Assembly: GCA_021234155.1 (NCBI GenBank)
Contig: JAJEKV010000028.1
Span: 9,376,134 to 9,440,133, forward strand
DNA length: 64,000 nt
Direction of reading: 5' to 3'
Source: Isoetes taiwanensis
Lineage: Eukaryota > Streptophyta > Lycopodiopsida > Isoetales > Isoetaceae
Within the stretch, counting starts at the first letter, position 1, and every line of letters begins with the position of its first letter. This document shows, in pieces, positions 1 through 64,000 of the stretch. The notes under the pieces are model-generated. The model was not told the origin of the DNA, did no database searches, and saw nothing but the letters and a program-made list of their open reading frames with translations. A program made the translations under genes and the position numbers.

Positions 1-1825
1 AGGCTTTCCTTTTTTATATTTCTCTTTTTCTTATACATAATATTTTCCTTCCTTTTTATCTTTCCCCAGTCACGGTTTCCCATTTTTCCACTTTTCATTT
101 CCCTTTATTTTTCTTTCTTCCTCTTCCTTTTCCTGGGCTTTAATCTTTTCCCCTGGGTTCTAGTGCATTTTTTGGAATATCTTTGACATGCTAAATTTTC
201 ATGTGTGCCCTTTTATCTTTTCCCCACCCTCTTCCTCTTTGATCATTGCCTTTTGAGCCCCATCTGTTTTCCGATTTCTCTCCTCTTTTCCTCATGCTCT
301 TTTTGTTTTCCTTCTCCTTTTTTGTGGCATTATCCCTTTTCCTTTCAACTTTCCCATTTCCATTTCATGTTGGACCCCACCCTTTTAAGTTAAGCATATT
401 GTTCCCTTTTTCCCTTTCCTTTATTTTTCCCTAGTCCTTTACATTTTCCCTTTTAATGATGACTAGTTTCTTTTCCTTATGCCTTCTGACCCCATTTTAA
501 GGGATATTTTTCCCCTTTTCCCCACTCCTTTCATGTGCTTTGGCTTTTTCAATGGTTCCCCATATCTCTTTTTCCCTTTCTTTATTTCTATTTTTTGGGA
601 CTTTTGACTCTTCCTTTTTTAGGTGGCCCTTTTCTCCTGGAGCTTTTCCTATTCCTTGCTCCCCTACCCTTTGTCTATTCTAATTCCCCCCATTTTTTTC
701 CTCATTTTTCATCATTTTCCTCTTCCTTTTTTTCAATGCTCTTTTTTGCTTTCCTTTTCTCTTTCTTCACCCTTTCTCTTTTCCTTTTCACGTGCTTTCA
801 TTTTTTCTCTTTTCAAAGTTCCTTTTCCCAAGTTCTCTTTTCCCTTTTCCCCTCTCTTTTCCTTTTTTACTTTTTCTTTTCCCATAGACTTTGCAACCTT
901 TTTATTTTCACTTTTACCTTTTTGTATTTCTCACCCTTTACAAGTTTACAGGGTTCACAAGCGGTGCTCTTTTTCCGATTCCCCTTTCCCCCTGCCTATT
1001 CTATTCTTTTTCTATTTTTCTTTTATCTTTTCATTTTCCTTTTCTCCTTCTCTTTCCTTTTTTTTCCTTTTACCTTTCCTTTATTCCTTTTCCTTTTCCC
1101 CTTTTTCCCAAGATTTCCCTTTTTCCCTTTTTCCCTTTCATCGTTTTCCTTTTTTCCCTTCTCCTCTTCCTTGGCCCATTTCCATTTTCAAATGACCCCT
1201 TTTCCTTGGCCAATGTTCGATCAAAGCCCCTCTTCCTGAATCAATTCAAATCATGGTTTTAGTTTCCCTTCCCCTCTTCCTTTTCCCTTTTCCTGAAGAA
1301 GAGGCTCGGCTTCGTTTTCCTTTTCCTTTTCCCTGATGGCACCCTTTGAATCGTTTTGCCTTTTCCCTTACAGAAAGAACCTTTGCCCTTTTCCTTTTGG
1401 GTGCAACATCAATTTTTCCTACATTTCCTTCCTTGGATGATTGACAGGCGGTTTCCCTTTTCGAGGTTTTTTTTTATTTGCTCGTTTTCGAGGAAGTCCC
1501 CTTTTTCCTTTCCCTTTTCCTTTTCCCTTTCCCTTTCCTTTTACGATCCAGTAAAAAATGTATTCCTTTCATCTTTTTCATTTTGTTTTAGGTTTTCCTT
1601 TTCCCTAGACCCTTTCTTAGTTTCCCCGGCTTTTCCCATATTTTGGCTAATGTTTTTCTTTTGGATTCCCTTTTGAGTTTCCCTTTTCCTTTTTGTTTTG
1701 GAAGCTTTCATAGTTTTTCCTTTTCCCAAGAAAAATGGTTCCTATCATTTTTCCCTTTTTCCCTTCCCTTTTCAAACTTTCCTTTTCTTTACAGGTTTTT
1801 CCCTTTTCACGATTTCATAGTCATA
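1..1825. repeat. Polypyrimidine low-complexity tract (CCCTTTT-like)
   Basis: Almost pure C/T sequence built from irregular repeats of CCTTTTCCC and relatives. All six frames give Phe/Ser/Pro-rich or Lys/Glu-rich low-complexity translations, which I treat as non-coding. The same composition recurs at 2840-4090, 19765-21520 (purine strand), 35720-37400 and 37690-39270. In the last three the tract lies inside a bounded Helitron, so this one probably does too. Confidence 0.85.
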
Positions 1826-2581
1826 GATGAACTTTTCGGGCAAGGACTTCATCATCAAAAATTTTTTAGTTGTTCCCGATGATATCTAAACTCATGCATT
1901 GGCATTAAAAAAGTAGTTTACCTCTTTTCCTATATCTGATACATTCTTTCCCCAAAAAGTATTTGGTTGAACAGATTATATTCAAAATGTAAAAATGGAA
2001 AGTTTGATTTGATAGTGGCAAACACATGCAGTTCTATGTTGCTGCATGAATCCTTGATTAAATATTGAGTAATGCTTCATTGACATGCTTCAAAAGATAG
2101 ATAGTAACTGGAAAATATATACAATTCAGATCCTATATAAAAAATGAACCATAAGTCTATTAACCTTCATATATGAAGCCAAAAGTGACTTGATAAGAAC
2201 ATGCATGGTGTTAAATAATCCTCCTTAAGTAATGATTGAAGATGAAATAGAATTTCATTTATGTTTTAACATATCTTGAGTGGTATACCCACATGATGAA
2301 GGTTGGAAAAAGGTTAAGCTAAAAAATCTATGCAGGTTCACACAAAGGGTAGCTTTCTAGGAGCATGATACGTTTAACTTTTGCTTTTTACTCGATGCAT
2401 GTGATGGCCGGTAAAATACAATTATGCATAAACAATGGCATTTTAAAATCTTGAATTTTTTCCCCGGATGTATAGTGTCTCCCAATGTTTATCTCTCGCT
2501 ATATGAGGGTGATAAAGTCTAGGCCCAGGGGATATGTGCATGGCTAGATGCGGATCAAGACCATGGTAAATAGTGCGGACT

Positions 2582-2613
<32 letters not shown>

Positions 2614-2840
2614 CATACTCCATTTATTTTTACCATGAGGGAGAAAGTATAACCCAAAGTTTGCCAACATCCCTAGATCCTGTGCATTTCTTTTAGATTC
2701 CCAAAATTCTACAAAGTTTCTCTTAGTTTCCTAAGATCCTACAAGATTCCACAATGAGGATTCACATGAATTTGTTTAAGAATCCTAGATTTCCCTTAAG
2801 ATTCCCTATATCCCCTTAGATTCCTTTTTCCTTAGAATAC
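1826..2840. other. AT-rich non-coding stretch with TA microsatellite
   Basis: No credible coding region seen. A (TA)n run lies at about 2588-2613, and 2670-2850 is a loose repetition of 'gattcc' words. Nothing else recognised. Confidence 0.6.
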
Positions 2841-4090
2841 CCAGGATTCTCAATTTTTTCATTTCCCAAAGATTCTCCCAAGGTTTTCCTTGATTTTAGA
2901 CTCTATGAAGATTCCCCTTGAGAGTTTCACCTTCCTCATTTCCTTTTCCTCCTTCCTTTGAAAGAAGGAAAGGAATAATTTTCCAAAAGATTCTTCCCTT
3001 TCCTTTTTAGAAAAAAAAAAAGGGTCTCTTGGAAGGAAAACCAAATAGGTTGCCCCTCCATTGGGCCATGACATCTTTCCGTCCTCATGGTTAAAGATCG
3101 AAAGAAAACCCATGAAAAGAAAGCAAAATTTTTTTTTCTCTTCTTTTTTTATCCTTCCCAAAAAATTTTTTTGCCAGTTTTTGTCTACCCTTTTCCTTTG
3201 GCCCTTTTTGTCTTGAAAAAAATTCCGGCCATTTTGCCTTTTTTTTCTTCCTTTTCTTTTTCTCATTTCTCTTGGGGATTTTTTGTCTTCCCTTTTCCTT
3301 TGCTTTTTTTGCCTTGCCTATCATTTTTTCCCTCCCTTTTCCCTTTCTACCTATTTTTTGTTTTTTTTCCTTTTCCTCGTCTTTCTCCTTTTCTTTTTCC
3401 TTTCCCGATTTTTCATTTTTCTCTCTTTCCCCTTTTTTTGAACTTTTTTCTTTTTTTTTATTTCCCCCCTTCTTTTCACCTTTTTTTTCCTTTTCTTCCT
3501 TCCCTTTCCCTTCTTTTCTTCCCTTTTTCCCTTTTCCTTTTCCCAATGCCCTTTCCTCCTCTCCCAATCCTTTCTCTTCTTTTTCCCTTCCATTTCCCTT
3601 CCTTTCCTTTTTTTCTCTTTCCCTTTCTCTTTTCCTAATCCCTTTTTTCCCACCCCTCTCTCCATTTTTTTTTCCTTTTCCTTTCCCTTTTCCTTTTCAC
3701 TTTTAGTTTTCCCTTTTCCTTTCATCCCTTTTCCCTTCCCTTTTCTGAAGACCATTTCCTTCCTTTTTTCTTCCCTTTTCTTTTTTTTTTCTTTTCCTTT
3801 TTCCTTCCGTTTTTCCTTTTACTTTCCCTTTTCCTTCCCTTCCTTGAGGCTTTTTCCTTTTCCCTTTCATATTGAAGCCTCCCTTTTCCTTTCTTTTAGT
3901 TTTTTTGTTCTTTTCTCCTTTTCCCCTTTTCCTTTTTCTATTTTTTGTCTTTTCCCTTTTTATTTTAATTTCCGATATTTCCCTTTTCCTTTCTCCATTT
4001 TTTGGCACCTGCCACCTCCCCCTTTTTTCCATTTTAAGATATAGTGGCAAATAAATTTTTTCCCTTTTCCCTTTATTTAAATGCTTTCCT
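2841..4090. repeat. Second polypyrimidine tract
   Basis: C/T-rich irregular repeat like that at 1-1825, ending in the ~130 bp leading to the Helitron-like terminus at 4224. Long open frames here (Phe/Ser-rich forward, Lys/Glu-rich reverse) come from composition bias, not genes. Confidence 0.8.
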
Positions 4091-4308
4091 TGTTTGGCTT
4101 TCATTTGCATAAGATATTTTGTCATCCTCCATTATAGTTTGAGCGATCCAATCATCCCTTCCCCCATCTAACGTTGTAATTGCATGGTGCATAAAATTAA
4201 TCATGCTATATTTTTATATATAGATATGATGTGCAAATAAATCGATGCCATCCATGCATCACATGAGGTGGAATTATAACAACCCTTGATTTTTGTCATT
4301 TTGGCTAG

Positions 4309-6170
4309 GATCAATCTCTATGAACATGACCCATGGGATGACAAAATCAAACATCGATCCGCGGCTCCAAATCGACAAAATAGTGCCAAGCACCACTCCT
4401 TAGAAAGGTCTCGATGAGAGGAATCAGCGGCGTAGGCCCCACCTTCATCCGACCCCTCTCGCGCAAGCAGACGGGACCGAAGGCGATTAAGCGAAGGAAG
4501 CTTCCTAGAAGTCCATTCATAAATACTTTGCCACCTCACTACCTTTTTTATTAATGAGGGTGTCTTTTTATTAATGAGGGTGCCACCTCACCTCCTTTAA
4601 AAAGAAAAAAAATCAATTTAATATTAAAAGTTAATGGCTAGGATTTATGCTCACCTTTTAATCTAACGGTTGAGATCTGGCGCACCAACTTTTTTTTTTG
4701 GCACCTTCCTTGCACCTTCTTCACAAAAATCAAGGGCTAGGATTTATTCTCCTCTTTTGATCCAACGGTTTGGGGATGTGGTGCATGCTCCCATGCATGC
4801 CCATGCATGCCCATCATGGCCATCCATGCACCTCAATGAGGTGGCATTATCAGCCTTTCATTTTAGGTGATTGGGCGGGGGATGAATCTCTATGAACATG
4901 GGCATGGGATGACAAAACACACATCTAATATCGTGTATATATATAATAGATGACAAAATCACACATCGATCCTGGCGGCTCCAAATGCGACAAAATAGTG
5001 CCAAAGCACCACTCCTTAGAAAGGTCACCGATGAGAGGAATCCAGCGGCGTAGGCCCCACCTTCATCCGACCCCTCTCTTGGCTTACTGGCGCCGAAGCG
5101 ATTAAGCGAGAAGGAAGCTTCCTAGAAAGTCCATTCATAAATACTTTGCCACCTCACTACCTTTTTTTATTAATGAGGGTGTCTTTTTATTAATGAGGGT
5201 GCCACCTCACCTCCTTTAAAAGAAAAAAATCAATTTAATATTAAAAAGTTAATGGCTAGGATTTATGCTCACGCTTTAATCTAGCGGTTGAGATCTGCGC
5301 ACCAACTTTTTTTTTTGGCACCTTCCTTGCACCTTCTTCACAAAAATCAAGGGCTAGGATTTATTCTCCTCTTTTGATCCAACGGTTTGGGGATGTGGTG
5401 CATGCTCCCATGCATGCCCATCATGGCCATCCATGCACCTCAATGAGGTGGCATTATCTGGCCTTTCATTTTAGAGTGATTGGGCGGTTGGGATGAATCT
5501 CATGAACATGGGCATGGGATGACAAAACACACATCTAATACGTGTATATATATAATAGATGACAAAATCACACATCGATCCGCGCGGCTCCAAATGCGAC
5601 AAAATAGTGCCAAAGCACCACTCCTTAGAAAGGTCGATGAGAGGAATCAGCCGGCGTGGCCCCACCTTCATCCGACCCCCTCTCTGCGCTTCTACGGGGC
5701 CTTGAAGGCGATTAAGCGAAGGAAGCTTCTAGAAAGTCCATTCGTAAATACTTTTGCCACCTCACTTTTTTTTTTATTAATGAGGGTGTCTTTTTATTAA
5801 TGAGGGTGCCACCTCACCTCCTTTAAAAGAAAAAAATCAATTTAATATTAAAAAGTTAATGGCTAGGATTTATGCTCACCTTTTAATCTAACGGTTGAGA
5901 TCTGCTGCACCAACTTTTTTTTTTTGGCACCTTCCTTGCACCTTCTTCACAAAAATCAAGGGCTAGGATTTATTCTCCTCTTTTGATCCAACGGTTTGGG
6001 GATGTGGTGCATGCTCCCATGCATGCCCATGCATGCCCATCATGGCCATCCATGCACCTCAATGAGGTGGCATTATCCTGGCCTTTCATTTCGTGATTGG
6101 ACGACTGGGATGAATCTCTATGAACATGGGCATGGGATGACAAAACACACATCTAATACGTGTATATATA
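4309..6170. repeat. Tandem array of ~610 bp units (3 copies plus a partial fourth)
   Basis: The word 'caccactccttag' starts at about 4391, 5007 and 5616, giving periods of 616 and 609 bp. The phrase 'gatgaatctctatgaac' starts near 4309 (variant), 4883, 5494 (variant) and 6109. Each unit carries 'ttttattaatgagggtg' twice, a run of T, and 'catgcccatgcatgccc'. Copies differ mostly by 1-4 base indels at CG-containing positions. No coding potential seen. It sits just right of the putative Helitron end at 4224. Confidence 0.85.
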
Positions 6171-6211
6171 TAATAGATAGATAGATAGATAGATAGATAT
6201 ATATATATATA
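6171..6211. repeat. Microsatellite (GATA)n then (TA)n
   Basis: About six GATA units followed by alternating TA, directly after the truncated fourth copy of the 610 bp unit. Confidence 0.9.
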
Positions 6212-6530
6212 CAAGTCTTTGTACTATCAATGGGTGACTTCACAGTGGAAGAAGAACTCGTAGTGGAAGCTGAATCGGTCGACATTGCCATATAGTTTCG
6301 TACAGTAGTCTCTCTTATCATATGTCATAGGTAAATCCCAAAGTTTCGTTTGCTCAAGTTAAATTCAAGTATCATATCAGTTAATTTATATGATGACCTA
6401 TTAATGTCTTTAATGTGCATCTTGTTTGAGATTTTTACCCTCTCAATTGTCCTGTTACACAAATGGAAGTATCCATCTAACCCAAAATCATGATGTTTTA
6501 AGCCAAATCCCTTGACTCATAGCCATTAGA

Positions 6531-6945
6531 TGAAGCTCACCATTGTTTATTAGAACTTCTAGTAGTCAGAAGTCCACCACTATTTATTAGAACTTCTTCA
6601 TCCACAGAATATGAATGGTTCAATTTCGATTGGAAGTGCCATCTTTGAAAGCTTGTTTCACAATCCATAATAACTCGATACTCTTGCCCTAGTTTTTCGA
6701 TTACTTGGAACAAATACATGGAGTGTATCTCCATCAAAATCCCCACTATCTTGAATCTAACTTTGGGTGAATAGCCATCAATTGGTTCGGTAGGCGGGCA
6801 AGCTCACCATTGTTTATTAAAACTTCTAGCGACCATAAGCTCACAATTGTTTATTAGAACTTTTTCATCAACAAAATAAAAATGATCAATGCTACGCCAA
6901 AGTGCCATCTTTGAAAGCTTGTTTCCAACGTGGTTTATGAACATC
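6531..6945. repeat. Diverged direct repeat of ~135 bp (two copies)
   Basis: 6531-6665 and 6800-6935 share 'agctcaccattgtttatta', a second 'tttattagaactt' and 'agtgccatctttgaaagc' in the same order and spacing. A third, weaker trace begins near 7047. No gene recognised. Confidence 0.65.
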
Positions 6946-9598
6946 ACGGGAGCAAAATCCAAGACTAAGAATAGCACAAAGGACAATATGCATATATCCC
7001 AAAGTCATGAAGTTTTAAGCTAAACTCTTTGCCCAATAGCCATTCAATGAAGCTCAGTATTATTTATGGGGATATTATTTTGGTTAAGAAATAAATATAA
7101 GGAAAAAAAAAATACCATAACCAACCACAGCAATGAAATCTAAACTTTCTTTTCCAATCATTGGAAATCTGAACGACACATCTCCAGTTACAATTTTGCT
7201 AGGTAAAATTTCGTGTTTGAAAAAATTGCACTCTGCCCAAGGGCGATTGATTTTGTTGTTGCTTATCTAGATATGGTAGGCCTCATCCCATGTACTATTG
7301 ACATAAGTATCTAGCTTCCATTATAGATAGCTTTCTACATGAATGTCAACATAAGAGCAAAAAAAGACCAATTTCTGTTTAGCATTTGAATTGATAAAAT
7401 TGTGTGTATGGGTTTGGCATTTGAATTGATGAAATCGTGGTCATCTATGCTTCATTTTTTGTATGTGCTAGTCACTGCTCTAAAAGTTTTAAATGTAAAA
7501 AATTTCCCAACCCTATTCTCTCACATCCTGTAGGATTCCTTTATATCTTCAAACTATCAATATTGGGAGGTCTAAGTTGCAAAAAGCATAGCATTGAGAA
7601 CACATACATCAAACTAAAAAGTGTGGCTTTGCCCGGTGTTATTTAATGATACTTTCGAGATTTGAGTTGCATACAACACTATGTGCCTATAGATCATTAT
7701 GTTATTGTTTGTGATGAGCAAAAATAGCTTTTAATAACTTTCGGGCATTGTGATCAAGCATTATTTTGAATTGTAATGAACACATGGATGTAATACAATG
7801 AATCGGGGTGAATAATATACTTTAGCTCTTATACAACATAATTTAATATTGAACTTTCGGTCATCTTACAGGATATGGCTATCATATGACCTAGATGTAA
7901 CATCATGAGCTCCATCCCCTGTGGAATAGCAACTTTACCTCCAATTTGACTACAAATAGGAACAGTTGCAACTAGAGCTCCATCCCAATGGAATAGCAAC
8001 TTTACCTCAATTTGACTACAAATAATTTTTTCCCCTACATAAAACACATCTAACATTAACTTGGAACTTCTCTGCGTAGTACTATTATTTTGTTACTCAT
8101 CAGGGGCGATGTAGGGACACTTCCATTTAGTAATAATGTGTAAGTTTCAAGTATTTCTTCGGGCTATACTTTTAACAAAAACCATAGAGTGACACTTATG
8201 CAATTTCGTATAATGGCATTGCCTAATGGTTCAACATCTGGCTTACATTTCCAAATACAAAGTGCAATTTGCAAGGGAGAAGACCTCGAATTAAGCGAGC
8301 ACCCTCTGCAAAAATCAACTCAATGCTTACATTCACATAGAACATTGCATAAAGCGGGGTGGATACAACTCGTTGGTAAACAACTAAAGTCAATGCCATG
8401 ATTTTAATACCATAATATATATACGTCAAATAATTTCAAAGTCTCTAATTGACAAAGAATGCTTGGGTTCACTTAGAAGAAAGAAGTCATTTTTTATGAA
8501 GTGCACGTCATCTGCATATTCATGAACGTATCTTGCTCCTCCCCATCTTGTTAAGCGGCATATACATCAATTTGTTTAAAATCGGATGCCCATCTTATAT
8601 AAGCGACATATGGATCAATTTGTTTAAAATCGGATGGCTTCATTCTCGGTGGTGTCCTCTCCTCAGCTGTCAACACATTATAACAATCTTATCTATCTTG
8701 CCTTTGGATAAAAAAAAACTCGAGTCTAGAATAACCGTTCTACACTAGTATCATGGGCGATGGGCTGGCGAGAACCTTAAATGTTGCATGACTATCTATT
8801 CTTTGTGGAAAATAAGCGAAACATGCAAATTTTTCAGTTCTAATATGGTATTCAACACTCTCAACAACGAAGCAAGAAGAAATGATGACCCTCTTGGTGA
8901 CTTTCTAGCTTAAGTGAGCATGTCAAAATCGGTAACTCTGAACAATAACATTCAAAAGAGAACTCCTTGCTATCTTGCAAAATGCAGCCCAAAGATAGAA
9001 AAAGAATTTGGATACTTGAAAAACAACGATCATGTCACATTGGGGCGTGGATTTGAAGCGAATACATGGTTATGTCGCCTTGAAGCATAAATAACGAGCA
9101 ATTGCAAATGTGAAGAATGATTGACTGTGTGAATTAGCTTTATTTTGCAAAATGGAGCCTTGGCTGCTTGAACTATAAAGAACATGTTATAGTAGCACAT
9201 GGATTTGAAATTGGATACAAAATGATCACGGGAATCAAGCTTGGCTCCATTACGCATGTGAGCATCTTTGGATTTAGAGTTCTTTGGCAAATTCCGGCCA
9301 AAAAGTTCATTACACAGTAAAATAAAAAATTAGGACATGGATTTGAGCAGTAAAAGAAGCCTGCGATTACGCCACCTCACCTCTCCATAGGTTACGAAAT
9401 AGCGGACTTAAAGCATGAGGGTGGTTATCGAGGCGCACTTAAAGCAAGAGTTGTTGTAATAAAACCTTATGCGTTATTTTCTAAATAGCCATTATTACAC
9501 CATACAAAATGCTATTGAAGCTTAAAAACATAACCACCTAGACCCGGAGGCATTAAAATCGGAGTATCTCATCCCAAAAGCGTGGAGAGGATGTCAAG
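6946..9598. other. Intergenic sequence without recognised genes
   Basis: Only short open frames without recognisable domains. A small tandem duplication of 'atcaatttgtttaaaatcgg' occurs at about 8567 and 8614. Nothing else stood out. Confidence 0.5.
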
Positions 9599-9599
9599 T

Positions 9600-10965
9600 C
9601 AAGGCGCCAATACATTTCGCAACTTCCATGTGCTTCTTTGCATCATCCTTGTCCTTTGCCATGAAATAGAAGATAGATCATCAACTTTAATTATCGTGAT
9701 CGCGTGGACATGTTGCTTTGGAACATAAAACCCGACATGCTCCAAGAACAACCCGACATCTGCAAGAACAAAAACCATATGCATTGAACATAAATTCTGG
9801 CCCGCTTGAACTTGTGAATCCATTGCGAAGCTCACATACAATGATTGGCAAAGTTCAAAGGAAGGCAAGCATATAGACATCATCGATTTCATAGACTCGC
9901 CTTCAACAAAACCCATCATAATTTGTGTCCAAGAGACATCATCTCCGGCTGGAAGCTTGTCAAAGATCTCAAGGCTTGGGGAAGAGATCCACACTTAGCA
10001 TACATGCCCGGCAAGTTGTTGCTAAGCGAACAATCTTCTCAAACCACATGCGTAAAATCTTGACATGAGTTTTCGACCTTTGCATAATACATGTCAATCA
10101 AAGCATTGCAAGTAGAAAGTTGTCTTTCGGATCCCTTTTGTACAATATCATGAATCATACGCCCGATTTATGGTCCCTGAGCTAACCGCGGTGCCCAAAC
10201 AACAAATAAATGTAACAACATCGGGGATATGCCATTACGTTTCATCTGCTCAAAGCAATGCGGTGCCGTGATCACATTGCCGGTTGGCATATCCTCCAAT
10301 TATTTGCTGTCCATGAAACTACACTTTGGAACAACGACTTGTCAAAAACTTTGTGTGCTTCTCTAAATGAAGCTGCATTTGGCATACATGTCAACCAAAC
10401 TATTTCAATGTAAATATCCTTCTCAAATCCCATTTGCGGAATATATCGCATAGGATGTAAACAAATGTGAGGGGCACTAGGAGATAAGCATTCATCTTGC
10501 ATTTGTTGGTAGCATCGCATTGCTTCATGATTGCACCCATTTTCAACATATCACGCAAGTAAAAAGTTGTAGGACAAAGCGTCTCTAATGACCCAATTTG
10601 GTTAAAGACATTAGGTGCCTCCGTTAGGCAACTACATTTGATATACATGTCCATTAATGCATTGATAGCGGAGATGTCTTTGCCAAGTTTGATTTTACTA
10701 ATGTGAATATGAAACCAGCGTCCTCTTTCAATATCTTTCAATCTTGCACAAACTGCGACAAAGCTATAAGTGTGTAACGACTAGGTTCTATGCTATCCCT
10801 TTGCATCCTCTCATAGACCTTAAAAGCATGATCAGGCTGTCCAATTTCAATATATCCTAAAATCGAGAGAAGTCGGGAATGCTCATTTAGATGAAGTAAT
10901 CCGTTGAAAGCCTGGCTTGACCATCGATATCTTGCCACTTTCCACAAACAAAGGTAAAACATAAT
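9600..10965 (-). pseudogene. Degenerate pentatricopeptide-repeat (PPR) gene, PLS-like
   Basis: Minus-strand frames carry PPR hallmarks in sequence but in different frames. One (10740-10960) has a segment ending in QAFKVYERMQRDSIEPSRYT-like text. One (10400-10740) begins MKDIERGRWFHIHISK and contains INALMDMYIKCSCLTEA. One (10272-10520) has a motif ending FREAHKVFDK...VVSW. The last (9599-9994) starts with IFDKLPAGDDVSW. In PLS-type plant PPR proteins such 35-residue helical pairs bind organellar RNA and direct editing or processing. At least three frameshifts and no uninterrupted frame make a working protein unlikely, unless the indels are sequencing errors. No start, targeting peptide or C-terminal editing domain was found. 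Confidence 0.7.
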
Positions 10966-13360
10966 TCCCTAAGTTTCCATCATTCTCCATCATTCTCAGA
11001 ACTTTGCTCAATCATTTGAACCATATAATAACCTACCCTCTAATCTCATTTTTTGACTAGAAGGCTGCCATTTTTTCTAGTATCTCTAGTAAAAGCCATA
11101 CCCTGTGATGATTAACACACCCTTTGCATGTCACGGGTAGGCGCCTTTGTCAATTCAAAAGCGAGAAAACTCTAGATTGTTGTCTGAGCTCTTGATATTT
11201 TGATGGTGGAAACCTTCAATGTTCTTAAGTATCCACGGTGCATTTGGTATGGTACTAGGGTGTCATCAAGCGGTCAGTTTAGGGAAATGGCTAGCTTATT
11301 CTAAAAATCTTGTGGTCTTTGAGAAACTTTCGAGGCGATCTTTGGTGTTGAGCTTCGTCTTCGCTTTTGTTTTTCATCATTCTAAAATTCATTGCCGGCC
11401 CAATTTCGGACTAATATATCCTCTCCTCTTAAGTAAAAGCTGTTCATAAAAAGGGGAAAGCTTAGCCTTAAAAGGAATAACAAAGGGGAATATATGTAAC
11501 TTTCGGAAAAAGATTAATACTTGAGCCGCAACTTGACATCTCATTGTCGTAGCTTGCCATTTTTAGCTCAACGCCCGGTTATTTACCCGACTAAATGCGG
11601 TCGAGCTTCGTAGAATGGTTTCTTTGCAAATCAAGCGAGAGAAACAAATTGTTAAAGTACAGATTGATAAAAGAACTCTTCTCGATAAATCTTACTTTAT
11701 TGAAATCCGTGGGCACTACGGCGCTATCTAGACATGCGGTTGAAAGAGCTTGGAAAATGGAAGTCGGTATCAAAATTGGACATGTGTCAAAATTAAACAT
11801 GCCTATATCGCGATGGCTTCGGTAGGCTTACGCAACAATAGCAAATGGGTTCACGGTCGGCCGTCTTTTTATTTCTTTGCCCGCGTCAAGTAGAAGCTCT
11901 AATTGGTGAGGTCATTTCTGTTGCACGCAAGCGTTTAGAACATGCCTAAGAATCAATTTCTAAGGTATATTTAAAGCGAAGCGAGCAATGGAAGCGAGAA
12001 GGAAGAACACCAGCGGATTATCATGAATCTCACTAACAAACCTATTGCACAAACTTACGGACCAAATTTGGGTTCTTACGGTATACATAAGAAGCAAAAT
12101 TTGGATCCTTGACACCACCACGAAAGAAGCAAAAGTGAGGCAACCAGAAAAAAATCCCACAGGTATGTCTATTCTTGCCCGTTCTTTGGCAAAATTTTGG
12201 GTTCTACCGGCACCACGAGAGCCAAGCTTGATGTGGATGCCAATAGATGCATAAACTCAACAAAGCTCCGTTCAGGACCTTGAAAAGAAGCAAAAAGTGA
12301 GGCAACCAGGGGAAAAATCCAATAAACCCTAAACCCTTGAGAAAGCATGTCGGCCCGAGCGGAATAGCGAACTTTGGCCAATGACCTCAAGCTCGAGCCT
12401 TAGCACACAAAGCTGTGTAACATCGCTCTAGCAGGATTAGTCGAGAATTATTTTGAAGGTCGAAAATCGGATCTCATTAGCCCTCACGGCGCCAACAAAT
12501 AATAGGTAGATTAGAGCGATGAAATATTATTCTAATCTTTTTGCCATACGTAACAAAGGAAGTGACTTGAAGAAAATAGCGAAGATAAAATCATGTCTCT
12601 TACCCACTAGATCCTATCTTCAATCTAATATGACGAAACTCCAAATACGACTTGCACGGGAATCTGTCAAAGCGAGCGGACTTTGTACACACAATGTGAA
12701 ATACAATGAGAAATTGAAATACTAATGGCGGGGCCTTCACCCCTTCCGACCATCTCAAGATCTAAGAAAAAAGCAGGATGGATTTTTGACAAAAACACAA
12801 GATCCCAAGCTTAACTTTGTGGGAGGAAGCGGATCAGTATGAATGGGTTATCGAACAAAGGAAGCGGTCGGGGCTTGAAGAAATCAGATATCTCAAAGAT
12901 ATTTTTTGCGAAACATCTCGAAGACTTTCTCTCGAGATTTCTGTAACTATAGGTCACTCGGTTGGCATTAATTATTACATTTAATATGGGCGATTAAATC
13001 TAAGCCATTAATCTAGCACATTCTAGGGCCCAGATCAAAAGCCCCAAATAAAGGGGTCATTTGAGGAGGTGGCTTATTTGGGGAGCTTCCGTGGGCCGTC
13101 GGATCGAGATGGAATGGTAGAGATTTAGTGTCTACACACATCTACACACAAATATAATTGTATATATATAAGAGATATATATATTTTTTATTTTCGGCGT
13201 AAAGCGGTTTAAACTTCTGTGAAAAGGTTCCTTTCTGTGAAATTTTTTTCCGCCGTGAGTATTAAATACGAAAAATACATATTTTTCCCAAAAATACGTA
13301 TTTTTGTACTTTATACGTCTGAAAAAATAATTTCATACGTACAGAACCTATCCCTGGTAG
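10966..13360. other. Non-coding, with minor internal repeats
   Basis: No domain recognised in any frame. The phrase 'gaagcaaaaagtgaggcaaccag' (one A fewer in the first copy) occurs near 12124 and 12285 with similar surroundings, a diverged local duplication. 13260-13310 contains an inverted pair around 'aaatacatatttttcc'. A (GGAA)n run lies just downstream near 13496. Confidence 0.5.
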
Positions 13361-13856
13361 AGTCTATCAAGTCATTTGTTATCACTTGCATGTAGTAACC
13401 AAGGGTCTGTTACCTATGTCTTTGAAAAACACTAAGTTGATTAAACTATAGATCTGGGGATTCAAACTGCCATCTAGTCCCAATAGGAAAGCTTAAGGAA
13501 GGAAGGAAGGAAGGAAGTATATTTTTACGTCGCACCACAAAGGCAGCGTCACGGAGGACATGCGACCACAAGTACAAAAAAAACAAAAAATACATTGCAA
13601 GAATTATGCTTATGAGTTCTTATGAGCATACTCAGGCTTAAGCTATACAACTAGTGCAACTTGTATAGAAACATAAATCCATTTTTTACTGCTATATAGG
13701 CTGGTGCAGAAGCATATCCTTCTACTCCCTACGTCTTGATTTTGCCCATTTTTTTAGGTCATTGACTTTGGGGGGAAGGATGAATCTTAAAAGCCTATAT
13801 TAAAAGCGGATCATTTGCTTTTGATGATCAACATCCATCGATGAAGCACAAGGGTT

Positions 13857-15801
13857 TTGTTAGGACCACATATGATCTGTCATATTACACACATCAATTC
13901 CAATCAGTCAATTGGCCTTCTAAAGCTTGATATTACAAAGGCTTTTCACACGGTAAGTTGGAATTTTTTGAGTTGGTGTTGCAATAAATTGGGGTTCTCG
14001 GATGCTGTCATTTCCATTTTTGAAGCAGTGTTGAAGAAATCTAGATCTGATGTTCTTATAAATGGGGAGTGCAGCCCCTTCTTTGATATTAAAAGAGAGT
14101 TAAGCAGGGATGCCCTCTTGCTCCTTTCTTATTTCTTTTTGTCATGGAGGGGCTGAACAAAAATTTCCAGAGAGCAAGGAACCTTAATCTAATCAAAGGT
14201 CTTAGACTTCCCCCCAGGGGGAAAATGAGATTTTGAATGTGCATTTTGCAGATGATACCTTTCTCTTTGTTCATCTGGAGGAGCAATCCATCCACAACAC
14301 TCAGGCTATCTTGGATGACTTTGCTCAGGATGCAAGATTAACCCCATTGAGAATAAGCTCATCTCAAGGCATCAGGAGGAGGGAGAGCAGGCAACTCTTT
14401 CTCTAGGGTGTATGTATCTCTCCTTCAACACTAAAACTAAATTTCTTGGCATTTCGTATGCTATTAGAGTTAATGCTTGTGATCTCTTGGAGGACCTTAT
14501 TGACAAGTTTTACAGGAAAGTTGATTCTCTTAACTCTAAGTTTCTGTCCAAGAATGGTAGAGCCATCCTGGCAAACTCGGTCATCTCCTTCTCTCAGGTT
14601 TACCAGTCTTCAATTATCATGGCTCCCAAGAAAGTGCTTGCTAAGATGCAAAATATTATTGGAAGGTGCATTGCAGGGGGATCAAGTCGAAGGTGTTGGA
14701 TTCCCATTCCTATGGAGGAATGTTGCAAGCAAAAAACTATGGGGGTGATTAACATTGAGAAGCAGGCTACTGCCCTGGCTACCAAAGGCTTGCAACAACC
14801 AAATTAATCATCCTGTAAGTTGCCTCATTCAATATTATATTGAGAAATGCCATTCCTTTGGGTGGAGAAATCTCAGGTTGCAACTTTCTCATAGTATTTA
14901 TTTCGAAATCACGGTCCCCTCCTCCATCCCCTTGATTATCAAGAAATGGATCAGAGCTTGGACTAAAGTTAAAGGTATGTACACATGATGGAAAGAGGGG
15001 CTTTCTCAGGATCAACCAATTTTTTGGAGCCCCTCATTGATCCTGGATGATCCCAATATGTGCTTGGCTACTAATTTCCCTCAGTTAACCAAGCAATGGA
15101 CTACTAGAGGTGTTATTTACATTAGGGATGTCATCCATAATTTTAATTATCATGAGTCTGCTCTAAGTGACTTGGATGATGATTCTAAACAGTTGTTTAA
15201 CAGTATTTCCTTAAAAATGGCAGTAGGGATTTGGCACAACTCTGATGACTTCTGGCATATTAATGGTTTTTGTGGTTACAGAGTTAACTTGGCTTACAGG
15301 TATCTCAATAGGAATCAAACTATTTCTATTCATACTAAATGGAACATTGAGCCAGAAAGAGCTTCCAAGAATCTAACTTTTATGTGGCCCAGCCCTATCC
15401 ATTCGAAAATCAAGGCCTTTATGTGGCAGCTTTGGCATAGGGCCCTTGCTACCAACAGAAAGAGATGGAGGTTAAAGATGTATAACTCCGATATTTGTGT
15501 AAGGTGCCTGCAGGACCAGGAGAATGAAGAACACCTCTTCAAAAATTGTCTTTGGGCAGAATGGATACTCGAATTGGCTGAAACTGAGCTTAATATCCCT
15601 AATTTGGCCATTATACAAGCCATTGACCTCTTTTTCCTGGCCAACCCAGTAGACTGGCGGAGGTACATTCTCCTATGGAGAATTTGGAAGGGGGGAAATG
15701 CCTTAATCTTCAAGGAAGAAATTGTCTGGCCTAATGCAATTATCAAGCAAGCCCAATATGACATTAATTGGGTTCTGGAGATCTGTGGAAATCAGGATTA
15801 A
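13857..15801 (+). mobile_element. 5'-truncated, degenerate LINE: reverse transcriptase plus zf-RVT tail
   Basis: Plant L1-type non-LTR retrotransposon remains. The first frame (13857-14156) carries the RT core text KLDITKAFHTVSW and VLINGECSPFF. The catalytic box reads FADD at 14245-14256, in another frame. A thumb/connection segment lies at 14412-14807 (KFLGISYAI, NGRAILANSVISF). The last frame (15037-15801) ends with the zf-RVT module: HSKIKAFMWQLWHRALATNR, then CVRC and HLFKNC. The RNase H domain and a poly-A tail were not seen. Frameshifts and stops separate the pieces, so it is dead. The 5' half including the endonuclease is missing. Confidence 0.85.
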
Positions 15802-15839
15802 AAGATCTATTTCTAATCCCTTTTCTTTATTGTTTTCAG

Positions 15840-16168
15840 GTAATACACTTATCATGTTTATAATTGAGATGGAGAAGAATGAATCTTCATGCAAATGCTT
15901 TATGGATGACTTGGGGTCGAGGTACCGAATGAGCGTGGAGAAGGATGCCATTGTCACTGTGTGTGCACTACCTATTTTGATGAAAAGAGATATATTCTTT
16001 GCACCGCGAAGGACAAAAAAGATAGGTTCAACCCAGGAAAGGCTCACCTGTGTAACTGCCCTTACTGTCTTTTCATTGTGGCCAACAAGGGCATGGGCAG
16101 AAAGGACCACTCTCGAAGGGAGCCCAAGAAAAGAAGATTTTCTTGCAGCTGAACAACTTTTCATATAG
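15840..16168 (+). other. Short coding-like segment with a Cys-rich motif, unidentified
   Basis: Directly after the LINE, preceded by a good 3' splice-site text (tttattgttttcag). One frame (15961-16152) reads YFDEKRYILCTAKDKKDR followed by HLCNCPYCLF and a basic tail ending at a stop. The C-x-C-x2-C spacing could bind zinc. The overlapping frame 15722-16168 is longer but less protein-like. I do not recognise a family. It may be an exon of a host gene or part of an old transposon. Confidence 0.35.
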
Positions 16169-17400
16169 TTTCTCAAATTTCTCTAATCATCTGAACTATT
16201 TTGACTTAATTTTCTGATAATTTTTTTGAACAGGGCCCCTAACCTGCCATTTCAAAATGGTATTTTTTCCTTTAAATGCTCTCGAGCTCATCATGTAATA
16301 TTTCCATACATATATTAATATATATACATAGCCTTCAATTAAAAAAAAAATAAAAAAAATTACACACATCAGTGAGAGCTTTAAATTCAAGAAAATTTAT
16401 GAATCTAACTGGTAGCTTTCATTCCCATCATAAAGGAGAAGTAATTATTGGGTATTGGGGTGCGATAAGGCGGGGTACTATTTAGGACTTGAGAGTTTAT
16501 AGAGGCATCATTAACACCTCGTGTGCCATTAAATATAAGGGATCTAGCTGTAGACAAGGTACATGAAACTGGAGTTGGTGTTCTTCCAGAAAGGATCCCA
16601 GTTTATTAGTCTTCCCATACTTATCTAGCGAGGGTCAAGGTGGATATCATGCGAGTATGAAAGTTTTTCCTACTTTTAGGATTAACATGCAGGTACTTAA
16701 TGTAACTAGTATGTGGCAAGTTCTAGAGATGGTGGGCGAAACATATGGATGCAGTGTGGCATCCATAAAAGCTTACTTAGATGCAATAGATGCTTCCATT
16801 ATTAACTGCTTCAAAAATAGTACATTTGTTGCAAGTATGCAGCATTGCAATGACTTCTTTTCTTACTTGAGACTCAACGAATTGGTCTGGTCAATTTTTA
16901 TCTCCATAATAGAGTCTATCTAATGGAGACTATCAAGTAATCTGTTATGGCTTGCATGCAATAACCAAAAGTCTGTTACTTGTGTCTTTGAACTAAATTG
17001 AAGTAACTACAGTTCTGAATTACATGTAAAATCAAGTGCTAAGGGAGAAGTGATATTAAGTGATATATACTAGAAGATGAAACGTTTGGACAATATTTCC
17101 CTAACGTTATATTTCTTTGTGTCTGATAACCTCAATAAAATATTGCAAGGAATTCGTGATAGCGAACAAGAAATGCGTGTCTTTCGTCATGGAGACGATG
17201 GTAAGTGTTGGTTTTAGTTTTGCATTTTTTTGCTTTCTATTTATTTTAGTAGATATTCTTCTTTCTTTTATAAACGTGAATTCTTTCCACCTCATTATTT
17301 CCCCTTATTTGTGCAAGGGGACACTTAAAAGCATTTATTTAGGATATTTGTGGAAGTGGGGCAAGACTTTTTGCCCAACTTGTAAGACTGAATATAAGCC
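16169..17400. other. No recognised gene
   Basis: An 88-codon frame at 16657-16923 has ordinary amino-acid composition but no motif I recognise. Otherwise AT-rich sequence. Confidence 0.4.
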
Positions 17401-17409
17401 CCCGACGAT

Positions 17410-17835
17410 CTTGAATAGAAGTCAAATACTGGTCGTGCAGTTGGGATTTAATCTCCTAATAAAGACATGTAGTAGAAGTGCAGTTGCCTCTGAAAACCAC
17501 TTGGCCCAAATCACCCAGTAAACTAAAGCCCTATAAATATTAAAAGCCCATTTGTTAAAGCGTGGCCAACTTTGGGAAAAAAGACCAAGGAGGATTTCCT
17601 GACTTGCGAGATGCGTGCGAAACGAATTGATGGGTGAATAGGTGCCCAAATGGGCCGAAGGTGATCACATAAAACAAAGCAATGCTCTATTGATTTAAGC
17701 ATGGCTTTGCAAATTGGACAAAGCGGGCTGACGGCTGGCTTAAAGGAATGAACTTTGACATTAATCCTGAGCGAACAATGAACGACTTGCCAGAGGAGAT
17801 CAGACTGCTTAGGGGGAAGATCTTCTTACATTCGC
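17410..17835 (-). mobile_element. LINE 3' fragment (zf-RVT tail), minus strand
   Basis: The minus-strand translation reads HSFKPAVSPLCPICK, then IEHCFVLCDHLRPIW, then (another frame) RALVYWVIWAKWFSEA. The C-x2-C ... H-x3-C arrangement and following Trp-rich text are typical of the zf-RVT region of plant LINEs. It is broken by a frameshift and lacks any RT core. Confidence 0.65.
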
Positions 17836-17869
17836 TTTGAGCACTAAAAAAACTTCCATTAGTGGAAAC

Positions 17870-17995
17870 TTACATTTGTGGTCGGATAGCCATGATTGTT
17901 GACAAAAGCTAGTTTTGGTGGAAACTTACATTTGTGGTCGGATAGCCATGATTGTTGACAAGGATAGCCATGATTGTTGACAAAAGCTAGTTTAG
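17870..17995. repeat. Short tandem duplication
   Basis: 'cggatagccatgattgttga' occurs twice, and 'gatagccatgattgttgac' a third time, within about 110 bp. Confidence 0.8.
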
Positions 17996-18149
17996 GTAAA
18001 AGAATAAAATCAATTGGGGTGACCACAAAATTATTTTATTCCACTTATCTTGGGCATTATCGTCCACGAAAGAAACGCATAAGACAAAGGGTCTTTTAAA
18101 ATGTCATACATTGAAGGACTGAATGAAGAAATAATTTAGCAGTTTAGAA

Positions 18150-18260
18150 TGGCAGATGCAGTCGTCCAGGCAGGGGTTGGTGTGAACACATGCAGTCGTC
18201 CAGGCAGGGGTTGGTGTGACACATGCGAGATCACGGTCGTCCGAGGCGGGGTTGGTAAGA
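18150..18260. repeat. Short tandem repeat (~38 bp unit)
   Basis: 'gcagtcgtccaggcaggggt' is repeated at about 18159 and 18191, with a diverged third copy near 18235. Copies differ by indels at CG sites. Confidence 0.75.
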
Positions 18261-18599
18261 AGTATAAAGAAGATTTAGAAGGCATTGGAAAATACGAAAC
18301 CTTTTCTTCAAGAGGTAGAAGCGCATTCTGAGAACACAGCATAAAATGAATACGCACCAATACTCCGATATGCTATTATTGGCGCTATTCTATAACTTAA
18401 CTTCGTGTCCGGCTAAGCGTAGATGATGCCTTATTGTTTTCAATCATTCTCCTCAAAAAGCATTTGTTTCTCATTTGGCAAACATACGGTTTTAGCGGGG
18501 GGCACTTTCGAATTCTGCGACAAATCAGCGATTTATTAGTAGGCGACATTCACAGCGTATAAGGTCGTCAAAGATATCCGCGGATATCACTCATTCTTA

Positions 18600-19067
18600 G
18601 GAAGGCCGTATATATCATCCGGGATGTGGTTAACCGGACACCCGATTATCGACCATTGTGGTTAATCGGGGACTGCTTGGGTTTGAAGCCCAAAACCAGC
18701 TGTTTTTTGCCCTTTTTGATCGATTCTGCTCTATTTCGTCTTAAATCTCTTCCTCTCTTCATCAATCTAACATAAAAAAGAGGCATACAAAGCGATTGGC
18801 ATGCTTTTAAAGCGGATCAAACCGCCATGGGGCGGCAAAGCGTCGATCAAAATTTCTGCCCCGCCGCCGCAGTTCTACGCTTGGGTTTTGTCAGGATTAA
18901 CCACTTTTGTCCGGATTAACCATTTTGGCTGATATCGGATGTCGGGATTAACCACCACGCTGATATCGGATGTCGGGAATAACCACAGCTGATCTGGGAT
19001 GTCGGGATTAACCACTTTGTTTTGTCCGGATTAACCACATCCCGGGATGATATATATCTGAGTTCCC
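18600..19067. mobile_element. Mutator-like MITE with 9 bp target-site duplication
   Basis: The 9-mer TCATTCTTA lies at 18591-18599 and again at 19068-19076. Between them the ends are inverted: the left begins GGAAGGCCGTATATATCATC, and the right, read inward on the minus strand, begins GGGAACTCAGATATATATCA. Both continue through GGGATGTGGTTAA and CGGACA. Inside, 'ggatgtcgggattaaccac' recurs several times (18930-19020) and its complement lies on the left. There is no transposase gene. The 9 bp duplication and long inverted ends fit the MULE superfamily. It sits just upstream of the NB-ARC pseudogene. Confidence 0.75.
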
Positions 19068-19630
19068 TCATTCTTATCCACGCCCATTTCTCGCGAGATA
19101 ATATTTATTTGCACCTCAAAAGCGATAAATTGCCGGATAAGTTGCATGGCTTGTTGAAAAGCTTGTAGATGATGCATCTAAGAAAAAGTCGGGTTGGGAA
19201 TGCAGGGGCTGATGGATCGGCAAGGCGGCTCCTCTCCCATTTGGTGCACAGCCATCCAAGCATTTTGGCAATAAAATTTATTTTATTGAGGCAGGAAAAG
19301 GATGCCGAATAGTACCCTTGCAAAATAAACTCTACGCACAAATAAATGGAACAGACCCAATAGAGGCAACAGAGGCAAAGGGAAAGGATAGGCTTCACAT
19401 GCTCGTTCAGAATAAAAAATGTTTGCTCATTATTGACAATGTCTGGGAATATGAGGTATTAGATTACTTGAATGTAGTGGACGAGACCCATGGCAGTAAA
19501 ATCTTAGTCACCACACGTAAATCTGATCTCTTGGACAGATTTCATGCCACTATAAAACAAGTTGACCCACTAGATGCAGATAATAGCTGGAAATTATTTT
19601 GCAGGCATGCATTTCAAAATGAGACTAATA

Positions 19631-21570
19631 TCTTATATTATAAAATTATAGCGTGTGTCTTCAATGGAGCCCTAAATCGGACGGTCGAGGATTTGATTGA
19701 CCAATGGTGGAGATGATGTGCGTGTCTTCAACTAAAATTTCATCTCGACTATGGCTTCAATATGAAAGGGAAAAGGAAAAAGGAAAAGGAAAAGGGAAAG
19801 GGAAAGGGAAAGGGAAAGGGAAAGGGAAAGGGAAAAGGAAAAGGAAAAACGATGAAAGGGAAAAGGGAAAAGGGAAAAGAAAAAGGGGAAGGGAAAAGGA
19901 AAAACGATGAAAAGGAAAAGGGAAAAGGGAAAGGGAAAAGGAAAAGGAAAAGGAAAAGGAGGGAAAAGGAAAAACGATGAAAGGGAAAAGGGAAAAGGAA
20001 AAGGAGGGAAAAGGAAAAACGATGAAAGGGAAAAGGGAAAGGAAAAAGGGAAAAGGGAAAAGGAAAAGGGAAGGGAAAAAGGAAAAACTATGAAGGGGAA
20101 AAGGGCAAGGAAAAGGGGAAGGGAAAAGGAAAAACGAATGAAAGGGAAAAGGGAAAAAGGAAAAAAGGAAAAGGGAAGGGAAAAGGAAAAACGATGAAAA
20201 GGGAAAAGGGAAAAGGGAAAAGGGGAAGGAAAAGGAAAAACGATGAAAGGGAAAAGGGAAAAAAAGGGAAAAGGGAAAAGGGAAAAGGAAAAGGGGAAGG
20301 AAAAGGAAAAACTATGAAAGGAAAAGGGAAAAAGGAATAAAAGAAAGGCAAGAGGAAAAAAAAGGAAAGAGAAGGAGAAAAGGAAAAAGGGAAAGATAAA
20401 AAAAGGAAATAGAAAAAAGGAATAGAATAGGCGAGGGGGAAAGGAAAGGGAAAAAGGGCAACATGAGAAGGGTAAGAAGTAAGGGTGAGAAAAGGAGAGA
20501 AAAAGGTAAGGGAAAAATAAGAAAGGGTTGCAAAAAGTCCATGGAAAAAAAAAGGAAAGTAAAACAGAAAAGAGAGAGGGGAAAGGGCAAAAGAGAACTT
20601 GGAAAAGGGAACAAGAAAAAAAGAAAAAAAGGAAAGGGCGAAAAAAAAGAGAAGAGAGAAATGGTGAAGAAAGAGAAAAAGGGAAGCAAAAAGAGCATCG
20701 AGATAAAGAAAGAGGGAAATGATGGAAAAAGGAGGAAAAGGGGTGGGGAAAGTAGAATAGACAAAGGGTAGGGAGCAAGGAATAGAAAAAGAGGAAAAGA
20801 GGAAGGAGAAAAGGGGCACGAGAAAAAAAAGGAAAGAGGGAAAGGTGAGGAAATAGAAAAAAAGAAAGGGAAAAGAGCATGGGAAGGAAAAAAAAAAAAA
20901 AGAAACAACAAGAAAGGAGAAAGTGGAAATGGGAAAAGGGGAAGAGGATGGTGAAAGAAGGAAAAAAGGGTACATAAAAAAGGTTGAGAAAAGGGAATAG
21001 AAAGAGGCATATGAAAAGGGAAAAGGAACGGAAAGGGAAAATGTAAAAGAAAGGGGAAAGAGAAAGGAAAGGGAAAAGGAGGAACAAAAAGCAAAAGGGT
21101 GGGGAAAGTATGAAAAGGGAATGGAAAGTTGAAAGGAAAAGGGAAGCGAAAAAAGGAGAAGGGAAAGCAAAAAGAGCATGAGGAAAAGGGGAGAGAGAAA
21201 TGGGAAAAGAGATGGGGAAAAGGGCACGTGATCAAGAGGAAGAGGGTGGGGAAAGGAAGAAAAGGGCACATGAAAAGGTAAGCAAAAGAGAACAAAAAAA
21301 ATGCATGAGAAACGGGAAAGAGGAAGGGAAAAGGAAAAGGAAGAGGAAGGGGAAAACGAAATGGAAAAAGAGTAGTAGAAAAATGGGAAGAGCGGGGAAA
21401 GATAAAAAGGAAGGGAAAAAACTGATAAGAAAAAGAGAAAGAAAAAATGGGGAAGGGGAAAGGGAAGGCAACGGGAGGGAGAAGGGGGTTAGAAAAAAAA
21501 AGGAGAATAAAAAAAGAAAGAAATTAAAGGTTCCTAATTTATGCCCAGCAAGGCTGGGTACCATTATTAG
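19631..21570 (+). mobile_element. Helitron H2 (non-autonomous, plus strand) inside the NB-ARC gene
   Basis: The element starts TCTTATATTATAAAATTATA and ends with hairpin CCCAGCAAGGCTGGG, then TACCATTA and TTAG. The bases outside are A (19630) and T (21571), as expected of Helitron insertion between A and T without duplication. Joining the flanks restores the NB-ARC reading frame, which fixes both ends to the base. It encodes no Rep/helicase. Most of the body is a polypurine tract. The first ~130 bp closely match, in reverse complement, the right end of the Helitron at 37525-39424. Confidence 0.9.
19765..21520. repeat. Polypurine tract (GGGAAAA-like) within Helitron H2
   Basis: About 1.75 kb of nearly pure A/G. 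It begins as (GGGAAA)n, then 'aaaacgatgaaagggaaaag' recurs with a 50-70 bp period, then becomes irregular. The long Lys/Glu/Gly-rich and antisense Phe/Ser/Pro-rich frames reflect the repeat. Confidence 0.9.
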
Positions 21571-23341
21571 TTCCCAATGACGAGAGGATAGTAAGCATTG
21601 CACATGAAATAGCCAAACCTTGCAATGGACTTCCATTAGCTCTTAAAGTTGTGGGCATTTCAATGTCAGGTAAAAATGATCTGTGCCATTGGGACGTAGC
21701 ATTGAAGAAAGTGACAAAGGGCGATTTAATCGATAATGAGCATAAAATACTTTTCCAGACTCTTTAGTTAAGCTATGATGCACTATCAAGTGCAGATAAC
21801 CATCTACCAGTCCAGGAATGTTTCCTTGACTTATGTCTAGTAAGTCCTCCTTATTTGCTTGGCCAAATATCCACACGATGGAAGGCATTAAATTTGATAA
21901 CATGCAGCGAAGAGGACACATACCGCGTGCTATATATCTTAGAAAGTAGTTCCCTGATACTAAATCTAAATGACAAAAAATCTAAATTGCAAATGCACGA
22001 TGTGATTAAGAGAACGGGAGCATACATCATGCAAAATGAGCAGCCTATTAAGTGTCTTTAACATGTCATCTCATCACTTAAGAGAATTCCATGCTATAAA
22101 AGAAATGGAGATGCAAGGTTTAAGGAAAATATGTTTGGCCAACAATCAGTTGCAAATTATGCCGCCAATTGAGGCACCGGACTTAGAACTACTTGATCTT
22201 CAGGACAATCCTTTAGAATTGGGGCTTCCAGGGAACTTCTTTGAAGGCACTCAGAATCTAAAATTCGTGGATCTTGATAGGATTCAGTTTGAAGTTCCAT
22301 TGCAATACCTACAAGGACTGGCTAGTCTTGAAGTGCTTTACCTATCAAGGGATGTAAATGATTCTTACAGAATTGGTTACTTCTCCTGCAAAAATGACAC
22401 ACTAAAGAACTGCCATCTTGAATTGAAAAACTTAAGACATGTGGCATTGCAGTGCTACTGTCCTTCATTCTTGTGCCATTCTAGTTTTTTGGAGGAACTA
22501 CATTTGGATGTATCATTTGAGTGCCTTCTCCATCTTCCCCACACTCTATGCAACCTGCAGAAGATGAGAATTCTAGGGATCACAGTTCAAAAGTTTAAGA
22601 CAGAAGAAGAAACTGAAGGCATGCAGGGCAACCAGGTTCTATTTGAAGGTATGGAATTCATTGGCCAAGTTTCGTCATCAAAGATATCTATGACCAATTG
22701 GAAAGCATTTCCAAATCTCCAAATGCTTTCATTATCTAATTTTGATTGGAAACACGTGAAGTTTGAATGTTTTTCGACGAAGCTGCAAGAGCTTGAGATG
22801 TATGATTGTCGCTATTGCCATTCTACATTTCCTTATTACAATTCTCGAGCAGGTTATAACTTCCACTACAACAGAAGTTTGCCGGGATTGGCAGTGTTAC
22901 CTGCTACTATTGGGAAGTTACCATGCCTTAAAGTACTGAATGTGGCCAAGTGCACCGCCCTCGAAGTAATAGCATGTGAGGAAGAAGACTTTCCCAAGTT
23001 GGAGAAGCTCTACGTATTCAAGCGAAACTAGCTCTCAAGGACGCTTATAGAACGAGACAACAATAGCAACATTAGCATCTTCGTACAAACATGACAAGAA
23101 TGACGACGTTATGGTGATTAGAATAACAACTATTTTATAAGATAGTGCAAAAAAGATGTGATTGTTGAACTATAATGTTATAGATTCCACAACTATTCAA
23201 AAGCTTAGGGACAAAAGCCAAAAAGTTTATTAATCACAATAAAAAGTATAAAATTTACACTTCTCATCTAACTGTGTAGCACAAAAATATGAAACAAGAG
23301 CACGAGCCTGAAGCACAATGTACTTACTCCAAGATAGGAGA

Positions 23342-23840
23342 CTATCGATAAGAATTAATTTTAAGATATTGAATCGAAATACGTTCCTTCATTTCTGACT
23401 CAAGGGAGGAACACTCGCAAGCCATGAGTATCGTTTTTTTGGCCACCGTAATAACACCATGTGCAGATGAATAAATGCCCTGAAAAATGTGGTGTTTTGC
23501 GGCGGCTCCAAGGTAAAATGTGGTGTCTGCGACACTCAACCGAGAAACAAGATAAAATGTTGTCTGTTTAGGCTGGTGGCCCATGCATTGGCATAGGATG
23601 CCAAGAGGATGCGTCGGCAGTCCAATGCACTGTTAAACAAACCTTGTAGCCAGGACCACGCGTGCTAAACCTTTGGACAATAAAAAAGATAGTGCTTAAG
23701 AGTCTCAACATCTGAAACGCGGCAGAGCGCGCATATTGCAGATATGCGAGGATCATAATGATGTCGAAAGTCATTGGCACGCAGGCACCTGTGGATAACC
23801 TGCCACCAAAGCATAGAAACTTTAGAAGCAATTTATCTCA
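23342..23840 (-). mobile_element. LINE 3' fragment (zf-RVT tail), minus strand
   Basis: A minus-strand frame gives text like CLRANDFRHHYDPRISAICA, LCRVSDVETLKHYLFYCPKV and a following HAWSW, the C-x2-C ... H-x3-C pattern of the LINE zf-RVT module. Frameshifts break it. It lies between the two copies of the LRR segment. Confidence 0.6.
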
Positions 23841-23949
23841 AAGCCAGCGCCATGTACGACACAGAATGGGTTGTGGAACCTATAGGCGCTACCCATATGG
23901 CAATTAGTTTAGACCCTTTAGTTCCTATTATATTGCAGCTTTGTGCATG

Positions 23950-24650
23950 GAGCCCACCGGGCTATGGAGGTTATGAAGTGGTGAGCACCACACAAGGGGT
24001 CAGCGGTGAGATAGAGAAAGTCCTGTTGGCGTGGCTCTTTGGGGACTTAAGCGAGCTAGGCTTATAGCCGGTCACTTCGTGTGGGCGAGTATGAGTCCGA
24101 TACTTCCTGGGTCGATGGTGTCGCCCTGACCCTCAGGAGTTGCAGGTGTTGGCCTGGCTCTTGTTTTGGGGAGTTCAGTCGAATAAGACGTGTGTTGCCA
24201 CGATCCTCTAGACGCCTATCGAGCTATTGTCTTCAGGGAATGGGAAATGCATCCCTTGCTACCTCATCGGACACAGGAGATGTAACCCAAAAGTAGCCTC
24301 GTTGGGTGATACCAAGAGGTTCACGTCTCAATGAGGATTCTGATCATGGCAGGCGGGAGTTAGCCCATCTGCAAAGTATGCATAGGAGGGGCGGAGGGAG
24401 TGGTCAACCCTAGCCATTGTCTATAGCCAGCTCTGCCATTGTTATATCTCGGTCTGCTCTATTTTGAGATCCAGCCGTCAGTCTACTTTCCCTATGAGTC
24501 TGAGCCTGGGTAGGAGCTTATATGTTTTACGATATATTGCTAGCTATGATGAATCTATGGATGGATGGATGTGCTATCCTTCGTGGTAGTAGACTAGGTT
24601 GTGTTGTTTTGCCAGTGCTGACGTTGTAGCACAAGGTCCCCAAAAGATAA
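23950..24650 (+). mobile_element. Diverged LTR fragment related to the gypsy LTRs of this window
   Basis: Order and wording follow the 3' two-thirds of the LTRs at 26544 and 48214: 'ggggcggagggagtgg' (ggcggatggagtgg there), 'caaccct', 'agccgtcagtc', 'gagtctgagcctgggtagga', 'gtgctatccttcgtg'. It is much more diverged than the two LTRs are from each other. No internal region is attached, so it is a solo or truncated LTR of an older relative. Confidence 0.6.
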
Positions 24651-24837
24651 TTGTTATCAGTTTTCTGCAACAATCTTTTCATGAAACAAATAATAATAAA
24701 ATAATATTATTTTGTGTATGACTTATTTAGGAAAAATTAGACTTATTCAAAGTTTTTAGACATGTCTATATTCTCGAATTGAAATTGAATTTAGACATGT
24801 CTATATTTTTAGACATATCTATATTCTCGAATTTGCA

Positions 24838-25690
24838 CCGGACTTCTTTGAAGGCACTCAGAATCTAAAATTAGTGGATCTTGATAGGATTCAGTTTGAA
24901 TTTCCATTGCAGTACCTGCAAGGACTGGCTAGTCTTGAAGTGCTTTACCTATCAAGGGATGTAAATGATTCTTATAGAATTGGTTACTTCTCCTGCAAAA
25001 ATGACACGCTAAAGAATTGCCATCTTGAATTGAAAAATTTAAGACATGTCGCATTGCAGTGCTATTGTCCTTCATTCTTGCGCCATTCTACTTTTTTGGA
25101 GGAACTACATTTGGATGTAATATTTGAGTGCCTTCTCCATCTTCCCCACACTCTATGCAACCTGCAGAAGCTGAGAATTCTAGGGATCACGGTTCAAAAG
25201 TTTAAGACGGAAGAAGAAACTGAAGGCATGCAGAGTGAACAGGTTTTATTTGAAGGTATGGAATTCATGACCTTAAAGAATCTTGAGATCCATGTTGGCC
25301 AAGTTTCGTCATCGAAGATAGCTTATATATCTATGACCAATTGGAAAGCATTTTCAAATCTCCAAATGCTTTCATTATCTAATTTAGATTGGAAACAAGT
25401 GAAGTTTGAAGGTTTTACGAAGCTGCGAGAGCTTGAGATGTATGATTGTCGCTATTGTCATTCTAGCTTTTATTACAATAATCGAGCAGGTTATAACTTC
25501 TACTACAACAGAAGTTTGCCGGTATTGACAGTGTTACCTGCTATTATTAGAAAGTTACCATGCCTTAAACTACTGAATGTGGCCATGTGCACCGCCCTCA
25601 AAGTAATAGCATGTGAGGAAGAAGACTTTCCCAAGTTGAAGAAGGTCTCGTGTATTCGATCGAAACCAGCTCTCAAGGGCGTTTATAGAA
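24838..25690 (+). pseudogene. Duplicated LRR segment of the NB-ARC/LRR gene
   Basis: Near-identical to 22225-23030, starting at FFEGTQNLK and running through YLSRDVNDSYRIGYFSC, LEELHLDV and CEEEDFPKL. It retains a segment (MTLKNLEIHV plus a few residues) missing from the first copy, so the first copy has two small deletions. The frame is open to 25812, but the last part reads into unrelated repeat sequence. It lacks NB-ARC and any start context, so it is a duplicated fragment. The left breakpoint follows three copies of 'agacatgtctatatt'-like text (24757-24835). Confidence 0.8.
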
Positions 25691-25880
25691 TGCCGCGGTT
25701 CTATTTGCGACAAGCGGTAGAACCGACATTTCTTGGATGGGGATGTCCCTTTGTCCTCCTCCTATTTATTGACCTCTCTTCATTGTTGTTCTATCATCCG
25801 GCGTTCTCTTGAACTAGATTTCTCCTTCTTCTCTATCCTATCAGTTTTGGTTGTATTTATCCTACTCTACTCTGTTTACC
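25691..25880. repeat. Dispersed ~180 bp repeat, left copy
   Basis: Starts 'atgccgcggttctatt' with a short inverted repeat (GGTTCTATT ... AGAACC), then 'cttggatggggatg', 'ctatttattga', 'ggcgttctcttga'. A second copy in the same orientation is at 58385-58560, on the other side of the large composite element. It looks like a promoter or 5'-end piece of a repeat family, not identified. Confidence 0.7.
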
Positions 25881-26390
25881 CTCGTTCTCCTTTTCTGCCT
25901 TATCGCTCCAGCATTGGAATGTGGCATGCGTACCCACATGAATCGTTGTTTTTCTTAGTCTTGGATTTGGATTTCTTACTTTCGGACTTAGGATATGATG
26001 GCGTGTGACATCGACCATAGTGTTTTGCTTGAGTTTGGGGATGGAGTGAATGATGTTGATTCGTCTTTCCTGTAGTCTTGGTTTGTAGTCTTGGATTTGT
26101 AAAGCTTCTATTTTTTTTTTGGTCTTGGATTTGTCGCTTCTAGTTTTTGCGGGGATGGATATGGATGGATCTTTGCGACTCTAGCATTTTGCATTCATTC
26201 AACTCTTGGTATTTATATGGTGTATGCACATAAGTGTAAGCTTTTCTGGCTGCTTCTTCACACCACGATTAAAAGTTTCCCCTGTTTCATGTAGGTTCGG
26301 TGAGTTAATTAGTCATCATTTCTTTCTATTGATTCAAGTTTTTTTTTAGCACATTTGGGGCTAGCGTGATTCTCTTTACTATTGGATTTC
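25881..26390. other. No recognised gene
   Basis: T-rich sequence, with 'gtcttgg(t/a)tttgt' repeated several times between 26070 and 26140. It abuts the left terminal inverted repeat of the DNA transposon. Confidence 0.5.
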
Positions 26391-26416
26391 AAACAAGGTT
26401 GCAAATTAAACGGGAG
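26391..26416 (+). repeat. Left terminal inverted repeat of the DNA transposon
   Basis: About 23 of 26 positions match the complement of 58065-58090. It is immediately followed by a small perfect hairpin (AAACGGGAGTG / CACTCCCGTTT, 26408-26435), present on this side only. Confidence 0.7.
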
Positions 26417-26543
26417 TGTTGCAGCACTCCCGTTTCAAAGATTCCTTTAGAAAAAGCATGTCACTTCAAAATTTGGGCTTTTTTAAGAGAGGTTTAAAGT
26501 TTCAGGAATATCAATTTTTTTTTGGGCCTATTTGTGGGGTATT

Positions 26544-28239
26544 TGTGACGTTCGGCCGCGATTATCGCCCGGGGCGTATACTATCTTTGCCTACCAAATC
26601 GTCAGCGTACCGCCACCGTGCCCGGCGTAATGCGTAGCGTGTAGCTAGGCTAATAGCCCTAGGGGGCAACATGCAAGGAGTGCGCATTTATTAATGTGCA
26701 CATTAAACAATGTGCACATTCATTTAGATGCACATTTTCCCATATGGCCACTTCATGCCAAGTGGGCCACACCCATGGGTGCAATTAATGTACACATTTT
26801 CCAATGTACACATTCATTAATGTGCACACATTTCAATGTGGGCACATTTGGGTGCACACATTTCCATGTGGGCACATTTGGCCACCTAGCCCTTAAAGGC
26901 AAGTGGGCCCATTTCCAATTATCCCACATGCCAAAGGGGATAATTGGAAACCCTAAGCCAACCCCTTGTCTATATAGGGTAGGAAATCCTAACTTGCCCA
27001 ATTTCGATTCTGGGGTTTTAGAACTTCTGTTTTGGCTGCCTCCAGACCAAAACCGCCCCCAGAACTGCACTTTGAGAGGATTGCAGCATTAGTTTCCCTT
27101 GATTCAAGCGTTTCTGCAGGATGGTCGAGCTCAGGTCAGGAGGAGCCACTCAAGGATCAGGTATTTGGCCAATTAGATAGTCTAAACCCTATTTTAGTCA
27201 TAGAATCAGATGGGGTTTAGCCTATTAAATTGCCCATAGGAGCCTTCTAGATCTCTAGATACCGACCTCTAACTAAAGAACCTAACTCTATGATATAGAT
27301 TAGTAGTTACGCTATGATGTATATGGATGATGTATCTCTATGAACTCCTTGTATTGGGAAGGGGGTAGAGACCTAAAGCTTGGTAGTAGATGCTCTAGAG
27401 TAGCCTCTCTAGCACACTATAGATTAGGCACTGTGTACAAGAACCACACGGTTGTGGGTGAAGGGGGGCGAGGCGGCTAAGAAGGAGGTTCATGTCGACT
27501 CTTGAGCGATCCCTCCGGTGTGTAAAGCCTACCGGGGATCATTGTGATTAGGTCTCGATGGCTTGCCCGCTGCGTGTGGGCAAGGCATGGGCTCATTGCA
27601 GAGTGAAGTGGTGTTCACTTTCAGTGGGTTCCCGGTCGAATAAGGCGGTGGCCCTCTAGTCACCTTGAGTCGGCATGTAGATCACGGAGGGAGGGATCCC
27701 TACCGCCCCATCAGGCTGGGAGGATGAACCCGGGGAATAGCCTTTTTGGCTATGCATCCCGCGGGCTCTGATCGGGTCCCAACACTTTTCAACCTACTCA
27801 CGCAAAGTGTACACGGAGGGGCGGATGGAGTGGACAACCCTATGCCATGTTCATATGCCGACCAAATCCATTGTCATGAATTGCATGCGCAATGAACTCA
27901 CGGTGACCCCAAGCCGTCAGTCATCCCTTTGAGGTCGAGCCTTGGGTAGGATTCCCTATGTGATGTCTTTGATCTTTGTCTATGCGGATATGTGGAGAAC
28001 CATCGCCATTGATGGTCATATGATGTTGATGTATGTGCTCTTGACATGTATGTTTTACGCTTCATGACTAGGTAGGGCCGAGGGGGAGGCGGGGTACAAT
28101 GACCCCTTCCCTCTTCCCACTTGGAACCCGATCACGGTTGCGGTGTCATGTGGAGGGCCTGTATTAGCATGGGCTGGTATGGGGGATGAACTCCTGTTTG
28201 TATCACGGTGAGTGCAGGTATCACAGTAGGGGCGTCCGC
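26544..28239 (+). repeat. 5' LTR of the gypsy element
   Basis: Pairs with 48214-49914. It opens with TGTGACGTTC after target copy GTATT. The U3-like part (26690-26890) is dense in TGCACA and GTGGGCACATTTGG repeats. A TATA-like box (TATATA at 26971-26976) lies in 'cttgtctatatagggtagg'. The end is blurred (ggcgtccgcc instead of ggacgtcaca). The two LTRs match over long stretches, with differences clustered as short indels at CG-rich spots. Confidence 0.9.
26971..26976 (+). promoter_or_regulatory. Putative TATA box of the 5' LTR
   Basis: TATATA in 'cttgtctatatagggtagg', preserved in the 3' LTR at about 48638-48643. It is the best core-promoter candidate for the element's genomic RNA. Confidence 0.55.
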
Positions 28240-28242
28240 CGG

Positions 28243-28253
28243 TGGTATCGAGC
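28243..28253 (+). promoter_or_regulatory. Primer-binding site (initiator tRNA-Met type)
   Basis: 'tggtatcgagc' immediately after the 5' LTR. Plant gypsy and copia elements usually have TGGTATCAGAGC, complementary to the 3' end of initiator methionine tRNA. This copy lacks one base near the CG, so it is slightly damaged or misread. Confidence 0.7.
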
Positions 28254-28442
28254 AATGTTCTTGGAGACCAAGAGCAAAAGCAGCCATGTTCCCAGTAGCA
28301 CTAACTTGATAGGATCCTTAAACCTCGAAAAATGGGAAAAAATTTTTCTCATTTTTGTAGTTCCTTAAGCTAGTAACAATTAAAATGAATAAAAGCGTAA
28401 AAAGACTAAAATTGGTGAACCAACATCCAAAAAGTAGGAATT

Positions 28443-28710
28443 GGTCTCACCGTCGCGCCGGAGGACGGAAATGAGATTTCCATTTTTGGGGAACATAGCG
28501 TGTGAACATTCAAACTTTAGACACCAAAAAGTTGTAAATTCTGATTAAAATAACTTGATAATTCCAATTTTAAGCTAAGAATCAGTAGAATTAGCATGTT
28601 ACATGTTCAAAAAGTACAAAATTTAATAGTGGGTCCCACCATGTCTCACACGTCGGCGCCCGGGGCAGGAAATGACTTTTTCATTTTGGGCTGGATAACG
28701 CGTGTGAACC
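28443..28710 (+). promoter_or_regulatory. Paired hairpin motif upstream of accessory unit A
   Basis: Two copies (28443-28508 and 28643-28710), about 200 bp apart. Each has a GC-rich start (gtc-ggcgcccgggg type), then a small stem GAAATGA...TCATTT, then 'catagcgtgtgaac' or close. Two more copies lie at 30263-30335 and 30467-30535 with the same 200 bp spacing. The pairs stand in front of TATA boxes, so a promoter or RNA-structure role is plausible. Confidence 0.55.
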
Positions 28711-28780
28711 TATAATAGGTGTTTTAGATGTTTTAGGCAACCCAAAAAGTAGTTCAAAAGTTGACCTAAAATTTGGCCCC

Positions 28781-28788
28781 TATAAATA
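28781..28788 (+). promoter_or_regulatory. Putative TATA box of accessory unit A
   Basis: TATAAATA in 'cccctataaatagaccc', a canonical plant TATA context, about 110 bp before a candidate ATG (28891). Confidence 0.6.
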
Positions 28789-28890
28789 GACCCAGACCCC
28801 TCCCATTTTCGCGTTCTTCCTTAGAACTTTTGCCGTGATTGCCAAGAAATGATAATCGGCACTTAACCGATCGACAAACCATCAAATGAT

Positions 28891-29500
28891 GGCCCTTCTT
28901 CGCTTTTGCCAGCCAGCTGGCGGATCCTCCGGCGCCCGGTAATCTGGCCTCTTCAGTGAGTCCTCCAAGCGCCTTTTCGGGGCGAGTCTTCTTGGCGAAA
29001 GATACAGGATCGAGTTGGGCGACTATCACGGAGCTCATAGAGACGGCCGTAGGACATCATGCACCAAATTCTCGAGGAGATCGCGAGAGGAGGAGGAGGA
29101 AGCGAGCGTGAGGCCGGAGGCGGGGCCAGTCAATAGCAGAGCAACAGGCCGGAGACCCACCTCTGGGGAGGAGCAAGGGGAGAGAAAGAGCAGCGGCGTG
29201 CGACTCTTAGCCAGGAGGAAGCGAGACCTTGCGCTTCAAATGTCGCCAAATCACGAGACCAGAAGCCGGAGAGGATGAAGAGTCGGAAGACGCGACGGAA
29301 CTCACGCGGCCGAGCCTAAGAAGAAGGAAGGCAAAGGCCATTAAAAGGCCGCAAAAGTAGAAAGTGGTGAAGGTCGGCTTAGCGGTGGGTCCCGTCATCA
29401 ACTAAGCCAGTCGAGGAGAGGAGACCCCGCCTTCTACCGGCGCACTTCGGGCCGAGGATTACGCCTAATCCCGGAGGGAGCGAAGTTCTTCAAAACCCTG
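28891..29500 (+). pseudogene. N-terminal part of accessory unit A, frame unclear
   Basis: A candidate start ATGGCCCTTCTTCGC at 28891 is followed after ~17 codons by TAA. Two overlapping frames are then protein-like: one reads LGERYRIELGDYHGAHRDGR and continues Arg/Glu-rich to 29278, another reads FLAKDTGSSWATITELIETA. I recognise no domain. The start resembles that of unit B at 30839 (ATGGCCTTGCTG), which suggests the two units are old tandem duplicates. It is probably the N-terminal half of the histone-like product. Confidence 0.35.
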
Positions 29501-29503
29501 GCC

Positions 29504-30120
29504 GTGGAGGAAGAAGCCCCCAGCAGAAAAGTACGGAGCACGAAGGAGGTAGGACAAGTGGCGAAACCCCCAACTTTCAGGCGTGGGATAGGGTCAAGAC
29601 CCCACGGCCGCCTTGAGGGAGGCATATGTGATAGACCTGCCAAGGGTCTATCAGAAGAGGATCGAGAGCACAACACCTACATGGAGAAGTGGGAGGCATA
29701 CAATGCCTACTACCAGGAGCATCGGGTGAGGGCCGTCGAAGGAGGAGTACCCCTGGGCGGACTCCGGCAGCCCCACCAAAGCCCAAGCCTCCCAGAGGCA
29801 CACGGGGAAAGAAGCGGGCGGCGGGGAAGAAGCTAGAAAACGAGAGCCACGAAGGAGATCCGGCACTTCGGAAGAGTTACGGACTCTTGATCCCGGGCCC
29901 CATTTTCAGCGTTTGGTCCGGTGAAGTTATGCAAAGAATACAACACGGACATGCTGGCGTGTGGCCAGCCGAGATCTTTGTTGTGCTTACGGGGAGGCAG
30001 ACGGCGAAAATAGTGCGGCATTTTGAAGATTCAACGGCTTGCCGCGGTACCGCAAAGAGGGTCACCCTCATGAAGCAGGACATGCAGCTGGCCACACACA
30101 TCAAGGGAGAACGCCCTTGA
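29504..30120 (+). pseudogene. Histone H3-fold protein resembling plant CENH3, frameshifted
   Basis: The frame ending at 30118-30120 finishes with a histone H3 C-terminus: FED at 30022-30030, then CRGTAKRVTLMKQDMQLA and a final GERP-stop where canonical H3 ends GERA-stop. Before it, LLIPGP (29884-29901), HFQRLVR (29901-29921, another frame) and EVMQRI follow the alphaN-alpha1 order of H3. Between the VR of that segment and the FED there are two more residues than canonical H3 has, including W-x-A-E. As I recall plant CENH3, its longer loop 1, LLIP and W-x-A-E match better than canonical H3. Upstream, 29504-29740 is basic, Pro-rich, tail-like sequence. One missing base near 29900, one extra near 29922 and a frame change near 29740 break the gene. 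If expressed it would be a nucleosomal H3 variant. Confidence 0.65.
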
Positions 30121-30262
30121 AGATTTTGTAAATAACCAAAATTTTATTAATATAAAGAATTTTTTCGGGGAAATAATGTGCTTGAGCTAACTTAATTAAG
30201 TCAAGTTAGGGAATTCTAGCTTTTATTTTAGTTAAATTGGAGTTTTTGAGCAAGTTGAGGCG

Positions 30263-30535
30263 ATGTCTCACTGCGTCAGCGCGCCGGGGCGAGAAATGAG
30301 ATTCTCATTTTTCGGGCTGGCCATAGCGTGTGAGACCATGTAAAAAGTGCCCAAAACTACCCCAAATCGACCAAATAAGGGGTCAATTCTGCCTAACTTC
30401 GGCGAGTTTAGTAGAATTACAGCCTTAAATTATCCAAATTGATTAAGTTTAGCCCAATTTGAACCCATGTCTCCCCGTCGGCGCCCGGGGCATGAAATGA
30501 CTTTTTCATTTTAGGGCTAGGCATAGCGTGTGAAC
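30263..30535 (+). promoter_or_regulatory. Paired hairpin motif upstream of accessory unit B
   Basis: Copies at 30263-30335 (stem AAATGAG-att-CTCATTT) and 30467-30535 (AAATGA...TCATTT), about 204 bp apart, matching the pair at 28443 and 28643. Followed by the TATA box at 30724. Confidence 0.55.
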
Positions 30536-30723
30536 CTCATTATAATTCTTCACCATGCCATACCTAAATGATTTCCAAAGCTGTTGCAATAGGTTCATCA
30601 ATCCATTCTAACATGTTGGACCCTAGAAGTAGTCTTCAAATTTGCTATTGCACCCCTTATAGTGTAGAATCACCCAATCCCGGCAAAATTTAGGTCACTC
30701 AAAAATTAGGGTTTCCCCTTTTC

Positions 30724-30732
30724 TATAAATAA
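30724..30732 (+). promoter_or_regulatory. Putative TATA box of accessory unit B
   Basis: TATAAATAA in 'ccccttttctataaataagtcccc', about 110 bp upstream of the candidate ATG at 30839. Confidence 0.6.
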
Positions 30733-30838
30733 GTCCCCATTTCTCATTTAGCACCACGCAAGTTTGCTCTCCCCTTTGCTTAGGCGATCTTCCGGCTCCT
30801 GGCGTACGCATCCGTTTGATACTCTCTTCGCTAGATCA

Positions 30839-32329
30839 ATGGCCTTGCTGACTTGGGCGATGAGTGCGGTAGCCGGTGCCCATCTTTGCCGGCCGGATGT
30901 CAGCGACATCTTCAAGTCTTTGGGAAAGAAATTGACATCAAGCTACGCTAAATGCAACCCGGCATATAGGCAAGTGCTAGCGAGAATTTCAAGCTAGGGT
31001 AGGACCCTCCCTTGTTCAGTCCCCCCCTTGTATAGGATGCCGTTCCCGCCCATCCCTTCAAGCCGCCTTGGGTGATGTCCCCAACATCGCCAAGTACTTA
31101 ACCAACAAGCGGTGCGACTACATGGTCTGACGATAGCGGGACCAAGTATTTCTCCTACAGCCGCCCTAGCCATTTTCTTATCCATGGCGCCCGAAAACCC
31201 GATGGGAGCAACCTCTATCCCTCCGATGGAGGTAGATCCCATAGCGGTGCAAAAAAAGCGGAATCTTTTGCGGTATCAGCGAGGAACAAGAAGCAAAGAA
31301 GATGAAAGTGGGACGGCGAGGAATACTCGAATTTCGACTTCAGGCGAAGAAACGGCGCTTGCCCTTGAGCGAGGCCCGATCAACCAGCGAGAGCCGGCAG
31401 ACTATGAGTTGCTCCCCGCCCCGGGGCTAGGCATCACAAGCCTAGCCCCTATCATCATCAGCGAGGAGGAGTATCTACTCCCCGGCGACGTCGAGAACCT
31501 TCGAATGCGGGGAGGGCTTCCAGTTGGATGAGCTGCTTCACCTGCGGCCGGAACCGACATGGGCGACTTCATCGTCAGGGGAGCCTCGGACTTTCGCTTC
31601 AAGTGAGGGGAAGCCGACACCTACGGGGAAGCGACTTAGATATCTGAGGCCTCTGGCCGACATCGGGCAAATGATGGACCCGGCGGGTTTGCCAGCGGAA
31701 GGGAGGAGTTCCTCGCCCTCCAAGAAGAGATGGGGATCCGTGGGAAGACCCACGAACATCCTAATGCCGAGTACCTCAACACCACCCCCGGCAAGAGGAG
31801 GAGGAATCGACTTCAGGAGAGTTGACTCCACAATTGAAGACTAGGGGAGCTCCTTAGAGATAGAGGTCAGCCGAATATCTGAGAGGCGACATAAAGCGGG
31901 AGGCCAAACAAGTGGAGAAGCGTGACACACAACGGCAATTCGCCTCGGTACTACTTGCATTCTTTCTTTGGATGGGAGAATAGCGGTGATACCGCAAGTT
32001 CAGTCCCAGAGGGAGGAAGGAGTGTTCATCTTGATTGCACTCTCGGGCTTCGGCAGCATGCTCGCATAGCGGCAAATGTCGACTATGTTGTCCTGGTCAA
32101 GAGAGCAATGGCACTCGACCTCTTCGACTTCGCCATACCCCATCGACGTCAGGCGAGATTGGCGGTGACCGCGGCCCTCACATCCAACCGCAGGGTGGAA
32201 GAGCTGGCGAGAGCCTTGCAGAGTGGCTCGTCAGCAAGCGTCATCAGGAACTTGGGTCACTCAGTAGGAACGGCCCAAGTTAAGAAGTTCATTGAGGACA
32301 ACCCATCTTACCGGCGATTTCAAGACTAG
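30839..32329 (+). pseudogene. Accessory unit B of the gypsy leader, unidentified protein
   Basis: The first frame (from 30839) reads MALLTWAMSAVAGAH then DVSDIFKSLGKKL and stops at 30997. Later frames at 31112-31531 (acidic, EEEYLLPGDVENL), 31524-31844 (Ser/Pro-rich), and 31922-32329 (helical: LVKRAMALDLFDFA, then KKFIEDNPSYRRFQD-stop) look like one protein split by frameshifts. Another frame between them reads DIKREAKQVEKRDTQRQFA, coiled-coil-like. No family recognised. Position, promoter motifs and start text parallel unit A. It could be a gag-like or chromatin-associated accessory protein, but nothing in the sequence decides this. Confidence 0.35.
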
Positions 32330-32375
32330 TTAGACTCTTGATCCCGGAGACTTTTTGTACTAAAATATTATATAA

Positions 32376-35300
32376 CTAATGCTTGGTGCTTGGCGTTCTT
32401 TGGCATAAGTTCAACCTGTAAATGTTTTGGCCGCAATAAAAGACAAAATGTGCAGTAATAGTCTAACTTTTGTAACTTCTTATTATAACAAAAACTTTTT
32501 AAAGCTTTAACAACATTTTAAATGAAACCTAGCTCCTTCATGTTAGATAATATTGCATTTCGTATCTTTTTGAGTTTGAGGTTTGAGGTTTGAGGTTTTT
32601 CTACCCTTGTTTACCTAGGCAAATTTGAAAACCGATTAATGACAGACTTGTTAATGGTCCCACTATTTTGCAAGCTGGCATTACGCTCTACACTAATGTC
32701 AATGAACTTGTTGTTAGCTCCTCCACGTTGTAAGAGGCCAACGTTTTTATTACGTAATGCCACACCCATCTCCCACTTATTGACTTAGCACAATGTTATG
32801 TTTTGAGACATATTGAGGGTTGAAACATATTGACATTACGACTTAACATTTTCACTTATGCTAGCATTAATTGTGTTAGCATAATGTATTTGAGGTTGAG
32901 ACATATTGAGGGTTGAAACATATTGACATTATGACTTAACATTTGCACTTATGCTAGCATTAATTGTATTATCATAATGACCGAAGACAATAGAAATCTC
33001 TATAAATCTTATATCGAATGCAATGGTCTCATCAAAATGTCAAATGTGAAATGAATGCCAATTTTGCCCTTGTACAATTATGATTCCAACTATGTTTCAT
33101 GAGGTGTGCGTTGTTGTCCTATTCAACAATCTTGGGAGGTGTGCCTGAATTCTTCTTGTTGTCCTATTCGACAACCTTCCTTATTTTATTTTATAAAATT
33201 TTAAAAAACCAAGCCTAGTTGTGTTTATGTAGCGGCAACCCCTTATATATTAACACAAATCTCACACAATAGTCACTTATAGTCTACCAATTTTTGCAAG
33301 CATCGTTCATGGTTCACACAATCTAGGATATAAACTTAAGCATTATAAATCCCAACTTTCTTGAGGTGGTCTCTTCATGTAAAGCTAAACGTAGTCATCA
33401 CTTGCAGCCAGTACAGATCACATGGGCAAAATTTGTTATCTTGATTGCATAAAAGTACATCAACATTTATTGGAAACAAAAATGCAGAACAACATGAGCC
33501 TTAGTGGTGGAAGGCCCTTCAACTCCCCAACATTTTCATACCCCTTTAAGTAGCCATAGCATCTAAGAGGGTTAACAATTGGGCTAGATCTTAAATTTAT
33601 CAGGTTTTTCTTATACCATAGCCACCAGAACACTTAGCAGATGTTCTTTTTGCATACTTTATATTGCATTTGTTGTCACGCAAGTGGCGTTTGCCTTTAT
33701 TCCCTCTTCTTTTTTAGTTTTCTTTTTTTCTCCCTTATCAAAAATCGTCCATGTCTAACATATTCTCTTGCTAAATTGTGCCATCTGTTTTGGCTTTAAG
33801 CATATTTAGTTTGAAATAGAGCATTTGTTTTCCTTGATCTGGGTTTTACCCAATACTGAACATAAGAATGGTCAGCTTACTTAATCTATTTGCACAATAA
33901 CCAGCCTAATAACCAACAGTTGTTTTCAGTTATGTCTCCATCACCCGCTGTTTGAATGATTGCTTGAAGGAGGTAAATCCCACATCCTTTTTTCTTTTTG
34001 TTCGGCATATCAGGAGCAGAATATATTGGAGCTTACAACAGCTGAATCATCAATCACACCGGGCTTTTTAGAATATCTCATCAAGCATAAATTTGATAGA
34101 GTTGGGGAAAAAGCATGAATTCTGCGGCAAGTAATAGCCCAATCTATGTAAATCTGTAGCATGATATGTGTCTTCCTCAGGAACACGAAGAGAACACAGA
34201 GCTCAGCCAAAAGGGCTCCTCCATGTTCTAGTAACCAGCAATTGAATTTGAAAGTCTTTTTCATCTAACAAAGATTTGATGTACAGGTGCTCCAAATTAA
34301 CAACATAACATAACGAAATTTAAGTACTAAAAACTATACCTTCAAGCAGAGGGTTCTTTGATGCCTATTCGCAACGTTTTGTGCCAAGCAGAATCCATGC
34401 AAGAACAAAGAGAGGGAATAGACACCTAAGCAGTAATTCCATACAACCTTGGTGTTGCGGATCTTTGCCATCACGCTACATACTCTGAGCTTTGAAGCAT
34501 TTACTCTGCTTCTCTATTTAAGATGTTTGTGGACAAATCTGATCAACCTAGCCATGCAAAGAGACAAAATTAAAACACAATATGCCATGTTTAAAGGCGG
34601 GCACATTTCACGATTAATGAGCATGAATTAAGGCGAACATCTTAAAGGATAGAAATTTGACGCGTGCTTACCTCACACTCCGGCTTGGCGAAGAGTATTA
34701 GATAGATGTTCCTCTCGCTTTCTGTACTGAGAAAGCAAGCAAACACGGTAGAAATAAATCTATAATTGCTTGAAACATTATAAATTATGTGTATTGTGCC
34801 AAGGAACTGGCTATCGTGAAATTTGGAACCTGCAAGCATACAAAAAACATTGAGCATACAGAAAAATACAGAAAGAGTGAATAGATGAGAAATGAAAGAA
34901 AAAGCACCTCGCGACATTACAGGGGCATGATCGGTATACTTGGAACCCCTATCTGCTAGCAGCATCTAACTCCTGCACGGTTGCGGTCTGCCAGATCGAA
35001 GATGCAAGGGCGGTTGGTTGCATATGCAACTGCCCTACTGACTCCAAATCTGGACGTGCCTCCTTGGCCGACCTCTGATTTGCCTTTGCCATGGTTTTGG
35101 ATGGCTTCAAGCCTACTTCTGTGAAACACTTAGATGTAACCAAATTTACTTCAATCGACCCTTTGTGATTCCACCATATCCCTGCCATCCAGCAACGCGA
35201 GATTGCTGTGCATGCCTTGCAAGCTTCAGCACATGCTTTGCAGTGCCAGATTGATCCTGAGAGCTGCAAACCTGGCCGCCGTCCCTGAATTCATCTATAC

Positions 35301-35615
35301 AGTAGACATCATGGGCATCCATCGACATAAAACCGCTCAGGTGCCCGCCATAGCCATCATCGAGAACTGAAGATGAGATGCAAAAATCATACCGAGACCA
35401 TACCGAAACCATACCGAGAGGAGATAGATGCAAAATCGAGGCTGTCAGAATTTTAAGGGAAAACATTCCGCCATAGCCAAGCTTGGCCGCAAACAAAAAA
35501 AAAAAACCTAATTAGGTAACGATGCAGATGATGCCACGTGGCCTAGCGAAATCTCAGCCGCCCAATCTAGGGCGCCATTCAAGACAGACATACACTATAA
35601 TTTTATAATATAGGA
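32376..35615 (-). mobile_element. Helitron H5 (non-autonomous, minus strand)
   Basis: The right end (minus-strand 5') reads TCCTATATTATAAAATTATA. The left end (minus-strand 3') ends ...CCAAGCACCAAGCATTAG, a diverged version of the hairpin-CACCATTACTAG terminus of H1. The outside bases are A (32375) and T (35616). Length 3.24 kb, similar to H1 (2.97 kb), and both share 'gccgccc(g/a)atctagggYgc' near the right end. There is no Rep/helicase. Minus-strand frames at 34640-35500 may be captured gene scraps but match nothing I recognise. No polypurine tract. Confidence 0.7.
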
Positions 35616-35619
35616 TATA

Positions 35620-37524
35620 CTAGGAACGATGCCCAGCGTTGCTGGGCATAAGCTGTGTAAATGATACACTATACCAATGAGAGAATAATCCAAAAGTACA
35701 TCATTGTTACACACGCCACTATTTTCTGTACCCTTTTCCATTTTCTCTATCTCGTTTTTACCCTTTTCCTTTTCCCCTTTCCTTATTTTTCTTACACCTT
35801 TTTTTTTTCCTTCTTTTCCTTTTTCCTTTGTTCCACACATCCCCCCACAACCCCTCCCCGGCCCCGCTTCCCTTCCCTTTTCCCTTTCTCTTTTCTTTAT
35901 GGACTTTTTCTTTCTCCTTTCCTCCTTTTCCTCTTCCCTCATGCCCTTTTTCCCTTTCCTCATGCTTTCCCTTTCCCTGTCCCTTTCCCTTTCCCTTTTC
36001 CTATGCCACATTTTTTCTCGTGTGGCGCAATTCTTTTTTTCCCCACCCTTTCCCTCTTCCCCCTTTTTTTCCCTTTTTCCCTTTTTCATGCTCTTTTTTT
36101 CACTTCTCTTTCCCCTTTCTTCACCCTTTCCCTCTTTCAAGTTCTCCCTTGCCCATTCCTCCTTCCATTCTCCCGCTCCCCTTTCCCAGGTTCCCTTCCC
36201 CCCTCCCTTTTTCTTTCCTTTCCTTTCTCTTCACCTTTTTCTTGATCCCCTTTTTCCCTTTCCTTTCTCCAAACTTTCCCTCTTCCCCTTTTTTCGTTCC
36301 TTTTTCTTTCTTTTCTTTCTTTTTTCCTTATGCTTTCTCTTTTCCCATAACCTTTTTCCCTTCCATTTCCCCTTTCCTCACCCTCTCTTCTCCTTTTTCC
36401 GATGGTGTTTTTTCACTTTCCTTTTTCACTCTCTTCACCCTTTACCTCTTCCCCCTTTTCCCTTGCCCTTTCCCCCTTCCTTTTTCACCTTTTCCTTTTC
36501 CTCTTTCTCCTAGGTTCTCTTTCCCCGTTTTCCCTTCATTTTGTTTTTTCCCTTTTCTTTTCTTTTTTTCCATGCCCTTCTCCCCTCCTTTTCTGTTCCT
36601 CTTTCTCTCTTTCCTTTTCTTCCTTTTCCACCCTTGCCCTCTTCGCCTTTTCTTCGGTGCCCTTTTTCCCTTCCCTTTCCCCCTCTTTTTTTAATTCCCT
36701 TTCCCTTTACCTTTTCCCAAGCCACTTTGCCCTTCTCTTTTCTCCTTTCCTCGCCCTTTCTTTCTTCCCTTTTTCCCATGTCATTTTTCGCTTCTCCTCT
36801 TGCCTTTCTCTTTTTCTTTATTCCCCGTGTCTTTTTTCCATTTTCTCATCCCTTTTCCTTTCCCCCTTTTTCCTTTTCCATTTCCCTTTTTCCCTTTTCC
36901 CGTCCTCTTTCCTCACCTTTTCCCCTTAACCTTTTTTCCATCCTTTTATCGATGTCCTTTTTGCTTCTCTTTTCCTCTTTCTTCACCCCTTTTCTCTTTT
37001 CCTTTTTCCCGTGCCCTTTCCCCCTTCCCTTTTTCCTTTTTTCTTGTGCCTTTTTTCCATGTTCCCTATTCTTCTTTGCCCCACTTTTTCTTTTTCGTCC
37101 CCTCCTTCTTCCCATCCTTTTCCTGTTCCCCTTTTCCCTTACCTTTCCTTTCCCCACAATTTCCTTCTTCCCTTTTTCTCAGTCAGTGCCCTTTTTCCCT
37201 TCCCTTTCCCCCTCCTTTTTCTATTCCTTTTCTTTTTTCCCATGCCATTTTACCTTCCCTTTTCCCCGTTCATTGCCCTTTTCTTCTTCCTCTTTTTTCC
37301 ATGCCCTTTTTATCTTTCCCTTTTCTCCTCCTTTTTTTTTTTCCCTTTTACCTGTGCCTTTCCTCCCCTTTCCTTTCCTTTTCCCCTTAAGAGATCAAAT
37401 CATGACGAATCACAGTGGTGGAAGGTCGTGAAATAAATCTTGGCCTTCAAATTCAATGAGATGATCTTAGCCATTCAAATTAGGGCTTGATCCATTCAAT
37501 ACGATATAACATTATAATATAAGA
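35620..37524 (-). mobile_element. Helitron H3 (non-autonomous, minus strand) with polypyrimidine body
   Basis: The plus strand starts CTAGGAACGATGCCCAGCG and ends ATTATAATATAAGA. On the minus strand this is a TCTTATATTATAAT 5' end and a GCCCAGCAACGCTGGGC hairpin followed by CTAG at the 3' end. The left flank is A (35619). The right neighbour is the next Helitron, starting at the very next base. The body, 35720-37400, is polypyrimidine on the plus strand. No coding capacity. Confidence 0.85.
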
Positions 37525-39424
37525 CTAGGAACGTGCCCAGCATTGCTGGGCATAAGCTGAGAATCTATTGATATATTGTAACAATAAGAGAATAACCCAA
37601 AAGAGCTCCACTATTAAAGCATTCGACGTCATTTCTCGTCCCTTATGCCATTTGCTCTATCTTGCTTTTATCCTTTTTCTTTTACCTACACACTTCCATT
37701 TTTTTTTTAACCTTTTCTCTCGTTTTCTTACATGCTTTCTTTTCTTCTTTTTCCCCTTTTTTTTCTCCACCCCTTTTCCCCCTCCGCTTTCCTTCCCTAT
37801 TCCCTTTCCCGTCTACCTTTTCCTGATGGACTTTTTCCTTTCCATTTTCCTCTTTTCTCGACCCCTTCTTTTTTTTCCCTTTCCTCTTCCTTTCCTTTTC
37901 CATTTCCCTTTTTCCATGCCCTTTTCTCCACATTTTTTCTCTTCCCTTTTTTTCTATGCCAATTTTCCTCTTTTTTCCCACCCTTTTTGTCTTCCCCTTT
38001 TTCTTTTTCTTTTTCCTTTTTTTATGCATTTTCTGCTTCATTTTTTTCCTTTTCTTCACCCTTTTCCTCTTTCCCTTTATCTTGTCCCCTTTTCCCCTTC
38101 CCTCCCTTTTTCTCATGCCCTTATTCTAGGTTCCCTTTCCCCCTTTCTTTTTCTATTTTCTTTCCTTTCACTTTCCCTTTTTTCATGCCTTTTTTCCCTT
38201 TTCTTTTCCCTCTTTTTTTCCCCTTCTCTTTTCCTTTCCCATGCCCTTTTTTGCTTCCGTTTTCGCATGCTCCTTTTTCCTTTTTTTCACCATTTCCCTC
38301 TTCCCCTTTTTCCCATGCCCTTCTCTTTTCCCATTTACCTCTTCCCTTTTTCTTTGTGCACTTTTTCCAAGTTGCCTTTCCCCTCCCTTTTTCTTTTTTC
38401 TTTCGCGTTCCTTTTTTCCATGTCTTTTTTCCTTTTCCTTATCCCCTTCCCCTTTATCTCATGCCCTTTCTCCCTTCCCTTTTTCCATTTCCCTCTTCCC
38501 TTTCTTTTTCTTTTTTTCTTTTCGTTTCCCTTTCCCCTTTTCCCTTCCTTTCTCCTCGTGCTTTTTTTGTTCCCCTTTTCCCTTCCTTTTCCTCATTTTC
38601 CCAACCTTTCGCCCTTCCCTTTTTTCCGGTGCCCTTATTCCATGTCATTTTCTCTTCCCTTTTCTTCTTTCCTCATCCTTTCTCTTTTCTCCTTTTTCCT
38701 TTTCATTTTTTCATACCCTTTTTCCCTCCCTTTTCCCATTTATTCACCCTTTTCCTCTTCCCCTTTTTCTTGCGCCTTTCACCCTTTTTTTCCCCTTCCC
38801 TTTCCCTTTCATTTTCCCTTTTCCCGATGGCCCTTTTTCCATTCCATTTTCCTCCTCTCCCAACACTTTCTCTCTTCCTTTTTTTTTCCCTTTCATTTTT
38901 CCCCCTCCCTCGCCTTTTTCCTTTTATGCCCTTTTTCCCTTCCCCTTTTTCTCCACTTTTTTTCCTTTCCTTTTCCCCTTCCCTTTTCCTTCGGCCCTTT
39001 TGCCTTCACTTTCTCCTTTTCCTTCGGCCCATTTGCCTTCCCTTTTTTCATTTTCTCTTCCCTTTCCCTTTTTCACTTCCCCACTTTTTTTTTTCTTTTT
39101 CCCACTTTCCCCTTTCCTTTTTCTATTTTTGTCTATCTATCTTTTATTTTTTATTTTTCTATTTCCCCTTTTTCCTTTCTCCCTTTCCTTTGTCCTTTTC
39201 CCCTCCCTTTTCCTTTTTTCTTCATTTTTCCTCTCTTTTCCCTTTTTCCTTTCCCCTTTTACGCCTTCACTGTCGGATTGAGTGAATCCTATTGAAGCAA
39301 CAATCAAGATGAAATTTTGGTTGAAGCCACGCACATGTCATCTTCACCGTCGGTCGATCAAATCCTCAACCATTCGATCTAGGTCTTTATGGAAGACACA
39401 CACTATATTTTTATAATATAAAGA
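37525..39424 (-). mobile_element. Helitron H4 (non-autonomous, minus strand), head-to-tail with H3
   Basis: Starts CTAGGAACGTGCCCAGCATT at 37525 and ends ATATTTTTATAATATAAAGA at 39424, followed by T. The last ~130 bp are the reverse complement of the first part of H2 (shared 'gatcaaatcctcaaccattcgatct'-like text). The body at 37690-39270 is polypyrimidine. It evidently inserted between the terminal A of H3 and the original host T. Confidence 0.85.
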
Positions 39425-39535
39425 TGAGTATAATCTCTGTTGCACTTTAAATGTTTTGTTGATGTATTCTTGCCCCACAACTATACCAACAAACGTAAAC
39501 AATGCAAGAGAACAGAGAAAACTAACCATATAGCC

Positions 39536-40530
39536 ATGAATCACTTGTGTATGCAGTTAGAGGCCTGGGCTCAGGGGAACGACAACGCCAAGACCTTAGG
39601 GAAGAACAGACTCGCCTGCACTACCACCTCCAAAGAAGGAACCTATTCAAGAAATGGAACCCATGACACCGAGGAGGAGAGATATCGGATGAGGGACGGA
39701 CCTTGAGTAGATAAAGGCCTTGCTCTCTACAAGGCGGGAGCAGTGTCTTGGTGGGCAATGCTCAATTGCCACAAGCATCAGCTCGGAAAACAGGAAGGGA
39801 CAAAAAGAGGAGCAGGAGAAGGAGATCCTCCAGCCCAGAATCTTCCGACTCAAGCTCAGATTCTGACTCCGACTCTGAGGAAGACGAAGAGCAAACCCAG
39901 GACCAAACAGATGCAAGGCAGAGGAACCCTACAGATGCAAGACAGAGGGACACTATAGAAGGACGACAAAGGGACACCAGGGCCTCTGACTACCAGAAGA
40001 AGGTAGATTCCACACTGGGCAATGTATGGAAGGCCCGAAAACTGGAACAGTTCTCGGGGAGAAGTGTCGATTAGAAGCAGAGGCATGGCTGGACGAAATG
40101 AGTGAGTACGGCAACGCTTATGGCATGAAGGATAAAGACAAAGGTAGAGTGGCAACAGCCAACTTGAAGGGAGCCGCACGGATTTGGTGGAAGGGTTATG
40201 CAAAGGCACATGGCTTAAGCAGGGATGCTTGTAAGTTCAGGAAGTTTGCTAAAGCCTTCAAGCGCCATTACGTCCCAAGGGAACATAAGTCCAAAGATGA
40301 TGCAAAGAATTCTATAGGCTCCAACAGGGAAACAAATCAGTCCAGAAATATACAGAGGAATTCATGAGGCTAAGGCTATATGTGCCAAAGTTGGGAGAGA
40401 AGCATGCAGTAGAAAGCTATATTGAGGGACTGAATGAGGAGATCCGCAAGCTTGTGAGAGCAATAAACCCTAGGACATTATCAGAAGCAGAGTCCAAGGC
40501 TAAGCTTGCAGGGGACGGGACCTCAGAATA
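39536..40530 (+). pseudogene. Gypsy gag, frameshifted
   Basis: Capsid-type Gag. The candidate start at 39536 follows the H4 junction by ~110 bp. A Ser/Asp-rich stretch (39748-40074) precedes the conserved capsid core at 40080-40310: GRVATANLKGAARIWWKGYA, FAKAFKRHYVPREHK. The core then continues in another frame as TEEFMRLRLYVPKLGEKHAV and EEIRKLVRAINPRTL to about 40500. Gag packages the RNA in virus-like particles. At least three frame changes (near 39600, 40060, 40310) break it in this copy. Confidence 0.8.
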
Positions 40531-40554
40531 GCGGGCGTAAGCAGCAAGATTTCC

Positions 40555-41295
40555 GTGGATAAAGGCAAAGGCAGTGAAGCTATAGCCCTAGGGCAGCCAC
40601 CCAGGTCCAAAGCTAGAGCCCCATATGGTGGCAAACTGTGGGAAACAAAGCAGGAGAAGAAGCAGGTGTCCTTCAAGGACAAGGGGAGGGGTCAAACTAC
40701 TCCAGCAAGGCGATCCTTTTTAAGCGCATGCCCAAGGAAAAAAGAGACAGAGTGCATAGAAAAGCAGCTTTGCTTCAGGTGCTTCCGCCAAAGCCACAGA
40801 CAGATGAACCGCCCCTACGTCATGAGTGCAGCACTAGCGGAGTTGGGAGATTGGGACATCCTGTCTGACGACGACGGCAAGGAAGGCCGCGACTACATTC
40901 AGGGTGAGTGTCATATCTTTGCCGCAATAGATACAGAGCAAGCAGAGAGCCAGTACAAAGTAATTTCCACAGTAGGGAAGGCCAAGACCAAGTCCTTCAT
41001 AGTCTTGATAGACTCAGGAAGTAGCCATAACTTTGCATCCCCCAGAATGGTTCAAATGTTGAAGTTAAAGCCACTAAAGTCAAAGCCAAAACCCGTTGTC
41101 TTAGCAAGTGGAGCAATAAGGCAGACGGCAGGCAAGAGAATCAACTTCGACATCGACTTGCCAGGGATTAATATCCAGATGGGGGCAGAAGTAATGGGCA
41201 TTGGCAAGTATGACTTGATCATAGGTATGGAGTATCTTGGACCAAGGGGGCCATCATCGACAGGGAAAGCGGAAGGTGACCTTCCCAACACCTGA
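40555..41295 (+). CDS. Gypsy zinc knuckle and aspartic protease
   Basis: Open frame with a nucleocapsid-type knuckle [14 protein letters not shown] in which the last Cys of CCHC is replaced (about 40762-40810). It is followed by retropepsin: catalytic [11 protein letters not shown] at about 41000-41035 and the flap/C-terminal text DLIIGMEYL at about 41210-41235. The protease matures the Gag-Pol polyprotein. The frame then leaves the pol frame near 41250, where the next frame (from 41237) takes over, so one more shift is needed. Confidence 0.85.
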
Positions 41296-41788
41296 CGGCA
41301 AGATCATCGAGATCACAGGTAAAGAAGTTGTTTCCATCATGCAATGCATGTCTTCTAAGCGGCTGTTCAAGTGCATCAAGAGCGAGCAGGTGGCATACAT
41401 CTTCAAGCTTGAGATGAGTGAGCCGGAATCGGAAGGAAGCAAAGAAGACAAGGTGCTCAGCAAGTTGCCGAAGCAAATAGCTAAGCTGATCACGGAGTTC
41501 CATGATCTCTTTCTAGATGAGATCAAGCAGCTTCCTCCTTATAGGGGAGTCGAGTGCGAGATAGCACTCGAACCGGGAACAAAGCCAGCAAGCAAGGCTC
41601 CATATAGAATGACAATGCAGGAGTTGTCGGAGCTAAAGAAGCAGTTGCAGGAGCTGCTCGACCTAGGTTTTATTAGACCTAGTGTCTCGCCATTTGGAGC
41701 GCCCATTCTCTTTGTAAAGAAGAAGGATGGCAGTTTAAGGATGTGCATAGACTATAGGCAGCTGAACAAGCATACCATTAAGAACAAA
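41237..41788 (+). CDS. Gypsy reverse transcriptase, N-terminal part (cut by Helitron H1)
   Basis: Typical protease-RT linker and RT fingers: [27 protein letters not shown], then [20 protein letters not shown] and [14 protein letters not shown]. It is interrupted after 41788 by Helitron H1, and the RT resumes at 44758 in the same frame with the motif that always follows in this family. RT copies the element RNA to DNA in the particle. Confidence 0.92.
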
Positions 41789-44757
41789 CTAGTAATGGTG
41801 CCCAGCGTTGCTGGTATAAGTTGGAAAACCATAATTTATAGCCCAACAATGCTTCCAACCCTACTTATCTTCTAAGAATTTTTCTTCAACTGTTTTTTTA
41901 AAGCTAAACAATTAGTATTTCTCAAAGGATGGAACTAATCAATCTTCATTTGGCATGGCCATTATAGAAAGATTGGTTTATTCATGTTTGGTTATTTAGT
42001 GCCCCCTCAATATGAGACAATTTTAAAGCATAGCACTATTGGTTATTTAGTGCCCCAAGTGGACAAAGTTTGCTACCCTTAATATGAAACAATTTTAGAG
42101 CGTAACACTATAATTTTAAACTTGTGTGTAGATCTTATTAAGGTTTGTGAAGAGGGAAGCATGATTGGAAAACCGAAGGGGATTATTCTTCTTGAAATCA
42201 AAGATCCCATAAACAAATGAATTATATGTTTTAACTGGTTTAAAGATGTTTTTTATTCTCTTATTGTCTATTTTCTTATTGTCAAACGCACATCTTTGAA
42301 ACACCAAGGCAGTTGGTAAGCATATACTTTTTTATTTCATTAGATAATTTTTGATGTTATCTCTTTGCCGCTTTAAGCATTATTGATGTTATCTCTTTAA
42401 GCATTATTGATGTTATCTCTTTACCGCTATTTTTGATATATTTGCGTAAGATTCAAGTGCAGATGCATTTTTCAAAGATCTTATTCACTTAACATTTGTC
42501 CATATCATCCATAGTAAATGCATAACAATTTTAGAGAACCCCCGTGTCAAAATTATAATACCTCCAAATTGGGTAACTTGATCCATTTAACTTAAATGTT
42601 GCATTTGTCTCATCATATATCTAAAGATAAACTACATTCAGATAATAGTAGATGTGCAAGAACTCTTGAAAAGCATTCACCAAAATGAATGCCTTCCTAT
42701 GAAGCATGTTACAAACACATTGAGTACAATTGCATAAATCATTTGTTGGATAAAGGGGTGTATCTTGAGAAATATAATAGTAGATGTCCGAAGCTATTGA
42801 AAACAGAACACTGAACATGATATGTTATATTTCATTTAAAATGAATGAATTTTTATGATAATGGATATGAACAATACATTGTCATACATCCTTTAAGATT
42901 TATGATGGCTATATAAAACCTCATAGTAATGAGAAAAAGATTTTCTTCACATAAAGCTGCACTGTAACATCAAATGATTTTTGAAAGATCTCGCGACAAA
43001 TGAGGAATCTGCACAACCAATCGCTCTAAGTTGATGGAGAGGTCTCAAACTTCAATCTGCAATCTACAATGGCAAGGGATACCACGGTCAATGTAAGATT
43101 GGATTATCATCATCATGAACATATGAATCTTCAAACCGCAAATATTTGGAAAGGAATTCCTTCGACTACTTTTGCAAACTACTTTCTTTTCCTGGTCATC
43201 TTCCCCACATCATGAGCAACTGGAAATCTTGAGTGGGCATGGGCTATAACTCCATGGAGACTCGGAAGCATAAATAACATCCTAAAGAATTTTGTTCATA
43301 ATCGTTGAAATTTTCAGCACCATGAGGAAAGATAGAATCAAGCGGATGTCCGTTGAAGCACGTAAATCATAAGGTACCACTATTTGCGGATGCAACCAAG
43401 AGAAATTTCTAGCAGCCTCAGAACTTAATTAAATGAGAAAAAAATATTCCACACCTCTCTTTAAAGCTTGAAGAAGACTCCATAACCAACCTAAACAGTT
43501 CACATCATGTGTTGAGAAGCGTAACTTACTACCAACTGCCGAGGCCATGCCGATCAAGATTGATGGTATCTTCTCGAGCTATCGTCTCTCTAACCGATGC
43601 GTGGTCTTTTAACAATATCAAGACTTATCAAGAAGTTCCCATAAAATTTCAAAGATGGGAAACCCCGTGGATTTAAATATCTTGCTTCAAAAGATCAAAT
43701 TAAGACGGCAAGATACATACATGGCTACACCGCTCCAAATGGCTGCAGAATGAACTCAAACATGAATCCCTAAGTTTCAAACATGAACCCCAACTGTCAA
43801 GCAAACAAATAATATTCTCGGAAGTCAAGAATTAACTTGCAAAGCCAAAATCTTATAAATTTCTATACCTAACTCGATTGAGCCATTTGATCTAGCCAGT
43901 TTTCAACCTATTCATTCTGTTTGCATTTTTCAAAATCGGTTGGTTCACCAGGGATAATGTATCCCAGCGTCTCGATTCTGCAGATCCCGTAAATGGGCTT
44001 TAAAGGTCTGTAGTTTAGCATGCAGACATTAATGCATTGGGTCTTCACCATATCCGCTTGCTCCGATATCCTTGCATACACAAGATAGTGTTCCTAAATC
44101 TGAATGATTCTCGACCTGCTATGGCTTAAGAGAAGAGTGTTGCAGATCTTTCTAAGATTTCCCCCATAGCTCACCATAGGATGCCATAGCCGAGCTCTAT
44201 AGATTGTAGCTAATATGCTCGCCTCGACAAAGGTAGGTCCGGAGAGAAAGTATGGAGGGAGGCGATATCTTAAAACTGTTGTGCAGCTATGGCCTCCAAA
44301 GCTCGAACAAAACTCCAACCGCTCCAACATCCTTAAGCTTAGCCTCCCGAGGCACGTGAGCGACAACCACGCACGAGAGGTAAACACAGTGAAATTACCA
44401 AGAAGAGTGCCGATTCCCCCCGTTCCTCGCTGGTCATTTAGGCCCAATATACTAATCACGATATGGAAAAGAACCACCGGGTGGAGTTTAGCCACTACTC
44501 CCTAGGGAAGTAGTAGCACCGTGTTCCCACCAGTAGTCACCATGGCCGCGATGCTCGAGAGTATGGCCGGAACCAGAGGCCAGATAAAAAGGAACCCAGC
44601 TCAACTCCGACGGATAGGGTTTGTAAATGAAGGAGGACTCAACTCCGACGGATAGGGTTAGGGTTTTTTCTGGAATGATCACGACCGTCTATTCAAAGAG
44701 TTAATGTGGGCCGCCCGATCTAGGGTGCGGTCCATTACACAACATTATAATATAAGA
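41789..44757 (-). mobile_element. Helitron H1 (non-autonomous, minus strand) inserted in the gypsy RT
   Basis: The plus strand opens CTAGTAATGGTGCCCAGCG and closes AACATTATAATATAAGA. On the minus strand that is a TCTTATATTATAATG 5' end and a hairpin (CCAGCAACGCTGG) then GCACCATTA and CTAG at the 3' end. Flanks A (41788) and T (44758) rejoin to give an uninterrupted RT frame, so the boundaries are exact. It encodes no Rep/helicase. Several minus-strand frames at 44090-44680 (for example from 44495 and 44682) may be captured exons, unrecognised. No polypurine body. It most resembles H5. Confidence 0.93.
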
Positions 44758-45991
44758 TATGCGCTCCCCAGATCAGATGACTTAATGGATCAACTCCAAG
44801 GTGCAAAGGTCTTCTCCAAAATCGACAAGGTCAGGTTATCATCAGATCCGGATAAAGGAAGAAGACATCCATAAGACCGCCTTCAGAACGCGGTATGGGC
44901 ATTATGAGTTCACGGTAATGCCTTTCGGCTTATCGAATGCCCTCGCAACATTCATGAGGCTCATGAACGACATCTTCAGGGAGTTTTTGGACACCTTTGT
45001 GATTGTTTTCTTTGATGACATTTTGGTGTATAGCAGATCCCTTGAAGAGCACGTACAACACTTGAGAAGAGTGCTGGAAAAGTTGAAGAGGCACCAGTTG
45101 TACGCCAAGTTGTCGAAGTGCCACTTCGCAACAGAGAAGGTGGAATACCTTGGTCATGTGATCTCAGCAGAAGGAATCTCGACGGATCCTGCAAAGATTG
45201 AAGCCGTCATTCAGTGGCCGGCGCCGAAGAATGTGCATGAAGTCAGAAGTTTTCTCGGCCTAGCAGGGTACTACAGGAAGTTCGTGAAGAACTTTGCTAA
45301 GATAGCAGCCCCGTTAACAGACTTGACGAGGGCGGAGAAAGTGAAAGATTGGGCAAAGCATTGGCATAAGAAAGCCCAAGCAGGGTTTGAATTGTTGAAG
45401 GAAGCTTTAACAACCGCCCCAGTCTTAACCCTGCCGGACCCGGAGAAAGACAAGCTCGTAGCAACGGACGCGAGTAAGATAGCTACAGGGGCAGTGCTCA
45501 TGCAAGAAGAGCGTGTGGTAGCGTATGATTCCAGGAAGATGAACGACGCCGAAACGCGCTACCCCACCCACGACCAAGAATTGCTTGCGGTTGTCAGGGC
45601 ATTAAGAATTTGGAGGCACTATCTTTTGGGAAGGAAGTTCCAGTTGGATACAGACCATCGGAGCCTCCAATATGTATTCACGCAACCACACCTCAACCTG
45701 AGGCAGAGAAGGTGGATGGAGTTCCTTGAAGAGTACGACTTTGATATAGTCTACAAGCCAGGGAAGCTCAATGTGGTAGCGGATGCGCTTTCAAGGCATC
45801 CCCTGACAACTAGAGTGCATTGCAATGCAATTTCGACGATCTCCAGCGACTTTGGTAGGAAGATTGAAGAATCCTTGCCAACGGATGTGGATTTCAAGGA
45901 AGTACGGGCAAGCCTCTCTAGGGAGGCTAGAACAGATAAGGAGCGGGAAGCCTTTAAACATTTTAAGAAGGAAGGCCCTGTTATACCATAA
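44758..45991 (+). CDS. Gypsy reverse transcriptase (C-terminal part) and RNase H
   Basis: Starts at the Helitron junction with the YALPRSDDL motif. It has a one-base shift near 44829 and then a long frame: [29 protein letters not shown], and the catalytic FFDDILVYS at about 45008-45035. The connection [11 protein letters not shown] leads to RNase H with its acidic residues in [25 protein letters not shown] and [11 protein letters not shown]. The frame ends at 45991, but integrase continues in another frame from about 45960, so a second shift is present. Confidence 0.92.
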
Positions 45992-47354
45992 GAACAAGTT
46001 GTGCGTACCCGAATCATCAGGTGTAAGGAAATTGATCCTCCACGACACACACAACAGCCCAATAGCTGGCCATGCGGGATTCATGAAAACATATTTCAAA
46101 GTACGCAGCAGCTACTATTGGCCAGGAATGAAGAAGCAGATAGCTTGCTACATCAAGGAATGCCAGCTATGTCAGCAGACAAAGGAGGAGCAGCTTCGAA
46201 TTCCAGGGGCCTTAGAGCCATTAGCGGTGCCAAACGCTAAGTGGGAGGTAATCAGCATGGATTTCATCACAGGACTCCCAAGAACAGCAAGAGGGAAGGA
46301 TGCTTTGATGGTAGTGGTCGACAAGTTGTCTAAGATGGCACATTTTGTGCCTTGCAGGACCACAGATACAGCTATGGATACAGCAAAGCTCTTCACCAAA
46401 GAGATCTTCAGGCTTCATGGCATGCCAAGGGAGATTATATCCGACAGGGATCCGAAGTTCATGAGCGCCTTTTGGCAAGACCTCTTTGCGACAATCCAAA
46501 CGAAGCTATCCATGAGCACGGCGTATCATCCGCAGACGGACGGACAAATGGAGCGGACCAACAGGATTTTAGAGGACATGCTAGGAAACTATGTCTGGAA
46601 TAAGCAAGGTATGTGGGAAGAATTTATTCACTTGGTGGAGTTTGCATACAATAGCACCAAGCAGGAATCATCCCAAATGTCGCCGTTTATGATCAATTAC
46701 GGCTATCAGTGCCTAACTCCAGACACTTGGCACAACCCCGTGTCAAAAGTGGAAGTTTCGCAGCAGATGTTGGCCGATATGCAGCAGCTTGTGGAAGAAG
46801 TTCGAGGATATCTGCTAGCAGCAAGAAGTCGTCAGAAGAGCATCGCCGACAAGCATCGAACAGTCAGGGAGTTCAAGGTTGGAGATGATGTATGGCTCAA
46901 GATCAAGGTGAAGCAGGGAAAGCTCAGGATCGGGAATTGCAAGAAGCTTGCTCCAAGGTGGGCTGGACCTTTCAGAATAGTCAAGAGAGTAGGCAATCAA
47001 TCCTACAAGCTAGACTTGCCAGCGCACCTAAAGATTCATAAAGTCTTCCACGTAAGTTTGTTGAAGAAGCATACTCCCAATCCAGACGAAGTCTTGGACA
47101 CTCCAACGTTGTTGGAAATGACGGAGGAGCAGCTGGAAATAGTTCCAGAATTGATTCTTGATAAAGCTTTCAAGAAAACGAGGAGATCAGAATTCCTCCA
47201 GTATTTGGTCAAGTGGAAACACTTGCCAGGGGAAGACGCGACATGGATACTCAAGAAAGATTTAGTAAAGCAGTACCCACAGTTTATGGAGCAATGGGAC
47301 GGCAAGGTCATCTCCGAAGAAATCGGCTCAGGCATGTCGATTTGTGTAGGTTAA
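45960..47354 (+). CDS. Gypsy integrase with C-terminal chromodomain
   Basis: The zinc-binding HHCC end ([13 protein letters not shown] ... CQLCQQT, 46040-46185) is followed by the DDE core: [19 protein letters not shown], and [14 protein letters not shown] for the Glu. The GPY/F-like segment [12 protein letters not shown] ... [11 protein letters not shown] is at 46870-46990. At about 47145-47290 is a chromodomain-like fold: [27 protein letters not shown]. Chromoviral integrases use it to steer insertion to marked chromatin. The domain is complete to the stop at 47354. Confidence 0.92.
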
Positions 47355-48200
47355 TTCTTGTGTAGTTAAGATTAATCTACGCATGCAACCTATGCTTGGT
47401 ATGGGTCGCATGCGTTGTTACCGATGATGGGACCACTACGGTGATCTCTAGGGCGTGGTGCAATGTCAATGTAGGCATGACCGCGTTTCCGCTTGGGCGA
47501 GTGGAAGGTAGATTAGAAAGTCTACTTCTGTCCCACGGAAGTAGACGACCTCGAGAGAAAGGAGGTCATTGAGGAATGCACCGATAGGAAAAGCACCTCT
47601 AGCCCCATATATGCTTTGATAGGAGGAATCAGGCCTTCACGCCCCATATACGGGAAGGACCTATCCTCCACGCTGGGCAACTAGGGTGTAGGCATGAGCG
47701 GCATATAGGCATATAGGCGCTGTCTCCACGGCCATAATGGAAGATTCACCCTCTTCCTACGCCGGGAGATTAGCCATGCATCCATGTAGATAGGTGGGGT
47801 GGTCATCATATAACCAAAAATTTTATTAATAATTAAATGGTACTAACGTAGTGTCGACTTGCAGGCCAATAGAGCGCTCCGGAGGGCAAGGAGGTCGAGC
47901 TACGAAGACTTGCAACACAAATTTTGTTGGAATGTGTTGCAAGGAATGAAGAGTACCTCGGACGTTAATTTTAATTTTGATAAACTTAATTGTCATGTTA
48001 AGTGGATTATTGAGTGACCTGTTTTAGTGATGTTGTGAATTGATAAGTTATTTCATAATATAATGGTGTAATAATGTCCTAAAAATATTACCTTGAGGTA
48101 ATCTTAAGTATTATAGTAGTTATCGTATGTATCAGGTTGATTGCAGGTTAGGATGAGCCCAAGGTGGGGAGACCCACGATGCTGCGGACAGCATCATTTC
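47355..48200 (+). other. Gypsy 3' untranslated region
   Basis: About 850 bp between the integrase stop and the polypurine tract. No open frame of note. Includes short direct repeats of 'ccccatatatgctt/ccccatatacggg' near 47605-47655. Confidence 0.6.
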
Positions 48201-48213
48201 AAGGTGTGGAGAA
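48201..48213 (+). promoter_or_regulatory. Polypurine tract for plus-strand priming
   Basis: 'aaggtgtggagaa' directly before the 3' LTR start TGTGACG. It is purine-rich with two T interruptions. Confidence 0.6.
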
Positions 48214-49914
48214 TGTGACGTTCCAGCACAGTATATGCCCCCGGGATGTATACTATACTGCCTCGTCACGCGTACACACCACCTCGACTGACGTGTACGC
48301 CAACGTGTAGCTAGGCTAATAGCCCTAGGGGGCAACATGCAAGGAGTGCACATTTATTAATGTGCACATTAAACAATGTGCACATTCATTTAGATGCACA
48401 TTTTTCCATATGGCCACTTCATGCCAAGTGGGCCACACCCATGGGTGCAATTAATGTGCACATTTTCCAATGTACACATTCATTAATGTGCACACATTTC
48501 AATGTGGGCACATTTGGGTGCACACATTTCCATGTGGGCACATTTGGCCACCTAGCCCTTAAAGGCAAGTGGGCCCATTTCCAATTATCCCACATGCCAA
48601 AAGGGGATAATTGGAAACCCTAGCCAACCCCCTTGTCTATATAGGGTAGGAAACCCTAACTTGCCCAATTTCGATTCTAGGGTTTTAGAACTCTGTTTTG
48701 GCTGCCTCAACAGCCAAAACCGCCTCCCAGACTCTGCCTGAGAGGATTGCAGCATTAGTTTCCCTTGATTCAAGCGTTTCAGCAGGATGGTCGAGCTCAG
48801 GTCAGGAGGAGCCACTCAAGGATCAGGTATTTGGCCAATTAGATAGTCTAAACCCTATTTCAGTCATAGAATCAGTAGGTTTAGCCTATTAAATTGCCCA
48901 TAGCAGCCTTCTAGATCTCTAGATACCAGCCTCTAACTAAAGAACCTAACTCTATGATATAGATTAGATATAGTTCTTTAGTTCTGCTATGGTGTATATG
49001 GATGATGTATCTCTATGAACTCCTTGTATTGGGAAGGGGGGTAGAGACCTAAAGCTTGGTAGTAGATGCTCCTAGAGTAGCCTCTCTAGCACACTATAGA
49101 TTCGGCTGTGTACAAGAACCACACCCGGGTTGTGGGTGAAGGGGCCGACCCGGCTAAGAAGGAGGTTCATGTCCCGACTCTTGAAGCGATCCCTCGGTGT
49201 GTAAAGCCTACGGGGATCATTGTGATTAGGTCTCGATGGCTTGCCACCGCTGCGTGTGGGCAAGGCATGGGCTCGACACCCGTGAAGTGGTGTTCACTTT
49301 CCAAGTGGGTTCGGTCCGAATAAGGGCAAAGTGGCCCTCTAGTCACCTTGAGTCGGCATGTAGATCTCGGAGGGAGGGATCCCTACCGCCCCATCGGGCG
49401 GGAGGATGAACCCGAGGAATAGCCCTTTTGGCTATGCATCCGCGGGCTGATCAGTCCCAACACTTTTTCAGCCTACTCGCAAAGTGTGCACAGGAGGGGC
49501 GGATGGAGTGGACAACCCTATGCCATGTTCATATGCCAGCCAAATCCATTGTCATGAATTCTGTCTGCAATGAACTCTGGTGACCCAAGCCGTCAGTCAT
49601 CCCTTTGAGTCTGAGCCTTGGGTAGGATTCCCTATGTGATGTGCTGATCTTTGTCTATGCAGATATGTGGAGGACCATCCTTCGTGATGGTCATATGATG
49701 TTGATGTATGTGCTACTGACATGTATGTTTACGCTTCCGCAGCTAGGTAGGCCCTGAGGGAGACGGGGTACAATGACCCCTTCACTCTTCCCACTGGAAC
49801 CCGTCACGGTTGCAGTGTCATGTGGAGGGCCCTGTATTAGCATGGAGCTGGTATGGGGGATGAACTCCTGTTTGTATACGGTGAGTGCACCGTATACGAG
49901 TAGGGGACGTCACA
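48214..49914 (+). repeat. 3' LTR of the gypsy element
   Basis: Begins TGTGACGTTC and ends GGGGACGTCACA, followed by target copy GTATT (49915-49919). The same TGCACA-rich U3 and TATA region (about 48638) as the 5' LTR. Compared with the 5' copy, long identical runs alternate with clustered small indels, mostly around CG, CCGG or GCG. Confidence 0.93.
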
Positions 49915-51635
49915 GTATTCTTTGGACACGACTTTGGTTTTTTGGAGTTAAGCACATGAAAATAGCAGAATTGAGACATGAGTACATAATTTTATAGAGG
50001 TGGATGTACAAACACAAATTTAGTAAACGTAATAATAATAATTTCATTACTGTTTTTGTGTTATATCAATAATGGCAATCAATAATGAATGTCAATCAGT
50101 AGCCACAACATAAATCCGTCAGAGATCTAAATTAAAATCTTCTTCATTCTTCTTGCTGGTCTTAGCTTGATCAGACTCTATCTTTTCACCTTTCTCTGGT
50201 GACTTAGGCTTTTCTGTGTTGGTGGTTGCTTCCGGTATTGTAGCTAGAGCAACTTCTTTCAGCTCTGCAAATGTAGCTTCGTCTTCCAAAGAGCTTGTAA
50301 AAGGAGGCTGTATCTCCGAAGATGTCATCTTAGCAAAATCAGAATTAGACTTTGCCCCCAACTCTTGATTCTCGTCTGGTAGAGTTGGTAAGGCAGAAAG
50401 TCTCATCTTGATGAACTGTACAGCCTCCTTATCAATGTCAACAACCACACAATTTCAGCCCTTCTTAAGTGCGCAAGTAATCCTTGTATCAGAGCCAGAA
50501 AATGCGTCGAGCACCCAATCTCCTGGACGTGAGAACATGTCCAGAAGATGGTTAATCAGCTTCTGCGGCTTCTGGTAGTGATTCACTATTCTTCCTTGTG
50601 CACTAGGGTCTTGCAGCTTCTGTAACACAGCTGGAAACTCCAACACGTTTGAAAAGTTCTGGCACGCTGCTGTGTTGAAGTGTTCCATTGTACGTTTCCC
50701 ATCGAAACTTCAATAAGCCACATGGAGATATTCGACCTTACTCAGCAGTCGCGGGCCTCCACCATGGTAATTAATGTTTGTTTTGTACCTAAGAAACAAA
50801 AAAATAAAAAAGGATTTAAGTATAGCCAAAAGAAACGTATTCCGGAATAGAAACTCCTAACAAGAATTTAAAAATTCTACAATTGTCACTACAAAAAAAA
50901 AGAAGGTAATGAAAACAAAAGGACTTGTGTATTCTAGAATAAGTGCTTACCAAACCAGATTTTCATAACCAGCCTGCGCAGGCGAACCAAAATGATTCTT
51001 GAAGCTGGCTTCCACAAGGCCGGATTGCATGCTTGAGTGAAATACAACCAGCCTCCAATGTTTAGCCGTGGTAATTTGCTTTATACCGTCGATGAAAGCG
51101 TTAAACTCAGAGTTTTTAAATAGCTGGTTGTCGTAGCGGCTGTCTTTCAGCTTAAACCCATATGGAAGGTCAGCTATTACCAAGGTAAAATCTTGGTGCA
51201 ATCACCGTGTACTATACAGAACAGGTTATTTTGATCGTACATTGTAAAGCGTTCGTAGTCGGAGGGCATGCCTGTCCGCAAGAGTCCTCTCTTCTCGCGC
51301 TGTCCTGACCAGATGCATGAAGCCGTCCGGCAGGTCCTTGTTTTTCTTTTTGCTCTGCAAAGAAGAACGTCTTAGTAACAAGAAAAACAACAATATAAAA
51401 AACAATTCAACATACCCAGCCTTCAAAATTTGGCGCATGTTGGATAATCCTTTCGTCCGAGGTTGCGATAGGGTAAAGCTCTTTGCACCTTTCTCAGTTG
51501 TCGACATTTAACTGTTCCATTAAGCATGTTTGACATGTGATGACATTTTTCTGGCTGTAATATAATACAAACGTTTTAAGTAAGAAAACTAAAAAGGAAA
51601 GCAACAAGAAAGAATCAGTTAAACACTGTAAGCTA

Positions 51636-51863
51636 AAGTGTATTCCAGAATACACTTCGGCCCTTACACTGTAAGGCAAAGTGTATTCCGGAATACACCT
51701 TGTCTCTTGCGTGAGGGCCAAAGTGTAATCTGGAATACACCTTGTCTCTTGCGTGAGGGCCAAAGTGTATTCCGGAACACACTTTGCCTTACAGTGTGAG
51801 GGCCGAAGTGTATTCTGGAATACACTTTAGCGTGTGAGCCAAAGTGTATTTCGGAATACAATT
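51636..51863. repeat. Palindrome array 1 (six sites, ~42 bp spacing) in intron 3 of the methyltransferase gene
   Basis: Sites begin at 51636, 51679, 51721, 51763, 51806 and 51842 (spacings 43, 42, 42, 43, 36). The core is GTGTATTCYGGAATACAC with AA and TT outside. Mutations are few (for example GTGTAATCTGGAATACAC at site 3). Spacers of ~20 bp are also related to each other ('tgtctcttgcgtgagggcc' twice). It fills most of the intron 51555-51898. Confidence 0.92.
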
Positions 51864-53838
51864 CTTCCTATCAAACGAAAAACCCAAAGTGGCATTACTT
51901 GTGAAGCTCCTTAGACATTTCTTCTAGTGTAAATTCCTTATCCACAACCTTTTGCAGTAGCCTTTCTAGTATGTCCATATATGTGAAGCCCTGCATTTCT
52001 CGCCAAACAGTTATTGTCATTTCCTTTTTGGGGACGTCGGATCCTTTTTTCTTTTCGGAGACCTTTCCTTTGCTTTTCAAATCACCACGCTCGAACATGG
52101 TGAAGATTTCGTTTTGGAGGTCCCAAATCTGCAGAGAAAAAAGCGATGTCAGTGGGAGGGTTGCAGGGGTATTCCAGAATACAAAAGAAACTTACTCTGT
52201 CGTCTCTGAAGGCTAGTTGGAACCAGTTGTCATGTGGTATTAGAGACTGCCGTTTGTTAGCCTCGTCATATTTGAGGCAGCACTCCACAGCACATGCTTC
52301 CTTCAGTTCCAGAGAGTATTGTGGTTTCTTTAAATCATCTCCATATTTTTCTTTAAATATAACATATTCCCTGCGCATGAACCTGATTTTGTCCACGAAA
52401 CTCATTTTAAGCTTATATTCGTTGTCAACATTGTGTGTGTTGGCAACGATTTTGGCTTCTTCGTCTGTCAGACTACAGTAAACAGCGCAGAGCACAGAGA
52501 GATATCTTGGATTGTTTTTCTCTTTGTACAACTGCCTCCTTGCTTTGAAACTGTGGTTTCCCCCAAGGACATAGTGCATGTAGGTGTTTGCATTTTCTTT
52601 GTCGTAGTCCTTGGGGTCCATGCACTGGGATCTGTCAACAAGAACAACAATTGGAGCAACATGGGCGTTGGGGTTGCTCCTTATTTTGTCCTTCAGATTT
52701 CTTAGATGGTCAGCATAGATTTTGCGAACCTGAAGGGGGCGCTCACCATCTTCATTCTTCGGTGGCAACCTCATGGAAGTTACTGGCAAGTATATTACAC
52801 CTTGCACATACTTTTTCTGATTTATTTCTTCCATCCTCTCCGAGGTCTTGTCCACCTTTTTTTCTTTAATGGCCACCCCAGGTGCCTTGCCCTTTCCCTT
52901 CTTCTTTTTTGATTGTTCCTCGGGGATTTCTGCAATTTCAAGCTGCTGAACCTTCCGCTTCTTTAATTCCTTAGCGGCTATGGTGTCTCTTGGCCTGCTA
53001 AGTTTCTTTGGCGGCACTGGAGGGACTTCCTGTTCTTGTTCTTGGGAACCTCCATCTGAAGACCTCCCTGAAGTACTAGGAGAAGGTGATGATCCTGATC
53101 TATCTGCATCTGAATGCTCGGACTCACTGACAGGAAAGTCCTCGCTCGTACTAGCACAAAGCTGTCTAATTAGTGAAGACAGGCTTCGTTTGGTCCTGTA
53201 GTGTGAAAAAAATTTGTACAGTGCCTGTGGTTGCACACTGACAATCCGAAAGCTTGCGATGTCTACAACAATGAAGCCTTGGGAGGTCTTGAAGGATAGC
53301 CTCCCCACCTGTCCTCCTTGTCCAGCAACCTCGGAGACTTCTTTTATTGTACCCAGGTTAAGGAACTCGGAGTCCGCATATCGTTTGTTGCCAGCACTCT
53401 TGCAAACGTGTAAAAACGTCAGCGTGTTGTACTTTCCACCCGCACCCCTGGTTACGAACCACTGTGTTTGGAAATTTTCATATATAGCAGGCTCGTCCGT
53501 GTCAGCGGTGTGCTTCTGAGGGTGTGGTCGCCTGAGCTTAAGTGTTTTTTTTTTTTTGCCCTCTTGCTTCCTTCTTCCCTGCCATTGAAACGTTTAAAAC
53601 AACAATGTTAAGACAGTAAACGGGATAAAAACTGTATTCCAGAATAACTTTTGCTAATATTCAGATCTAAAGTCCAGCAAAAAACAGAAAAACAAGCAAA
53701 AATAATATATCTTCAACACGATTTTTCATGGTTTGATTGGACTAAAAAGTTGTATGTTCAACCTAAAAGGTGGTTTGTTTGAGCAAAAAAGTGACATGTT
53801 TATGCCAAAAAAACAAATGTTTTCACACAAGAAGGCTA

Positions 53839-54153
53839 AAGTGTATTCTGGAATACACTTTGCTCACACAGGAAGGCTAAAGTGTATTCCGGAATACACT
53901 TTGCACTTCAGGAGAAGTGCAAAGTGTATTCTGGAATACACTTTGCTTTTGATTGAAGGTCAAAGTGTATTCCGGAATACACTTTGCTCTTCGCCCGAAG
54001 GGGAAAGTGTATTCCAGACTTTCCCCTTCAAGCGAAGAGCAAAGTGTATTCCGGAATACACTATACACTTTGCCCTTCTTCAGTGGGGAAAGTGTATTCC
54101 AGAATACACTTTGGGCTTGGCCAAAAGCCCAAAGTGTATTCCGGAATACACTT
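53839..54153. repeat. Palindrome array 2 (eight sites, ~42 bp spacing) in intron 1 of the methyltransferase gene
   Basis: Sites begin at 53839, 53880, 53922, 53963, 54005 (right half deleted), 54042, 54090 and 54132. Spacings are 41, 42, 41, 42, 37, 48, 42. Same core as array 1, central dinucleotide CCGG or CTGG/CCAG. Spacers are themselves inverted repeats, for example TTTGCACTTC-agga-GAAGTGCAAA and CTTTGGGCTT...AAGCCCAAAG. The array lies in the intron 53579-54214. Confidence 0.92.
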
Positions 54154-54368
54154 TGGCCTACAAAAGTAAATCAACAAACACACGAAAGATGTACTATGTA
54201 CTTTACATGCTTACCTGTCCATTATTTTCGCTATGTAAATCGGAATACAGCAAAGCGATGAAGGTTGGAAGGCGCTCGGACTGGCGACTAAAACTCTGAA
54301 TGCGGAATACGTAACTGAGGCACTCAAATTTCCTTTTTAAAGGTAGACCAATGTCAATTGTGTTTTTC

Positions 54369-54500
54369 TATGTGATGTGGAATACGTCTTGTCCATACAC
54401 TCTGGACAAGTGTATTCTGGAATAGCATCCATGCAAACAGGCAGCAAATGCTGAACACAAAATAGTATTTCGGAATAGCATTATTCTCGAATACTTGTGA
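54369..54500. promoter_or_regulatory. Shared divergent promoter region with single palindromes
   Basis: Between the two genes of the DNA transposon are further copies or half copies of the array motif: GTGTATTCTGGAATAGC (54410-54426), AGTATTTCGGAATAGC (54464-54479), TTATTCTCGAATACTTG (54481-54497), and half sites at 54374-54385 and 54303-54311. Other single copies are in introns at 50836, 50926, 52167 and 53631. Their position suggests regulation of both genes by whatever binds the arrays. Confidence 0.55.
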
Positions 54501-54538
54501 GTTAGTAACAAGACGACAATTTTTTGCCGTTGTTTAAC

Positions 54539-57500
54539 ATGGTTAACCGCTTCGTGAACAAACTTCCACCATCATTTGTTTGCTCAAGTACCTCCACTTC
54601 AGATGGAACACAAGACGGAGATGCTTCTTCAACTCCTACCTCGACAAGATCTTTGTTGCTTCTCGAAGATACTCCGAGTCCAGTAACTAGTAGACTGCCA
54701 CCACCTTTCCAACCCTCTCCAAGCCCAGTAGGAAACCGGCTACCACCTCCTTTCATTGCCTCACCTGTTGCACGTAGCAATCTTCCACCACCATTTGTAC
54801 CATCCCCTGACACTACACAGGCTCGACCTCAGTAAATTTTTCGAAACAGACTACCTCAGCCATTTGTAGTTTCTCCTTCTTCACTTACACAAACAAGGAA
54901 TACAGCACGTTCCGAAGACTGCGAGATTGTCCATCGCTTGTCCCACCACGATTTCACTACAAATGAAGACGACCTTGCAACATCTACTCCTCTTCACACA
55001 ACTGTGGTGACACATGGGTTTGCAGAATTTCAGTCGGCTATAAGAGACATGTTTGACCGAACTCCTTGTGAAGAAGCTGCAACAACTTTCGCTGGCACAT
55101 CATATGGTGGCCCATCGCCTTCTTTCAACACTGTACCTCCGCCTTATCCGGGTACAGCTTCACGTGGTTTGTTCTCCACTATAAGCACACCACTAAGGGT
55201 AGAGGAGGTCACCCCCAGAGTAGAACTCTCTTCAGAAGATGAAGACACCAACGAGGTGCAGCGAGATTACACATTCTCTAGCCAGTCCACCAAGAAATTC
55301 AAGGTGGATTATGGTTTGAGAGCATGCTCCTCTGTAAAAAGAAGAAACCTTATGGACGAGCATAAAATGAGAAGACTTTTAAGAAGTAAATGCCGCTCAT
55401 TGGGTTGCATCAACAAATTTAACATGTCTAAGTTACGAGCAATTAGAGACAACTACAGTTCAATGACATTGGCTGACCAGAATGCCTACTTGGCCTATCA
55501 TGTAAGACCAGACCGCAACACCTTCTTGCACTACATTAACTGTGAAGAAGTTTGCCAAAAATGCTTTATGGTTGTCCACCATTTAGGGTCCACCAGAATG
55601 TCTAGAATACACAAAAGATTGGACAAAAATCTAGCAATTGATGATCATTGTGGACCAAGAAGGGTTGTAACTATGCATGCCCTTGCTGCTGTATCATGGA
55701 TGGAGAAATATTTTAGAGAAACATGTGAGAAGCTACCTAACAGCAACATGTATCATTTGACTGATAACATCACCAAAAAGGATGTTTTTAATGAGTACAA
55801 AGAGACTTGCACTCAGCTTCAGCACATCTCTTACTCACACTTCACTAGACTGTGGAAAAGTGAATTCGGGCTTGTGAAAATTCCCAGGAGACATAGAATG
55901 TTTGTTTGCTCAAGGTGTACAGAATTAAAGAGTCAACGAGAAACTGCAAAGACAGAGGTCAAAAGAAGTAAGATGTTCTCCAATCTCTCACTTGTTTTAA
56001 GGAAAATTCTTTGACCTGATTTCTTCTACAGATATTGTGCAACAGAACCTTGCCAGACATCGTGAACAACAAGCAGCAGAGAGAAGAAAGCTTGCCAAGC
56101 ACAGAAAAAAAGCTCTTGAACGTCCACTGCAATATATGTCTGTTGTGATTGATGGAATGGATCAAAAAAAAACTACTCTACCGCATTTCTTGAACATTCC
56201 TAAAGATGTGCAAGAGGAATGTTTTGTTAAGGTCCACCTTGTAGGAGCTATGCTCTTCAAAGGAAGTCTAAAGTGCAAAGTATTTTTGACATATCCAAAC
56301 TTGCATGGTGACCCGAACCTCACAATTACAATTCTTAACAAGGTCCTGTGCGAGCAAGAGCAATTACCACCAGTGCTTTACCTGCAACTTGACAATACTA
56401 CAAGGGAGAACAAGAACCAAACACTCTTTGCGTACTGTGCCATGTTAGTGGAGCTAGGAATCTTTAGAAAAGTGAAGCTCAGTTTCTTACTTGTAGGACA
56501 CACTCATGATCAGATTGACCAAATGTTCAGCAGATTTTCTGTGCGCCTTAGAAGGAAGAAGGCTTTTTCTCTTCCTACTTTAGTTCGAATTATTGAAGAT
56601 TCTTACACTCCCATTCCAGTGATTGAGCTTCTTAAAGAGACTGCTGACTTCAGAGAGTTTATTTTCTCTCAACGTTCAGACAGAGAACAAGCTGTGAACA
56701 AGTTGAATGATCTCACCTTCCAACATCACATCAAGTTCTACTTGAAGGATGACCAAAGCTTCTTACAGGGGAAGAAGTATACCACAACTAAGGACTGGAG
56801 TCCACCAGAGGGATTACGCTTCCTTAAATATATTCCAGACATTTCCTTCATAGAACGTGCTGAGCAACTTCCTCTCAAAAATCCTAAGGAGTCCACGCAG
56901 AAGAAAAGTACCCCTCTATCATCCTTAAAAGCCATTGAAAATGGAATTTCCTCAGGCTTTAAGTACTTCTTAGAAGAAGATCGGATGTGGAGGAGTAATT
57001 TCTTTCTCGAACAGAAACTTGTTGTACAAAATATAGCTCTAAGACAGTTGCAAGAACCATTTCAATGGCCTAACACCTTCCATCAACCCCAGCACCAAGC
57101 AAGTCCAAGCAATGCTACATTAGCATATGCAGTAGAAGAAGACGAGGATCGAGTCATGTACCTCGGGCCAAGACGCAGGAATGAGCCTCAAGGTAATATC
57201 ACAGAGATTACCAAAGGTATGCTAATTGCTCTTCCAACTGAGGAGGATGACAAAGGTCGACCTTTCTGGATAGCAAAAGTGCTTGACACAGTCAAGGAAG
57301 AAGGCTTAGTCACTAAACTCAAGATTCATTGGCTTGCAACACGCTCAGAAAATGCTTTTGAAGGTAGATATGAGTTAGAAATGAGAAGCCAAAGAAAAGG
57401 GAGAAAGTCCAAGAAGGTGGGTTGTAGGGATGAGCTGAACCTTAATGACGTGACTATATTGTGCTATGATTTTAAATTGAAATCTGACAATCGTCTACGT

Positions 57501-57722
57501 CAGAGGACTATCACTTTGCTTAAAAAAGCTTGTAATTACGAGGAAGAGGATGAAGAAGGTGGTGACAATGCTTCACCATCTGTTGATAGTGATGAGGAAG
57601 ATAACTCAAGCACTTCCTCGAGTGACAGTGAAAAAAGTGAAGGTGATGAGGATGGCATAAATGAATATGATGACGTCCTGGATCCCTCTCTCATCACTCC
57701 TCACACTTTTGTACATAACTGA
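54539..57722 (+). pseudogene. DUF7869-like candidate transposase with chromatin-reader-like C-terminus; one premature stop
   Basis: ATG at 54539. One intron, 55968-56031 (gtaag...ctacag), whose removal keeps the frame. About 1,040 codons to the TGA at 57720-57722. N-terminus: repeats of (N/S)RLPPPF with PSP spacers, extending past an in-frame TAA at 54833-54835. Middle: VCQKCFMVVHHLG and CSRCTELK, zinc-finger-like. Core: VVIDGMDQKKT (Asp at 56151), LQLDNTTRENKN (56391-56410) and LLVGHTHDQIDQMFSRF (56485-56535), the pattern I associate with DUF7869 proteins and, by inference, an RNase-H-like DDE/D transposase. C-terminus: GMLIALP...FWIAKVLDT...KIHWL, Tudor/BAH-like, then an acidic Ser-rich tail. 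Divergent from the methyltransferase gene, inside the same TIRs. The single stop suggests recent decay. Confidence 0.75.
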
Positions 57723-58064
57723 GTCTTAGAAAAAGACTGTAAATTTTGCATGTGAATGTGAAGATTCTATCTTCAAATTTTGAGAATACTACAGTTTCAG
57801 TTACAGACTTACTTCAATTTTTTGTTAAATATTTTATCCTCTGAAATGTGAGTTTCTCTCTTACAACATACTTCAAGAACATTTTATTTTTTTTAGAAAA
57901 GTGACACTTTAAAAAAGTCAATTCTTTCGTTGCACAAAAAAATTAGTCATTGGGGGGGTCAAAAAAATTGATGCATCCTTTTTTTTTAACCTCGTTTTAC
58001 CCCCTTTTGTAAAAAAAAGGGAATCTTTGAGGAATATTCCTTTTGATCTCGTTTTGATGATTTG
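57723..58064. other. Right subterminal region of the DNA transposon
   Basis: A/T-rich with homopolymer runs. Contains the complement of the subterminal CAAAGATTCC (58020-58029) and a palindrome AGGAATATTCCT (58030-58041), reminiscent of the half-site GGAATA of the arrays. Confidence 0.6.
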
Positions 58065-58090
58065 CTCCCGTTTAATACGCAATCTTGTTT
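58065..58090 (-). repeat. Right terminal inverted repeat of the DNA transposon
   Basis: The reverse complement begins AAACAAGATTGCGTATTAAA and continues CGGGAG, pairing with 26391-26416 with about three mismatches. Confidence 0.7.
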
Positions 58091-58384
58091 TCATCTCCGT
58101 GTGTTTGATCTTGTCTGCATAGGCTTTGCCCTTGTAGTGCCGAATGCCAGCTTATTTTCTTTTCTAGTTCCCATCTGTGTCGGTTTCACTTCCTATTTTG
58201 ATTCTACCCTTTGAGTGCCGCACCCAGTCAATTTTCTCTTTTGTTAATTCCATCTGTGCACATCCTATTGTTGGCTCGTTTCCTTGCCTTATTCTGCCTG
58301 CCCTACTATTTTCCGGCTGTATTTAGCATTTGCCCTAAATGCTCATATTCGATCAACGATCCTTTTCTTGTCAAGTCAATCTAA

Positions 58385-58560
58385 TGCCACGGTTCTATTG
58401 CGATAGCAATAGAACCGACATTCCTTGGATGGGGATGCCCCTTTTCGCACTCCCTATTTATTCAGCGTCTTTTCATTGTTTCATCATCGGCGTTCTCTTG
58501 AGCTAGTTTTTTCCTTCTGCTCTGTCTTACCAGCTTCTCCTTCACTTCTCTACTGGATTG
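58385..58560. repeat. Dispersed ~180 bp repeat, right copy
   Basis: Same orientation as 25691-25880. Here the inverted repeat is complete: GGTTCTATTGC-gata-GCAATAGAACC. It is followed by 'gacattccttggatgggga', 'ctatttattc' and 'ggcgttctcttgagct'. The similarity fades after about 180 bp. Confidence 0.7.
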
Positions 58561-60255
58561 AATCTGTAGCTTTGCTTCGATCCAATCAGGCTTTACTTCT
58601 ACCGAATCATTTTGTTAAGCTTTTTAGATCTGATAGTTTTCCCTTTCCCTTCTAGAGTCAAACCCTTTTTCTGTGATTTTTCCCTTTCATCTGGATCGAG
58701 TTGGGGCTCTGGCCTGTGGATTTGAGCGCTTGTTGCATGTCATCATGATCCTTGTGGATGTGGTGTGCAGAGCAGGGTAATAATGAGAGGCTAAAACTCG
58801 CCAAATGGCGATTTTTTAGACCTTTACTAAAATTTCGTGGCTAAAGTTTATAAGGGTCATTTCTTAAAAAAAATAAAAAATTAGCCATTCCAAAAGGGGG
58901 GAAATTTTGGACGTTCAGGGTTTAGCCGAGATTGACTGCGGCATTGGCGTGCTGAATCGCCTTCCCTAAAGCTGATTAGGCGCGCCCATATCAATTCAAA
59001 TAGCCATGTCTATTCTATTCAGATATATCTTTCATTTAGGAATCGCCATATTGAAAAACCACGACCATTACACTATTGCAATGTTAACATTGAAAAAAAC
59101 TCCCACCTTTTTTATTATGTTTGCTATTTCCATTCACATAGCATACAATGTAGTTCGTCTGAATACGGAAGATTGTCAGACCCAACCCCATGGTTAGATA
59201 TGCACCATCATCATCATCTTTTTATTGTTGTTGGTGCCCACAGATACACGCACATTATCACTTCTCTTTAAATATATCAACTAAAATACGCATGATAACT
59301 TGCTTAGTTCAACAGTTGTCGTTTAGCTACCACCAACAAAGACAAAATTGCCAACATAAGAATTTTTCAATTATACGAACTTTATAATTTCGCCAAGTGG
59401 GAAGAAAACTAAAGGGCTTGACTGTATCACATTTCGCCAAAAAACAAATGTACGGACTCTTGTTTTTATAGCTTTAGCCAACCTTTATTTGGATACGAAA
59501 ACATTTAGGGTCCTTAAAATTTACCCTGGTGCAGAGACTATGGCAGGATGTTTGGGGGCATGGCATGGCTGCCGTGGTTGCTTCCCAAGTCTTCAGATGG
59601 CCAGGGTCTGCATGCTCTAGATAGAGTGCCTTTTTGTTGACAATCCCTATCCGGTACCCTGTTGAGCTTGGAGAGAGGTGGATGATATTCCTGATGCCAC
59701 GCTATGCTGAGGCGACCACAACAGATTTCGTTTGGTATAATTAGTACCAGAGATTTTTGTGCTAAGTGTAGTCTTTTCTTGCAGATGCAGATCCCACTGT
59801 GGGATCAAAACCTCTGATTGTTCTTATTTCGTCAGCTTTTTTATAGATGTGGGATTTGGGACTGAGTGATCTTGGGGTAGAAGCATGAAAGGGTGGGCAG
59901 AAAAAGGGACACTTTTATACATTTACATTTGGCAAAATGTAAAAAAATTCCCCTTGAGGTCTTATTTATTAGGGGGTACCTAATTTTCAAACGGGTTGGG
60001 AAACTTTAATGCACTAATTTTCAAAAATTAAAAAAAAAAAAAGACCTCCTTCCTTGATTCTTTGATCCCGCCCATTCCCAACCCTGCTGCTCCCGCCATA
60101 GCCAGACCTTTGCAAGGTCGATCATGGACCCTAAGCCCTGATACTCTCCCATTATCACCTAGACCAGCAGCTAGGGGTTTAGGCTGCTGCAGGAGGGTGT
60201 GATTTTGTGCATTCATTAGTGATTGATCAAGCCCTATTAGTAGCAGCAAGAAGCA
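58561..60255. other. No recognised gene
   Basis: Short frames only. A poly-A rich stretch lies near 60030. Nothing else noted. Confidence 0.5.
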
Positions 60256-61250
60256 ATGAAGCAAAGCAAGGTCGGATCAGTCCCTGTGAAGTCGCCAAGA
60301 ACCAAGGGTTTGAAGCCCATGGCAACCCCGAGCCTAAGCCATCGAAAGCAGCGGAGCGAGGAAACTAAAGACAACTCTGGAAAATCTTCATTGCGGCCGA
60401 GGAGTTGCTCAAGGTTAGCATTAGACGACTTAGGACCTACAATTTTGATTCGGTTTTTCAGTGCATTTGCAAGTGGTTCATGATGTTTGGGGCTCGAACC
60501 ACCAAATTTGTTAGGGGTTACCAAGATGCCGGGATCCAAGGGGTTTGGATGGCAGATTTTCTTAAGAAATATGAGCATGTATTCGGCAAGGCGGAGATCA
60601 ATAACCATCACATTCCATTGTACTTTTGCAAGGGCCTTTGCACTTCATTACAAAGGCATACAAATTGACTGGAATGAGGTAAAGGAGAATGCTATTTCGC
60701 TAAAAAGAGCAAAAGGAGTCGATGTTACACATGCGGTGACCCTAAAATCGTCCAATGTAAAAATATATGGGGTAAATCCGCCACAGTGCCGGTTTAGTAT
60801 AGATGGATGGGTTGAAGAAATTGGTTGAGAGTAGACTTGTGGATGCTACTATCTTGATTAGCAGATTGAAGGAGTTGAAGGACAAGAGGAAGCTACTTGA
60901 ATCCGAGATTTGCGAGGCTAGAGAGTGAGAGAAGCACATTAAGTAGGGTTGTCCAAAAATCGATGCACGATAAAGACTCAAACTTAGCGACACTAAAGGC
61001 GGCCAGGGCAGCCAATAGATTTACAAATGGCATTGGCAAGTCACTTTGAAGAGGAAAAATCAAGTTTTATGGAGGAGATGAAAAAATTTAACAAAGCCAA
61101 TCGAAGACATGACTTCTGAGTTGCAGACATTAGCCACTGCCATCCATGAAATCAGCAAGGATTTGGAGATGAATGAAATTAGTGAGAGTAGGATAAAGGA
61201 CATGATGTTACATCTTGAAACATCAGATGTAATTACCTTGCATCCCAAAT
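60256..61250 (+). pseudogene. Degenerate coding region upstream of the RING/Ulp1 gene
   Basis: Protein-like text in shifting frames: MKQSKVGSVPVKSPRTKG (60256), then VSIRRLRTYNFDSVFQCICK to FGKAEINNHHIPLYFCK (60410-60650), then HYKGIQIDWNEVKENAISL (60650-60720), a coiled-coil stretch LISRLKELKDKRKLLESEI (60850-60910), and TSELQTLATAIHEISKDLEM (61112-61170). It may be the 5' exons of the gene that follows with sequence errors, or the ruined N-terminal half of a transposon-borne protease gene. No domain recognised. Confidence 0.45.
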
Positions 61251-61264
61251 CCCGTTCTTGGCAG

Positions 61265-64000
61265 ATAGTAAGGCATCAAATCCTCGTGTGAAGAACACAT
61301 GCTGCTCTTGCAATGCATGCCTTGACAGAAGTATTTTGGTGTTGCCATCATGTGGACATCCCTACTGCCTTCTTTGTCTCTCATACCGTGTCTCTACTTC
61401 GAACAAGTGTGTTTTTCATTGTCTTTGGCCTCAAGAACTTCGTGCAAATATGGGAATTTCTACTCAAGGTAATTCTGTTCACTTGATTTTATTTTACAGT
61501 GTAGGAATACTTTTTGATATGCAAGTGCTTATTTTTAGATATGTATTTGTTTGGTAGAGTACTGAATCGACATTTACCTTCTACATAGACTTAAGTTTTG
61601 TTGTTCTGGAGAATGAATGTAGGTCAAGGTGCTTGGATTTGGATCTGTACATTCTTTCTGTCATTTACATTTCTTTCATGTACATGCTTTCTTGCTTCAC
61701 TTAAATTTCTGTCATGTACATGCTTTCTTGCATAACTTACAGACCTGTCTCATGTAGATGCTTTCTTGCATGACTTACATTTATTGACACTTTACATTCT
61801 TGATTCCTTGTTTGTTAGTTTTGATGACATTTACTTTTTGTTTTGCAGAAACAGGGAGCATCAAGAAACCTGAACCTGCTGTAACAGGTAATGTAAACAT
61901 GTAGATGATTTGTAAACATGTAGAATTTTTTCAGATCTGAGTCTAGCTAACTAGCCATTGTCATATGCAGGTGTGAAGCCATTCCTTGAAGGAAGAACCT
62001 TGCTACCTGAATTCTCAGATGTTTCAGAACCTAAACCAACCAAGGATGATGCCATGTCCGGCGGGACTCCTTCTACATCAGCATCACCTATTAAGGCATT
62101 CTCTCACAGCTCGGGAAAGACAAAATCAGGAAAGTTTGTGGAGATGGCAATGCCCAGAATCAGTAAGTTCAAATTTAATTGAGTTGATATAAGCTTCAAT
62201 ATTATTTCAGGTTGCTAATTTGTAAGATGTGTGATTGCAGGTGGAATTAGTCTTCAAGAGGAGATCCCAAATTTGGATGCCGAGTTGGCTTCCTTGACTC
62301 AGCAACAGGTTCCTATCAAAGGTGAGCAGACACTTTTATTTTTGTATGGTGTCATCATTAATTTAGCTTATATTTGTCCATTCATACAGCTGAAGTAGGT
62401 GGCGAGAATATTGACCAAAAAATCCCTACTGCCACAGAAGAAGTACCAGCCATTGTTGAGGTTTCTACAATAGGTGCGCCATTTAATGAATGTTCTTTTA
62501 ACTTGTTTTCTGATAGTATAGGTATTTAGCTACTTAATTCTTTAGTTGTGTTTGTCTTACACTACCTATTCGAGCACTTCATATGTACTTGCTGGTCTTG
62601 AAGCTCAATATGTTTTCCATTTGCTGCCCGAAAAAAATGACAGCAGACTTGCTTAGCTAGTTTTGGTTTTTAAAGCTCATCAAACAGTAACATTTGTTCA
62701 TGAGGTGCATATTCTCTAACTGGTTATGGCAGATGAAGATAAGAAAGCACCAGCAGGTATAGAAACGATTATCGTGAAGGAGGAGGATGCTCCCCCAAAT
62801 AACAAGCGGAAAACTCGAGCCAGAAAGGATGCACCAGCTAAGAGTGCAGCTAAGAAAAGGTATGCACTTCATCTTAACTCACACCATTTCTTCAACTCAC
62901 ACCATTTCTTGTAGGCAAAAATCTGTTGAAGACACAAAATCTCTTGAAGATTCTAAATCCGGTGAAGAATCTGATGCTGATGCAAGGTAATATTATGAAA
63001 CATTTGTTTTTATGCACCTGCATGATACTTGACACTTCAATTTGATCCTTGTAGGAGCATGCATGAGAAGTTGTGTTCTTACACGCCTTTCGTGCCTTTC
63101 AAGGATAGCCCCCCTGATCCTCCCATGAAGGTGGTCGATATTGACCTTGAAGAACTCTGTGCACCCAGATCAAGAATGACAAGCCGCCTTATTGAACTGT
63201 ATGGCAGGTATGCACAAGGTGTTGTAGATGTAATTCTGATTTCATCTCCTATTCTTTGTGTATTTATAATGAAGTATAATTATGACCTTATCTTCTTGTA
63301 GGTACCTGCATCATAATTTGCCATCGGAGTGGAAGAACAAGATTTTCTTTTATCCATCTTTTAACTTTCACTTGTTCAAGGAAGCTACAGCAAGTAAGAA
63401 AAAAATCGAGGCCTCAAGAAACATTGTAGATATCGTGAAACAGGGAATGAAAGGGCTGGTTATGTCAAAATGCCAGTATGTTCTTCTACCCGTGCTTGAG
63501 AATGAGCACTTTGTGTTGGCTATATTTGCCTTTGCAGAAGGGAATCCTATAGTTCTTCGTGCACCATCGATTCATATATTGAATAGTCTGAAAGCTTTTG
63601 CGACAAATGAGAAGGCAATTAGAGGGTATGCATTTCTATCTACTTTCTCCCATTCCTGTCTACTTAAATATTTACATTTCTACTTTTAAATGTGCATGTG
63701 CAGGCTTCATACGCAGATATTGACTCAATCAATGAGTCAAACCTCAAGCGGTGTTGATTTTATTCGCAGAAATAATGTGAAGGGGCTTGAACATCTTGAA
63801 GTACCTCAGCAGCCCGATCTGTCGAATTGCGGCTTGTATGTGATGGCCTGCATGCACAAATTTGTGAACGCAGTTGTCCGAAATAAGGAGTTGAAGGTAA
63901 GTGTCCAATTCTCTTGCAAGCTTTTAGTTTACACCATTTTTACATTTCTGTTTGCTTTAATGCACTATGCACAGGTTACAGCAGGCTGGTTTTCACATGA
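61265..64000 (+). CDS. Multi-exon RING-like / C48 (Ulp1-type) cysteine peptidase gene, partial at window end
   Basis: Exons with consistent phases: 61265-61468, 61849-61887, 61971-62162, 62241-62321, 62390-62473, 62733-62859, 62915-62986, 63055-63207, 63302-63625, 63704-63896, 63975-beyond 64000; every junction is GT-AG. Exon 1 has a RING-like finger (CCSCNACLD, PSCGHPYCLLC, NKCVFHC). The middle exons are low-complexity linker with a basic stretch (NKRKTRARKDAPAKSAAKKR). The last exons carry the peptidase: YVLLPVLENEHFVLAIF supplies the His, SIHILNSLKAF sits where the catalytic Asp normally is but reads Asn, and VPQQPDLSNCGLYVM supplies Gln and Cys. C48 enzymes remove SUMO or NEDD8-like tags; plant transposons also carry them. 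The start and C-terminus are not resolved. It lies outside the DNA-transposon ends. Confidence 0.8.

Follow-up and report, generated by a model that had tools for sequence, protein, structure and literature searches.

DNA-modifying enzymes in mobile elements and phages

Enzymes that modify DNA are already known from eukaryotic mobile elements. TET/JBP genes travel in fungal DNA transposons (Dileera, hAT, Kyakuja, Zisupton, Plavaka, and other lineages; PMC12730594), Dam-like and cytosine methyltransferases in retrotransposons (PMC3783388, PMC5890265), and methyltransferases in Mariners of viral genomes (PMC3627910). The element described below shares with the TET/JBP transposons a DNA-modifying enzyme on board and a proposed escape from silencing, but those enzymes oxidize methylcytosine, whereas the family found here is one of amino-methyltransferases (PMC12730594). 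The Dam-like N6A methyltransferase of DIRS elements is likewise a bacterial-type adenine enzyme in a eukaryotic mobile element, but it belongs to the PF05869 family and lies within a retrotransposon pol, while here a PF01555 gene is carried by a DNA transposon (PMC3783388, PMC5890265). The Mariners are DNA transposons with a methyltransferase gene (and nuclease genes as well), but of other families (Methyltransf_26 and C5 cytosine) and in viruses (PMC3627910). Bdelloid N4CMT is likewise a eukaryotic, permuted PF01555 methyltransferase whose gene has five introns; however, it is a chromodomain-containing host gene that writes 4mC on transposons, in contrast to the transposon-borne, by sequence adenine-type enzyme reported here, and its authors report no eukaryotic homologues (PMC8885841).

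Two further systems resemble the locus in architecture. Fusions of a ParB fold with an N6_N4 methyltransferase are known from phages (PMC12704722), and they have in common with our gene a (probable) ParB-like part, a PF01555 methyltransferase and a tie to mobile DNA. Unlike them, the gene here has five introns, an extra N-terminal domain, a linker shared with Adiantum, and a eukaryotic neighbor of transposase type; the main text of that paper contains no word starting with “transposon” or “plant” (PMC12704722). In VANDAL21, a transposon of the MuDR type (PMC12730594), VANC21 is described as binding a short motif that is tandemly repeated in VANC21 and VANB21 introns and in the region upstream of VANA21, and as clearing its own copies of silencing marks (PMC5735166, PMC10398659). 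Our element has a similar arrangement of a short motif arrayed in its own introns and upstream regions. The comparison is one of array layout only: VANC is described as a protein that binds and counters silencing rather than as a methyltransferase, and the VANDAL motif YAGTATTAY is not palindromic, unlike the motif found here (PMC5735166, PMC10398659). Among the papers listed by the literature searches, mostly without subscription papers, none was seen to describe a plant DNA transposon that carries a PF01555 or ParB-methyltransferase gene, and an earlier mention is possible.

A nested DNA transposon with two divergent genes

We analyzed a window of 64 kb from a probable plant genome and identified in it a decayed 8.3-kb DNA transposon (8324 bp without its insertion) that is split by a later insertion. 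Its left end is located at 26,391-26,543 and its remainder at 49,920-58,090; between them, and outside the element proper, lies a 23.4-kb LTR retrotransposon (26,544-49,914, plus strand), Ty3-type as judged by eye only, with LTRs that are 89.7% identical and pol-like ORFs at 44,786-47,354. The retrotransposon is flanked by a 5-bp target site duplication, GTATT, at 26,539-26,543 (included in the left end) and 49,915-49,919 (which bounds the remainder on its left). The 26-nt left terminal inverted repeat (26,391-26,416, plus strand) pairs with the right one (58,065-58,090, minus strand), which bounds the remainder on its right: 23 of the 26 positions (88%) are identical to the reverse complement (blastn E=0.011), and the ungapped score is 20, whereas none of 60 dinucleotide shuffles scored above 14. 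A sequence-only reading of this DNA had placed the methyltransferase gene between terminal inverted repeats; the pair exists, but it does not adjoin the gene, and the left repeat is far away because the retrotransposon inserted into the element. Counting the inverted repeats in, the element ends 352 and 368 bp past the two stop codons. The only candidate for its own target duplication is the 4-bp TTCA, if the element starts one base further in.

The element carries two genes in divergent orientation. The plus-strand gene (54,539-57,722) has one intron of 64 bp (55,968-56,031) and a premature in-frame stop at codon 99. Its product matches the DUF7869 profile (PF25273) with 176 bits against a curated cut-off of 26, and has a predicted RNase H-like catalytic fold with acidic residues of the DDE/D type; on this prediction the gene product is a probable DDE/D transposase. 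The name DUF7869 is absent from the literature searched.

The minus-strand gene encodes the methyltransferase, and the spliced structure with five GT-AG introns proposed for it was confirmed for all five introns. Exon 2 (53,578-52,196) is a single open frame of 461 codons, which encodes an N-terminal domain of unassigned kind, an acidic/basic linker, and a probable ParB-like domain (within 52,196-52,831). Exon 3 (52,128-51,899) encodes linker, with WR.MQG and EMSKE kept in Adiantum, and exon 4 (51,554-51,416) more linker, with the motif CQTC. The N-terminal half of the methyltransferase is in exon 5 (51,354-50,951), and the C-terminal, AdoMet-binding half, together with a charged tail, in exon 6 (50,788-50,119). 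A possible exon 1 (54,215-54,330, with a GT donor at 54,214) is putatively coding; no clean in-frame start codon was found in it. Stops had also been noted in this copy, and we located three in frame, one in exon 4 (51,496-51,494) and two premature ones in exon 6 (50,712-50,710 and 50,457-50,455), in addition to a broken frame in exon 5.

We considered and rejected bacterial contamination as the source of this gene, given its spliceosomal introns, its eukaryotic neighbor DUF7869, and the LTR retrotransposon nested in the element. Scans of the window for tRNAs and Rfam families found nothing.

Domains and relatives of the accessory protein

The methyltransferase part belongs to the beta-class DNA amino-methyltransferase family. 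It matches PF01555 (N6_N4_Mtase) above the curated cut-off of 26.7 bits both from exon 6 alone (50,455-50,709; 39.9 bits, E=5.8e-10) and in the spliced read-through (56.6 bits, E=4.7e-15), and PHROG 67, “DNA methyltransferase,” matches with E=2.3e-18, reaching into the linker. The motifs that the sequence-only reading had listed (ADLPYGF, the KP region as QKP, DAFSGS, and VVVDID) are all present, in permuted order: catalytic motif IV (ADLPYGF, exon 5) precedes AdoMet motif I (DAFSGS, exon 6), colinear with CcrM. CcrM is also the best match among solved structures (E=3.9e-7, residues 8-235 of 239), followed by RsrI and MboIIA; the MboIIA record names that enzyme as adenine-specific, and we take the CcrM and RsrI structures to be adenine enzymes as well. 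Of the two marks that had been suggested, N6A and N4C, adenine-N6 is the likelier predicted activity, because of the D-x-P-Y motif and these nearest structures. Neither PF05063 (MT-A70/AMT1, the eukaryotic 6mA enzymes) nor PF05869 (the DIRS Dam-like methyltransferase) is among the Pfam matches of the spliced read-through up to E=10, a list from which HMMER filters remove most matches above about 0.1.

The ParB-like fold proposed for exon 2 fares less well. The profile search for ParB-N/Srx gave no PF02195 match in this region (Pfam, spliced read-through), and no ParB family scored above a curated cut-off. The sole NCBIfam match, TIGR03764 (ICE ParB family), has E=0.0012 and 18.5 bits, far below its cut-off of 143.75 (E=0.0073 with the whole of exon 2 as query); the sole Pfam match is DUF6551 (E=0.036); and the PHROGs matches are phrog_30771 (E=0.036) and phrog_723, “ParB-like partition protein” (E=0.24). 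Searching plasmids with tblastn gave three matches (E of 3 to 8), of which the two at E of 3 and 8 are annotated as ParB, and searching phages gave one (E=9). The signal is confined to the stretch that starts at GGNHSFKA: the profile matches and the plasmid matches annotated as ParB all start at or slightly before it, and this stretch scores 9.8 standard deviations above 2000 shuffles against one ParB, P0122, a comparison partner picked from the plasmid tblastn matches; the N-terminal half of the region is not above shuffles against the same protein. As a chance control, the region was searched against the PDB, where it matched beta chains of Na/K-ATPase (E=0.036) but no ParB, and an AlphaFold model from the single sequence without homologues has a pLDDT of 38. 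We call the ParB identity of the domain probable, because ParB joined to an N6_N4 methyltransferase is a fusion described for phages (PMC12704722).

A search with the spliced protein (residues 260-850) found one match at E<=0.001 among 6077 candidates (E=3.1e-22): P0001, L7F22_061151 of the fern Adiantum nelumboides. The alignment (29% identity over 310 columns) starts with QLAFRD, where exon 2 ends, covers the linker, and continues past motif IV, with a short extra aligned piece near the AdoMet site; it is continuous over the exon 2/3, 3/4, and 5/6 joins. Motif IV reads D-L-P-Y here and D-A-P-Y in P0001. The CxxC pair that had been pointed out is present as CQTC in exon 4, but its counterpart in the fern protein is MQHI, i.e., it is not kept. 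P0001 has nothing in common with exon 2 beyond the last nine residues of the latter, and its annotated methyltransferase is shortened; it may be decayed, misannotated, or truly ParB-free. Exon 2 itself (residues 255-470) had no homologue at E<=0.01 among 510 candidates from 5.8 billion proteins, and the ParB-methyltransferase fusion was seen in this window only. Scans of IMG/VR with exon 2, DUF7869, the linker-methyltransferase pair, and P0001, and of GTDB with the linker-methyltransferase pair, confirmed no relative; such scans need short exact peptide patterns and would miss distant kin. The methyltransferase matched 207 phage records at E<=0.01, and the two inspected are stand-alone enzymes of about 254 aa.

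The nearest named relatives, Adiantum and Riccia, point to a probable host among seed-free, fern-like plants; the nearest overall is P0002 (88%).

Taken together, the domain matches, the introns, the neighbor with a transposase-type fold, the inverted repeats, and the fern homologue support the view that, in what is probably a plant genome, a transposon carries a DNA amino-methyltransferase gene.

Palindrome arrays and their possible role

The palindrome TATTCCGGAATA (in its longer form, GTGTATTCCGGAATACAC) occurs 20 times in the 64 kb with at most two mismatches, against 3.06 expected, and none of 100 shuffles reached 20; the 18-nt form occurs 14 times with at most three mismatches, against 0.01 expected. 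All 20 copies fall within 50,838-54,493 and all are non-coding. Eight are in intron 1 (53,579-54,214; the larger array, with seven of the eight in 53,844-54,148), one in intron 2 (52,129-52,195), six in intron 3 (51,555-51,898; the second array), two in intron 5 (50,789-50,950), and three at 54,413-54,493, between the divergently oriented genes. None is in an exon, although 6156 of the 8324 bp are taken up by exons and the transposase gene; the chance of such a placement is 2e-12 under independence, and the true chance is larger because the array copies are related by duplication. Allowing three mismatches gives 43 sites, 24 of them inside the element, including two in the possible exon 1. Eight of the 11 spacings within the two arrays are 41-43 bp. 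The density of half-sites per kb is about 20 for introns 1 and 3, compared to 0.5 for the LTR retrotransposon and to 0.3 and 0 for the right and left flanks, respectively. The central dinucleotides (CG in nine copies, TG in five, CA in four, others in two) fit CpG decay, suggesting that the arrays have been subject to cytosine methylation by the host. The exact 24-nt palindrome was not found in IMG/VR.

The palindrome has adenines in both half-sites and the symmetry that would be needed by a ParB dimer or by a methyltransferase acting on two strands.

We tentatively favor, at a little short of an even chance, the reading that this is a decayed two-gene cut-and-paste transposon whose ParB-like/methyltransferase protein recognizes and methylates the element's own palindrome arrays. 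The ParB-like part, the methyltransferase part, or both would recognize TATTCCGGAATA/GTGTATTCCGGAATACAC in the introns and the intergenic gap and load there; adenines would then be methylated on both strands, and copies of the element would bear a mark not used by the host. This mark could keep the promoter and the ends open against silencing by cytosine methylation, or license transposase action on the element's own DNA. Among the purposes that had been proposed for the enzyme (to hide the DNA, to mark it, or to time excision), the palindrome arrays, which were no part of the sequence-only reading, make the marking of its own copies the best fit.

The main rival for the palindrome-binding protein is the transposase. 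The palindromes may be bound by it or by a host factor while the methyltransferase acts elsewhere, e.g., through hemimethylation near the ends that times transposition to replication, as Dam hemimethylation ties Tn10 transposition to replication in bacteria. This is rather unlikely in our estimation: three palindromes lie directly upstream of the transposase gene and the half-site GGAATA occurs near both ends of the element (26,505, 58,031, and 58,035), but those three half-sites are few for the 720 bp outside both coding regions (153, 199, and 368 bp), and the arrays are densest in the introns of the methyltransferase gene rather than at the ends. Transposons often carry passenger genes, and the methyltransferase, bacterial or phage-derived, may have been captured without a function that the element needs. 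The one copy seen, which is decayed, and a pairing with DUF7869 seen at this locus alone would fit such a passenger; against it, the fern homologue retains conserved linker and methyltransferase blocks, which suggests long maintenance as a gene, and the arrays occupy that gene's own introns and the gap to the transposase gene. We hold such a passenger to be doubtful, with about one chance in five.

An improbable further explanation is that the arrays act as RNA, with hairpins of introns 1 and 3 that aid splicing or yield small RNAs and no DNA-binding partner. The predicted folds are strong (-213 kcal/mol, z=-22.5, for 53,800-54,180 in intron 1; -164 kcal/mol, z=-16.5, for intron 3), but any palindrome array would be expected to fold in this way, and the palindromes of intron 2, intron 5, and the intergenic gap form no long hairpin.

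A more specific form of the idea that the protein marks its own arrays, which we consider rather unlikely, is a land-plant transposon with a parS-like system, in which the ParB-like domain loads on the 18-nt palindrome arrays and brings the fused adenine methyltransferase there, leaving a 6mA (or 4mC) tag that the host itself does not use. If this were true, the tag would shield active copies from cytosine-methylation silencing or license transposition, and a eukaryotic mobile element would possess a DNA modification system for self and non-self. The locus would also suggest a transposase role for DUF7869. Eukaryotic elements with DNA-modifying enzymes being known already, it is the arrays, if they are the target of the methyltransferase, that would open a path to something stranger than these. 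Amino-methylation would be added to the anti-silencing tricks of transposons (VANC, TET/JBP, and captured cytosine methyltransferases), with a candidate target built in. Written 6mA in land plants is disputed, and the AMT1 pathway is described as lost there (PMC12695648); a transposon with its own bacterial-type adenine methyltransferase would be a local, copy-specific source of 6mA and a clean test system.

The nested LTR retrotransposon and other repeats

The LTR retrotransposon that splits the decayed DNA transposon lies at 26544-49914 and carries LTRs of 1.7 kb (pair identity 89.7%), pol-like ORFs, and a TSD, GTATT. At 23.4 kb it is unusually long for such an element, and two pyrimidine-rich tracts are found in tandem inside it. 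Elsewhere in the window, the stretch 22226-25690, perhaps a small non-autonomous LTR element, has direct repeats that measure about 850 bp and share 88.7% identity. At 4337-6178 a unit of about 612 bp is present in tandem, in about three copies with 92-93% identity among them.

Strand-asymmetric tracts, each about 1.8-2 kb long, in which the GC and AT skews reach 0.6-0.7, also occur in the window: two tandem copies at 35551-39434, within the LTR retrotransposon, and a single inverted copy at 19619-21403 (66-67% identical). A C/T-rich stretch at the start of the window (1-4000) belongs to this group as well.

Sequence at the transposon ends

A 160-bp direct repeat (81% identity) closely flanks the transposon at its left and right ends (25689-25847 and 58383-58536), and contains an imperfect palindrome around GGTTCTATTGC. 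Half-sites (GGAATA/TATTCC) of the palindromic word clustered in the methyltransferase-gene introns and intergenic gap are found near both ends, at 26505, 58031, and 58035.

Structural matches of the DUF7869 protein

For the predicted structure of the DUF7869 protein (56031-57722), the probable transposase, 15 of the 50 Foldseek matches listed are BAH-domain or DNMT1 proteins. The C-terminal part is probably the source of these matches; the protein would be a transposase that carries a possible chromatin reader.
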